DNA from: Labia minor
Lineage: Eukaryota; Arthropoda; Insecta; Dermaptera; Spongiphoridae
Length of the DNA: 64,000 nt
NCBI GenBank assembly: GCA_963082975.1
Contig: OY720344.1
Span: forward strand, 3,273,580-3,337,579
Reading direction: 5' to 3'
Shown: positions 1-64,000 of the stretch, one piece after another
Position numbering within the stretch: the first letter of the stretch is position 1
How the letters are laid out: every line of letters starts with the position of its first letter
Program-made: the position numbers and the translations under genes
Notes under the pieces: model-generated
What the model was told of the DNA's origin: nothing
Seen by the model: only the letters and a program-made list of their open reading frames with translations
Databases searched by the model: none

Positions 1-273
1 AGATTAAATTTAATCGTGAGTTGATAATTATATATATATATATATTAATTGAGATTTTGTTGTTAAATAAAAACTTATTAATATTTAATTACAATTATCA
101 TTTTATTATGATTTTTCTTATATTTTGTGCATCTATTTTAATTTTACATCATTATCACATCTGCTTTAACCCAAAGATGAATAAATTATTAACTTTTTAA
201 TATCATTGTGCTCTTGACAATATTAAAATTTCTTATAATAATTTAATACATTTTTTTTGTTTTTTTGTTTTAG

Positions 274-785
274 AAAGACTCAATGTCAGAAATTAAGAAC
301 AGGATGTAAATAACATATATAATATTATAAACTTGTATAATAATAATAATTAATTACTTAATAATTTTTTTTTTTTTTTATTTTTTAGTAAAAAAGACAA
401 TTAAAAAAATATATATACTTGATTGGTTTGTATCATTAAATCAACATAAAAAATATATATTATACTAAAGTTAAATACTATAGCTATAAATTTAATAAGA
501 AAATAAAGGTGAAAATCTATTTTCTCTTCTTAAATTTTTATATTTAAGATTTATTTCTCTAATATATATATTAATTTCATATATAATTTATTAATACAAT
601 ATTATTTATTTATTTACTTTTTATTTTATATTTTATTTTATTAGTGAAATCAAAGAATTGTCATGGATTATTGAAGAAGAGAATTCAAATGAAATAGGTA
701 AATATAAGAAGTGGGCAACATTTTCTATAGATATTTAGAATAACATTATAAGAATATTGTCATATTGCTTTCAATTAATAAAAAT

Positions 786-822
<37 letters not shown>

Positions 823-3800
823 CATGAATCTATTATTCTACAAATTTTCGGTTGATGAAGGGAGGATATGTATGGTAGTATTGAGAATTGAGGGAAAAAT
901 CTTTAATATATATTATAATTCACCCCTTTCTCCTTCAATGACCTAAGATTAGTATCATATATAATAATAATAATAATAACTCAAATATGTAATATTATAC
1001 ATTTACTAGTCATTTTGTATTTGGCCTATCGAAAATCACACCAATTTCAACTAATACAAATAGAGAAGATAATAATAATAATTTTATTTTAATTTAAAAG
1101 AAAATACACAATTATAGCCTAGTTTGTTTTTATAGTTTTCTAAAATCATATATGTATTTTCTTAAAAATGATTTCATGATTTTCATGATTTTTTATCCGA
1201 GAAATTATCATTAATAAATCAATTGTTTAAAAATTTTGAGGTCAGAATTATTTAACTATAATACTATGTTTATACTCACTAGTTAATGTATGCATTGACT
1301 AGGTACAGTATGTATCATTTCAAATAATGTATACTTTCACTAAAAGAAAATAAAAGTATGCATCAACTGGTTCGTGTATTCACTCACTGCAATTTATATT
1401 TTAACGCTACAATATACATATAAATATATGATCTATGTATTTAATAAAAAGATGGTGTTATATTTTTGATAATAAAATCAAATTAGAGTATTAATAATAT
1501 CACCTATTGATAAGTTTGTTATTATTATTATTATTATTATTAATTTCAGATTCCAATTATCTAATAGAAGATCCATATTTTGTAAGTATTAAAATATTAA
1601 CGTTCAAGTTATATATATTTATATATAATATTAAATTTTATTGTTTTTTTTTTTTTTTTTTTTCTTTTATTTTTCAGGTGAAAATGTTGGAACGTATACA
1701 AAAAGTATGAGTATAAATCAAATCATTGTTCTGGATGTTATTCTTTTAAATAAATATAAATAAATAAATACATTTTTATTTAATTATTTATTTATTTTTA
1801 TTTTTAAGGGAGAAGAAATGGAAATGTCAAAAGAACTTTGGGTATAAATCATTTTTTTTATTATTATTAAATTTTTTCATGTTTTTTATTTTTTTTTTTT
1901 TTTGATAATTATTCGTTTTTTTTAAATTTTTTTAAGGGTGATTTAAATAATCTTCTAAATTTAAAAGTATGTATAATATAAGAATATATAGATATATTAT
2001 ACAAACCTATTATACTTATAAATATTATATATGCTCGTATATATATACATAATTTTTTTTTTTTTTTTTTGAGGAATGGATCGATTATATAATGAATGAT
2101 CAAATTGATGTATCAAGAATGCGAAGAGATTCACAAAGTTCTCTTTCACCATTATTTAATCTAAATTTACAGGTAAAATGATTAAATTATTATTAGTTTA
2201 TTATTTTATTTTATTTTTATTAAACTATAAATAAGAATATTTATAATATATAATAAGTGTACTTATTATCTTTATTTCAATAGAATTCGATTGAAATAGC
2301 AAGAATTTCACCAATGTCACTCCCTCTTCCTTCACCATTTAATAATCAAAGTCTGCAAGTAAGATAAATTAATTCTTATTTATTATTTTCATTTCTATTA
2401 AATTTAAAATAAATATACTTATATTATGAATGGCACACACATTTATGTATATTTGTTATTTAATAACTAGAAAAATAATAATAATAATAAAACTCAAATT
2501 CTTTAAAAATTAAGTTATATAATATATAATAGTTGTTTCTTTTCTCTTTTTTTAGACTAGTTTATTACCAGTAAGTCCGTTGCCTTTTTTATTTATACCT
2601 ATATCTGATACTATACCAACATATAATCCACCTCGTTCACCTATAAATTTACGTCCAAGACCAAATTTACCTCCAATTGTAAGTTGTTTTTATATATATT
2701 TATCATGAAATTCTTAATACATATCTTACTTACTAAATTTATTACAATTCTTGGTCATTGTTTCGATACAATTCAAGTTTAATGAAGAAGATATCTATTT
2801 ATTTAAATCACAATCATTATATTAATATATGCTATAAACAAACAAGTAAACGTACACTTCTATACATCTATTAATTATAATTTATTTTGATTTTTCAGAC
2901 AGATTCACCAGTGATTATTAGAAGAAGAAAAAAAAGAAGGAGGCAATTAAGATCATCTAGAGAAGAAATACCCATGTAATATCATTTAAAACAATTTGAT
3001 AGTTTTATTTTTTTTAATTATACTTAATTAAATATTATTATTTATAAAATTTTAATTTATTTTATTACAGAAATGAGTATGAGAATTTAGAAATTCCGTT
3101 AAATAATCTAACCCAAGAAGATATACAGTAAAATATCTAAATATATTATATTCAATATTTATATAATAATAATAAAAATAAAATTAATAAAAAAAAGCAT
3201 AGGAAACACATGGCATAAAATAATAACATAATAAAATGTTATAAATATTAAATTTAATAATGATTTTTGATAATTTTAAATTTAGATTTTGATATAAATT
3301 AAAATTTTTTTTTCAATATTTTAATAATGAATAATCATTTCTTCTTCTTCTTTTTTTTTTTTTTAATTTATAGGGTTCCACGTGATTTGACACAAATTCC
3401 AGATGAAATAAATATACAAGGAACTTCAATGTAATTTAATTTTTATAGAAAATATTTATTTAATTTAATTAATTTACTTATTTTTTTAATTTTTTAACCT
3501 TAAAAAAAAAAAAGTTATATAAATGAATGAATCAACAGCAAACACTTGAAATTTAATAAAAACCAAAACAAAACAAAAAATTATATTATCTATGTTTATT
3601 GTTAGTAAACATATTACACATTTAATGTGAACTTTCTCTCTCTCTCTGTGTGTTTTTAAATGAAACAGTGAAATAAAATAAAACTAATAATAACAAAGAT
3701 TCTGGAATAAATAAAATTCCTTATGAATTTTAAAAAAATGACAATATGTTTTATACTTTTAAAAAAACTTATTCAATCATACCTATTATAAGTATAAGTA

Positions 3801-5429
3801 TAATATAATTCCAAAATTTTGAAATAAATGTTATTTTCATGTCATAATATATGTATATATGTATATCAAAAAAAATAGAATTGAACACAAATTATGAATT
3901 AGGAATGTGACTTGTGAAGAATGATTATCATTCTCATCATTAATTGAAAGTTTGGCATATCCAATTCAATTTTCTTGTTTCTTTGTTTTTAATTGATATT
4001 ACAAAGGGTTGATAAATAGTACTAATATATTTTATTAACAAAAATCTTAATTTATAAAAATGATCAATATATATAAATTCTTGCGAAAAGGAAACAACAA
4101 AATATGCGCTTCCATTTATTTGCTTTCTAATTTTTAACCCTTTACACATCAATTAGAATATTTTCAACGCGGTTTCGATATATCTCTTATCTATCTAACT
4201 ATATTGTAAAATCTCTTAAATTATCAGATAATAGAAGTAAATAGAAAGAAAGGATTGATTGATTGATTTCAATGAATGGCAATTGTTATTTTGTGGCATT
4301 TGTTATCTATCCATCTTTTATTGATATGATAAAAATATGTAGAGAGAGAGAGAGAGAGAGAAATATATATGCATCTTTTGACTAATCAATTGATTTTACA
4401 GGTGAACTATTAATTTAGCTTAACGCTTATCATTACAAAAATTACACAATAATGAAAATGTTTTGACTTTTTTTTTTGTTACTTCTTTTTAATACTTATA
4501 ATTTATAAATAATTATTATTTTGATATTTTTCAATTTATAGGACTACATCTGGTTTGCCCCAAATTCCAGAAGAAATAATTAATAATATACAAGACCCAA
4601 ATGAGAATATTAACATTAATGAATTAAATATACCAGAAACTTCAAGGTAATTTTTAATTTTTTTTTTTATTGCTTAAATTTAAACAAAAATCGAGAAAAT
4701 AACTCTGTATAATATAACTCTGGATAATATAAATGTGTTTATGTTTATAAATATTAAAATATTAATAATTTTCAAAGGAAAAATAAGTCCTTTAATAAAT
4801 AAAATAATAAATTATTCAACGTAAAATACATTTTAATTAATAATTATCTTATATCACATTCACAAATCTGGAATTTAATCAAATAGAATTAAAAAAAAAA
4901 TGAAATCGTACTTACAATTAGTTTATACCTAAATATAATATATTTTTATTATATTTATTAATTTATAGGGTTATTACTTCTGATTTACCACAAATTACAG
5001 AAGAAGTAATGAATAATATACAAGAACCAATTGAGTATATTAACATTGATGAAATAAATATACCAGACACTTCAAGGTAAAACTTGTATTTATTTCATTT
5101 ATTTAATTGTTTCTAAAAAGAAATTGAGGTATTAATGTAAGATTCTAACTATTTATTTGATTATTAGTTGCTTAGTATCGTATTTGGTTAATTCATTGAT
5201 GGTAATATTTTAATACTTGTACTATCGACGTTAATTACCTTTTAACTTTTACGTAGTTTGGCCCTAACCTCCCCCTGGATCGCTGCAGCACCCCACGAGG
5301 GGGCGGTATCATCCACTTTGGGAATCACTGAACTAATAGATACTCTTATATTATATCATATCATATTACATTAATACACAGATAGAAGAAAGCAAACAAA
5401 CATTGAAATTAATCATTTTTGTATCTCTT

Positions 5430-5491
<62 letters not shown>

Positions 5492-6898
5492 ATTAAATTA
5501 CTTTACTGTAAAAGAGTTTGTGTTTTTGTGATTGTGATTATTTCAAATGAGAGAGATACATATTGTCAATGTATTCATTAACTAGTGAGTAAAAACTCCA
5601 ACTGAATCGCATAAATGATAATTATTAGTTAAATAATTCTAACATCAATGATAAATATAACAAAGCAGCAAAATCTGAAGATGATATAACATTTAGTTAC
5701 TCCACTAAATAATTAATATTTATTTATTGATTTATTTCAGAAGACCAATTGAAGATGAAATATATAATGAAATTAAAAAAAATTATGATGCATTTCTTCA
5801 ATTACATCCACCAATCAAGTAATAAAAAAAATCTTTTATTTTAAAATTTATTTAATTTTTTACATTTTTTGATCATCAAACAAATTACTATTTATTTATT
5901 TTTTATTATCTCTCCTTTTCTTCACTCTAAAATATTTCTTCTTAATACTTATTATAACACGAAGGTAGTTTGATAAATTAGCTACTGTAATTAATTAATT
6001 AATTTAATTATAATAAATTTTATGTGAAATTTTCAATTGCAATTGCAATTTTTAAAGGGTCGACCACTTTGATGTTTATTGTTAATAGTATAGAATTCAT
6101 GGCAAGCGGAGGATTCATGTTGGGGCGTCGTTCCTGGGTTCTTTCCGGGTATTCATTGATACATCTTGGCTTGGCAGTAACTTCTTACTTAGTATAACCT
6201 CGAGTTATTACATTGTTCGCTTTTTAGGTATTTGTTCTAAATGTACAAACGTGAGAATGCCAATATTTGTTTTAAATGTTTATTTATGGCATATTAATAA
6301 CATTGCCTTATTAAAAGGCATTTTTATGCTTATATATTACAATAATTGGTATCATCATTATTTTCATTATTTTATTTTGATTTAACTTTAAGTAAATTAT
6401 ATATTTTAATTATTTTAATTTAATATAATTATTTATTTATTTATTTTTTTAGTTTTGAATTTCCTACAGAAGATCAATGGATTCAATCTTATTACAATAT
6501 GAAGTATATTTTCAAATTAATTAATATTATTAACTATTTTATCGGAATTAATCTAAAAAATAAATTGTTTTTTGTTTTTTTAGAATATTTAGAGAAAAAA
6601 TGAAAAATCTTTTAATTAACTGTAACTCTCTTTATGAATATAATGCTCAAATACCAACTAGTTATACTAAAGTTTGGCATGCATATGAAATATTATTTGG
6701 TGGGTTAAATAATAAACTATTGCTTTAATATTGTTTGATATATAATTAAATATGTAGATATTTTCATTAATTAATCTTACATTTTTACTAATATTTACAG
6801 AATATTTAAGAGAAAATAATGATGATCATGAAGAAGAAGAACAAGAAGAACAAGAAGAAGAAGAAGAAGAAGGAAGAGATGAAGAAGAAGAAGAATAA
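274..6898 (+). CDS. Unrecognised gene made of at least 18 short exons (hypothetical protein, about 413 aa)
   Basis: Exons are 274-305, 645-697, 1550-1581, 1678-1704, 1809-1841, 1937-1966, 2074-2172, 2284-2358, 2556-2678, 2899-2975, 3071-3127, 3374-3430, 4542-4646, 4969-5076, 5741-5818, 6453-6503, 6584-6699 and 6801-6898. Every intron is GT-AG with a pyrimidine-rich acceptor, and the joined 1251 nt are open and in frame to TAA at 6896. Junction phases are 2,1, seven of 0, seven of 2, then 1. The first in-frame ATG is at 283, but the true start may lie upstream of the window. From that ATG the protein has a Pro/Ser-rich part (about 107-165), a basic block RRRKKRRR (about 173-180, possible nuclear signal), three related repeats (about 211-300), a segment with conserved-looking Trp and Tyr (about 334-375) and a Glu-rich tail (391-413). 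It has no signal peptide and one Cys. I do not recognise the family. The exon chain is strongly supported; the function is unknown. Confidence 0.82.
789..821. repeat. (AT)n microsatellite in an intron
   Basis: An uninterrupted AT dinucleotide tract lies in the intron between exons 645-697 and 1550-1581. It is the first of many such tracts in the window. Confidence 0.95.
3374..5076 (+). repeat. Tandemly duplicated phase-2 exons inside the microexon gene
   Basis: Exons 3374-3430, 4542-4646 and 4969-5076 encode versions of one unit. The second and third share the pattern TS-G/D-LPQI-P/T-EE followed by NNIQ, then INI-N/D-E-L/I-NIP-E/D-TS, and the first is a shorter form with DLTQIPDEINIQ. All begin and end in phase 2, so copying one exon with its flanking intron keeps the frame. 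Intron sequence around them has diverged beyond obvious similarity. This indicates growth of the protein by exon duplication. Confidence 0.8.
5252..5330 (-). mobile_element. hAT-type element terminus (fragment)
   Basis: This is a GC-richer patch in an otherwise AT-rich intron. Read on the minus strand it begins CAGTGATTCCCAAAGTGG, the usual form of a hAT terminal inverted repeat, and continues through GATACCGCCCCC. The other end and any transposase are missing. It sits between exons 14 and 15 of the microexon gene. Confidence 0.5.
5432..5487. repeat. Poly(T) tract of about 56 bases
   Basis: A pure T run in the intron between exons 14 and 15. Read on the minus strand it is a poly(A) of the kind left by a retroposed RNA, but no retroelement body is recognisable beside it. 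Confidence 0.9.
6020..6341 (-). mobile_element. Diverged LTR fragment related to the LTR family at 13 kb and 53 kb
   Basis: Read on the minus strand this begins TGTAATATATAAGCATAAAA, matching the start of the solo LTR ending at 13838. It also carries the GTCGACC-containing segment next to an A/T-rich AATTGCAATTG region that is shared with 13.3 kb and 27.7 kb. The distal LTR end (TATACGACA) is not seen. It lies in the intron between exons 15 and 16 of the microexon gene and is therefore tolerated there. Confidence 0.5.
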
Positions 6899-7004
6899 AT
6901 ATGAAATATATATATATATATATATTGTTTTTGAGTTTCTTTAATTTACTTTTATTAATTTAATTACTTGTTAAAATTTATTAAATACTTTTCAATTTTA
7001 AAGA

Positions 7005-7010
7005 AATAAA
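7005..7010 (+). terminator. Poly(A) signal AATAAA of the microexon gene
   Basis: This is a canonical AATAAA about 107 nt after the TAA stop at 6896-6898, followed by an A-rich stretch. It lies upstream of the inserted LINE, so the gene's 3' end looks intact. Confidence 0.5.
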
Positions 7011-7127
7011 AAAAATAATTTAAATTTAAATTTATATTTGATTATTTGATATAATGTGATTTATAAATATTTGTTAAAGTTTAGGAAATATACACATTTT
7101 ACTTTTTTAATATTTATTTATAATTTA

Positions 7128-9051
7128 TGCGAAATTGTTTCCAGGTCGTTGTAAACAACAGCTAACCATCGATGCTGTCATTCTTAAACAAACTCAGCTT
7201 GGGAAACGAAACTTAAGTATAGGATATATCGACTACACTAAAGCCTTTGATTCAACCCCTCATGACTGGCTTATAAAAATCCTGAAAATCTACAGAGTCT
7301 CTACTAATGTTGTAAAGTGTCTTGAGAGCATGATGTCGGCCTGGCTAGCTAACATGCATCTTGATGGCACAAATATCGGCAAAATTAATATTAGAAGGGG
7401 AATCTTTCAAGGGGATGCTCTTTCGTCGTTGTGGTTTTGTCTTGCATTGAACCCACATTCAACATTATTAAATAAGGAGAACATCGGTTATAGAATCAAA
7501 AGGAATATGAGGAAAATAAATCACCTTTCATTTATGGATGATATAAAGTTATACGCGGAGAACCGTCAAAAATTACAAAACTTAATCAGTACAGTGAAAA
7601 ATTTCAGTGATGACATTTGTATGTCATTCGGCTTAGACAAATGTGCCATAATTAACATCAAAAAGGGAAAACAAGATTCCATGGGAGAACCTTTAGACGG
7701 CATTCAAGAGTTAAGAGCTGAAGATAGCTATAAATATCTAGGTCTATATCAAAACATCAGATTTGACCACACCCAACTTAAGAAGTCGTTTCAAGAAAAA
7801 TACAGGAAAAGAGTATCGAAAATTCTAAATACAAAATTATCAGGAAAGAATGTTATAATAGCCATCAACACCTGGGCAGTACCTGTACTCACTTATTCAT
7901 TTGGAACAGTGAAATGGTCAGATACTTCTTACAAAATTTTGCTGTCTACATCCAAACTCTTCTACAACAAGATTATATCTATCAAGAAAAGAAGGTGGAA
8001 GAGGATTGATCGATATATTCAACCTATGCAGATCAATAGAGGCAAATATGAGGAACAGAATTCGAACATCTGAAGACGAACTTATGAAACTCATAACTCA
8101 AGTGGACAAGGGCTATACTCCCCTACACCTGAGTGAGAATGACTTCATAATTAATAAGAAGGAAAGGGAACCCTGGAGAGGTAAAATACTTCACGGAAAA
8201 TTTCCAAACTTACTCGAAAACGGGAACGTGGATAAGGATGCTTCTTCCTTCGGGTGGCTGAGAGATGGAAACCTTTATCCGGAGACTGAAGGTTTTAATA
8301 TAGCCATCCAAAAGACCGGGCAATTCGGACTAAAAACTACGAGAAATATATCCTAAAGACCAACGTTGAGGACAAATGTAGGAAATGGTGAAAATATTGA
8401 ACATATAATGGGAGGATGTTCTGCGTTGGTAAGTTGATAATGCCTATCTAAATAGACACAATCAACTTGCGAAATTAGTTCATCAACAACTGGGCATAAA
8501 ATATGGATTGTTAGACATTACCACGCCACCATACTACAAATACGACCCAGCACCAGTCCTAGAGAAATCCAACATCATCCTTTACTGGGACAGACCTCTA
8601 TTCACTGACAAGTCAATTGATTACAACAGACCTGATCTCCTTCTCATAAACAACAACACATGCTCAGCCACAATAGTTGAAATAGGAGTCCCTCTCACAC
8701 ATAATCTCAATAAAATTGAGATAGAGAAAAAACAGAAATATGAGCAACTCGCTTTTCAGCTGAAGCTCGACCACGTATCTATTTGTCCATTAGTGATGTC
8801 TGCAGAGGGAGTTGTCTCCAAGACCTTCCATTTTAATATTAAGAAACTTCAACTTAATACAAACATCTTAAACGAATGGCCAAAGAGCGATTTTATTACA
8901 AACTTGCCATATCGTACGAAAGTTTCTCAATTAAAAAGCACACCACCACAGATATGTGAGCCAGGGTGAATTCCCTTTCCACATCGACCGAGCCTAATTC
9001 AAACAACATCACAGGGATAGGTCAATATTTCCGGCACCAATGCTGAGAAAG

Positions 9052-9052
<1 letters not shown>
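7128..9052 (+). pseudogene. 5'-truncated, frameshifted R2/R4-type LINE (reverse transcriptase plus restriction-like endonuclease)
   Basis: Three reading frames cover one ancestral protein. Frame 1 (7135-8073) holds reverse transcriptase motifs: YIDYTKAFDS, FQGDALSSLWF and the catalytic pair in SFMDDIKLYA. Frame 2 (from about 8006) continues with IDIFNL and LRDGNLYPETEGF, the region between the transcriptase and the zinc knuckle. The knuckle around 8370-8425 is broken: the expected second Cys is Trp and a TGA follows, with a further frameshift before EHIMGGC. Frame 3 (8508-8969) carries the restriction-like endonuclease, with RPDLLLINN and the later EIGVPLTHNLNKIEIEKK. The N-terminal zinc-finger/Myb part is absent, as expected from incomplete target-primed reverse transcription. 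The 3' end runs into a TA tract. It sits between two host genes and is dead. Confidence 0.88.

Positions 9053-9088
<36 letters not shown>
9053..9088. repeat. (TA)n tract at the 3' end of the LINE
   Basis: A pure TA run starts immediately after the last LINE-like sequence (GAGAAAGT) and is followed by AAT repeats. It may be the target or the tail of the LINE. The related Dong elements favour TAA repeats, but attributing this copy to that group is inference. Confidence 0.8.
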
Positions 9089-9091
<3 letters not shown>

Positions 9092-9235
9092 AAAAAATAA
9101 TAATAATTCAAAATATATTTATTTATTTATTTTTTTCTTAGATTAAAGTTAATTAAAGAGAGATTTTATTATTTTACAAATATTTATTATTAATAAAAGC
9201 GATTAATATATATATTTAATCTAGTATTAATATAA

Positions 9236-9730
9236 TTAATTATTAAGAACCATATTTAATGTATCAATATAAGTAACAAAATAATTTATATAGAAATGTG
9301 ATAAATGATTATTTTGCATTTTTAACTTTTCAAATTTTTCATATTCATATTCAAGTTTTTCATTTTCATTTTTTCGGAAACATGATATTGTTATATCTAA
9401 ATATTCTAATTCTTTTGTGCATTGTAAAAGTTTATCAAGAATTTGCGATAAGGTTTGTGTATTGTAAATTAATATTTTCAAATATTTAGTTTTTGGTGTT
9501 ATCATTCCATTACAAGCATTTAAAATTGCTATATCATTACGTTTTTGCAGACCTAAATCAAGTATTTGATTTAGAATGAAATCTTGCATATATTGAGTCA
9601 TGTTTGACGTAATAAAATCATGTGCATCATCATTTATATGATTAATTGTATTCTTTTCATAATACTTATATAGAATATTTGCAATTCTATTGCAAGTTAA
9701 TTCAAATGCCGATTTTGGTTGATATATTTT
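9236..9730 (-). CDS. Unrecognised protein, last exon of a minus-strand gene
   Basis: On the minus strand a clean acceptor (TTTTGTTTTAG, ending at 9731) is followed by 165 open codons to TAA at 9238-9236. The first internal Met is 43 codons in, so the open stretch extends well upstream of that ATG to the splice site, as expected of an exon. The product is rich in Asn, Ile, Leu, Lys and Glu, probably all helical, with three Cys near ELTCNR, LNACNG and LLQCTKE, one more in ISCFRKNE, and a charged stretch NENEKLEYEYEKFEK. No known domain is visible. AATAAA on the minus strand at 9188-9183 would end the transcript. The gene faces the microexon gene tail to tail. Exon confidence is good; function unknown. 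Confidence 0.65.
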   Translation of the reverse strand, partial: KIYQPKSAFELTCNRIANILYKYYEKNTINHINDDAHDFITSNMTQYMQDFILNQILDLGLQKRNDIAILNACNGMITPKTKYLKILIYNTQTLSQILDKLLQCTKELEYLDITISCFRKNENEKLEYEYEKFEKLKMQNNHLSHFYINYFVTYIDTLNMVLNN

Positions 9731-10370
9731 CTAAAACAAAAATGAAATATATTAATTTTATATTTTTATAATAGATAATAAATTAATATTTTATCTATCT
9801 ATTATAAGTTATTTATATATAAAATATTTCATTTAATAATATAAAAGTATACATTTTTCAATAATTATTATATGATAAAATAAATTTATATTTAATTATA
9901 TATAAGTAATGATTCAATTATTATTTTCATTCATATTTTAATATATATTAAATTTTTTTATTATTATAATAATTATTTTATTATTATTTTAGCAAATTTT
10001 AATAAATTTATATTAATTAGTTTTTAAAAATTTTCTAAATTGTTTTTTTTTTTTAATTTAACAAAATAATAATAATAATTTTCTATTTATTTATTATTCT
10101 TGAAAAAGAGGATGAATATTTCAAATAAATCATATATAGATTTTTTTTAAGAGAAGCTAGGTAAGTTATAAAAATAAATACTTATATAAATAAATAAATT
10201 AAAAAAACAAAACAAAACAAAAATTATGTACCTATATTATCATTAAACAGTAAACAGAAGGTAGAATATATGATTGTGTGTGAAAATGTATTATAGATAA
10301 GTGGTGTAAGGGAGAGGGGAACATTTTACTTGGCGAAAAAATTCAAAAATAATTATGACTTTTATATACG

Positions 10371-10403
<33 letters not shown>

Positions 10404-10761
10404 TCTTACAATTTCCACTTTTTTCACATTGCCAAGTCCTAATGAAAGCATATTTCGAGAGAATATAATAATAAAAACAAATGTTCAAGTTTAATTATGT
10501 AAACACTAAATTTATACAATAAAAATACATTTTTTTTATTAAATTAAACTTGTTTAACGTTCTTTTTAATAACATACACATCACCAAAGTAAAATCGATA
10601 TATACTTGTACACAATAGCTATTTATTATATGATTTAACTATAAATGAACAAAAAATATAACTAATATATTGAAATATATATGAAAATGAAAGTGAAAGT
10701 AAATTGAAAAATAAGCAAAATAATTCTTACAATCTAATCTAAGAGAGATATTTAAACTTAC

Positions 10762-10791
10762 TGTCATTTGTGTGGTGATAAGATCGTTGTT
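10762..10791 (-). other. Candidate first exon (leader plus ATG-ACA) of the minus-strand gene
   Basis: On the minus strand a short leader ends in CACACAAATGACA followed by a perfect donor GTAAGTTT at 10761. Only Met-Thr would be encoded. The phase is 0 and matches the phase-0 acceptor before codon AAA at 9730, giving a 166-residue protein across a 1031-nt intron. A TATA-like ATATCTATATC lies just upstream. Another spliceable segment (10438-10410, donor GTAAGA) exists in this intron but breaks this frame, so the exon set is uncertain. Confidence 0.35.
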
Positions 10792-10799
10792 TATTCTCT

Positions 10800-11720
10800 T
10801 GATATAGATATATTTGAGATAGTTTAAGAAAAATTCTTATTTTTATTATATTTAAATTAAATAATTATCTTTCTCTTTCTTTCTTTCTCTCGATATCTAT
10901 AAATATATTTTCAATGAATTTAATATTAAAATACTAGGTAAGATATATTATTAATCATTAATAAAAATATATAATTTTTTTAAAAACTTATAATTTATAT
11001 ATTGATTCATATGCAAAATATGAATTTATATACATAATTATATCTTTAAAAATAATATCATATTTCCAAGAGATAATCCATATTAAGGCGGAAAAAAACA
11101 ATATTTATTTATTTATTTGTATTTGTTTTCTATCTTGTAATTTCTTATTTAATCTAATATAATTACATAATATATTACATTGTATATTGGTTTGAAAATA
11201 ATAAGATGATCATTACTTATTCTAAAATTAATAAAAGTCAATTAAGTATTAAAAAAAAAATACACTTCAAATTTCATTTGATATAATAAATAAACTAAAT
11301 TACCTATCAATTAGTATCTTTTATACGTAATATCTATTATGACATATCATTAACAAAAAAATATTGTGTGTATAAATTAAGTACAAATAATTCTTTATTC
11401 ATTTCAATTAATCAAAACTTTTTAAAAAGAAAAGAAAAGAAACGATGAAAAAAATGCTCATGAAAAATGCCCCCTCCTTTATACATTTTTATTATAACTA
11501 TAATCCTTACATACAAAGAAAAAAATTAAAAATTTAATTTAATTCTTCATCATCATCCATATTTTACTCTACTTTTTCATTTTCCTTGTATTATAAGAAG
11601 AGAATGTTATAAATTTCATTTCATTCTCATACATCTGAAAAAAAAAACCCATAAAAATCATAAATAAATAAATAAATAAATAAATAAAATCATCAAGAAT
11701 TGTTTATAATGCTGATAGTA
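10800..11720. other. Intergenic AT-rich DNA
   Basis: Only simple AT-rich sequence with short TTTC and AAAT runs is visible. No open frame, splice chain or repeat terminus stands out. Confidence 0.6.
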
Positions 11721-11721
11721 T

Positions 11722-11910
11722 ATGTGTTGTCAGTGTAGGTGTCCTAGTGACCCTTGTCGTCCTTGAATAGGCCACTTGCCCATTGGGACGCGTGCGATGG
11801 TGCCCTGTCCGCCCACGAATGGACAGGCGCCTTGCTACCGGTCTGCCCACTCAGCTACCTCCACCAGCCAGGCTTTTCTGCCTCATCCTAGCTGCTAGCT
11901 AGCACCATCA
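11722..11910. other. GC-rich island of unknown nature
   Basis: This is a sharp rise in GC content within AT-rich DNA. It contains two inverted copies of a short unit (CCTGTCCGCCCACG facing GAATGGACAGGCGCC) and, on the minus strand, TAGCTGAGTGGGCAG, which resembles a Pol III A box. No matching B box is evident. It could be a decayed SINE head or a conserved element; it has no usable reading frame. Confidence 0.3.
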
Positions 11911-12367
11911 TCACATACATCACACATACACACAAATAACAACATCACCACGAATTACTTACCTGATAATTTCCACATACATTTACAAAAATTCAAACAA
12001 AAACAAAACAAAACTAAAAAAAAAAAACAAAAACAACACCCAGATACATACTAATATATCCAATTCAATGACCTTTTAAAAATTAATTAAAATAATAAAT
12101 TCATTGTAAATTAAATAAAATTTAACTGTTATATAATAATAACATACATTAAATAATAATATATGATTTTCTGACTGACCAGTCATAACAATCATTAAAC
12201 TTATTATTTAAGTAAATAATTAATAATAATAATAAAACATTGATTTAAATATTACTGATATCCACTGATAAAAAATTATATTATTTACTTACTTCCTAAA
12301 TGAACTAAATATAATTGCACGGGAAAGGATAATTTTTGCAACTATGAGATTATATTTTTAAAAATCT

Positions 12368-12760
12368 GAAGTGTCTCCACTCGACTATCTCGCAAAATTG
12401 AATTTGATGATTTTAAGACATAATTTATTGATTCAATCAAGCTGAAATTCTATATATAATGTATATATAGCAGTTTCATACAATTTTTAATCATGTGGAA
12501 AAACTATCAAGCATATAACTTCCTTTTTACGGTCAGTTTAAGAGGAAAAAAAATGAAAACGTGATAAGTAATGAATAGCTCTCATCCGAATGAGCTACAT
12601 TTCTCAAAAGTGGATAGAAAACCACGAATTTTGAATAATGTCCGTGTACCAAATTTTATTATTCCAGCTCTCAGCTTTTTTGTGTAATCTTGTCTACATA
12701 CGTACACAAGTGATTTCGAACCCCCTAACTATTATCACATTTATATCATTTATTTATGTT
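12368..12760 (+). mobile_element. Interspersed repeat family A, copy 1
   Basis: This copy starts at GTGTCTCCACTCGACTATCTC and contains AATCAAGCTGAAA, TATATAGCAGTTT, AAAACTATCAA, TTTTACGGTCA, TGGATAGAAAA, GAATTTTGAATAATG and GTAATCTTGTCTACATAC in that order. The same ordered blocks recur at 24.8, 31.5, 57 and 59.6 kb. There is no coding capacity and I cannot assign the class. The copy lacks the GCATGTTTGGCTC block present in the others. Confidence 0.75.
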
Positions 12761-12762
12761 TG

Positions 12763-12793
<31 letters not shown>

Positions 12794-13015
12794 CTTATAT
12801 AAATTTAATTTTTTTGTCTTTTTATTGAAATAAGTATACTTTGCTGTCTTTTTACTTTAAATACATTTTTACTCAAATTGATAAAATTGTAACAACAAAG
12901 ATAGACATATTTTCTTTTGTTTCAAATTAGAAAGATATATAACATTAGAAATTAGAATTATATTCTTTTATAAATCATAATGAAGAAATTTTTTTTTTTT
13001 TTTTTGAATATATAT

Positions 13016-13838
13016 TGTCGTATATAAGATATAAGGGTGAGGTATTTTTATAAGAAAATTATGGGTTAATATAAATTAGAGTTTAATTAATAGGTAGCAC
13101 TCTGGATTGAATTTTGCATAAAACAAGGGGTTATATTGAATCCGCGTAGGTTGATATGGGAAATAATAAAATTGAATAGGTTCAATTAAAAATGCTTAAA
13201 TAAAATTACAACTAAAATTATTTATTTACTAAGAATAGAAGAATTTATTTGATACAATTGATAATAATGAAATTGAATAAATTTAATGGTACCGTAAAAA
13301 ATTAAGAGGAGTATAAATTGAATGGAATTGAGTTCATAGAATAATTGCAATTATTTATATATAATAGTCGACTACTTAGCTGTTATTCAAATTAATAATG
13401 AGTTCGGGGAACACTGGGACTTCAAGTAAGATGATTCTTGGATATTTTCCTCAAGGTATCATGTCGTCTTATCAGGGCAGGCACAGCTTCCAGCTCCACT
13501 CGATGATCCTTGTATTTGTTCTCACTTAGTCAGATGAAGTCGCTTCCCTTACACTCAATCCAAGAATGACCAAAAAATGTCTAAACATGTAGCTGGTCAT
13601 TCTCCCCTCCTATGCCACTTGGCAAAATTGTCCACCCCTCTCTCCCTTTTGGGGTAACGAAGAGGTATATCCATTTGTGTATTTCATGGGTTCTTTTTAA
13701 AACAATCAATCAACAAGAAAGTCACCTCCTTTTATACACTCTGCCATGTGCTCAAACAAATTACTTTCTATATTTCAGTATCATAATACATCCAATATAT
13801 AAGCATAAAAAAAGGCATTTTTATATTTATATATTACA
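13016..13838 (-). mobile_element. Solo LTR, minus orientation, with ATAT target duplication
   Basis: Read on the minus strand it begins TGTAATATATAAATATAAA and ends CTTATATACGACA, the same termini as the LTRs of the 52.8-56.1 kb element. It shares the internal blocks TTTTTTACGGTACC, TTGAACCTATTCAA, CCTACGCGGATTCAAT and CAGAGTGCTACC. The bases 13012-13015 and 13839-13842 are both ATAT, consistent with a 4-bp target duplication. The 5' half differs from the 53-kb LTR, so it is a sister subfamily. Formation by LTR-LTR recombination is inferred. Confidence 0.8.
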
Positions 13839-13842
13839 ATAT

Positions 13843-15180
13843 CTTCATGTAATATTTATCTAACGATATATCTATACAATCTCAAATGTTGACCAATATA
13901 TATGGGGTTTCTTTGTTGTAAAGCCGCGTGTAATATATATATTATCTTTATAGAAGAAATGGCTGTTTATCTTTACATTTGATATTTCCGCGCATGCGTA
14001 TTCTATTGGTGGGCAAAACCGAACTATGTTTGTATTGGAAAGTATGGATGATGCATTATGCAAAAGTTGAAAAGTTTTCTGAAATTTAATCAACATTATT
14101 ATAAGTTGATCTAGAATTAGAAATGTATTGGTCGTGATATTAATGGTTAAGTAGGTTTATTAATAATTAATTAACCAATTCAAGACAGCGATTGAATGAA
14201 GAGATGATGATGATGATGATCGAGCGATCTGGAAACCAATGAAACAATGAAAATTGGTACGTTAATATACTCATTTAAGATGATAGCGTTGTTTTACCTT
14301 ACTCATATAAACAACGACTATTCAACATATGAATATACATGACTAGACGCAATAATAATTTCTCTATTAGAGCCAAGGGGCGTTTCCTTTAAAAACAAAT
14401 GAGCACCATTAAAGGCGTGTTTCTCAATTTTAAAAAGGATTTTTTTTCTTTCGGTCTTTATTTATTTTCTTACATTAATGATTAAAATAAATTTAATTTT
14501 ATAATCTTTTTTTGAAATTTTTTTTCTTTTAAATAATAATAATAATAATAATAAAATATATGAAGGATCCTCCATTATTTAATAAAATATTAATTTTATT
14601 ATATAAATAAACACGTAAACACACATCTAGTAGGTGGTGTCCTCTAAACAGGGTAGTTTTTCTTAACTTCACTTGGCGTCTGTCTCTCTGTCTGTCTGTC
14701 TGTTCGCTCTTTTGACAAATTGAAATCGATTTTTCATCGACTTTTTATTGAGATAGACTTTTGAAAATTTTTATAGATATTTCAATGGATCCCTAGAAGG
14801 TATAGAAGAAATAGAATTGAATTATAATTAATTAGTTTTAGTAACTAACTACTTTTGTATTGCTCCGATAAATTTTTTTTCAACTAATTTTGAAACATAA
14901 ATATTGATTTCAGGATAGATTTTCATTTTGAACGTATTTAAAAATATGTCATAGCATTAAAATTAATGATGAATTCTTATTAATCAGTTGTATCGCCACT
15001 GAGGAGGGGTTTCTTCCCCTCAAATGGTATAGAGAAAATATCTTTATAAAAATTTTTGATATTTATATTATTTAACTTGGGAGGTCGCTACGAACACAAA
15101 TATTGAATTCATGTTTTTTTTTTTTCTAATATCTGCCTTAATAAAAATATCTGATCTAAAGTTTATCCATTTGGCCTAAA
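13843..15180. other. Intergenic, no gene seen
   Basis: This stretch holds AT-rich sequence with short ATG, AAT and CTGTCTGTCTG runs near 14200, 14535 and 14690. The open frame on the minus strand at 13872-14096 has no splice support or recognisable product. Confidence 0.55.
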
Positions 15181-15182
<2 letters not shown>

Positions 15183-15214
<32 letters not shown>

Positions 15215-15238
15215 AGAGAGAGAAAGAGAGAGAGAGAT
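15183..15238. repeat. Compound (TA)n-(GA)n microsatellite
   Basis: A pure TA tract passes directly into an AG tract with few interruptions. Similar GA and TC tracts follow at about 15530-15547 and 15637-15658. Confidence 0.9.
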
Positions 15239-15479
15239 AGAATTCGCTAAATTAATTATTGTAATAAAACAAAGTTAAGAATGTAAATGAAAAGAATTTA
15301 TTTATTTATTTATTTTTTTTAATTTATTGAAATGAATTGATTATAAAATTAGATGATGATAATGAATCAATCATTTATGGTAAATTTTAATTTTATTTAT
15401 TGATTTTATTTAATTTCAAGAATAGGAGGTGAGAGTGGAGTTGTTTAGGTTAGTTGGTTCAGAGGTGGTAATATTTTGT

Positions 15480-16100
15480 TAATCTCTCGGATGATAGTTG
15501 TGTAGGCGAGAAAAAAAAAATAAAAATGAAGAGAGAGAGAGAGAGAAATTTTCTCTGAAGAAGCCACCGATGAATGGGACGCGTGACCGCTTCGCGTGGG
15601 ACTCACTCACTCAGTTTACCATGAAAACGCCTGTTTTTTCTCTCTCTCTCTCTCTCTCCCTCCATCCATAGTTACCCTCACCATTCTCTTTCTTCTTTCT
15701 TCCACCTTCTCACACTCCTTCCAAATCTACCTTGACGTTGTTGTCGTATCTCTTGGCCCTGCCCACACATTCATTCACTTTGCTTCAACTATAAATATTG
15801 ATTCTCTATTGATTAGAACCCTTTTTGTTTGTTAAAAGTGAACTTGGATGATACGTCCACGCCTACAACATGTCCATCCATCCATGTTACACACTCTTCT
15901 CTTTCTCTATGACACCCATCAAACCATTTCCGGAAATTCATTTGCCTTCTACTACATATATATATATATATATATATATAGGTGGGTAGGTATAGGTATA
16001 CTATTCTCTTGTACCCCCCATTTCATTAAAAACATTTCCATAATTCATCAAATTATTTATACATTCACGAAAGAAAAGAAAAGAAATCAATGAACTCGAT
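15480..16100. other. Intergenic with a short GC-richer patch
   Basis: The patch at 15555-15620 is GC-richer (GGGACGCGTGACCGCTTCGC). Open frames at 15596-15835 and 15848-16093 span TC and TA microsatellites and show no recognisable product, so they are not called as genes. The patch may be regulatory or an old repeat. Confidence 0.3.
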
Positions 16101-16511
16101 GAGTTTTGATTGATTGATTGATTGATTACAATACTAAAAGAATTTTCTATTTTTTTTTTTTTTAAGATTTTAAAAAGTCAAAATTTAAATGATATAAAAT
16201 ATAAATTTACCTATTAAAAGTATTTTTTTATTGAAAATATTAATTTATTTATGTAGTTATTGTAATTATTCAAAAATAAATTGATTTGATATTTAAGTAT
16301 TAAAGATTTTAATTTTTTTTTGTCGTTAATAAAAATTAGTAATTATAAAAAAATTATAAATTAAATTATTTATTTATTTTTTTTTATAATAATTTTATAA
16401 TATTTAAAAATGATTTCTGATAAAGTGCGAAATCAAAATTCCTGTCACTTAAAAAAATTTTAATTATAGAAATTTGTTCATATGAGTAGAGTAAGTATAA
16501 AAACAAACATG

Positions 16512-16968
16512 CTTGGGTGGGGTGAAAAGTTTCCGGCCTGACCAAGAAAAACGATGTTTTTAAATTTTTTTTTTCCTATATTTATTCAACATAATCTCCA
16601 TCAACACTGATACATTTCTCATAACGGTGTTCTAATTAATTTAATTAAGTAATAAAATTTGATTTAATTTAATTTAAGTCTCATCAACAGTTATGAATCG
16701 ACGCCAAAATTCGTTTGGATTACGCCTACAGCGCCAAATTGTCATTAGAAATGGTTTTTCGAATCAGTTTTTGATGTAACGTTAGCAAACGCATCACCGA
16801 CGTTGCACAAAGCTTTCCATGTTCAAAGGCTTGAGCAAAATATTTCGCACACGTTCAGCTATCTTGAATGTTGAAAAATAAAGCAAAAAAAAAAAAAAAA
16901 AAAAAAAAATTTAAATAATAATACATCGTTTTTCTTGGTCAGGCCGGAAACTTTTCACCCCACCCTCG
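16512..16968 (-). mobile_element. Deleted mariner element with inverted ends and transposase fragment
   Basis: Inverted repeats of about 43 bp face each other: GGGTGGGGTGAAAAGTTTCC at 16515 and its complement ending at 16965, with a TA still visible at the right edge. The minus strand between 16680 and 16760 encodes NPNEFWRRFITVDET, the mariner block carrying the first catalytic Asp, preceded by a broken LLTLHQKLIRKTIS. An A run fills the middle. The element is only about 450 bp and cannot encode transposase. Confidence 0.85.
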
Positions 16969-16969
16969 T

Positions 16970-17574
16970 ATTAATTGTAAGTATAGGGGATATATATTTC
17001 AATGAATATAAATATACTTATATATATAAATAAAAAAATCAATTAAATTTCAAGATTAATTTTTAAAATAGCATTTTTTTTTCTTTTTCTATCAATCGAT
17101 AATATATTGTAGATAAAAGGTAGATAATGTCTTGAAGAGATTTATTATCATTTTGAATCGTTTATAGAAGAGAATATTAAAGGAAATTATTAAAAAAAAA
17201 GTGATTAATTTATTTTTTATCAAATTTTTTTAAAGATAGATACTAAAACATTTTACTGGTGGTTCTCTTTTATAAATAGTGGTTTCATATATCTTGAGAT
17301 ATACGATAGCTACTAGTTGAATGGATTCAGAAGTGATTTGGTTAAACGCCCCCGGGGCGCAAATGTTGTTGCCTCTCCTATCACTCACTGATCTTTTAAT
17401 TTAAAATAATTAAATACATGTAAGTAAGGGAAATTCTCTAGAGGAAATGAAGACTAATACATGATCTAGATATCTAGATTAAGTTTAAAGAACTGCTATC
17501 TCGTTTGTTAATTTTCAATATAAAATTTCTCTAATTTATTTGGAGAATAAGAATATCACACAATTTAATGTTAA

Positions 17575-17611
<37 letters not shown>

Positions 17612-17678
17612 AAAAAAAGGAAAAAAGAGAAACTCAGCAAACATCAATTTAGTTTGTATATTATTATTATTATTATTA
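16970..17678. other. Intergenic AT-rich DNA
   Basis: It contains a (TA)n tract at 17580-17608 and an ATT run at 17660-17680, the latter being where the Tigger-like element is inserted. No gene is seen. Confidence 0.55.
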
Positions 17679-18453
17679 TAAGCATTCCTCGTAGTTACGG
17701 CAGGTTAGGTTCCGAAAATATGTGACGTAAATCGAAACGACGTAACTCAAAGCACCATTTTCCATATGTTTCCATACAAAATGAAAGGTTACGTTCCCCA
17801 AGAAATTTTAATAAAAAATGAAACTGATTTTTAATAATATATTATCTTTATTAATTGTAGGTACTATTAATAACTAAACTAAACTTTTTGTTTGAAAAAA
17901 ACTATCAATTTTAGTTTGTTTTGCTTCTTTTTTCTTTGCTTCATACATGTCTCTGTAACACTGATATGCCGTTTTAAGTTGCGAACACTTTATTCTAAAT
18001 TTGCATCATTTTCCTCAAAAATATTCATTGCATGCTGTAAACTTGAAAAAGCTTTTGATGTTTTTCAAAGTAAGCCCCGTTTCTATCTATCTAGCTACAG
18101 ATGATAATTGAGCTCCTCTCTGTTTTTGTGGTCTGCCATTTCAATAAGATCATTTATCAGTAAGTTCTTCTGCATGAGAATCTAACAAATCTTAAATACC
18201 GTCAATTTCTACTGACTTTTTTATTACTTTTTTCTACTTACTTCAATATTGGGTAAGGCATTGGCTAAATCAACAATGTCAGAAGTAATATTATCCATCT
18301 CTTACCACTGCAGAGTACTAATTAAAACAAAACGTTAAAAAACGTGCTGTGTGCCTTGGATGTACTAAACCCTTGACGTATCTCGAATCTTGGGACTTAA
18401 GTTTGAGGAATGGTATCAAAATATTGTTTGACGTAACTCGAGGATTGCCTGTA
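17679..18453 (-). mobile_element. Tigger/pogo-like element, degenerate
   Basis: The right end reads on the minus strand as TACAGGCAATCCTCGAGTTA and the left end as TATAAGCATTCCTCGTAGTTA, giving inverted ends beginning with TA. Near each end sit the GACGTAA/ACGTAACTCGA blocks typical of Tigger-like ends. The minus strand around 18139-18190 gives LDSHAEELTD and then a frameshifted IEMAD-like stretch, as found in the C-terminal half of pogo-type transposases. Many stops; non-functional. Confidence 0.65.
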
Positions 18454-18849
18454 TTTATTGTTCCGAAAATTATATTAAATATGTATAGGTATTATAGATA
18501 AATATTAATTACAAATTGAAGTTTAAAAAAGTGTAAAATTTCATTCATGCAATATTATATTGATTCAGTGACTGAATGTGGGTATGTACCTTGTGTACAT
18601 ACATATTGTATATTAAAGAGAACATGAAAAAAAAAATATATATATATATATTATTTATATCTTTCAAATGTGTGTAAAATATGTATTTATGTCTATTAAT
18701 GATATTATAAATAGATTATAAAATTAGATAGATATTAAGATGATGATGATCATATCTTAAAAACAAATCTTCCAATTAATTAGTTTCTATTAAATTTTTA
18801 GAATATAATATGTATTTTATTTATAGTTAAGGATAAATTTATTATTATA

Positions 18850-19330
18850 TTAATTATTTGTGAAATTGGTGAATCCTGTTGTTATGAGAAAGTGGATAAC
18901 CCTGAATTTTAAAGTCACCGGTCTATTTTGCTTTCATCAAAGAAGCATTGTTTTGTTTACTGACATTCTCCAAAGCCATCTTAATTACTTTGGACGTTAT
19001 GTGGGCAAACATTAATTAATTCCTAATTATTAGCGGTTACTTTTATTCTAATAAGCAGGCGGCTGGTAACGGAAAGGGGAATTCCACTTATATTCAGACA
19101 ACACACATTCGCTTATTTAATTAATTAATAGGATGCAGAGGTTTGGGTGTTACAGGCATTAATCATGAAGCGCGCGTTGCTTGATCGATCCCGAAGCCTT
19201 AATCAGCGGCTCGCGAGTGAGATGTCGTGTCGTGGACGCCTTCCATCCAGACCGCCGAGGATCTTTGTCGCGTGGGCGCTTGAAAGGAAGAGATGAGGTG
19301 GGGGGTGGTGGAGAGAGGTTCATAGGTGGT
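18850..19330 (+). promoter_or_regulatory. Candidate control region upstream of the delilah-like gene
   Basis: Composition changes from AT-rich simple sequence to balanced, complex sequence about 770 bp before the start codon and stays so up to the gene. It has a TCF-like CATCAAAG near 18937, repeated TAATTAATT homeodomain-type cores near 19014 and 19120, and GATCGATCC and GCTCGCGAGTGAGATGTCG blocks. No open frame explains it. Enhancer or promoter-proximal function is inferred from composition and position only. Confidence 0.45.
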
Positions 19331-19404
19331 TTAGAATAGGGTATTTGCGGAGAGGAAGTGGGAAGGTAGAGTGAGCGAGAGGGGTAGGCAAGCGCAGTCT
19401 CCGT

Positions 19405-19480
19405 GGTCCAGCGCAGGCCGCGTCAGTCAGTGCCGTTCGGGCAGCACGAGAGCCCGCTCCTTTCCAGGGCACAAGCAATC
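19405..19480 (+). promoter_or_regulatory. Possible transcription start of the delilah-like gene
   Basis: Two overlapping arthropod initiator matches, TCAGT at 19423-19427 and 19427-19431, lie in the GC-rich block about 190 bp before the coding start. I see no TATA box and no convincing DPE. Confidence 0.3.
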
Positions 19481-19578
19481 AGAAACAACATCAGTTAACA
19501 AAAAACAAAAAAAAAAAAAAACAAAAAATAAAAAGTTGAACGTAAGAGACTTGAATGCGCTGTGTGTTTGACGTCACA

Positions 19579-19622
19579 ATGAATTTTGATTGTTTTTTGA
19601 AGGGCATTGTGCCATGAAATGA
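19579..19622 (+). other. Two short upstream ORFs before the delilah-like start codon
   Basis: ATG at 19579 opens a 12-codon frame ending TGA at 19615-19617. ATG at 19614 opens ATG-AAA-TGA ending at 19622, overlapping the main ATG at 19619. Both are out of frame with the main protein. If the leader is transcribed as inferred, they could lower initiation at 19619 or favour the in-frame ATGs at 19628 or 19640. Confidence 0.5.
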
Positions 19623-20242
19623 AAAGGATGACAGCCGCGATGGATACCGCGGATGATACCGCTGCCGATGCTAACAACAACAACACACCGCCTGTTGCCG
19701 AGGATAAACGCAAGTATTCCCTTCGGCCACGAAATTCATTACGTGTTGGTCGTTACTCACCGGAGGTGCCTGCTACCCTTGTGGATATTCAACAACCCAT
19801 TGAACCAGAACATCACCCTAGCAAACCAGCACCACTTAGCAAGTATCGACGTAAAACTGCAAATGCTCGTGAGCGCGATCGAATGCGTGAAATCAATGCG
19901 GCGTTTGAAACCTTGCGCCGTGCTGTACCAAGTCCGGAGCTCTCGCACGGTTGCAGTGAAAAGTTAACTAAAATCACAACACTCAGGTTAGCCATGAGAT
20001 ATATTACTGAGTTACGTGCACTTTTGGAATGTGAACCACAAATGCAACAACCGATTGCAGGGCCACCAATGCTTCCATTTGACACTCCATTCGTGGAGCA
20101 TGCAATGCTTACACCACCCGATTTTCACGAACATGGACTAATTGCTTCTGAATTGGAACAATCCCTAGGAGGGCTGGCTGACACACTAACAGATCCGGCT
20201 CTTCTTACACCCCCCGAGTGTTTCGGAGACCTGACCCCTTGA
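19619..20242 (+). CDS. Delilah/taxi-like bHLH transcription factor
   Basis: A single exon of 207 codons encodes a class II basic helix-loop-helix protein, expected to act in the nucleus as a heterodimer with a Daughterless/E-protein on E-boxes. The basic region is KYRRKTANARERDRMREIN (residues 75-93), with the DNA-contacting Glu and Arg of NARER. Helix 1 is AAFETLRRAVP, the loop includes a GCSEKLTK stretch, and helix 2 is ITTLRLAMRYITELRALL, ending near 136. KYRRKTANARER together with MREIN-FETLR and EKLTKITTLRLAM is the signature of insect Delilah (taxi wings), which acts in muscle-attachment (tendon) cells and wing development. The N-terminal 74 residues are low complexity. The C-terminal tail repeats LTPP three times (TPPDF, TPPECF), possibly an activation or corepressor motif. 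The first in-frame ATG is chosen; it has a weak context and further in-frame ATGs follow at 19628 and 19640. Confidence 0.92.
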   Translation: MKRMTAAMDTADDTAADANNNNTPPVAEDKRKYSLRPRNSLRVGRYSPEVPATLVDIQQPIEPEHHPSKPAPLSKYRRKTANARERDRMREINAAFETLRRAVPSPELSHGCSEKLTKITTLRLAMRYITELRALLECEPQMQQPIAGPPMLPFDTPFVEHAMLTPPDFHEHGLIASELEQSLGGLADTLTDPALLTPPECFGDLTP

Positions 20243-20765
20243 TTTCTCCATATTTTTGTTGATCAGCGATCCCCGTTAATTCCGCCCTGTGCCATACACG
20301 CGAGCCCTGTTGTACCTTGCAGTGCCTCATCACTTTCACTCTAAATTGTGTCATTGCGGTGTAATCTGTCCGACTCCATAAAAGGGCATAAACGTGTAAG
20401 TCGAAACGTCACACTACCCACCCATAACTGTATGATGCGTAGGTTCGACCAAGGACATGACGTCACATCTTGTAAAATACCCGAAAGCTGGGCACTTGCA
20501 TAGGCATTGCTTTTTTTTCTGTTTCTTTTTGTTGAAGTTAGATAGATTGTAAGTTTTATAACATTATTTCAATTTTCCTTTCTCTCCTCTATAAACTCGT
20601 CATTTTTTACTCTATCTGTGCCAATATTTTTGTATATTATTATTATGACTCTTTATACAAAGGTTGTGAGACATATCAAACACTATGTGTGACAAATATA
20701 TTTATATAATATATTTATATTGTATGTTATTGCTAAATAAAAGATTTTATCTAAATATGGAATGC
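20243..20765 (+). other. 3' UTR and poly(A) signal of the delilah-like gene
   Basis: Moderately GC-rich non-coding sequence continues about 260 nt after the stop, then becomes AT-rich. AATAAA at 20736-20741 is the best poly(A) signal and is followed by T-rich sequence. TGACGTCA at 20458-20465 is a perfect CRE palindrome, though its place in a UTR makes its meaning unclear. Confidence 0.6.
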
Positions 20766-20769
20766 ATTT

Positions 20770-20787
20770 TTTATTTTATTTTTCAAT

Positions 20788-20821
<34 letters not shown>

Positions 20822-22997
20822 TAAAGTGGCCACCCGGTGACTAATTTGAATTAAACTGTGACTAATTCAAAAATTACAAGCACAATTTATTTGTTAGGGC
20901 ATCGCCTTAGGAATTATTTCTTTCTGATTCCACACGTTCAGTATATATATGATGATCCCATGTATAAATTTTTATTTAATTTCGTAATCTTCCATCCCTT
21001 CTATCTCTTTCTCCCTTTCTCCTTCCTTTCTATCATCATCATTAGCCGAAGGGGCCTTTAATTAGAATTTTAAATAAGTTGAAATATATATATATATATA
21101 TATCTAAAACAATTTAATTAACATAAGTTTGAATTATTATTATTATTATTATTAGTTTGTATTTATAAACATTTTATATCTAACAAAAATTATAATTTAC
21201 ATAATTCATAGTATATGTATAATAAAAAAAAAATTATACTTTATTTTGAAATTAAACAAAATAATAATTTGTCAAAATTTTATTTTTATTTATTTATTTC
21301 ATGATTTATTGAAAAAAATTTCGATATAATAAAAATTTTATTATTATTATTATTATTTAAATGAAAATGAATCTAAACTTATCAATATTTTTTAAATTAT
21401 TTGAATATACATATAATTAAAGTATTTTCATTTAATTTAATAAATTCAAATATTTAATTATATATTCTTTGAATCCCACACTAATTAATCTTGCTAGAAT
21501 AGAAAATAATTGATTATTTATTATAAGTGATTAATAAACTAATAAATAAAAGAATCTAATATAAAATCAATATTTTATTAATTAAATATACCATTTTATT
21601 AATTATTATAAATTAACAATAATTATATAGTTTATTAGTTAATATTATCTAATTTTGATTAGGCAAACAAAAATTAAGAAATTAATCATAAAATTTGAAA
21701 TTTGAGTATTTTTTTTTATCTGAAATAAATGGATAATTTAATAATTAATATAAGGGCAAATAAAAAAAAACAAATTTAATTTTTCCATTTGGATATAAAT
21801 TCTCTTCTAAATCAATTGAGGAATTTATTTTTTAAACAGTTGCAAATATATCAACTTTTTAATTAAATCTTTTTTTTTATGAATCAATTAAATTAATAAT
21901 ATTTGTGACAAAACAAGAAGAAAAAAAAGAAGCGAAATATTTGATACATTCTTTCATTAGTAATAAAAAAAAAATTCAAACGGGAAATAGAAAATTACAA
22001 AGTTATGCCAAATATTTTATTTTATTTAGCTTCTCTATCATTCTTATTTTTAGTAGAATTTTATTACTTTTTTACCTTTTATATATATATTTCTTACCTT
22101 GTATATTTATTTTGAGGCCAATAGCTATTCAAATTCCAATCTTTTGTTCTTCTCTTTCTCCCACTTTTTTTTTCTTCTTTCTCTCTTCCCCCCCCCCCCC
22201 CACGACAAATACGCCATTCATATGTAACTTTAGATTTATATTTTCTTTCAACTTCTTACCTGTAGGTGGTTATTGACTTCTTCGGGTAAAAACAATAAAA
22301 TAATCTTATTAATTAACGGAATAAATTGAAATTAAATAACACTGATAAGAGAGTAAAAGTAAAAGAATACTAATAATCATCATTTTTTATTTATTTATTT
22401 TGTTAAAATAATAATAATAATCAATTTTAAATATTTATTTTTTCAATTAATAAATTTTAAATTAATTGTCTACCACTATGTATACATATACAACAATAAT
22501 TATTTGTAATTTTTAATTTGTGATATTTAAAATAATAATTATTAATTATTAATAATTAATGGGTTTTTTTTATTTTTTAATAACTACAAGCTAAATTTTC
22601 TAAAAATATCTAATTTAGAATTCAAAGAATATAAATAATAAATAATGAAGATAAATTCTATATTTTCTAATCCACGTATAATAGAACTATAACAAAATTG
22701 TAAGTAATACTTACTATATATGTAGTATTATAAATAAACTAAGTATTTGGAAAAATTGTTCTTTCTCTTATTTATTTATTTATGAATTTTTCTTAAATGG
22801 AAAATATATACGAGTATTTATAATTAGAAAATTAGAAATATTATTTATATTTAGGAAATTAGAAACCTATACTTATCAAGATTATATAATCATTTCATTA
22901 TTTTTATTTATATAATTTTCACACATGTTATATATAAATATATTAAAATAAAAAAATATATAATAAAAATAGGTAGGTAAGTAAATTGAGAATATTA
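20770..22997. other. Intergenic AT-rich DNA
   Basis: A TA tract at 20792-20817, ATT runs, and AT-rich sequence without splice chains or repeat termini. The open frame at 21905-22276 lacks an ATG start and crosses T and C runs, so it is not a supported gene. Confidence 0.6.
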
Positions 22998-23168
22998 AGG
23001 TTCAAAGGGGCGGATAAGTTGGACGACTGCCCGGGCGCCAAATTTTGAGAGGCGCCGACCTAAAAAAATAAAATATTTTTTTACATTCATTATTTGAAAA
23101 ATAATTTTTTATGAAAGAACGTCAAATTTTGTTTTCCCAGGGTGTTCCAAACCCTGGAACCGGCCCTG
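22998..23168 (-). mobile_element. Small hAT-like element (MITE)
   Basis: The right end reads on the minus strand as CAGGGCCGGTTCCAGGG. The left end (GGGGCGGATAAGTTGG) is a diverged counterpart followed by CCCGGGCGCC, and the interior is AT-rich. This matches the plan of short hAT derivatives. The 8-bp duplication is no longer clear. Confidence 0.45.
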
Positions 23169-23574
23169 TTCGATGGATCAATACTATAATCATTAAAATA
23201 TCCCCTTACCTATACAGTCCAATCTCTATTAATAAAAAGATTTTCATTTGAATTTTATTTAAATAAATTTTTTCAGAAAAAAATATAAATATTAATTAAT
23301 ATCAAATAAAATTTAATTTTATTGATTTATTGTAATTAAATTCCTATGATTAAAGTAATTTTTTAAAATTTCTTTTAAATTTTTTTTTCTAAAACTAACT
23401 TACTAAACTTATTTCTTTAAATCTACCTAAAAATTGAAATAGAAATTTTAGTTATTATTTTTGATAAGTGTAATTCCATTTATCTTTTCACTTAATTGTA
23501 TTTTATTATTATTATTATTTTTTAATCATTTATCATCCTTTCTAAATAAGATATATACTTTTTACAATTAGTGA

Positions 23575-23960
23575 CCTATAGTGTAGTGCTGCCGCCTACC
23601 GGAACAATGGACAAACCATTTGGCGCCGTCCTCTGAATCAACTCCGCCCAGGCGAGTCTTGAAGCCCACCAATCAGCATTTCTCACTCACTCCACTCACT
23701 TACATAAATTACATAAAACTTATCACTTTCTAAGCGACTAACTGACCTCAATTGAATCGAATTGACTGCTGTTGGTGGTTATTGGTGGTTATTGATGGTT
23801 GTTGGTGGTTGTAGGTGGTTGTTGGTGGTTATTCGACTCGTGGCGCTTCCAATTTCTCAATTGGATTCTCATATTCTCCACATTCGTACTTACTTACTTA
23901 CTTACTTACTTGCTTGCTTACCTATATCTAATTATATACACCGTGATCGATACCCATGTT
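23575..23960. repeat. GC-richer patch followed by GGTTGTT and ACTT minisatellites
   Basis: The patch 23578-23690 contains GCCGCCTACCGGAACAATGG and GGCGCCGTCC, without a good frame. It is followed at 23770-23832 by imperfect copies of GTTGGTGGTTATTG and at 23887-23922 by TACT repeats. The two overlapping open frames here are translations of these repeats. Confidence 0.5.
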
Positions 23961-24000
23961 GATTTATTGCCAATTATATAATTGAAACCACCAACAAGTG

Positions 24001-24067
24001 AATGTGTGTGTGTGTGGCTATGCATTTCCTTCTCTCTCTTCGCACTCGGCTGCTAAAGCCTACACAT

Positions 24068-24102
<35 letters not shown>

Positions 24103-24122
24103 GATAGATAGATAGATAGATA
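24001..24122. repeat. Microsatellite cluster (GT)n, (CA)n, (TA)n, (GATA)n
   Basis: Short GT, CA, TA and GATA tracts lie within 120 bp. The minus-strand frames at 23974-24333 and 24053-24310 read through them and are not supported as genes. Confidence 0.85.
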
Positions 24123-24335
24123 CTGTACAACACTCGATAACGAAATCGGAGGTAGCCACTTGTCTTTGCACGCGCCTTATTGTGTAAGAGATTTGAGAAA
24201 ACAGGTAGCTGAGTGAGTTGAAGGAAGATAATGAGTGAGCCTTTGTCACAAACGCTCGGACATTCATGTTCATAGAAAACTGGTCTTGAGAAAATAAATT
24301 TATAAAGCATCCACAGTTAGTGACCAACCACAATT

Positions 24336-24378
24336 TCTTCCTCCTCCTCCTCCTCCTCCTCCTCCTCCTCCTCCTCCT
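24336..24378. repeat. (TCC)n microsatellite
   Basis: About 14 consecutive TCC units followed by TTC units. Confidence 0.95.
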
Positions 24379-24775
24379 TCTTCTTCTCTTTCACCTCTTA
24401 CAGCCAATTATAATACAAAATGAATAAAAACAAACAAACGAATGAATAGATATCAAATAATCTAACCTTATTTTATTTATCTTAAGAATATATTTATAAA
24501 ATTATTTGTTAACTTGTATAATGAAAAAAGTTTTAAATTTTTATTCAATTAATAATATATATATATATAAATAAGATTTATAATTAGACCCACAACAAAT
24601 ATATATATACATATATATAAACAATAAAATTATTAAATTTATTTATTAGTAGAATAATTTTCTAGATCAAGTACAAATTTGAATTGGATTAATTAACATT
24701 TATATATTATATTTAAATTAAATTTAATTAATTATAAATTATAAATTCAAATTAATAAATAATTATTTATTTATT

Positions 24776-25115
24776 AAACCAGCGCATGTTTGGCTCTTTG
24801 TTAATGGCACCACTTCACGTTTTGGCGCTTGAGATTTGCAGTGTTAAAAAATTAATTCTGGTACTTTCAACGATTCATGATGAAATTCTTTCTTAAAAAC
24901 TACGAATTTTGAATAATGCCCGTGTACCAAATTTCATTATTCTAGCTCAAACCGTTTTTGCGTAATCTTGTCTACATACATACACACAGACAGACAGACA
25001 TTTTTCTCAACCTTAGTGAAAATGACTCAGGAACCTTCTAAACGTATAAAAACATCAAAATCTAGACATCGAAAATTGTCGTGATCGCAATACTATCATC
25101 TCTGACGAGGTAGTA
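24776..25115 (+). mobile_element. Interspersed repeat family A, copy 2
   Basis: It opens with CAGCGCATGTTTGGCTCTTT and continues through GCAGTGTTAAAAAA, ACGAATTTTGAATAATGCCC and GTAATCTTGTCTACATACAT. A CAGA/GACA tract follows, then TTTCTCAACCTTAGTGAAAA and ACGTATAAAAACATCAAAA. This copy shows the right end best, running on to about GACGAGGTAG. The middle (TATATAGCAG block) is deleted. Confidence 0.75.
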
Positions 25116-25119
25116 ATTA

Positions 25120-25654
25120 TTATTATTATCCGAGTTGTTACACTTACCAGTAATTGTCATTACTAAATAGTGATAAACTTTGACCTACCCTGATTTTTTT
25201 TTCTTTTTTAAGGGTTAGGCTCGTACAACATGAGGAGAGATTTCATTATATCCTAAGCTCTCCTCCGGACAATGTCCAATTAAAAAACTTTCAATCTATA
25301 TGACAGATTTGCAGCAAAATTGCACTTTGGCCCATTATTATTATTATTATTATTGAAATGATAGAAAAAGAGTTAATATTATGATTAGAAACATATCAAA
25401 ATATTTAATGATGGAATACTATATAGAATCCAATACTTAATATAGATGGATGTTTTAATCCGACTTTTATAATTTGGAATTTTTTTCTTTTTTCATTCAA
25501 AACCGGATCACCAGATATATATATATATATATAGAAATTTAAAAATAAACTGGTTAAGAGTTACGGAATGAGGAATAGAAAAATTAAATTTGATATATAG
25601 CACCAACAACTGCTATGATAGTTTGATAGAATTATATCTATATCCAACTAATAT

Positions 25655-25685
<31 letters not shown>

Positions 25686-26064
25686 ATTTTAACATTTTAA
25701 TTTAAATTCAGAATCATTTTTTTATTTATTAAATGATATTAAAATCAATCTTAATAATTCACTCTCTTATTTTTCTAATGATTTATTGATAAGATTTAAA
25801 TTTAAAAAATAAATCATTCAATTAAAATTGAATGATATATTATTTTAAACAACAAATAACTAAGCGGAAATGTCATTTTTTTAATTTATAAAAGTAGAAA
25901 AATTTTAAATTTCTTTATTAATTAAATGGACATATTCAAAGTCATCGAGAATTTCTTTACAATTAATTTTATTTAAAATAGATAAATAAATAAATAAATA
26001 TTACTATTAAAACAAACTTTTCTTAATGTCAATGCCTATCTCTATCAATGTTTATTGAGCTACG

Positions 26065-26095
<31 letters not shown>

Positions 26096-26258
26096 TTTCT
26101 CTTTCTTATTTTAATTTTATATTGTTTTGATATTGCATTTTTGTTATAACCAGTGATATTTTTACAATTACTTTTCACGGTAATTCATTCATTATTTTAA
26201 TATAAGATATCAATTGTGAATAAAAAAAAGACAAAAAACATGATTTTATTATTTTTTT
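25120..26258. other. Intergenic, no gene seen
   Basis: It contains ATT runs, TA tracts at 25515-25532 and 25662-25684, and an (AAC)n tract at 26064-26094. The patch at 25210-25340 (CTCTCCTCCGGACAATGTCC) is GC-richer but has no recognisable content. Confidence 0.55.
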
Positions 26259-26539
26259 AATGATTTCAATAAAAAAAAAAAACCTCTGACTTTGTACGTC
26301 CTACGCAAGGACAACGCCTATCAATGATCAGTAGAACGGGTCCTCTCCACCTTTACCTTGATTTTCTTAATCCGAGGCGCTATCAAGTAGCTTTTCCCCA
26401 AGGTTGTTCCCAGAGGCTGGGTTGACTCCGTCCCATAGAGTCCAGCTAGGGAAATTCCCTTGCCAGGCCCGGGACTTGAACCAGGGAGCATGTGAATTCG
26501 CTACCCGCTCACCCAATGGCGCCTTAAATGATTTCAATA
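26259..26539 (-). mobile_element. tRNA-like SINE, copy 1, with 13-bp target duplication
   Basis: On the minus strand it starts GGCGCCATTGGGTGAGCGGG and has a B-box-like GGTTCAAGTCCCGGGCC. It ends in GTCAGAGG followed by a run of T. The sequence AATGATTTCAATA flanks it at 26259-26271 and 26527-26539, which shows retroposition. The head looks tRNA-derived but I cannot say from which tRNA. Confidence 0.85.
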
Positions 26540-27644
26540 TTTTCTATATAATTTAACAACATACCATTACACATAATTTATATATTTATTAAAATAAAAG
26601 TTCAAATTCTATATAAAGAATACTTTAATAAATAAAAATATCAATTATCTACCTATTCTTTTTCTTTGATTTTTAATTTATTTATTATTATTTTTTAAAA
26701 AAACAAAACAAAACAAAACAAACTTAAAAATATTAATCTCGTCATCATATATATACTTGTAGGTACTCGTATATATGCCTACCTAATATATAAATAAATA
26801 TATAAGATATTGGTAGTTGTTTCATGTTTAAAGGAATTTACATAAATATATCAAATTTAATTATATTTTCAATACTGAGTTTGAAATTTTTTTTTCTTTT
26901 CTATCTTATGAACCTCCCATCTCTTGTCATCGTGTTCAAAGACATGTAGATAGATATATCTCTATCTACTGACAATATTTTTTAAAAAGGTACAAGTGTT
27001 GAAAATAGAAGCAAAAAAAAAGAAAAAATAAGAAAAAGAAAGAGAGAATGTAACTCTCACTCTCTCTCTCTTTCTAATTTTTGTATGTAGCAAGTCATTT
27101 TCAAATGCTGGTTGATGTAAAAAACAACAACATAGAATCAGAAACTAAACATGTTCTTCAATTTCTCAAATACTTTTATTTAGTTATTTTTTTTTTAATA
27201 ATTTATTATCGGACGAATTTTATTCGATACAGTAAAAGTTCAAATAATTATATATTTTAAATAAATGATAAATAATATTAAAATAATAATTAGAATTCGA
27301 AAATTTTATTATTATTTTTTAAATACTTATTTATTATTATTTATATATTTAACAGACAAATATGTATGAATACATATTATATTTTTTTTCTTTTTAAATT
27401 TTTTAAACCATTTTTAATGATTATAATCAATGATTTTCTTTTTTCTTTTTTATCGTTGATTAAAAAAAAAAGAAAGGGGTAATTTTAAATTTATTCTGAT
27501 TAATAATAAAATAATAAATTATAATATAAAAAATTATAACTTATATATTAATTATAAAATTAAGTTGATTTATTTTAATATTATCAGTTATCAAATCCTA
27601 TTTTACTTTAATTAATAAACATCCCTTTAATAAATTTTATATTG
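26540..27644. other. Intergenic AT-rich DNA
   Basis: Homopolymer-rich sequence (CAAAA, GAAA, TCTC tracts) with no frame or repeat terminus I can support. Confidence 0.6.
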
Positions 27645-28146
27645 TTTAGCAATTGTAATTTTTTTAAAGGATCGACCACTTAGCTGATTATGAAAATGTA
27701 TATGTGATGTGTGATGGATGTTCAGAAAAAGATGGACACTCATTGTTCTTCCGGCGAAGAAAGGTTTCTTTACATCTTTTCATCCAATGAAATGTCGTGT
27801 TGTAGACATAAGTTTCGTGATGTAGACTTGGAGAGAATCAGGGAGAGTGTAATGTTTCTCTCTCTGATCACTCCATACTACAAAATGATCCAACACTCCC
27901 TTTGAGCATCCCTTGTGCTGCTCCTCCTAACTAACAATCTCACCCCCCACTACTCAGGTGACTGACTCATCGTTAGTTTTGAATCATTTTAAGTAACCTA
28001 CGTCATGTAATTTATTAGCACCTGAAAAGGTTGTTATACATACTCGTTTATGGACGAATATGACAATGCCAATATTTGTTTAAATGTTTATTTATAGCGT
28101 CTTTATGACATTCCCCTTGTGGAAGTCAATTTTTATAATTATATAC
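27645..28146 (-). mobile_element. Diverged solo LTR (or LTR fragment)
   Basis: Read on the minus strand it begins TGTATATAATTATAAAAATT, corresponding to the start of the 13-kb solo LTR. It shares the CATTTAAACAAATATTGGCATTGTC region with 6.3 kb and the AAGTGGTCGATCC plus AATTGC region with 6.05 and 13.36 kb. The LTR end is not identifiable. The open frame at 27711-27905 lies inside it and is probably fortuitous. Confidence 0.5.
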
Positions 28147-28147
28147 A

Positions 28148-28608
28148 TACGAGGGTCATTCAATAAAAAAAAAATAGAAATAAATTCTATAATTTTAAAA
28201 CTATTCAATGAACACAATGTTTACAATCTCAATCTTTTCAGGAGTGTTCGTTGGCAATCTGATCAGCTATTTCATCATTTTATGTCAACATAACCTCAAA
28301 ATTTTCAGTTCGCCAAGTTCACTAGAAGATTATACCTTTTAGAAGAGCAGAAGGTGTAGAAACAAGTGAAATTCTTTCTAGAATGTTGATACAGTACGGT
28401 AAAAGTTGTATAAACCATTCGAATTTTTACAAGTGAGTTAATTAGCTTCAAAATAACCAAACAAGTGTAGGTGATGATTGATGAACCATGACTACCACCT
28501 TTTGGGACTCACAGGATCGAGTCTATTGCGATTTCCTTAAAGATTAGCGAACTATCAATAGCCAAGGATAAAATAAACCGTCGCTTTATTTATTGAATAA
28601 CCCTCGTA
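28148..28608 (+). mobile_element. Deleted mariner element at the edge of an LTR
   Basis: The inverted ends are TACGAGGGTCATTCAATAAA on the left and its near-complement TTTATTGAATAACCCTCGTA on the right, both bounded by TA. Between 28330 and 28470 frame fragments give EGVETSEILSRMLIQYGKSC and then a NFYKWVN-like helix, the N-terminal helix-turn-helix of mariner transposases. The catalytic domain is missing. Confidence 0.85.
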
Positions 28609-28940
28609 GTACTTACAATATACGATATATAGTCAGTGGGTTACTCCAGGAGAGCCATCCACATTTCATTTATTAGTATGATTACTGACAGAAAATTCGT
28701 TCATGGCAAAGATTTGGAAATAATTTGAATGTATGAATGAATGATTGAATCTTGGCACCATAAGCATTCTAGAACTCTTGCAAAAAAAAAAATATAATCA
28801 TTCATAAAGCAAATTCAAAAAATAAGATAAAAATTTATATAAAAATAATAAATAAATAAAAAAAATGTATCCTTTATGTTATAAAAAATATATATATTAT
28901 GTCAGATACTACACTGCCTTGTAGAATTAGTTAGATTTTC

Positions 28941-29125
28941 TGGCAAAGGGAATTTCCCTAGCTGGGGTCTATGGAATGGAGTCAACCCAGCCTCCGGGAA
29001 CAACCTTGGGGAAAAGCTACTTGAAAGCGCCTCCGATCAAGAAAATCAAGGTAAAGGTTGAGAGGACCCGTTCTACTGATCATAGGACACCTCATTGATA
29101 TAATCCGACTTGGTAGGCGTTGTTT
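28941..29125 (+). mobile_element. tRNA-like SINE, copy 2, 5'-truncated
   Basis: This copy begins inside the family at GGCAAAGGGAATTTCCCTAG and carries the shared GTCAACCCAGCCTCCGGGAA and GACCCGTTCTACTGATCATAG blocks. The tRNA-like head and the GTCAGAGG end are lost. Confidence 0.75.
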
Positions 29126-29141
29126 AAAATCTCTACAATAA

Positions 29142-29142
29142 C

Positions 29143-29178
<36 letters not shown>
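29142..29178. repeat. (AAT)n microsatellite
   Basis: About a dozen AAT units just downstream of the truncated SINE. Confidence 0.95.
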
Positions 29179-29179
29179 T

Positions 29180-30214
29180 CTATTTTAAATATAAAATTTT
29201 TAATGGAATGATTTATATATGGTAAGTATATGTTATAAAGATAGTAATCGGTGAATATATACTTACGAGTAGATGAAATACAATTTTTTTTTTTGTTTTT
29301 TTTTAATAAAGGTGTATTTAGGAAGCAGTAGGTATATTATACTCGTACATATTGCTTGTATATTGGTGGTAGCTTCTTAATTTTTAACTTGTTTTTTTTT
29401 TTCTTCCACCTTCTATTACTTGTAACTAGTAATTTTTAATAGATATTTTAACATTTAAAAAAAAAGATGAATATTAACCGGTTTCACATACTACTTGTTT
29501 TATAAAAGTATATATATATATATATATATGACTTTTTTTCACGTATTTCACGAAAAGTGTTTGTCTACATCGAATGAAACGGCATATAGATATATTATAT
29601 CTATCTTAACTATCTTAACTATACTATCTAATACTTATTTTATTCCTTTCTAAGATGATAAACCGGTTGCCACGCATTCTATTCAAACCCAACATATACT
29701 TACTTACTACCCATAGTATATGAAATAACTTCACGAAATCCATTAATACAGATTCCATTTAAAGACTTAACAGAAGCCAGAACAGAGAGGGAATTTTAAA
29801 GCTATGCATAATTTTAAAAATTTTAAAAATATTTATTAAATAACAAACAAATGCCTACTATCTACTAAAGATAGATTGATAATGTAGAATTAAATAATAT
29901 ATTTCAAGAGAGAAAAGAAGAAAGAGAGTATGATCTCACTTTCAAACATTGATTTCCACATTTATTATTTTTGTTGTTGGAATATCATTTTCAATCGATT
30001 ACAAATCTAAATTTTTGTATATATACACATTTATTATTCATTTTATTACAAAATTATTATAATTTATGTTAATTTAAGTAAAGAAAAAAAAATGTCATAG
30101 TAAAAGTACATATGCATATGTAAGTTGAAAGGGAAAAGAAATCAAACAAACAATTGTCCAAATGTTGATGTTTCCTTCTCGTTGATCATCTTAATCGATC
30201 TCTTATGTACACCC
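29180..30214. other. Intergenic AT-rich DNA
   Basis: Holds a TA tract at 29510-29529 and a patch with CTATCTTAA repeats at 29600. No gene is seen. Confidence 0.55.
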
Positions 30215-30215
30215 A

Positions 30216-30826
30216 CAGTGTGGACAATAACCAAGGTGACTGGTGCTGTAACTCCTTTTCACGGCGCTACCTAAGATACTCAAAACATAATTAAATAGGT
30301 ATACGAAACCTCGATAACCAAAAAAAAAAAAAAAAACCGTTTTCTAGTGTTGATACTTTTTCAGAAATCCAATTTTTTTCATATCAACTTTTTCTACCTT
30401 GTCACAAAGAAACCATGAACCCTACACTCCAAATTCGCGCCCTGAGTTTCCCGAGCAAGGCTCATGGAGGCTATTGCACGACAACGCTCCTGCGCACAAG
30501 TGCCTAATTGTGACCGAGTTTTTGGTGTTCTTATCGCCCATCCTCCCAATTCCCCTGATCTAGCCCCAGCTGACTTTTGGCTATTCATTAAACGAAAAAT
30601 GGCCATGAAGGGAGAGCGTTTTTCATCGGTGGAAGAAATCCAGAATTACGTAACCGCGGCCCTAAAGGGGCTCCAAAAGAATGACTCAAGAATTCATTTT
30701 ACAAAAGATTTGAAAGATGTATCAATGAGGAAGGAATGTATTTTAAATAATTTGAAATAAAATTTATAAATTTGTAACCCGTTTTGTTTTTATGGTCTCA
30801 GTCACCTTGGTTATTGTCCACACTGT
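30216..30826 (+). mobile_element. Mariner element with C-terminal transposase remnant
   Basis: Perfect inverted repeats of about 27 bp (CAGTGTGGACAATAACCAAG and so on) bound the element at 30216-30242 and 30800-30826, with TA at the right edge and CA (mutated TA) at the left. Inside, one frame gives LHDNAPAHKC with the second catalytic Asp. After a one-base frameshift, the 30464-30760 frame gives HPPNSPDLAPADFWLF with the third, then KMAMKGERFSSVEEIQNYV. The spacing fits the DD34D mariner class. The first catalytic block is deleted, so it is inactive. Confidence 0.9.
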
Positions 30827-30832
30827 ATATTG

Positions 30833-30875
30833 TATGTGTACCTATATGTTATTGTCCACACCGTGTATAGTCTCC
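30833..30875 (+). mobile_element. Extra partial copy of the neighbouring mariner end
   Basis: GTTATTGTCCACACCGTGTATA just beyond the element repeats its right terminus (GTTATTGTCCACACTGTATA) with one change. It may be a remnant of a second insertion or of an aborted excision. Confidence 0.5.
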
Positions 30876-31227
30876 GATATGTACCTGGTGACCTCATCTT
30901 CTTCTCACTGTATGGTATGTATAAATAGAATTTTTGCCAGTTTTTCATCTCCCATTCTTCCCGACTGTCTTGCCCATAGCAATCTTCTCAATTTTATAAT
31001 CTTAACTATATCTGGAGATGCATAGAGGTTATGCTATTATATTAATATCAATGCATTTAATAATATATTATTAGAAATAAATAAATAGATAAATAAATAA
31101 AAATGATTTGATTTTTTTAAATAATATTTTGAATTTTATTGAACTTCCAAGTCAATAAAAATAGAGATAACTGTGGCAAAAATTCGGTAATAAATTATAC
31201 ACACACCATTCATCCAAGTTATATTTA

Positions 31228-31315
31228 TTTATTTTTTTACTCGCCAGATTTTGATGTATTTATACGTTTTGAAGCTTCCTGAGTCATTTTCCCTAAGGTT
31301 GAGAAAAATGTCTCT

Positions 31316-31371
<56 letters not shown>

Positions 31372-31800
31372 AGACAAGATTAAGCAAAAACGGTTTGAGC
31401 TAGAATAATGAAATTTGGTATACGGGATTTATTCAAAATTTGTAGTTTTCTATCCACTTTTGAAAAATTTAGCTCAACCGAAAGATTACCTACAACGTTT
31501 TGATTTTTTTTCCTCTATAGTGACCGTAAAAATCAAGATATATGTTTGATAGTTTTTCTAAATGATTAAAAATTGTATAAAACTGATATATATAGAATTT
31601 CAGCTTGATTGAATCGCTGAAAGTACCAGAATTAATTTTTTAACACTGCAAATCTCACCCACGCCATAAACAAAGAGCCAAACATGGGCTGATTTAATAA
31701 ATATTATTTATTAATTTTAATTAAATTTAAATATAATATATTATGTTATTTAATCCAATTCAAATTGCGAGATAGTCGAGTGGAGACATTCCAGCTAATT
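31228..31800 (-). mobile_element. Interspersed repeat family A, copy 3
   Basis: This is the fullest copy, inverted relative to the others. From right to left it holds GCGAGATAGTCGAGTGGAGAC, AGAGCCAAACATGGGCTG, TTAACACTGCAAATCTCAC, AGCTTGATTGAATCGC, TAGTTTTTC, TGACCGTAAAAAT, TCAAAATTTGTAG and GTAGACAAGATTA. A (GT)n tract follows at 31319-31368, then AAGGTTGAGAAAAATG. It gives the best estimate of family length, roughly 570 bp. Confidence 0.8.
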
Positions 31801-33557
31801 TTTCATTCAAAACGCATGTGGCATTCATAGTTGTATTTTTTTTTTTTTTTTTTTAATTAAACATTAATAATTTATTTTTTGATTATTAAAAAAATATATA
31901 CTAATCCTAAATAATAATATTTAATAACTATAAAAAAAATAAATAAATATTTTAAAGTAAAATAAATAATTCAGATAATAAAACATCATCATTTATGTGT
32001 ATTTGATTTTTTGTTTTTTCATTCTTATTTATAGTATTTAAGTATTTTATTTGTTATTGTATGAAGAGAGATGTTGTTTGTATGATGAATAAATGAATGA
32101 ATGAATGATTTAATTGTTTTATTCTTAATTGAATGGTGAGTTTTTTTATAATTATTTATTTATTTATTTGTAAGTGTTTTTATCTTTTTATCTAATAATC
32201 TAATAATTAAAAGTTCTCAAGAATCTCTTTGCATGGGAAATCGAATGTATTTACGTTATGTGTAGGTACTGTCAGCTCAAAATTTTATGTTTTTTATCAA
32301 TGCTTTTTTGCCTGTTCTCTTCCTCTTAGTGCCCATCATTTTTTTTTTTTTTTTTTGATTATTTAAAGACGATTTATTTGATTAATTTATTTAGAAATTG
32401 ATAAATAGATCTAACCATTTAAACACTAATAGATTATTATTCATTTGTTTCTTTTATTTTTTTTAATTGCTATAAGTATATATATATATATATATATATA
32501 TACAAAAATCAATTGCAGCTCTTTGTTTGAAACTCATTTTCCGATCGATGTACAAAACACACTGACATTTGAAACGCAATAACTTTTGTTGTATGCATCC
32601 AAATGTCATAAAATTTATACCAGTTTTCAATGAGGGACTAAGCCATCTACGGGTAAAATATTACAATAGACAAACATGGCATTAGTAGTACAATATTTTT
32701 TAAAAAGTTCGGTTTCTTTTGGAATGGAGGGTGTATATATTAAATTAAATGAGTTGAGATTATTTTTAAAAGATTTGTAAAAATGAAAATAATAATAATA
32801 ATAATTGAAACAAGTTTTATTCATCAGATAGATTATTATTATTATTATTATTATTATCAAAATAAGAACGTAGGTACATACCATACATACCATACATACA
32901 TTTACATATACATATACAGCACAGATTCCTTTTTAATATTATATAAAAATTTCTTTCAATTTGATATGCTATTTATTATCTCTTACTTTAAATAAGCATG
33001 CCACTTGTATGATGATCTATTTTTAATAGCCAACTGCAAAATTTCTTTTTTTTTTTTTGATTTACATAATGAATAAGATTAATAAAGTGTGCCTTGTGGT
33101 CAACCAACCAACCAACAAACCAACCAATCAACATTTGAATCTCTACAAGATGTTATCAAAAAAAAAAAATAAGCGAAGACTTGGTGGGCTCGCCCTTCGC
33201 ATTATTTATCAATCAATTACATTCATTCAGTCAAATGAGTATAACTAAGGCTTATAATATTCAAGACATTTGCGATAAATTAATTATCACTTTAGATTCA
33301 AGAATAGAATAACATAACTACTATAGTATTGGAATATTGAATGAAACTGGCATTACTATGTCATTAATTTTCAATGAAAAAATTATTAAATTAATCATAG
33401 AATTTGAAATTAAATTAAAAAATAATTATATTAATAATAATAATAACTAAATATTTTTCTATTTTTCATTTATAGATAGGTATTATCTTAAAGAAAATCT
33501 ATAAAATTTCTATTTTAATATTAACTATGTATAATATATTTTAAGATATATTATATT
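31801..33557. other. Intergenic, no gene seen
   Basis: Contains poly(T) tracts (31837-31853, 32340-32356), a TA tract at 32478-32501, ATT runs at 32834-32858 and CCAACCAAC repeats at 33103-33127. The open frames at 32627-32995 and 33057-33248 run through these repeats. Confidence 0.55.
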
Positions 33558-33789
33558 CAGCGGTCGCCAAACTTTTTGACCTCACGGACCAGTTAATTCA
33601 TAATTGAAATCCAGCGGACCACGAATAGGATTTTTGAATTTACGAAATATTATTCAACATGAAAAGTTCAACATGAGTTTTTATGAATTGAATCATGTTT
33701 TAATGCATCTTAAAACATAACTTAACATGATGAGTAAGTAGTAAGTATATTCCACATTTTTCTGCGGACCACCACTTTAGCATCCGCTG
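33558..33789. mobile_element. Short hAT-type MITE
   Basis: The left end is CAGCGGTCGCCAAACTTTTT and the right end reads on the minus strand as CAGCGGATGCTAAAGTGGTG. GACC/GGTCCG blocks are placed symmetrically inside each end. TTATATT is present on both flanks, close to an 8-bp target duplication. There is no coding capacity at 232 bp. Confidence 0.75.
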
Positions 33790-33794
33790 TTATA

Positions 33795-35610
33795 TTAATT
33801 TCATTTTATAGATGTATATTGTAGGCAGGTACCTAATGATACTAATTAGTAATGTATTATTATTTCATAAATATTTTATTTTAAGTTTTTATAATAGATT
33901 AATTAATACTCATAAGATAAAACCGAAGAATAAGAAAAACAAAAACTAAAAAAATATTAATATAGCTATTATGCCATGATTATTGATGCTAAAAGTTAAA
34001 ATGTTTAAATATTTGATTAAAGGTAAGTTTTAAGCATTGAAAAAGTACATAATTTAAATAACATTTATATATGTATATACAAGTCACGGACTATGCATAT
34101 TTTCTTCATCTTACTAAATTGTATGGGGTTTTAATTTTTCAATGCAAAGCAAAGGTAAAAAGCATGCACGCCATATCCCTCGCACACACAATGCGTCATA
34201 TCACTCCTTTGGCACAATTTTAAATTAAAGACTTGCAAATAGTAAATACTGAGGATATAAGAATAAATAAGTTTTAATATTAATTGAAAAGAATGTGCAA
34301 AAACATTTTACAAATTGCAAAAGAAATGAATTTACGAGCTTTTGAAATAATAATATGATGAAATTTCGCTTGTATTGATCAGCAAGATGGCGAACAAAAC
34401 CGATCCTCCTTAAGTTACACAATATAATTTATAATTCATACCTGCTTATAAAAATTATATTTAATAAAAAGAAAGATTATTAGTAGTTTTCGATTTGAAA
34501 ATATTCATAACATTTATAATAACATAATTATGATGATATATAAACTTACAAGTAAGATATCATACAATCTCGTTATAACTATACAGTAATTATATATATA
34601 TATATATATTATACAATTAATTCAAATATTAAATTGTCATTTGTTTGTGAATATTTAAAATTATTATACAATTACTAGAAAATATATAATATGTAGTTTT
34701 TTATTTAAATAACAAGTATAATAAATGTTCTATGTTTTCGGCATTTTAAAACAGAAAGAAGAAGAAGAGGAAGAAGAAGATATTTTTAATTTAATTATTA
34801 GTTAAATTGCCAACTAATTTCATGATTTGGTGTAATAAGCGCATCCTTATCATTGAATAAATTAAATCAATCATAATTAATGATTTTGATTTTTTTTATT
34901 TTTAAATTATTTTCATTATTAACAAATGTTAATGATGATATAGAAATTGTGTGTTTGGGGGGGGGGGGGAAGAAGAGGTAAAGGGGAAGTTTTAGGAGGT
35001 GTTATATAAAATACAACAATTTTATATTGTCTTGTCCTGGTTGAATGAAAATTAAGTTTAGGCAACTAAAACGAATAAATTAACAAATTTTATTTGCCAT
35101 AAAAATTTATTTATTCACTCATGTAAGATATAATATATCCTATATATATATATATATAATTTTGTTTTAGGACACGCATCCTGATGGTCTAGAATCTCTC
35201 TCTCTCTTAACTTCTCTATTTATGTGTATGTGTATCCATGGATCAAAGTTTTTTTTTTTAATGACCAAATAAATTCTTAATTTCCACTCTCTAGTATTAT
35301 ATTCTAGTTTAAGTATATTATATTTTAAATATATATATATATTATTTCTAATTACTTTCTGATAACCATTTTTTGTTATTTTATATTATGTATAATCAAA
35401 ATAATTAACTAGCAGTCTCGTAGTATAACATTGAAGTGAATCTTTATGAAATTCATAAATTAAATTGTGGAGAGTAAAAATTAAAAAGATGTTTCATCTT
35501 TCTGATAAGAGTAACAAAAACAAAGATATATGCATATCAGATAATTGTTTTGGAATAATCAAGTTAAAGCTAATATTATTAGATACAGATAGGCAGGATG
35601 AAAGTTGGAC
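33795..35610. other. Intergenic AT-rich DNA
   Basis: Contains a G run at 34958-34969, an AAG tract at 34755-34780 and TA tracts at 34591-34609, 35140-35158 and 35328-35342. No supported gene. Confidence 0.55.
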
Positions 35611-35614
35611 TTTG

Positions 35615-35935
35615 TCTATTTTCTTCAAAAAAAAAAAAAAAAAAAAAAAACCTCTGACTTTGTACGTCTTACGCAAGGAAAGTCGGTTATATAAATGAAG
35701 AGGTGTCCTATGATCCGTAGAACGGATCCTCTCAACCTTTACCTTGATTTTCTTGATAGGAGGCGCTATCAAGTAGCTTTTCCCCAATATTGTTCCTGGA
35801 GGCTGGGTAGACGCCGTCCCATAGACCCCAGCTAGGGAAATTCTCTTGCCAGGCCCGGGACTTGAACCCGGGACCAAGTGAATGTGAGGCAGGTTCGTTA
35901 CCCACACACCCAATGGCGCCATCTATTTTCTTCAA
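35615..35935 (-). mobile_element. tRNA-like SINE, copy 3, with 14-bp target duplication
   Basis: The flanking duplication TCTATTTTCTTCAA is at 35615-35628 and 35922-35935. Read on the minus strand the body starts TGGCGCCATTGGGTGTGTGG, has GGGTTCAAGTCCCGGGCC as B box and ends GTCAGAGG followed by about 20 T. This is the clearest copy for defining both ends. The frames at 35494-35959 are translations of the SINE. Confidence 0.9.
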
Positions 35936-36925
35936 TACTATTACAAATGAAATTTTCAATAGAATGCATGATTAACAAACATCATTGATCAATTATATTG
36001 TTCAAAAATTTACTTTAATTTAATTTTAGTAATTTCAAAAAGATTTGGTTCCATTAAAAAGAAAATCAAATTAAAGAATAATTACAATATCATTAGATCA
36101 ATCCTATACTTATAAACAAAAATAAGTATTATTAATCTATTAATGACTTTTAAAGAGAATCTATTACCTAACTTTATTTATTAAATTAAATTGAATTCAA
36201 ATTGAGAAAAAAAATTAATATTAATGCCGTAATGGAGGGAGGTTAACTTGAAATGTATAGTCAACTTTTATTTATATTATTTATTTTTTTTTTTTTCAAA
36301 TGAGATGCTAATAGTAATTGAAAGAAAAATAAATACAATCATACAAATGAGAATCTATTTATCTATCTATTTATTCTTTCTCTTTCTAAAAGAACAATAG
36401 AAGAAAGAAGTTAATCGTTGATACACAAATGAAGTGTGTACTTTAATGTTGTGCCTATTTAAATGGTAAATGGTATTTCTCTCTCTCCTCTCTTATTTTC
36501 ATTCACCTTTAGTGACTTTAAACAATAACATGCAAACGAACGAGGCAATTATCGCCATTTGCAAATGTCGGAAAATATCCAATTCACTTTAGTTGCGATA
36601 AAAGTCACGCAATTAGGTGCGATTAAGACAAAGGTAAAATGGCAATTAAAATTGGCATTCACTGATTTATTATATAAGCAAACAATATGTAATTCTATGT
36701 CATTAAAATTTATGTTAATGAATATAGTTATCTACCATATACCTATATATGGGATATATATATATATATATATGTATATGGGATATATGTATATATGTGT
36801 ATGGGATATATTAAAAGATTAAAAAAATAAAAAAATATATTATAATAAATAAATATTTTTTTCCCTATAATAAGATAATAATAAAATGAAAGAGTATGGT
36901 AAATGTGGGAATCATTAGAAAATAA

Positions 36926-37281
36926 TACGAGGACAGGTCAATAAGTCCGTGACATTTTGAATTTCCCGTCTCTTCAATGAAATGACAACACTGCTCCTTT
37001 CAGTAGGCAATTATCAGCTGACTCCTGTCGAAACTGGAACCACCTGGATCTTCCAGTTTTTATTTGACTTCAATTTATAGCAGACTACCTCGTGATTGAA
37101 AAAGAAAATGAAAAAAAGTGAATTTCATATACTCATTAAGCATTATTTTTTGTAAAAAATACCTAAACATCACTGAAATCAATGCTAAGCTTGATAAATA
37201 CGTTGAAAAATAAAATAATTTTTTTATCCAGAAACCCGAGTTTTATTTAAAAAGTCATGGACTTATTGACCTGCACTCGTA
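36926..37281 (+). mobile_element. Deleted mariner-like element
   Basis: The ends TACGAGGACAGGTCAATAAG and, inverted, TACGAGTGCAGGTCAATAAG are bounded by TA. The inverted repeats extend about 35 bp with some mismatches. Inside, 37086-37205 gives broken fragments resembling a mariner start (IKHYFL-like, then TEINAKLDKYV). About 355 bp in total, non-coding. Confidence 0.8.
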
Positions 37282-37619
37282 ATCTCTAATGTATTATTCA
37301 AATTATCATGCGATCAATTTAAGAAGAAGAAGAAGAAGAAGAACATCATAAAACTTTTGCATGAACATTCTCTAAATATGAGAATTTAATATTAAAAAGA
37401 ATTATTATATTAAATCAAGATTAATAATAATAATAAAAAAAAGGTGTGTTCATTCCTATGTGCTCTTGTGATACTTAGAAGAAAAAAAAACATATCTTTA
37501 ACTATTATTATTAATTTCATTCAAGAGTATATAAACAGATATTATATCAAAGTTGCAATCAAGTAACGCTTGTTATCATTCAGTAAATGGTCAGGACTTC
37601 TTCAAAATTATTGTCTAAT

Positions 37620-37903
37620 GAGGGGATCCTGGGAGACGAGAGAGTAGATTTAGAGTATTTGAGAATAGGATTCTTCGCAGCTTTATGGACCAAATAAAGA
37701 TGAGGTCACATCGGAATGATAGAGACTGCATAACGAGGAATTGCATAACTTCTATGCTTCTCTGGACCATCGAGTTAGGGTTATAAAATTGTACATGTTG
37801 CAATGGGTAGGGCACGTGGCTAGAATGGGAGAGGAAAGAATTGCGAAAAATATATTGGTGGGGTGACCGATTGGAAGACCAAGGACGGAGTAGGTGGACA
37901 ATG
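37620..37903 (+). pseudogene. C-terminal fragment of a LINE endonuclease-reverse transcriptase
   Basis: Frames with shifts and stops give FENRILR, RNRELHNFY-like and then QWVGHVARMGEERIAKNIL and IGRPRTE. This is the common C-terminal signature (LRW-GHV-RM, GRPRTRW) of insect non-LTR retrotransposon proteins. It is interrupted at 37904 by a DNA transposon. Confidence 0.75.
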
Positions 37904-38731
37904 TAAAGGGTCTTTCAAATTCGACGGTTTTTTAATCCTTAAATAAAATACACAATTTGCATTGATTTCAAAAAAATGTTTATTGGTCATTAAAGTATAT
38001 AGTGTATGACATTTAAACAAAAACAAAAATTAATATCCGCCATATGTCCACCACGTTCAGCTCCACAAATGCATAATTGTAGTTCCAATTCACCAATAAT
38101 GTGAATAATTTTGTCCTTCAGCTCAGGAATCGATTGTGGATCATTCTTTTCACGTAACCACCGAGAAAGTAGTCCATTGGTGTCAGATCACATGATCTTG
38201 GTGGCCAATTGACATCACCATTTCTGTAACAACTCGATGGTTTTATGAGGAGTGTGACAGGTTGAACCATCTTGCTGAAACCACATGCCTTCCAGGTTAT
38301 TATTGTTCAATTCAGGCCACAAAAAGTTAGTTATCATTTCACGATATCGGAGGCAATTCACGTTAACAGCTTCTCTCTAGCATCATTTTTATTTTAATTT
38401 TGACAATGACACCTCCTGACCACAACTCACACCAAACAGATACCCGTTTAGGTTGTAATGGTCTCTGATGAATCAGTCGTGGATTTTCTTCACCCCAAAT
38501 ACGGCAATTTTGTTTATTAACATAGCCACCAATTTCAAAATGTTCTTCATTTGAAAAAAAAAAATGATTTTTTGAGAAAAGCCATCCGTTTAAATGTCAT
38601 ACACTATAAATACCCTTTAAATGTCATACGTTATACTTTAATGACCAGTAAAAATTTTTTTGAAATCAATGCAAATTGTGTATTTTATTTAAGGATTAAA
38701 AAAACCGTCCAATTTGAAAGACCCTTTCGTA
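37904..38731 (-). mobile_element. Tc1/mariner-superfamily element with long inverted repeats and broken transposase
   Basis: Long inverted ends (AAAGGGTCTTTCAAATT and complement, about 125 bp each, to GGTCATTAAAGTATA) flank the transposase. On the minus strand the transposase gives GYVNKQNCRIWGEENPR, then VSVWCELWSGG, WFQQDGSTCHT and WPPRSCDLTPMDYF. These hold the second and third catalytic Asp of an IS630/Tc1/mariner type enzyme. Frameshifts and a deletion between the last two blocks make it inactive. TA flanks both ends. It is nested in a LINE fragment. Confidence 0.85.
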
Positions 38732-38789
38732 AGAGACGTGCGAGAGACGGGAGAGGGTAGGGGTTGGATGTCAATGGACTTTCGAGTTC

Positions 38790-40000
38790 CGTAAAGCCAC
38801 AGAGATAGATAGATAAATTAAATTTTAATTTTATTTCTTTATATGTAATATTGTTCTTTCAAATATAATCTGTCTCATTTTTTTTTTAAAGAATATTAAT
38901 AAATATTAATAGAATCTATTCTAATTTTATTAATTACAATAAAAATAATAATAAATAAATCTTTATAAAACTTTAATTTAAATATTTATTTAATTATTTA
39001 TTTGAAAACATAAAACGTGTATGTAAATAAAAAAGAAAACTTGAAATAACTAATTATAAAACATTATAAAAAATAACTATACTTATAGCTTATAAGTATC
39101 TTTTTTTTGTTTTTATTTTCGAGATTTGCATTTTGTAAAAAAAAAAAAAAAAACACTTTCTTCATAATTTGCAACGTTAAAAAAAACATTGTTTATGAAC
39201 TCTTGCAAAAATATCTGACTATCTTACTCTATCACTAAGTATACATCTAAAAGGACATGCCGACGGAATAGATGATTCGGGGGTGGGTGGGGAAGTAAAA
39301 GAGGGAAGGTGACAGTGGTGATGATGATATGGGAGAAGAGGAGGGAGAGGCGGGTGGGGGGGGGGGTTAAAAAAATTGAGTTAAAACAAAAAACGAAAGA
39401 GACGTGTTGCTTGAAAAAGAGAGAAGAGAAAATATTCATATGCTAATTAGTCATGGCTAAAGCATTGATGTTGTTTTCTTACTCGTATATCAATGCTTTG
39501 ATCTTTTATCCAGGAATTCTCAGGAAAGCGCACAAACACACACACACACACACACATACATACATTATGGGTGTACAGTAAATAGAATAAGTGTACATAT
39601 AGATAACATTATCCATTTCACCCTTATCATCTACCTCTTTCATTTCCTCCTAATCCTCCCCCTCTCCTCTACCAACCCACCTACTCCGATCTATCTATTA
39701 TATATATTATATATTATATAAACAAACTGAGATTCAATCAAGGAAATGAAAACAAAAAACAACGAATTTGTTGTTTCAGATATTATCAAATTCTTTTTAT
39801 TTTTTTTTTTTTTTGTATTTCGTTGTAATTCAACAAATAAAATTTCCAAAAAAACAACACTTTATTCTTACTTATTTTGCATTTAACATTCATACACACA
39901 TATTTATGGGTAAAGAAATTGATACAATATAAATTTTGCAAATTTCATCATATGACTTTTATATTTTTTATTTTTTTGTCGAATTGCGCAAAAAATATAA
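38790..40000. other. Intergenic, no gene seen
   Basis: AT-rich sequence with a purine-rich stretch 39270-39430 (GGAGGG, GGTGGGGGGG), a (CA)n tract at 39536-39556 and pyrimidine runs near 39640-39670. The minus-strand frame at 39224-39439 is a reading of the purine tract. Confidence 0.55.
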
Positions 40001-40004
40001 TAAG

Positions 40005-40590
40005 TTGACCTGTGGCCAGGTCCGAACCGACCGACGGTTTGAAGTAAATTAATTTCCAGCTACAGAAACAATTTCAAATAATTTTAATATATCTATTAAT
40101 GTAATAAAAAACAGATAGGCATATAACATAAATATTTTTAATTTTATTTTATTTATAATATATATATGTAAGACCAGGCTGTGACGTCATGAATGGCTGG
40201 ATGACGTCCTATAATTTTAAATCAAGAAAAAACTAATAAAGATGATTTTTCTCGAGGATAAAACCAATACAAAGTGCATGATTCGCGGAGATATGTAAAA
40301 AATCTCCTCATTTGAAATTTGGTGTGAAAATAACCCTTCCATTCCTATCGTCGATCGGTAATACTACCATTTCCGCTTTCCGGATATACACCAAAAGTTG
40401 ATCCATTCATCATACTAATGCATTAAGTAAATATACCAAATTTCATCAAAATCCGTTGTGCAGTACACATCTATACAGACGCACGGACAGAAGGACAGAG
40501 ATGATGCTAAAATACTTTTTTCTGTTAAGAAAATGCATGATTCTAGGAGATCTGTAAAAATCTCCATATGTGAAATTTGGTATATATATA
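40005..40590 (+). mobile_element. Interspersed repeat family B, copy 1
   Basis: Ordered blocks are GACCTGTGGCCAGGTCCG, ATTTCCAGCTACAGAAAC, TGACGTCATGAATGGCTG, ATGATTTTTCTCGAGG, ACCAATACAAAGTGCATGA and AAATTTGGTGTGAAAATAA. CTATCGTCGATCGGTAAT, TTTCATCAAAATCCGTTG and an ACGGACAGAAGG tract follow. The same order is found inverted at 48 kb and direct at 60.6 kb. There is no coding capacity and the class is unknown. Confidence 0.8.
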
Positions 40591-40599
40591 TATAAAGAA

Positions 40600-41640
40600 T
40601 TAAAAAAAAGTAATAAAATGTTTTGGATATTGAGATTTCATCAATAATCTCGTATTAAATCAGATAAGTAAATTAATAAATGGGTATGACTGATTAACTC
40701 TATGAGAGAAGGAGATTATACCATCTCTGTGGCTTAGTTAAATAAACTCTCCTTAAATTGAAAAGTTTTCCTGAAACAACAATCAGAAGAATATATCCAA
40801 CTAACTTTCATTTCATCTTTAATTTTGTTTGTTGTTCATTTACCTTTCCCGTTTAGAGTTTTAAGAAAATAGCAAATTGTACAAGACTCGCAACATTCTC
40901 TAAAAAAAAAAATGCGATAATATCTAACATAGCTAAATAGTAGGTTAACTAACAACAAATATGTACACCAAAGATATTATTAAGAAAAAAATCTTTCTCT
41001 TTTTGGTCAAATTGAATATGCCAAAAATGGGGAAGAAATAAAAGAATATATAAAACTTTAATGAAGAGATAATAATAAAGCGGTAAGAAAAAAAATGAAT
41101 ATGAAAATTTTCATTAATCACTCACAGTTTGCAAGATTGATTATTTATTATCTCTTTAACTAAAAAGTAGAAGAAGAAACTGATGCTGCTAGAAGATAGA
41201 TAATCTAACAGATGGGAAAGTATGATGGAAAGTGGTAGAGTATGGTAGAGTTAATAAACTAAAATTAAAAATAAAAATCAATAAAAATGGAGTGACCGAT
41301 TGAAAATAATAATCCTGAGATAGGGTTGAGCAAATCTAGGCCAAGAAGGTCAACCAAGATTGACTCCCGAGAAGGTCGAGGGAATATCGAATCTTCCTTC
41401 ACAGCCTCCAGGCATACAAGGAGAGATGGATGATACCATAAGATGCTAAATGAGGCAGAAGAAACATTTTTTATTTAGTTATTTATTCATTTATTTATTA
41501 TTATATTCAATACAATGATAGTAGATGAAAGGAAATATTAATCAATACAATCAATAAGAATAATAAATAAATAAATAAAATATTGAAACAAATCATTCAA
41601 AATATAACATAATTATACTTGTATGTATTATTATTATCTA
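40600..41640. other. Intergenic with a possible LINE tail
   Basis: AT-rich. Around 41330-41465 frame fragments resemble the extreme C-terminus of LINE proteins (GRPR-like start, then ERWMIP and MLNEAEE), but matches are weak and shifted. No other content is seen. Confidence 0.3.
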
Positions 41641-41644
41641 AAAT

Positions 41645-41755
41645 AGTGTTTCTTAACCACTGTACCGCGAGATTTTCAAAGTGTGCCTCGAGATTATGAG
41701 GCTCTTAAACATTTCCGACTTTTTTTCTAAATTTTTTCAAAACAAAAAAACATAA
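41645..41755 (+). mobile_element. hAT-like MITE fragment related to the copy at 63.2 kb
   Basis: AGTGTTTCTTAACCACTGTA with ACCGCGAG and GTGTGCC, then AGGCTCTTAAACATTTCCGA. The last block is shared exactly with 63268-63295. The right end is lost. Confidence 0.6.
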
Positions 41756-41759
41756 ATAA

Positions 41760-43189
41760 ATAAAATTATTATTTACTATTTTTTTTAAGTGTATTTCTTA
41801 TAAATTTCTGTTATCATTCCTAAAAATTGTATAAAATTTTTGTTAATTTTAGGTTTTGTAAATTTTTTAATTCATTTTAAATTATCATAATGTGAACACA
41901 CAAGTTTGAATTTTAAGATAAAATTCACATTTCGACATTTAAAAAAATAAAATAATTTTTGTTTTATATTTATTTAATGATTAATCATCTCATCCAAATA
42001 TGATCCAAAATTCAATTGGAAGTTATTATCCTAATTTATTATTATTATTATCAAATTTCCAGTCCAAATTGAAGGCGATTCTGTTTTATAGCGTTCGCTC
42101 TCTCTCTTACATATTACCTATTAAATTCCTAATGACCAAAAAGTAAAGTTTATATCTAATATCACTTAAGATTCGTTGTTTTGACACATTGGCTGGTGTC
42201 TTCAACTCTAGGAAACAGTTGTAGGTAATTCTGTTACTATATCGTCCAACCGTGTCAATCCTCCATCACCTCCTTGTCTCTTCACTCTTTCTCAACATCA
42301 ACAACAACATATTATTATATTATTATTATTATTATTATTTATATTATTTAATATTGTAATTAATTATTGTATTTAATTTGTTTTCATATTTTTGACCCAA
42401 ATTACTTTAAATTATAACGACTCTGAAGACGAAATATTTCTACAGGGGAAGAAATATCGGCTGCATGGTGGCTATAAAAATAAGCTTTATCAAGACAAGA
42501 TTTCATCTAATTTTAAATAAATAAAAAAAATAGTGAAAATGTTTTATAGCTATTTTTAAATGGTATTAGTTTGTTAAATTATATATATTAATTTTATTTA
42601 TATTATTTAATAATTTTATTTATATTTATGACTCATTTTCTTATATTAATACATAACCCTGTAATTTACATTTTTGATTGATTTTTTGTATTAAAATTTA
42701 CAAATATATATATTTTGGAGAAATAATACTAGTAATAATTAATCATTTCTATATTTAATATTTTTTCCAATAAATATTTTTATAAATGTTAAAATAAAGA
42801 AGATATTGACACAAACAAATCGAATTGGCCATTAAAATTAAAATTTAAAACATGATTTAGATTCAATAGGCAACGTGAAGCTTTGTTGAGCTTAATCTTA
42901 CCTAAATTTAAAAAAAAATCAATTTTTCGGTTTTTTTTTTTTCTAGATTAGATAATCAATACAAAATTTATCAAAATAAATTAAGAGGGTGGCAAATATG
43001 AAATTTTCAAAATAAAGAATAAAAATCATAATTCATTGTCATGTAAATTCATTAATTCTTGTTTTAATATGCTTGTTAAATTTATTAGAAAGCAAAAAAG
43101 AAGGGCGTCGTTATGTTAATTTATCATAAAAAAAGAAAAAAAATTGTCTAATTTTTCTATCATAAATCTTTTGATAGGCATCATCGATC

Positions 43190-43228
<39 letters not shown>

Positions 43229-43770
43229 TGAAGTCGTCGTCATCGTCGTCGTTTATACTGATTGACTATTAACATTCCATTGGGCATAAGGGAGGTGGAG
43301 TTTGAGGAAAAAGTAGTGAAAAGAGAGGGTAGGTGAGGAGGACGAGGAGGCATGGTACAATATTGAAGGTATACGTACATACAAGGAAGGGCGCATAGCA
43401 TAGGTGTTGTTAACAACTGCAAGAAAACTTGAATCCAAGGAGGATTAATGGAACTCGAGGGGCACCACCGCTACTCGGTAGTTACGCGGCAGAAATTAAT
43501 TTTATTAATGATGGCTCTCGACAAATATGATTTGATTCGATCAGCCCAACCAAAACAGAGAGAGAAAGAGAGACGACTGACTCTTTTTTTTTTCTTTTAC
43601 TCTGTTAACACACACTCAACCAACTACATTATACAATTTTACTATTACTAAATACTTCATCATTTTTTTTATTCTCTCTCTCTCTCTCTCTCTCTTTCTT
43701 TTCAAATTATATATTTATCTATAGATATATTAAAGGGGGAAAAAAAAACTTATATTTTCAAAATATTGAA
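41760..43770. other. Intergenic, no gene seen
   Basis: Mostly AT-rich. It includes a poly(A) tract of 33 at 43193-43225, CGT repeats at 43231-43250 and a TC tract at 43675-43694. Open frames at 43240-43438 and 43448-43651 have no recognisable product. Confidence 0.55.
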
Positions 43771-44076
43771 ATATGATGAAAGAAGGCGCCATTGGGTGTG
43801 TGGGTAGCGAACCTGCCTCCCATTCACATGGTCTCGGGTTCAATTCTCGAGCCTGGCAAGGGAATTTCTCTAGCTGGGTGGGGTCTATGGGACGGAGTCA
43901 ACCCAGCCTCCGGGAACAACCTTGGGGAAAAGTTACTTGATAGCGCCTCCTATCAAGAAAATCAAGGTAAAGGTGGAGAGGACCCGTTCTACTGATCATA
44001 GAACACTTCCTCATTGATAGACATTGTCCTTGCGTAGGACGTACAAAAGTCAGAGGTTTGTTTTTATATGATGAAA
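43771..44076 (+). mobile_element. tRNA-like SINE, copy 4, with 11-bp target duplication
   Basis: ATATGATGAAA flanks the copy at 43771-43781 and 44066-44076. The body starts GGCGCCATTGGGTGTGTGGG. Its B box is GGGTTCAATTCTCGAGCC, then GGACGGAGTCAACCCAGCC, GACCCGTTCTACTGATCATAG and CCTTGCGTAGGACGTACAAA follow, ending GTCAGAGGTTTG and T. It is nearly full length and in forward orientation. Confidence 0.9.
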
Positions 44077-44079
44077 TTA

Positions 44080-44305
44080 AATATTATGAATATATATATA
44101 GAATTAAACTAAAATGAGTAGGTAATAACTGTAAAAATTATAAAATACAATATTTAAGTTTTTATTAAGTTTTTAATGCTTCTCTTTTTGAAATAATTAT
44201 TAATTAATATTTTAGCTTTTTTTTAAAATTATTATTATTAATTATATAAATAATATCAATAAATACATTAATGTATCTATTTTTTACATAATTTAAAATT
44301 ATTAT

Positions 44306-44337
<32 letters not shown>

Positions 44338-45655
44338 ATGTTTGTGTGTGTATGTGTGTATATATATTTTTAATGAAATTTCATCGCCCAGGTGATTTGA
44401 TTGGATTGAACTTTGAGTAGTAAATTGATTGCATGCCAAGCAGTGATCGAATCCGGGTTCATGACCCTTATCTATCTATATGAGATGCCACAACAACAAG
44501 AATTCATTTTTTATAAAAAGTTATTAAAATTTTGAGATAGATAGATAAGAAATAACTTATTAGTCTAATGTTACAACTTTTGATATCTAATCTACAAGAT
44601 TTTTACCAATTTTAATTTATGTATATATTTATTCCATTGATGTATAAATTTAATAATTTTTAATTACACATTTAATTACTAATTAACATTAAGTTATGGT
44701 ATTTCTAGCAAGTCTAATTATGTATAGCTAATTTTGTAGTAGCAATTCAAAGAAGCAACAAATATAAAATATAAAAAAATGAAGAAGTATATACTTAAAT
44801 ATTTATATAAAAAAAAAAAATATCATATTTTGAATATATAATTTAAAAATATCATAGGAATAAGTATTTATTTATTAACGTTTATAATCAAATCATGAGT
44901 ATATTATCAATTTTAATTTTATTTTTTTTATATGACTAAATTTTATAAGTATACATCATCCGTTTGTAAATATAATACAATTTGTTTATTTATTTAAAGA
45001 TTTTAACTCGATGATATTATCGTTATGCATTTCAATAGTAGTTTAAAATATATATAAGAGAGATTGAGGCACTATTTTGAGCAATTTTTAAAATTTATTC
45101 CCCCCCCCCTCCCCATCAAAATAATTAACTTTGACCTGTTTTATTTAGTTTGTTGTTAAGCCTTATTTATTTGTCAAATTGATAAACTATTTAAATTCCT
45201 TATAATTATGATAGGAAAATTATATTTGTGTAATGTGTTCCAAGGTGTGGCCCCAGTGTCAGGGGACCAATGAACAACAACAAATTTATGTTAAAAAATT
45301 TATAATTTGAAATGATTTTATTTAACCAAGTTGAACATGCTCTCTAGTGAACAAACTAATATATACATACTTTAAAAATTAAATTTCCTCTTTTAATTTA
45401 TCTAATCAAAATTGTATAATATTTTTTCTTCATTTTCATTTTTAAATGCTTAAATTCATTTAAACTTGAGGTATAACTTGTTCCTTTCTTCTTGATAGGT
45501 TTCATTTTTTTCAATTATTTCATTAACTGTAATTTCATAAATAAGCCCATTTGATGGAAACTTGAATAGATTTCCAATCTTATTTAAATAAAGAAGCTGT
45601 AATAGATTTTCTTTTATTACTTTCGCTATCAAGTATTTAAAAGTTTTGTTTTGTT
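44080..45655. other. Intergenic, one possible tRNA-like remnant
   Basis: AT-rich with a TA tract at 44313-44337 and a C run at 45101-45110. The minus strand at 44425-44470 has GAACCCGGATTCGATCACTG, reminiscent of a Pol III B box, but no A box or tRNA fold was found. Confidence 0.35.
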
Positions 45656-45659
45656 TTCA

Positions 45660-46560
45660 ATATTTACTATCAAATAGTCACCTACACGAGGTGTTTAAGT
45701 CTCTTTTGAAAATTCTTCCATAAAATTACAGTAGTTCTTCTTTTTTCTTTAATCTCATCATAGTTTTTTGTAAACTATCGGTTTGTTTCCTTTTTTGCTT
45801 CTTTCACTCATTCCTTTAAATCTTTCATTTAGTCTTTCTTTTTCGTTTTTTCGTCTTTAGTCTTCTTTTTGTCTTCTTTCAGTTTCTTCACTTCTACATG
45901 TCTCGGATTCACTAGCGTACTTGTCAAATGTAGGAATTAACCTTTCTTATATCTTATATCCATCCACTCTATTGTTCTTCTTATTCTTGACTTTTTGCTG
46001 TCTATGGCAAAGGACGAATACTCTCAGAGGTAACAGTTACAGGAGGATCTTTTGCTAAAGTGATAAATGTTCAATTGCAAGTGCAAGATGGTCGTCATAA
46101 TCAAAAAAATCAGAAACTTTTTGTGCTAATCTCTGTTGCTCAGAAGTCGATTAAAATATTATTAGATGGCTGTAAATAATCTAATTTTTACTGAGTATAA
46201 TAATGTCGTAGGTTGTTATTGTTTTTTCCTTGCCTGGCTTGAATTATTATAAGAATTTGACCTTTTGCTGAGCAATTGGATTATTAAAGATAATAAAATC
46301 TAGCCAGCAAAGTGTTTTCTGCTTTCTGAAGCGTCAACTTGGAATGTCTCTTCAAGAAATTCATAATCCAGTCTCGACTAGTCATCTCATCACCATCATC
46401 CCTCCAACATGATGGATATCATGGACATTTCTTTAAAAGTATGCAACAAGCTCTTCTTCCAGAGTTGAATTAAAAACTTGCCGAAAGGAGAGTGTTTTGA
46501 AAAAAAAACCAATACTCTCGAAGTTGAAGGTTCAGTGTTTTTCTTTTTTTCTATACGATA
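45660..46560 (-). pseudogene. Pogo/Tigger-type transposase relic
   Basis: Minus-strand fragments in shifting frames include DWIMNFLKRHSKLTLQKAEN, the CENP-B-type helix-turn-helix consensus around 46290-46385. Further on are PVTVTSESIRPLP near 46030 and a Lys/Glu-rich tail (VKKLKEDKK and ERLNERFKG) near 45800-45900, in the order expected for a pogo-type protein. The catalytic core is largely deleted. It lies on a different strand context from the 17.7-kb Tigger relic and is not the same copy. Confidence 0.55.
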
Positions 46561-46569
46561 AAAAAAAGT

Positions 46570-46920
46570 TATGTGTGCTTAACATAAAAACTTTTAGCAG
46601 CACTTCATAATGAAAGATTGTTGTTACAAAATCAACTTTAAATTTATATTTTTGTTTTTTATTTTAAATAAATTTATTCAAAGCTATTACTTTATTATTT
46701 TATTAAAAAATAAACAAAAGTTAACTTTAAATTTACGTGGTGCAAGAAAATTGAAGAAAGTGTGCAATGGTGTGTACTTAATTAAAAAAATAAAATAAAA
46801 AAATGTTTCACTACAATAAAAGAACTAAATATTATCGTCTTTCGTTAATACTTTTGATGATAGATATGTAGTTCAAGTTGATATGTTGTCATTGGCCAGA
46901 TGAGTCATGACTGTACGTAT
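46570..46920. other. Intergenic AT-rich DNA
   Basis: The open frame at 46610-46798 is AT-rich and low complexity, with no recognisable product. Confidence 0.5.
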
Positions 46921-46925
46921 CTACA

Positions 46926-47193
46926 GCCCAATTTACACGGGCTTAGTACTTTTAAGCGCGAGCCAAAATGAAATTTTCAAAATGTCTTCCGGGCCGTAGG
47001 ACCATATTTCGAAAACACTAATAAATAAAAATCTTTTTTATCTTTTTTTTTTTTTAGAGACATATGGAACGAAAAATCAAAATAAGAGCCAACTTTTTCA
47101 ACGGACCGGCTGTCGTTCAAATAGCCCGCGTTTAAAAGTATTTGCCCACCCCCTGAACTAATGACAAGTACTAAGCCCGTGTAAACTATGCTT
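46926..47193. mobile_element. MITE with inverted ends, family unknown
   Basis: The left end AGCCCAATTTACACGGGCTT and the right end, inverted, AAGCATAGTTTACACGGGCT match over the core TTTACACGGGCTTAGTACTT. The interior is about 220 bp with no frame. I could not define the target duplication. Confidence 0.75.
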
Positions 47194-47194
47194 A

Positions 47195-47750
47195 AGGAAG
47201 AATATCTTCAAGCATCCGCAACCAACACCCAAAGTAACAGGGAACGATGAGATTGATTATATCGGTATAGAATTTCTCATTCATGCAACCACAAATGTGC
47301 CACAGCCAAGTGTGGCAGAGTATATATAACATACCTACATAGTTTATTAATAATAATAGAATAGAAAGAAGCCAAGAAATCTTATTGATTAACTCTTCCT
47401 TATGAGTTTAAAAAAGAAGAAGAAGAAGAAGAAGAAGAATTTTTTTCATAATGAATAAATAAATTAGGATGGTCGTTTTCGGGTGTAACAAAAAAAAAAA
47501 AAAAGTCAAAACGACTCTATAATTTATCTGCTTACTTTACAATAGGTAGGTTTATATAAAAAATAATAATAGTATTTCATAAATTTTTAAAATTATGAAA
47601 AACTAATAAAATATTTAATAATTTATATATTTTCGTAGACTTAAAATAATTAACTACTAACTTAATTAATTCGAAATTTAATAATTTTATTTATTTATTT
47701 ATTTTTTGATTTTGAATATTCTTATATGATTTTAATATATATACCACTAG
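47195..47750. other. Intergenic AT-rich DNA
   Basis: Contains an AAG tract at 47413-47440 and an A run at 47488-47503. No gene is seen. Confidence 0.55.
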
Positions 47751-47751
47751 C

Positions 47752-47819
47752 AGACCCGGCAAAGCTTCGCTTTTGCATGTGTGTCCGTATACATATATAC
47801 TTATGTGATAACTGAACAC

Positions 47820-47852
<33 letters not shown>

Positions 47853-48450
47853 TATTAAATGAATATAATTGAAATTTTAGTTTTAATTGCACTTTTTTTT
47901 TGGTTTTTATTTTATTTATTTTTATTGGAATTATTACAAATAATATACCGTTTAATACGTGAAAATAATAATAATAATAATAATAATTTATTAAATGAAT
48001 ATAATTGAAATTTTATTTTTTATTATTACATTTTTATTTTTATTTTTTAACGACCGACGATAGTAAGGGAGGTATTGTTTTCACACCAAATTTCACATGT
48101 GGAGATTTTTACATATCTCCACGAATCATGCATTTTCTTAACAGAATAAGATTTTTTACATATCACCACGAATCATGCACTTTGTATTGGTTTTATCCTC
48201 GGGAAAAATCATCTTTATTAGTTTTTTCTTAATTTAAAATTATATGACGTCATCTAGCCATTCATGACATCACAGCCAGCTCCTACTTATATATAAAATA
48301 AAATTAAAAATATTTATGTTATATCCATATCTGGTTTTTATTACATTAATAGATATAATTAAAATTATTTGAAATTGTTTCTGTAGCTGGAAATTAATTT
48401 ACTTAAAACCGTCAGTCGGTTCGGACCTGGCCACAGGTCAACTTATTTTG
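47752..48450 (-). mobile_element. Interspersed repeat family B, copy 2 (inverted), with a GACCCGGCAAAGC start
   Basis: From 48040 to 48450 this is the family B order inverted, ending GGACCTGGCCACAGGTCAAC. The left edge ACTAGCAGACCCGGCAAAGC followed by TTCGCTTTTGC and AAT repeats resembles a repeat terminus widespread in insect genomes. Whether it belongs to family B is uncertain. The frame at 48005-48232 is a reading of the repeat. Confidence 0.7.
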
Positions 48451-48837
48451 TTATTATAGGTATTTTCATTAAATTTATGTTATATCACACTCGTTAATCA
48501 ATTCATAATTTAAAATTGAACAATTTCCATCTCACCCTCCACCTCCATGTTTTTTTTAAAAATATATTCATTTCCATAATAAAAAAAAAATATTTTATTA
48601 AAAATTACATTTTATAAAATGCATTTTATATAACTTTTTACTGATATATTAATTATATTTATAAATTTTATAAATTTTTCATTAAAATCTTAAAAGAATT
48701 AAATTTAAATATTGTTTCTATCGGTTCGATTTCAAATCTATATAAAAACACCATTAATTATAAAAAAAATTAATATATATGATTTTCTTTAATTAATATA
48801 ATATTTATTTATAATAAATTGCAAGAAAAGCTTTTTG

Positions 48838-49015
48838 TAAAATGTTCACCTCCGCTCGACCCCGCCATACCCCTCTCCTGTCTCCTCCGCCTGACCCCAC
48901 CTGCATGCCTGCCGGCCGATGCGCTGCTGCCTCGAACGTATTCAGTTCTCATTCCCCTTGCAGTGCAAGACGCTCGCCGTCCTATTCACCGAAATCATCC
49001 CTTGGATCATTCACT
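48838..49015 (+). other. GC-rich island with a short open frame
   Basis: An abrupt GC-rich block (CGACCCCGCCATACCCC, CTGCCGGCCGATGCGCTGC) is surrounded by AT-rich DNA. The plus strand is open in two frames here, but neither shows a known product or a convincing splice context. It could be an old exon, a CpG-rich regulatory block or a transposon scrap. Confidence 0.3.
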
Positions 49016-49019
49016 AATC

Positions 49020-52000
49020 AAGAATTAATTGAAGATTTATTTATTTTATTAATTAAAACCAAGATTTTATTAGTAAACTTTCAAAAAAAAACAATATTTC
49101 AATATTTTTCATTGAAAAATTATATATGTATCTATATATATAATTATAAATTTTTAATCAAATTCTTTGAAAAGAATTAAAATCAATTTAAGATATAATG
49201 TTCTTTAAATATATTTATTAAATATTTTTTTAAATTAAAATCATCTTTAAAATGTTAAAATTATTTTAAAATTTTCTTTAAAAAATCTGTAATAATTATT
49301 AAATCTTTCACTATTTATTTTTAAAATTAATATAAAAAATAAATTTAAAATATTTTATTTATTATTTCTAATCTCATTAATACATACACGCTCTTCAGTG
49401 TGGATATCAATTTCTTCGTGTTGAATCCATGAATATAACACTGCAACATCCATCAATCAATCAATCAGTTGGTAAATTACCATTCAATTTTAATCAAGTT
49501 CATATTTTCACTTACCAACATCTCATCCTCTTTAATAATAATTTTGTTCTACGATTCTCGTATTATTATTTTATTGGAGTTTCTATTAAAAAAAACAAAA
49601 CAAATTTTGGATAAATTGAATGAAAAATTTTTCAAATCAGTTTTATTTAATCTCAATTTATTCCAGTGGCTTTATCACAGACTTTGTTCGATGAAAATGC
49701 TTCGAATAATTAAAATATTTTCTTTTTTAATTTGAAAATAAAACATTTTAAATCTATTATAGATATTTAAATCGATTTATTTATTTTAACATTTGAAATA
49801 TCATTGCAATTTTCAAAATTTAAATTTTATGAATATATTAAAGAACAACATTGCTTTCAATGTTTCAATATAAAATGATATTCAATTTGTAATCAATATA
49901 ATAATAAAATTAATATCATATAAAAATAAAGTGGTGGAAAATAGTATAAATAAGCCTTTATCATTGATTGACACAGGTGATTAGAATAACATTATCCAAA
50001 AAAAAAATATATAATACAATACTACTTTAAAGGGCATTTATATCCCTATTCATACTTAATAACATCATTAAAAAAAAACAATTCTGATAAAATTTCTTAA
50101 AATAAATAAATAAAAGCAATTTAATAAATTAGAATAGAAATATCCAAATGAAAAATGAATATTATTTTGTCAATTAATTATTATTATAATATAACACTTT
50201 TGGAAAGTAAATTAAGAGTATTTCTATTATATGTCAATTACACAGAAGAATATCTTCATGAAATTAATAAGATAAATGCAATTTATTTCCACTGTGGCAT
50301 CCCATAATCATTTTAATATTTAAGAAAGAAGAGATTTTTAGTTTTGTGGTGTTTTGTAGGAAATTTTTTAATCACTATTAATTGAGTATAATAACTTGTA
50401 AGTATTTCTATTAAAATCCACTCAAACACTTATGAATTGATTCATCTATTCATAAAATGGAGTGGCTCTAGGATAATTCTAGAATTTTAGTATTTTAATG
50501 TAATATTACTGAAAAAATAAAATAATATTTTTTTAAAACTTACACCTCTTCAATCATTCTAATGTTATTTATTTTATTTTTATATCTATTATATTTTTCT
50601 TTTTCTTAAATGACATTATTAATCTTATTGAATTTATTTTTTTATCCAGTCGAGTGAGATGGAATATCAATACAAGTCTTCGAGTTGAATCTGCGAGTTA
50701 TATCCAATTTTATTAACTTCGAGGTCAGTATTTATTATTAATTTGATATTTATTCAATTTATAATTATCTATTTTAAAATTTTATCATCTAATATGTTAT
50801 TTTTTTTCTTCCATTTCATGATTCAATCTTCGTACCTTTTACTGGATGTTGATTCCAATTCTTGATTATCTTCTCATCTCTGATGATGATGAAATGACCT
50901 TCATACAGCTCACCAAATGTAAGTAATCATCGTTATTTATTTATTTAGCATGGCACAAATTCAAATAGGAATAAATTTTTATTAATTTCAATTTCTAAAT
51001 AAAATATTTCAAGTAAAATTTAACATACATAACAGTAATTATATTTGATTTATGATTGATTGATTTTCTTTATTTTTATAATATTAATTAGAAAATTATA
51101 GGGAAATATATTCTAGAATTTAGTGAGATTAGGGGATTTCAGATTACATATCTCAAGAATGAGTATCATTGATAAAGGAAGCAGAAGAGAGAAAGGTAAT
51201 TAGAATTGCGTTACACTGGGGGGGGGGGGGGCTAATCATTGGAATATACTTATATTTTGTTGTTAGAGATTTTCAGGAGGTTGCTTCTTCCTTCCATCGA
51301 AGGATGCTGGTTCTCATCCTACTAATCCATAGATTAGTTTAGAATTATTAAATAGAAAAGTGTGGGTGGATAAAGCAAGTGCCATGCCAATATTATAAGA
51401 GAAGGGTTGTATTAATTGCATGCCATGTCTGAATTGTGCCTTTTTGTATTGCTGAGAATGTAGTTGAGGTGGATCGAATGAACGAGCATTCGGGAAGGTA
51501 ATTCAGCACAGTTCCGAAATGGGAATAGCCTGAATAGGAACAAATTGTTGGATACCTTTGGAGCGTAGGATAGAAGATTCGATTAGCATGGGCGGAGTGG
51601 ATCACTCCTAATAGTGGAGACCATGCATCTTCTTAGGTAGGCAGGTTTTATTTCAGGTTGCCCCGAATGTGGCGGTTTCATTTCGAAATCCAAAAAATCA
51701 AAGGCATTCTCAGCTGATTCAAAAAGGCGTACAGACCTAACGCCTTATTTTTTTAATATTTTTTTTTTAAGGCGAACTTTCTTTTTCATTACATATTCCA
51801 AATTCCGTAAGGAGAGGCTTGGAAGGGCTAATTTATGGGGATAGGAGGAGGCCCTATTAAAAATTCAATTGTTTTTTTTTGATTTTATTATTAATTAAAA
51901 AAAAATAATTGAATATCGTGATTATTTTCTTTAATTTTTACTATCTCGTTTATTTTCTTTTTGAAATATTCAATATATGTATAATTTAATGATTTTTACA

Positions 52001-52100
52001 TTTTAAAGATTTTACTATTTAGGTAGAATCATTTATTAATTAAAATTATTATTATTATTGAATTTAAAATGAAAATTCAAAAACATAATATATTATATAT
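49020..52100. other. Intergenic, no supported gene
   Basis: Long AT-rich stretch. A GC-richer part at 51390-51680 contains a minus-strand open frame of 70 codons with no recognisable product. A G run lies at 51221-51232. Confidence 0.5.
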
Positions 52101-52234
52101 ATATAAATATTGTATTGTAATTTTATGTATATACCTCCTTATAAGTAACCAATGTAACCATTGTAACCATGAATAGACTTTTTACCAAAATATTACTAAT
52201 TAAATTAATTTTGGATAAATTAATTTTGAATTTA

Positions 52235-52460
52235 ACTACACTACAACCTTCCCTGGGATGCCCACAACAATCCCTGGAAATTTCATCGCAATCGGACGGG
52301 TAGTTTTTGAGTTTAGGCGAGACACACACACAGACATTGCCTTTTATATATATAGATAGATATACAGGTAATATCAATGATTTATTGGTAAAATAAGAAG
52401 TAAGGGAAGGCATAGTGGGAGCAAAACAATACCTCCCTTACTATCGTCGGTCGGTAAAAA
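52235..52460 (-). mobile_element. Repeat fragment with family B terminus
   Basis: CAATCGGACGGGTAGTTTTT and an ACACAGAC tract precede TATAGATAGAT. At 52433-52459 is CCTCCCTTACTATCGTCGGT, the family B terminal block also present at 48055, 60890 and 61730. Confidence 0.5.
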
Positions 52461-52810
52461 GACCTATTTTTAGCAAAAAATTTTTTCCATACAAGTTTTT
52501 ATTTTTTTCTTATTCTTGCTATAGAAAAGATTAATGAACACAAAAAAAAGAAATTCTAAAGGTAGATTTAAGTGGGAGTGGTCGGGACATGAAAAAGTAC
52601 TGGAACGCGTTCCGGTTCTGAAAAAAGGTAAGGGAACGTTGTTCCCCCGCGTTCCCCTCCCCCACTGGGTAATATATAATATATTTACATCTTAATAAAT
52701 AATAACATAAATAATAAATGAATAAAATTAATTTTTAAATCAAAATTAAAAATAATCCAATCCAATAACTATGTACATATATACCTATATATATATATAT
52801 ATATATATAT

Positions 52811-53549
52811 TGTAATATATAATCCTAAAAAATACATTTTTTATGTATATAAGGGTGCGAAAGCGAGAACTTTCATTTTTGAACACGTGCTAAATTGAAG
52901 AAAAAGACGATTGGTCATGGGACATGTGTCTGCACATGTACAGAGACCCATCCATGTGTTCAAAGTGGGGGAAAGGTTTCATTATTGGTGAAAATGATAT
53001 TTGAGTTAGTCTTGATCAGGCATTGGAGGGAGACATACATATCCCTGCAGGAAGGACATCATACACAACCCCTTTTTTGAGAAATGTTGCTGCACAATAG
53101 ATGTTCCAGTTAAATCCGCAGGAAGACAATCAGGACTCAAGTCTCCAATGAACTCTCCATTCCTTTCTTTCATGCTAAGTGATAACACTTTCATAATTAA
53201 TAATTAATTATAATTGCAATTGCTAAAATATAAATTAAATTTCTTTTAATTTATATTTCTATTTTTTACGGTACCTTTCAATATGTTCTATTTTATATTA
53301 ATTTCATTATTATCTATTTTGTAAATTTAAGTCTCCTAGTTTTATTAAATAAATAATTTGTTATAATTTTATATAAGCATTTCAAATTGAACCTATTCAA
53401 TCTTATTATTTCCCATATCAACCTACGCGGATTCAATAACCTTTTTAATTATCCAAAATTCATCCAGAGTGCTACCAATTAATTAAACTAATTTTATAAT
53501 CCATTTTTTTCTTATAAAATACCAACCCCCTTCTATTTTATATACGACA
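52811..53549 (+). repeat. 5' LTR of the non-autonomous element
   Basis: It starts TG and ends CA. It carries TATATAAGGGTGCGAAAGCG as a likely TATA/start region. Compared with the 3' LTR the first 350 bases are almost identical, while the last 60 or so before TATACGACA differ strongly. The short frame starting at 52895 is broken here by a longer T run (7 rather than 5) than in the other LTR. Confidence 0.88.
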
Positions 53550-53568
53550 TGGAGGTCCTCCACCTCGA
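53550..53568 (+). other. Primer-binding site
   Basis: TGGAGGTCCTCCACCTCGA abuts the 5' LTR. TGG followed by a stretch complementary to a tRNA 3' acceptor end is the normal start site for minus-strand DNA synthesis. The tRNA cannot be named from here. Confidence 0.6.
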
Positions 53569-53697
53569 ATTGAATTAAAACTGGAAATGGTTGATTTGGC
53601 AAAATAAAGTTGGATACGTTCAGTTTATATATTAATTTTAATAGTTTGAAATATTTTTTTTCTTTTTGTGAAAAATTCAATTTAAATTTTTTTTATT

Positions 53698-53735
<38 letters not shown>

Positions 53736-53911
53736 TTTATGTCTGTTTTATTGAATTTTTATAGGATTTATTTGATTTTGACTTCTTATATTAGTTGATT
53801 TTGCGGGATTCTATTTCTGGAAAATTAAAAGCAAATTGCCTATTGTTTATAATATTCAATTTTTGTCGCGGTAAAAAATTGATATAGTTTTTCATGCCTT
53901 TCTGATTATTA

Positions 53912-54865
53912 ATGAATAAAAGTAATAATAATAATAATAATAAAATGCAAACGGCTAAGGAACCTAGTGTAAAGGAAATGCTCCAACAAATTCTGGACCT
54001 AATGTATACTAATTTAAACAGAACGGGGGAGGCAAGCACAAATAGGCAAAATTTAAAAGAAAATAACCATCAGCAAATCGAAAAAATAGAGGGTCAAAAT
54101 GTAAATGTATCATTGTTAGACAATATACCGATAGATGAAATTAAAGAAATAAATAATGAATTGGAAAATAGAGAAAGTGAAATAATAGACCAGGTACCAG
54201 AAATATTGAATTTAAAAGAAAGCATTGACCAGGCCCCGGAGGCAATGTCTATTAACAATATTCAAATTGCAAAAAGTCCAAATAGGAATAACAATAAAGA
54301 AATGACAAAGAAAAAGATGCAAGTTGACCCATTAAAGATAATTTCCATTGAGCCAGCACAGGTAAGCCATTGGAAGGATATGCCTATTGTTATTGTAGGA
54401 GTAGTGTCCAGCAAAGAAATACAAAAGAAACTAAAAATAAAAAGTGCAAATAAGGCAATTGATAAAGTGAAAACCCACACCCCCCTTAGGCCCATTTATA
54501 TTAGGGTAAATAACAACTATAATTCCTTAAGAATCTCCTCTAAAAAATTCACGGGCGTAAAATCAACGAAATTTTTAATAAAAATATATAATGGAAACAT
54601 GACTTCGCACAGTTCGAGACGTTCGAAGCAATGCACACCTCCCAAATTTTTTTATATAAATAAATTAGAATACAAATACAAAATTAAATATCATATTATT
54701 TTGGATTATATTAGATCATGGCAAATGGCCCCGTCACTTTCTCCACACATTAATAAGATAAGGAGAAAGATATCAAAGAAATGGAAATATCATTTAAGAC
54801 GGGCGTGGACAAAATTTAAATTTAAATTGTATAAATTTTTTTTATTTCGGCATATTATAATATAA
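53912..54865 (+). CDS. Single ORF of the non-autonomous LTR element (317 aa, unknown)
   Basis: The ORF begins ATG at 53912 and stops at 54863-54865. It opens with a run of Asn (residues 5-10), then a helical PSVKEMLQQILDLMYTNL segment and a long Asn/Glu/Ile-rich region with repeated DQVPEILNLKES and DQAPEAMS phrases. A Lys-rich half follows with DMPIVIVGVVSSKEIQKKLK, and the very basic end holds KKWKYHLRRAWTKFKFK. There is no zinc knuckle, protease DTG, YxDD or integrase motif. A Gag-like, nucleic-acid-binding role is plausible from position and charge but not shown. It may instead be a fusion left by deletion of pol. Confidence 0.6.
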   Translation: MNKSNNNNNNKMQTAKEPSVKEMLQQILDLMYTNLNRTGEASTNRQNLKENNHQQIEKIEGQNVNVSLLDNIPIDEIKEINNELENRESEIIDQVPEILNLKESIDQAPEAMSINNIQIAKSPNRNNNKEMTKKKMQVDPLKIISIEPAQVSHWKDMPIVIVGVVSSKEIQKKLKIKSANKAIDKVKTHTPLRPIYIRVNNNYNSLRISSKKFTGVKSTKFLIKIYNGNMTSHSSRRSKQCTPPKFFYINKLEYKYKIKYHIILDYIRSWQMAPSLSPHINKIRRKISKKWKYHLRRAWTKFKFKLYKFFLFRHIII

Positions 54866-55317
54866 GTTTATTTTTTTTTCTTCTCTATTAGTTTTAGGAG
54901 GTACCTTAATAGTTAGAAAGAGTGCAAAATTGTATTAATTGTTATAAATTCCTTTTCGATATCCACCGACCACAAAGGTAATCCAAATAAATTCGATTTG
55001 ATAATTAATAAAAAAAAAAAAAAAAATAAATAATTAAAATAAAAACAATTTGCTTGAATTTATAAGAAATAGAATTTCGAAAAATTAAATAAGAAAATTA
55101 AACCATTTGATGTAATATAAAAAAAAAAATAAAAAATAAATAAATTACTGTTATTGTTATGTGAAAATTGAAGTGTTTGTGTTCAGTGCAGTGATATTAA
55201 ATAATAATTTTTGAGCAAGATACTTAAGTGAAAAACATTGTGTTTAATAATTATATATAAAAAAAAAAAAAATTATGCATTTCATTTAAATTTTTTTTTT
55301 CTCCATAAACTAAAGGA

Positions 55318-56056
55318 TGTAATATATAATCCTAAAAAATACATTTTTTATGTATATAAGGGTGCGAAAGCGAGAACTTTCATTTTTGAACACGTGCTAA
55401 ATTGAAGAAAAAGACGATTGGTCATGGGACATGTGTCTGCACATGTACAGAGACCCATCCATGTGTTCAAAGTGGGGGAAAGGTTTCATTATTGGTGAAA
55501 ATGATATTTGAGTTAGTCTTGATCAGGCATTGGAGGGAGACATACATATCCCTGCAGGAAGGACATCATACACAACCCCTTTTTGAGAAATGTTGCTGCA
55601 CAATAGATGTTCCAGTTAAATCCGCAGGAAGACAATCAGGACTCAAGTCTCCAATGAACTCTCCATTCCTTTCTTTCATGCTAAGTGATAACACTTTCAT
55701 AATTAATAATTAATTATAATTGCAATTGCTAAAATATAAATTAAATTTCTTTTAAGTTATATTTCTATTTTACGGTACCTTTCAATATGTTCTATTTTAT
55801 ATTAATTTCATTATTATCTATTTTGTAAATTTAAGTCTCCTAGTTTTATTAAATAAATAATTTGTTATAATTTTATATATAAGCATTTTTCATATTGAAC
55901 CTATTCAATTTTATATTTCCCATATCAACCTACGCGGATTCAATAACCCATTTAATTATCCAAAATTCATCCAGAGTGCTACCAATTAATTAAACTTATT
56001 GTTTTAACCAAATTTTCTCATAAAATACCTGCCCACTTTACCTCTTATATACGACA
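55318..56056 (+). repeat. 3' LTR of the non-autonomous element
   Basis: Same length and termini as the 5' LTR. A weak purine tract (AAAGGA) precedes it at 55312-55317. A 103-codon frame from 55402 is open here, but it is a reading of LTR sequence and is broken in the other copy. Confidence 0.88.
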
Positions 56057-56511
56057 ATATATATATATATATATATATCACAATGTGTGTGTGTGTGTGT
56101 GTGATATGAAATAATTTAAATAATAATTGTAATAAAATTAATCTGGACCAATTGAAATGTTACATGATTTCTGTAATAGGGTTATACTTCATCGTATATG
56201 TTCCAATTTCTTCTTCTGATTAGTTAGTAAAAAAATAAAAATCTCTCATCATGATTGGACCAAATCAACCGTGTCATGTCTTATGAGATTATTTATCATA
56301 AAAATATTTAAAAAAAAATATTCTATGTAAGTAATAGAATTATTTATTTCAAATAATTTTAGAAGGGATTGATGATATCCATTTGGGTAGGCATTCATTG
56401 ATCGTGTGAACAGTGTTTTTCTTTTTTCTTTTTCTTTTTGTTCAATGCCGCTGGGTGTACGCGAATAACATGCAAACCTCAAATCTCATCGAAAGTTTGT
56501 TCTTTTTTTTG

Positions 56512-56545
<34 letters not shown>

Positions 56546-56677
56546 GAGATAGTCGAGCAATATTTCACGTTGGACTCAATCATTTGTACACGTCAATCAG
56601 AAGACAAGGAGCGATGTTGAATGCAGTGGCCAGATGCTTCCTTCTGCTAGTCACCCACTAAAAGTGAAGAGAAAAAA
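56057..56677. other. Intergenic with microsatellites
   Basis: TA tract 56057-56078, (GT)n 56084-56103, (TC)n 56513-56529 then TA to 56545. No gene is seen. Confidence 0.6.
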
Positions 56678-57270
56678 GCTGGAGTGTCTCCACTCGACTA
56701 TCTCGAAAATTTGAATTGGATTAAATAACATAATATTTATATTATATTTAAATTAAATTTAATTATTTATAAATTATAAATTAAAATTAATAAATAAGAT
56801 TTATTAAATCAGCGCATGTTTGGCTGCCTTTGTTGATGGCACTACGTCACGTGTTGGCGCGTTAGATTTGCAGTGTTAAAAAATGAATTCTGGTACTTTC
56901 AGCGATCCAATCAAGCTGAAAATCTATATATAGCAGTTTTATACAATTTTTAATCATGAGAAAAACTATCAAACCTATATCTTTATTTTTACGGTCACTT
57001 TAGAGAAAAAAAATCAAAATATTTTAGGTAATGACCCTCTTTCGGTTGAGTTACATTTCTCAAAAGTGGATAGAAAACTACGAATTTTGAATAATGCCCA
57101 TGTACCAAATTTCATGATTCTAGCTCAAACCGTTTTTGCGTAATCTTGTCTACATACATACACACATACACACATACACACACACATACACATACCCACT
57201 CACACACACAAACATTTTTCTCAGCCTTAGAGAAAATGATTCAGGAACTTTGAAAACGTATAAAAACATC
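56678..57270 (+). mobile_element. Interspersed repeat family A, copy 4
   Basis: Starts GGAGTGTCTCCACTCGACTA and runs through all family blocks to GTAATCTTGTCTACATACAT. An (AC)n tract at 57158-57212 follows, then TCAGCCTTAGAGAAAATGA and ACGTATAAAAACATCAAAA. Near full length, direct orientation. Confidence 0.82.
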
Positions 57271-57274
57271 AAAA

Positions 57275-57884
57275 TTTTTATAAAATTAAATATAATAAAT
57301 AATTACTTAGTAATTGGTGTTTGTATAAATAATAAGATAGATAATCATTTATAAATAAGAAATTCAATACAAATTAAATAGAGCTAAAATAATCAATAGA
57401 CAGGCAATCTTTTGCGATAATATAGTAAGTTATATCCTAATCACTTACTCCCACTATTAAAACATTCATTTCAAAATATCTATTATAGATTTCAATTTGA
57501 CAACAACAAATGGTCTTTTAACTTTAATAGAAATTTCCAAAGAGACCACTCACTCTATTCACTAAGTATTCGTATATAATAATTTTTATTTCAAAGCAAC
57601 CAATGATTGATGATTAATTTACTAAAAAAAATTAATTTTAAACAAGTAATTTAACAGTATTATTTTTAAGTAAATAAAAGAAAAGAAATGATAATAAATG
57701 AATAATAATAATAAATAATTAAGAAATTAAAAACAAAATAAAAATATTATTTCAATTAAAAAAAAAATATTGTTGTGAACTCAAATTGTTTCTTGAAATA
57801 TAAGATAAGAACTAAGATATGCTACTAAAAATTTTCTTTTCTCTCTCTCCACATTTGTTTTTCCAAATATTACTTAATATATAT
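57275..57884. other. Intergenic AT-rich DNA
   Basis: No frame, repeat terminus or regulatory block stands out. Confidence 0.6.
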
Positions 57885-58167
57885 AAAACCCCTGAATTTG
57901 TACGTCCTACGCAAGGAAAACGCCTATCAAGCCGGTTATATCAAAGAGGTGTTCTATGATCAGTAGAACGGGTCCTCTCCACCTTTATCTTGATTTTCTT
58001 GAGCGGAGGCGCTATCAAGTAGTTTTTCCCCAATATTGTTCCCGGAGGGTGGATTGACTCCGTCCCATAGACCCCAGCTAGGAAAATTCCCTTGCCAGGC
58101 CCGGGACTTGAACCCAGGACCATGTGAATGTGAAGCAGGTTGGCTACCCACACACCCAATGGCGCCT
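57885..58167 (-). mobile_element. tRNA-like SINE, copy 5
   Basis: On the minus strand it opens GGCGCCATTGGGTGTGTGGG, with B box GGGTTCAAGTCCCGGGCC, and ends ACGTACAAATTCAGGGG then TTTT. TA-rich flanks hide the target duplication. The frames at 57941-58326 are readings of it. Confidence 0.88.
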
Positions 58168-58759
58168 TCCTATATATATATATATATATATATTATAGTT
58201 GAATTAATCAATCAAACAATTTCCTCTTTCTCTTGTAATATATATATATTTCCGGATTATTTTCGACGTTTTGGCGTTCACTGTGATGTCATCTTCAAGA
58301 GAGCAAGAATGTTTAGAGACAATTAGAAAACAACCTAGAATCCTAAAATTCCTTTCTCTTCTAATGTTTACTTTTATTATTTATTTATATATATAATAAA
58401 TAATCACTTTTTTATTTATTATATTTATTTCTATTTAATTTATTACATGTTACTTGTAGTTATGTCGATCATTTTTCTTTTTCTTTAAATTTTACATAAA
58501 AATAATGAAAAAATAAATGTAATTAAAATAATTGCATATATTTTCAGTTCTATTTTCAATAATATATATAGATATGTAAGTATATATATAATAAGTATCT
58601 TTTTCCGTTTTAGATTTTTTTTTTTTTAATTTCACCACCCCCTGCGGTTACAAAGATTATCTAACAAAAATATAAATTATTCTCACGAAAGATTTATTTA
58701 ATTTACATGAATGCATTTAAAGTATTTTGATAAATTTCAAGTTAAAAATGCATTCTTGG

Positions 58760-59030
58760 GGTGTTAATCGGTTGACACCTTGGAATAGGATAAAAGGTGT
58801 TTGACTCGTAAATCATTCTGCCTGTTGTCCATTGCGTGACGAGTCGCTACCGCCAATCGCCCCAAGCAATAAATGGAAAAATTTTTTCACGACCTCAAGC
58901 CTGCCATTAATAATTTATAGCTATTATTTTGGCTGCGAGGTATATTAATCGCCTTCGTATGTAAATAGATGATTTTTCTTACATGAATCAAGTAGCTGGC
59001 GGCGTCAATGGTACATACAACCGAATAAAA
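58760..59030. promoter_or_regulatory. Candidate conserved non-coding element
   Basis: A sharply bounded block of complex, GC-balanced sequence lies between AT-rich repeats, with no long frame and no transposon ends. It contains the imperfect palindrome GTGTTAATCGGTTGACAC, the homeodomain-like CCATTAATAATTTATAG, ACGAGTCGCTACCGCC and GTAGCTGGCGGCGTCAAT. The texture is that of insect developmental enhancers. Function and target gene are inferred only. Confidence 0.4.
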
Positions 59031-59034
59031 TAAT

Positions 59035-59430
59035 AATAATCATAATAATATTAATAAAAGGGTTTGTGCTTGCCCAGATGTACAATACCATATACGTATT
59101 TATGTACGAGTATGTATGTATGTATGTATGTATAATCTTTGAATCCCCCCACTCTCTCTCTCTCTCTCTTTAGTTATTGCAAAACTGACCTGAAAATTCC
59201 ATATAGGTTAATTTTTATTATTATTATTATTATTATTTTTTTTTTTTTAAAAAAAATTATACTCGTTCAAAGTTTGACTTGAGCACGTCTTTAGTTCAAA
59301 GATGCACAGGAATTTATTTATTGATGGGCTTTGTTTTTCTTGCCCTTAAGGTTTTATTAGATATTGTACAAAGGGGTCAACAACAACAATAACAACAACA
59401 TCAACATCAAATATCTCATCTCTAGATCTT
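59035..59430. other. Intergenic with microsatellites
   Basis: Contains ATGT repeats at 59110-59131, TC at 59152-59169, ATT at 59216-59236 and CAACAA at 59380-59409. No gene is seen. Confidence 0.6.
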
Positions 59431-59431
59431 G

Positions 59432-59876
59432 GATTAAATAACATAATATATTGTATTTAAATTAAATTTAATTAATTATAAATTATAAATTAAAATTAAT
59501 AAATAAGATTTATTAAATCAGCGCATGTTTGGCTCTTTGTTGATAGAACCACGTCACGTGTTGGCGCGTGAGATTTGCAGTGTTAAAAAATGAATTCTGG
59601 TCCTTTCAGCGATTCAATCAAGCTGAAATACTATATATAGCAGTTTTATACAATTTTTAATCATATGAAAAACTATCAAACCTATATCTTTATTTTTACG
59701 GTCAATTTAGAGAAAAAAAATCAAAACGTTGTAGGTAATGACTCTCTTCCGGTTGAGCTTCATTTCTCAAAAGTTGATAGAAAACTACAAATTTTGAATA
59801 ATGCCCGTGTGTACCAAATTTCATGATTCTAGCTCAAACCGTTTTTGCGTAATCTTGTCTACATACACACACACAG
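59432..59876 (+). mobile_element. Interspersed repeat family A, copy 5
   Basis: Begins at GGATTAAATAACATAATATA and carries GCGCATGTTTGGCTCTTTG, TTGCAGTGTTAAAAAATG, TATATAGCAGTTTTATAC, TTTTACGGTCAATTTAGAG and GTAATCTTGTCTACATACAC. It is truncated in its (AC) tract, so the right third is missing. Confidence 0.82.
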
Positions 59877-60299
59877 TAAAAAAAACAATCTACTAATCAC
59901 TATCTACATATGATATTAATAATAATTAAAGCCGTGATTAGTATTCATTGTCACGTGTCAAGTGTCGCTTATTGATCATTTTCTTCCTCCTTTTAATTTA
60001 AAAATAAATAAATAAATAAATAAAATAATAAAATAAATAAATAAAAAACAAGTGTTAATATATTCTAACAAGGTGTTATAATAATATATGTAGTGCTTGT
60101 TAGAGAAAAAAAAATTATTTTAATATATTTTAATTTTATACAATAAACAATTTAGGAGCAACAAAAATATTCTTTTTACTTTGCCGAAGGTAAAAAAAAA
60201 TGAGGAGAAAGATGTACCCGTTTGGACACCCCATTTCTTGTATAATAATATCTATAATAAAACTCTATTTCTAATAGTATAACTCTATAACCTTTCTTG

Positions 60300-60920
60300 T
60301 ATCCTTATAAAAGACATTTGAAATAAATTAATTTCCAGTTACAGAAACAATTTCAAACAATTTAAATGTATCTATTAATGCAATAAAAAACAGATAGGCA
60401 TATAACATAAATATTTTTAATTTTATTTTATTTATAATATATAAGTAGGAGCTTGCTGTGACGTCATGAAGGGCTGGGTGACGTCCTATAATTTTAAATT
60501 AAGAAAAAACTAATGAAGATGATTTTTCCCGAGGATAAAACCAATACAAAGTGCATGAGTCGTGGAGATATGCAAAAATTCTCCTCATGTGAAATTTGGT
60601 GTGAAAATAACCCTTCCTTTCCTATCGTCGATCGCTAATACTATTACTTCCGGTTTCCGGATATACACCAAAAAAGTTAATCAATTCATCATATTGATGT
60701 ATTAAGTAAATATACTAAATTTCATCAAAATCCGTTGAGCCGTTCAAGCTGTACACATCTATACAGACGGACGGACAGACGGACAGACATGATGCTAAAA
60801 TACTTTTTTCTGTTAAGAGAATGCATGATTCGTGGAGAGATGTAAAAATCACCACATGTGAAATTTGGTGTGAAAACAATACCGACCTTACTATCGTCGG
60901 TCGATAAAAAGACCGAAAAT
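60300..60920 (+). mobile_element. Interspersed repeat family B, copy 3
   Basis: Runs from AATTTCCAGTTACAGAAAC through TGACGTCATGAAGGGCTG, ATGATTTTTCCCGAGG and TTTCATCAAAATCCGTTGAG. A GGACGGACAGAC tract and ATTCGTGGAGAGATG follow, and it ends with CTTACTATCGTCGGTCGATA. Both GTGAAATTTGGTGTGAAAA blocks are present, so the family carries this phrase twice. Confidence 0.82.
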
Positions 60921-60924
60921 GAGA

Positions 60925-62180
60925 AATGTCTCAAGTAATTATGAGTATTTGTCAATGAAAATAAAAAAAATATTTGAAAGGTTGATAAGGTCACCATTTC
61001 ACTTATAGTAAGTAATATCTGCAGAAGAAGTTGTATCCAATAATATTGTGAACATTATTAAGAAACTGTTGAAATACCCACTAACATAATAAAAACAGGA
61101 CAAAAAGGTATTCCTAATTCAAACTTGACATATTATCTGCAAGAGCGGGTCATGATGAACTTTCTTTTCTCATCGTCCGAATCTAATCCCAAAAATGACC
61201 AAAAAGGATAGGTGAAAATTTAACAACATTAAATGAATGCTCTGAGTAACAAATCGAAATAATATATATAACGAGTTGGAGTAATATTAGTTTACTAAAA
61301 TTATATTGAAATTGATGGATTATATGTTATACAGAGTTTAGAACAAAAAATAACAAAAATTTGAAATATAAATTAATTCTTTTCTGATTCAAATATGTAA
61401 TTCAGCAAATAAACAACTTCATACAATTACTAAAATAAGGTGAGTTTTTATTAAAAATTAAAGATAAATTATAGTTTTATCAATATTATATACAAATTTA
61501 GATTTGACTTAAACCTAAAATAAGGTTAGAATAGAATAATTAGTTGTTTATTCGGATTCTTTTTATATTACAGCAATTTTATAATATATTTTAATGTTAT
61601 TCTTTTAGAGTCATTATTGAATTACACAGAGCATCCGTTAACAGAGATGTCCACTCAATGCTATTTTTTTTTGAAGTATTAGAGCCAGCAAAAAGCCTGC
61701 AGAGCGGGCATGTATGTGCGTTTTTACCGCCCGACGATAGTAGGGAGATATTTTTAAATTTTTTTTTTTAATGAATATTGGGAATTTAAAAATTATTTAT
61801 TGAGATATAAAATTAACATTAGAGCAATCAAATTGCTTTTTTCAAAAATGTTAGTTTTATATCCAAATAAATAATTTTTAAATTAACAGAAAACTCCACC
61901 ATCTTTTATGTAATTTAAACGAATAATGTTCTTTCATTGATTAACTAAGAATAATTAATCCATCGCATTTTTAATCATCTAAGTTTATCAAACAACTGAT
62001 TTAAGTACATTTGGGTTAATTTATAAATGAAAAAAAATGTGTTTTTTCATATAAAATTAATTTCTAAATATATATCGACCTATAAAAAATAATTCCTAAT
62101 TAAATAATAAAATAATTTCAATAATAAAAAATTTACTTACAATTAATACCATGTGTATGTGAGTGTCGAGTTTGATATTC
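60925..62180. other. Intergenic, with one family B end
   Basis: AT-rich. TTTTACCGCCCGACGATAGT at 61722-61741 is a stray family B terminus. No gene is seen. Confidence 0.55.
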
Positions 62181-62184
62181 AAAT

Positions 62185-62320
62185 AATTGCAGGGAATTCG
62201 GAAGGCCTGTGGGGGGGGGGGGGTGATCTGCGGTCTTTTTTGCGGAGCTATCTATTGGGCGCATGAAGAGTCAACCGTTGTCGCCTGCAGCACCATCTAG
62301 CGACTGCTGGCATTCCGGAT
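62185..62320. other. GC-rich island with a G run
   Basis: Contains G(13) at 62211-62223 and CCTGCAGCACCATCTAGCGA, a phrase of the type often found in insect transposon remnants. No frame and no ends could be defined. Confidence 0.3.
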
Positions 62321-62459
62321 TTACAAAAAATGTATTAAGTGACCAACCCTATTAAAACTAATTAGTTACATATTAATTTAGTCAAGATTGCCACTTATGA
62401 ATATTATTATAACTAAATGTTAATTAGTTAATTAATTTAAAATAAGGCAATTTTAAATT

Positions 62460-62462
<3 letters not shown>

Positions 62463-62495
<33 letters not shown>

Positions 62496-62514
62496 TAGAT
62501 AGATAGATAGATAG
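62463..62514. repeat. (TA)n-(GATA)n compound microsatellite
   Basis: A TA tract passes into GATA units without interruption. Confidence 0.92.
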
Positions 62515-63231
62515 AATATAGAAGAAATTTTCTTTCATTTAAATATAATCATCCTCACCACTTCTCTTCAATTAGTCAAAAATTAAATAATTCTAATAAA
62601 TGAATAATAATAAAAAAAAATTTTATTCTATATTTTTTTTTCTACTAGTTAAATAATAAATGTTATTATCATTTCATCGTAAATAAATTACCTATATATA
62701 CTTCATTTACAAATTATATGTTTTAAAATTCTTTCATTTTTTTTAATAAACGAAATTAAAAAAACAAAAAAAAAAACTGGTTATAGTTTCTCAATTAATA
62801 GTAGTTCTTTCATTTGATCAACTTGTCTTGTCTTGTGCTTCCAAATTATTATATAATAATAATTAATTATATCAATATTCTAATCAAAAAAAAGAAAACA
62901 AAAAAAAAACAAATAATCAGTCATAAAAGAAGTATTGATTGACTGATACCTATTAATTGATTACTAAATTTCTCATTTAATTAAATAGAAAAAATAAAAT
63001 TTGTTAAAATCCATTAATGATTGAATTGTAATAATAAGTGCTTCCAAAAATCAAATCTTCATAAAATAATTAATTTGAAATATTATATTATTTAATATAT
63101 TAATATAATATCTACATAGTATCTCTTAAACAACATCATCATCATCATCATCATATGCAAAGTATACGTGATTATTATTATTATTATTATTATTATTATT
63201 TAAAATTTGAAAAAATTGATATCATCTAACA

Positions 63232-63466
63232 CAGTGACTCTCATCCACTGTGCCGCGGCACTTTAGTGTTTCAAGAGGCTCTTAAACATTTCCGACTTTT
63301 TTCTAAATTTTTTCAATATGGTTCTAAAAAAATAAAAGGTAAACCGTTTTTGGGACCACTTTTTTTCAATATGGTAAACTTTTACACTTATCTTTTTCTT
63401 TGGGTGCCGCGAAATTTTTAAACCGTTAAAAGTGTGCCGCGGTAAAAAAAAGGTTGAAGATCATTG
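63232..63466. mobile_element. hAT-type MITE with 8-bp target duplication
   Basis: The left end is CAGTGACTCTCATCCACTGT and the right end, inverted, is CAATGATCTTCAACC. GTGCCGCGG lies inside the left end and again near the right. The flanks ATCTAACA (63224-63231) and ATCTAATA (63467-63474) differ by one base, as expected of an old 8-bp duplication. Confidence 0.82.
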
Positions 63467-63505
63467 ATCTAATAATAAGTACATACATATAACATCAACA
63501 TCATC

Positions 63506-63783
63506 AAAACAAAAGGGAGTACATCGATAAATATTAATTTATTATACAATTATACGGCGATAAAGCACCACATTCTCACATTCTATCTCAAATAATGTAT
63601 CTAAAACTCTACATTAGTGTAAAGACATTTTTTAATTATACTTCAATAACGACAAAACAAAACAACAATTGACACCCACAAAAGTGGTTGATGTTTTAAG
63701 TTGTTAAGTATCCTAGCATATATCACATAATTAATGACAAAAAAAACAAAAGGGAGTACATCGATAAATATTAATTTATTATA
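63506..63783. repeat. 41-bp exact direct repeat, 237 bp apart
   Basis: The segment 63506-63546 (core GGGAGTACATCGATAAATAT) recurs without change at 63743-63783. The intervening 196 bp are unrelated. This could be the edge of a tandem array, a recent local duplication, or terminal repeats of an unknown small element. Confidence 0.85.
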
Positions 63784-63824
63784 ATAATTTAAAAATTAAA
63801 TTATTGAATTAATTAATAACTAAC

Positions 63825-63905
63825 TGCTCCGAGTGCCTACGGCGCTCTTCACAACTAGAAGGGGGCTCCGGCCCCTGTAACCCCGAGTGATACATAGTAT
63901 TTGGT
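63825..63905. other. GC-rich repeat-like terminus
   Basis: GAGTGCCTACGGCGCTCTTC and GGGGGCTCCGGCCCCTGTAA form small palindromes in AT-rich DNA. It looks like a transposon end continuing toward or beyond the window edge, but no partner end is visible. Confidence 0.35.
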
Positions 63906-64000
63906 TGAAAGTCTGTATGTAAAAGGTTTTCATCCATTTTGTTTCAATCAATATAAGTAGATAAGACATTCATTTTTTGTTTTCTTGTAAAATATATTTT

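Follow-up and report, generated by a model that had tools for sequence, protein, structure and literature searches.

Can a long chain of very small exons in AT-rich DNA be taken as a gene, and does such a layout mark a parasite effector? Both questions are raised by a locus on chromosome 1 of Labia minor (the lesser earwig, Dermaptera), where the initial annotation had proposed 18 small exons and had likened their architecture to that of the bicycle effector genes of sap-feeding insects. Unless stated otherwise, coordinates refer to the window, which is the whole 64-kb stretch of DNA that was analysed. The locus probably does hold a genuine protein-coding gene, present in one copy, and its supposed affinity with bicycle effectors did not survive our analysis.

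A frame carried by many small exons

The exon borders of the 18-exon model were set by hand. Splicing and translating confirmed both the chain and its unbroken frame, in that 17 introns between 283 and 6898, GT-AG at all 17 of 17 junctions, join 18 exons into 413 codons and a TAA with no internal stops. Exon sizes range from 27 to 123 nt, exon 1 contributing 23 of its 32 nt to the coding sequence. The coding parts measure 51 nt or less in 6/18 exons and 30 nt or less in three, and GC is 0.28 in exons vs 0.18 in introns.

All exons lie on the + strand. Exon 1 (274..305, ATG at 283) has a GT donor and an AG acceptor preceded by a T-rich run; it occurs in the joint path of our gene finder, a hidden Markov model (HMM), and is absent from the window-only paths. 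Exon 2 (645..697; phase 2 in, 1 out) and exon 3 (1550..1581; phase 1 in, 0 out) have GT-AG borders and fit the frame, and were missed by the generic HMM, as was exon 6 (1937..1966). Exons 4 to 9 are symmetric 0-0, and apart from exon 6 they are supported by splice sites, frame and HMM: exon 4 (1678..1704, or a longer 1678-1736 in another HMM run), exon 5 (1809..1841), exon 7 (2074..2172), exon 8 (2284..2358, with SP sites) and exon 9 (2556..2678, proline-rich, also with SP sites). Exon 10 (2899..2975), which encodes the basic run RRRKKRRR, has the same threefold support. Exons 11 to 16 are symmetric 2-2. Exon 11 (3071..3127) was placed by GT-AG borders and frame and missed by the generic HMM, exon 12 (3374..3430) and the tandem duplicates exon 13 (4542..4646) and exon 14 (4969..5076) by splice sites, frame and HMM, exon 15 (5741..5818) by GT-AG borders and frame, and exon 16 (6453..6503) by frame, the HMM agreeing on its donor and putting the acceptor at 6470. 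Exon 17 (6584..6699; phase 2 in, 1 out), with the sole cysteine, and exon 18 (6801..6898), with the acidic tail and the TAA stop, again have splice, frame and HMM support.

The HMM was untrained, with generic splice and codon weights, and in the main run its background was set per segment. It recovered 11/18 exons to the base; the basis for exons 1, 2, 3, 6, 11 and 15 and for the 5' border of exon 16 is frame fit and eye. In place of exon 15 (GC 0.23) it picked two stretches, 5257-5305 and 6094-6148 (GC 0.69 and 0.55), which we set aside as a matter of judgement, their composition being unlike the rest of the gene.

With local background, the + strand of 1-8000 scored 125.4, vs no more than 50.8 in any of the window's 15 remaining strand-segments. 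Order-3 Markov shuffles (n=120; 15 for each of eight segments) reached 23.4, nine 8-kb stretches outside the window (six scattered and three flanking, 18 strand-segments) reached 56.6, and 1-8000 reversed without complementing scored 35.9 and 42.0. The picture was less clear-cut in the initial run, in which a single AT-rich background was kept fixed for all segments. That run gave 121.3 for the gene region and at most 14.6 for 60 shuffles of 1-7000, but 16001-24000 on the + strand, which holds a bHLH gene, outscored the gene region (138.8 vs 121.3) and three other segments scored 93.8-108.5. These high scores elsewhere in the window, together with the seven weakly supported exons and the abundance of GT and AG in AT-rich DNA, speak for the view that open stretches fell into line by chance or that the gene has decayed. 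Set against them are the HMM score of 125 vs no more than 57 in the local-background controls, the 17/17 GT-AG junctions and the difference in GC between exons and introns, and we regard chance or decay as highly improbable.

A search of the whole genome with the protein placed 11/11 matches at this locus and revealed no second one; the search is blind to very small exons, and its counts for large families are lower bounds. By tblastn we found no additional copy in the remainder of the window, where the best E beyond the gene was 1.5, or in the flanks (30 kb upstream, 10 kb downstream; best E 2.5). Scanning the window for Rfam families and tRNAs yielded nothing.

The 5' end of the gene

Three small exons upstream of the window (U1, U2 and U3) splice in frame into exon 2, giving an extended model of 20 exons and 438 codons with no stop. 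Because these exons join exon 2 in frame, exon 1 and its ATG, which the initial annotation had taken as the start, are doubtful and probably wrong as the beginning of the gene. On this model the gene would probably start at chr1 3,271,409, some 2.2 kb before the window, end at 6898 and have about 20 small exons. Splice sums were 158.1 for the extended model (19 introns) vs 140.7 for the 18-exon model (17 introns), and coding sums 152.3 vs 143.9, a net gain from the upstream exons of only about 7 once the penalty of about 9.6 that the HMM charges for each intron is deducted.

Several arrangements fit this region. Exon 2 can follow U3 or exon 1, exon 1 fits as a start or as U3-E1-E3 in another frame, and between U3 and exon 3 either exon 1 or exon 2 keeps the frame open. 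Exon 1 may be an alternative first exon, or be mutually exclusive with exon 2 in another frame. Two 5' splice choices were about equal in fit (sums of 158.1 and 159.6). The joint HMM path used U2 and U3, left out U1, then reached exon 1 by way of two other stretches and missed exons 2 and 3. With strict cut-offs, a scan from U1 to exon 3 listed no additional small exons.

Exon symmetry and the nature of the product

Symmetric exons make up 12/18 of the internal exons; when the order of the phases was shuffled 20,000 times, that level was reached in 62 cases. Exons 13 and 14 are tandem duplicates; they align as proteins with z 19.7, and the differences between them include one in-frame codon indel. 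Their dN/dS is near 0.9, and 14 random changes would introduce no stop with a probability of 0.49; the pair is therefore no proof of constraint. Over 35 nt, exon 12 is 89% and 80% identical in DNA to exons 13 and 14, and may be a shorter copy of the repeat that those two share. The 3' part of exon 7 matches exon 8 at 74% of DNA positions over 53 nt. Protein likeness between exons 7 and 8 (z 2.7) and between exon 12 and exons 13/14 (z 3.1-3.2) was dismissed as noise, given that the unrelated exons 6 and 16 reach z 3.4 among 171 pairs.

The protein has a net charge of -43 with an acidic C-terminal tail, one cysteine, and the basic run together with six SP sites at residues 116-193; RRRKKRRR is possibly a nuclear localisation signal. 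The N-terminus is not hydrophobic in either 5' model, the top 11-residue mean hydropathy within the first 35 residues being 0.06 in the extended model and 0.52 in the 18-exon model. The earlier statements that the product has no known domain, no Cys-Tyr-Cys motifs and no visible signal peptide agree with our results, the last of these by hydropathy alone. Neither the whole protein nor its two ends gave a Pfam match above the curated cut-offs; hits below them (RepB_C, E 0.03 and 0.39; STI1-HOP_DP, 0.05; PBP_sp32, 0.64; EP400_N, 0.78) were rejected. A PDB sequence search (177,635 distinct sequences, E up to 10) with the product of the 413-codon model, minus the acidic tail and with the N-terminus as in that model, returned nothing.

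Taken together, these features suggest a protein that is probably fast-evolving, largely disordered and nuclear, the nuclear role being read from composition. We give about an even chance to the full proposal of a real single-copy earwig gene with about 20 small exons and 438 codons, whose product would be non-secreted, largely disordered and nuclear. Helical modules at the N- and C-termini, a guess from sequence, would flank a serine/proline-rich linker, the basic run as a nuclear localisation signal, the short repeat LPQI.EE..NNIQ in two to three copies, and the acidic tail. Such a protein might serve as a scaffold for docking or regulation, and the number of its repeats could be altered by skipping or duplicating symmetric exons with the frame intact.

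A serious competitor, though one we hold below even chances, is that the locus represents a known and widely conserved insect gene that has diverged so strongly that its similarity is too low for one-sequence profile scans. Fast-evolving nuclear proteins are often missed by single-sequence profile scans, and a single genomic locus and nuclear-type composition would also suit a diverged copy; against it stands the lack of any Pfam match over the curated cut-off for the whole protein and its two ends, and of any PDB match for the 413-codon product less its acidic tail. The candidates that come to mind, a meiotic, kinetochore, piRNA or telomere protein, are guesses that our analysis does not support. 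In a bolder version of the preferred reading, which we consider unlikely, the gene would be earwig-specific and nuclear and would evolve as small, frame-neutral exons are gained, lost and swapped, with exons 1 and 2 as a mutually exclusive pair among them; it would be a micro-exon gene system in a free-living insect and not in a parasite.

Comparison with bicycle and micro-exon genes

Bicycle genes are described from aphids, phylloxerids and coccids as large families whose members average about 17 small exons, with nearly all internal exons in one phase, a secretion signal and, in most, Cys-Tyr-Cys motifs, although some bicycle proteins are without cysteines (PMC9168663, PMC13041983). A saposin-like fold is a further mark of bicycle proteins. 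The earwig gene shares with them many small exons, internal runs of same-phase exons and the lack of a domain known from sequence. It differs in its single locus, its one cysteine, the lack of a visible signal and its mixed phases. The structure classifier described in PMC9168663, which was trained on an aphid and calls genes at a probability above 0.72, rejected it with logits of -38.2 to -58.0 across two gene models and two phase conventions, and no C-Y-C spacing was found in the protein. On all five bicycle features tested (classifier, motifs, secretion signal, family and taxon) the earwig gene falls outside the class. In favour of the suggested link are the many small exons and the same-phase runs; against it are the earwig host, to which the TTCGG telomere repeat also points, the single locus, the one cysteine, the N-terminus and the classifier, and we consider a bicycle-type effector extremely unlikely here.

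In schistosome micro-exon genes (MEGs), as described in PMC4350168, much of the coding sequence is made up of symmetric exons, which can be left out with the frame preserved, the products carry a signal peptide, and the genes appear to be restricted to flatworms. Very small size of most of these exons and alternative splicing of the micro-exons are further marks of MEGs. The earwig gene too has much of its coding part in symmetric exons (12/18 internal ones), but only 8/20 exons of its extended model measure 51 nt or less, and no signal peptide is visible by hydropathy in its protein. Small symmetric exons and exon duplication would also suit a secreted protein, reproductive or glandular, whose diversity arises through changes in its exons as in the micro-exon genes of blood flukes; this is very unlikely given an N-terminus that is not hydrophobic in either 5' model, the basic run, the acidic tail and the single locus.

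If transcribed as modelled, the locus shows that genes with many small exons and no known domain are not necessarily effectors of parasites: a similar layout then occurs in an earwig, apparently in single copy and with no visible secretion signal. It would caution against reading effectors from exon layout by eye, the published classifier itself rejecting the gene, and would offer a test case for the annotation of small exons in very AT-rich genomes.

Like insect orphan genes, the earwig gene has no recognisable relatives in the searched libraries; unlike such genes in general, it has many small exons. As a comparison within the Labia minor genome, the myosin head gave 88 matched stretches with a median of 229.5 nt, 3/88 of them 123 nt or less; these are matches and not whole exons, and short exons are harder to detect in this way.

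Splice chain and gene-finder scores

We rebuilt the splice model by hand and found that the 18 exons between window positions 283 and 6898 are separated by 17 introns, all with GT/AG borders, and join, as the initial annotation had described, into 413 codons with no internal stop; a TAA closes the frame. GC content is 0.28 in the exons vs 0.18 in the introns, and a T-rich run precedes the AG at the 3' intron ends. The region probably holds a genuine earwig gene, divided into an unusually large number of small exons.

The region was also scored with a small HMM gene finder using generic splice-site and codon weights (averages, without any fitting to the gene itself). With a single fixed AT-rich background, the plus strand of 1-8000 scored 121.3, with 11 of 18 exons matched to the base, and 60 shuffles of 1-7000 reached at most 14.6. 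A higher score, 138.8, went to the plus strand of 16001-24000, where a bHLH gene lies, and three further segments scored 93.8 to 108.5, since the fixed AT-rich background favours GC-richer DNA. When the background was set per segment, the plus strand of 1-8000 scored 125.4, while the remaining 15 strand-segments of the window did not exceed 50.8 and order-3 Markov shuffles, 15 per segment for eight segments (120 in all), stayed at or below 23.4. Outside the window, 18 strand-segments from nine 8-kb stretches (six scattered and three flanking) reached at most 56.6, and 1-8000 reversed without complementing gave 35.9 and 42.0. The HMM did not recover exons 1, 2, 3, 6, 11 or 15, nor the 5' border of exon 16, and these are less certain.

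Gene start, exon duplication and exon phase

The window spans 3,273,580-3,337,579 of chromosome 1 (contig C1). Three candidate small exons were identified by fit in the 10-kb stretch upstream of it (L009): U1, which carries an ATG (L009 7830-7854; chromosome 1 3,271,409-3,271,433), U2 (L009 8284-8309; 3,271,863-3,271,888) and U3 (L009 8438-8484; 3,272,017-3,272,063). Spliced to exon 2, U1-U2-U3 give a stop-free frame of 438 codons. The 19 introns of this model have a summed splice score of 158.1, vs 140.7 for the 17 introns of the model that starts in exon 1, and the coding sum is 152.3 vs 143.9, a gain that shrinks to only about 7 once the HMM's own per-intron cost is deducted. Run on 4 kb upstream plus the window, the HMM chose U2 and U3 unaided, did not choose U1, missed exons 2 and 3, and passed from U3 to exon 1 by way of two other stretches. 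An alternative path from U3 through exon 1 to exon 3 is also in frame (431 codons, splice sum 159.6), and reads exon 1 in a different frame from that of the initial annotation's start. Since this path keeps the frame, exon 1 and exon 2 may form a mutually exclusive pair.

A tandem duplication links exons 13 and 14 (z 19.7 vs shuffles). Of the 14 changes that separate them over 34 codons, 11 are replacing, and one in-frame codon has been gained or lost; with dN/dS of about 0.91, little constraint is visible in this pair, and 14 random changes introduced no stop in 49% of simulated trials. In DNA, exon 12 is 89% and 80% alike to exons 13 and 14 over 35 nt, and it may be a shorter copy of their repeat. 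Exons 7 and 8 are 74% alike in DNA over 53 nt. At the protein level neither exon 12 with exons 13 and 14 nor exons 7 and 8 stand out among 171 pairs. In the 20-exon model (U1-U3 plus exons 2-18), symmetric exons make up 12 of the 18 internal ones, a count reached in 62 of 20,000 shuffled phase orders; skipping or duplication of such exons leaves the frame intact.

As a yardstick for exon size, the median length of the 88 listed myosin-head matches in the same genome is 229.5 nt, and three of the 88 are 123 nt or shorter, a contrast that is exaggerated because short exons are harder to detect and some matches cross stops. Four tandem stretches at 27689203-27690659 of chromosome contig C5 all match positions 376-436 of the myosin head model, which fits the expectation of mutually exclusive exons in muscle myosin.

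Predicted product, relatives and the bicycle comparison

The 20-exon product has 438 residues, a net charge of -43, an acidic tail, a basic run (RRRKKRRR) at 198 and six SP sites between 116 and 193. Its lone cysteine is at 381, and a hydrophobic N-terminus was looked for and is absent, in keeping with the initial annotation's remark that Cys-Tyr-Cys motifs and a visible signal peptide are lacking. Together, these features of composition suggest that the protein would be nuclear and mostly disordered, and would serve in regulation or docking.

That annotation had also likened the gene's architecture to that of the bicycle effectors of aphids, phylloxerids and scale insects. Bicycle genes are described as having about 17 exons on average with nearly all internal exons in one phase (PMC9168663), and their proteins as having a secretion signal, saposin-like folds and mostly Cys-Tyr-Cys motifs, with some lacking cysteines (PMC13041983). 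We applied the classifier coefficients reported in PMC9168663, where the logistic cut-off is a probability of 0.72, to two gene models under two readings of the phase convention, and obtained logits of -38.2 to -58.0. Unlike bicycle genes, the earwig gene shows no secretion signal by hydropathy, no Cys-Tyr-Cys motifs and no multi-gene family in the genome search, and Labia minor is an earwig rather than a sap-feeding bug. We do not count the gene among the bicycle genes, and there is no ground for thinking that it functions as they do.

In a six-frame search of the whole 604,477,936-base assembly with the 18-exon protein minus its acidic tail, every one of the 11 matches with E of 1 or less fell at this locus; the gene is apparently single-copy as judged from the assembly. 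The first six exons gave no match even at their own locus, and copies built of very small exons could therefore be missed by this search. The earlier statement that no domain is known in the protein was borne out: neither the full-length protein nor either of its ends scored above a curated Pfam cut-off, and none of 177,635 distinct PDB sequences matched the 18-exon protein minus its acidic tail. The gene was absent from the top matches listed in literature searches on related topics.

Neighbouring elements and chromosome ends

A non-LTR-type retroelement remnant lies at 7111-8969, with a reverse transcriptase in 7111-8070 (Pfam RVT_1, E 3.6e-19) followed by open stretches at 7913-8356 and 8433-8966, the latter with no Pfam match. 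On the minus strand, a 164-codon open stretch at 9236-9730, also without a Pfam match, has a splice-acceptor-like 5' border by eye and may be the terminal exon of a different gene. A GC-richer island holds the bHLH gene, a single open stretch at 19601-20242 (Pfam HLH, E 1.6e-18) that resembles insect delilah.

Direct repeats at 52811-53549 and 55318-56056, 96% alike, flank 1.8 kb that holds a 319-codon open stretch (53906-54865), and 52811-56056 is perhaps a non-autonomous LTR-type element. A short dispersed repeat, possibly a SINE, occurs in five copies, mostly 84-93% alike, at 26268-26497, 28940-29121, 35636-35926, 43781-44069 and 57877-58173. A short element at 16515-16965 has inverted ends of about 60 bases that are 91% alike, and identical 28-base inverted ends at 30215-30826 surround what appears by eye to be a mariner-like transposase remnant.

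The Labia minor genome is given as 604.50 Mb (PMC11937785), and seven chromosomes are tabulated, 1, 2, 3, 4, 5 and X among them (PMC11829193, Table 1). No TTCGG array was reported at three sampled ends (both of chromosome 1 and the start of contig C2). Satellites of about 161 bases make up part or all of these ends, in agreement with the truncated chromosome ends described in PMC11829193.
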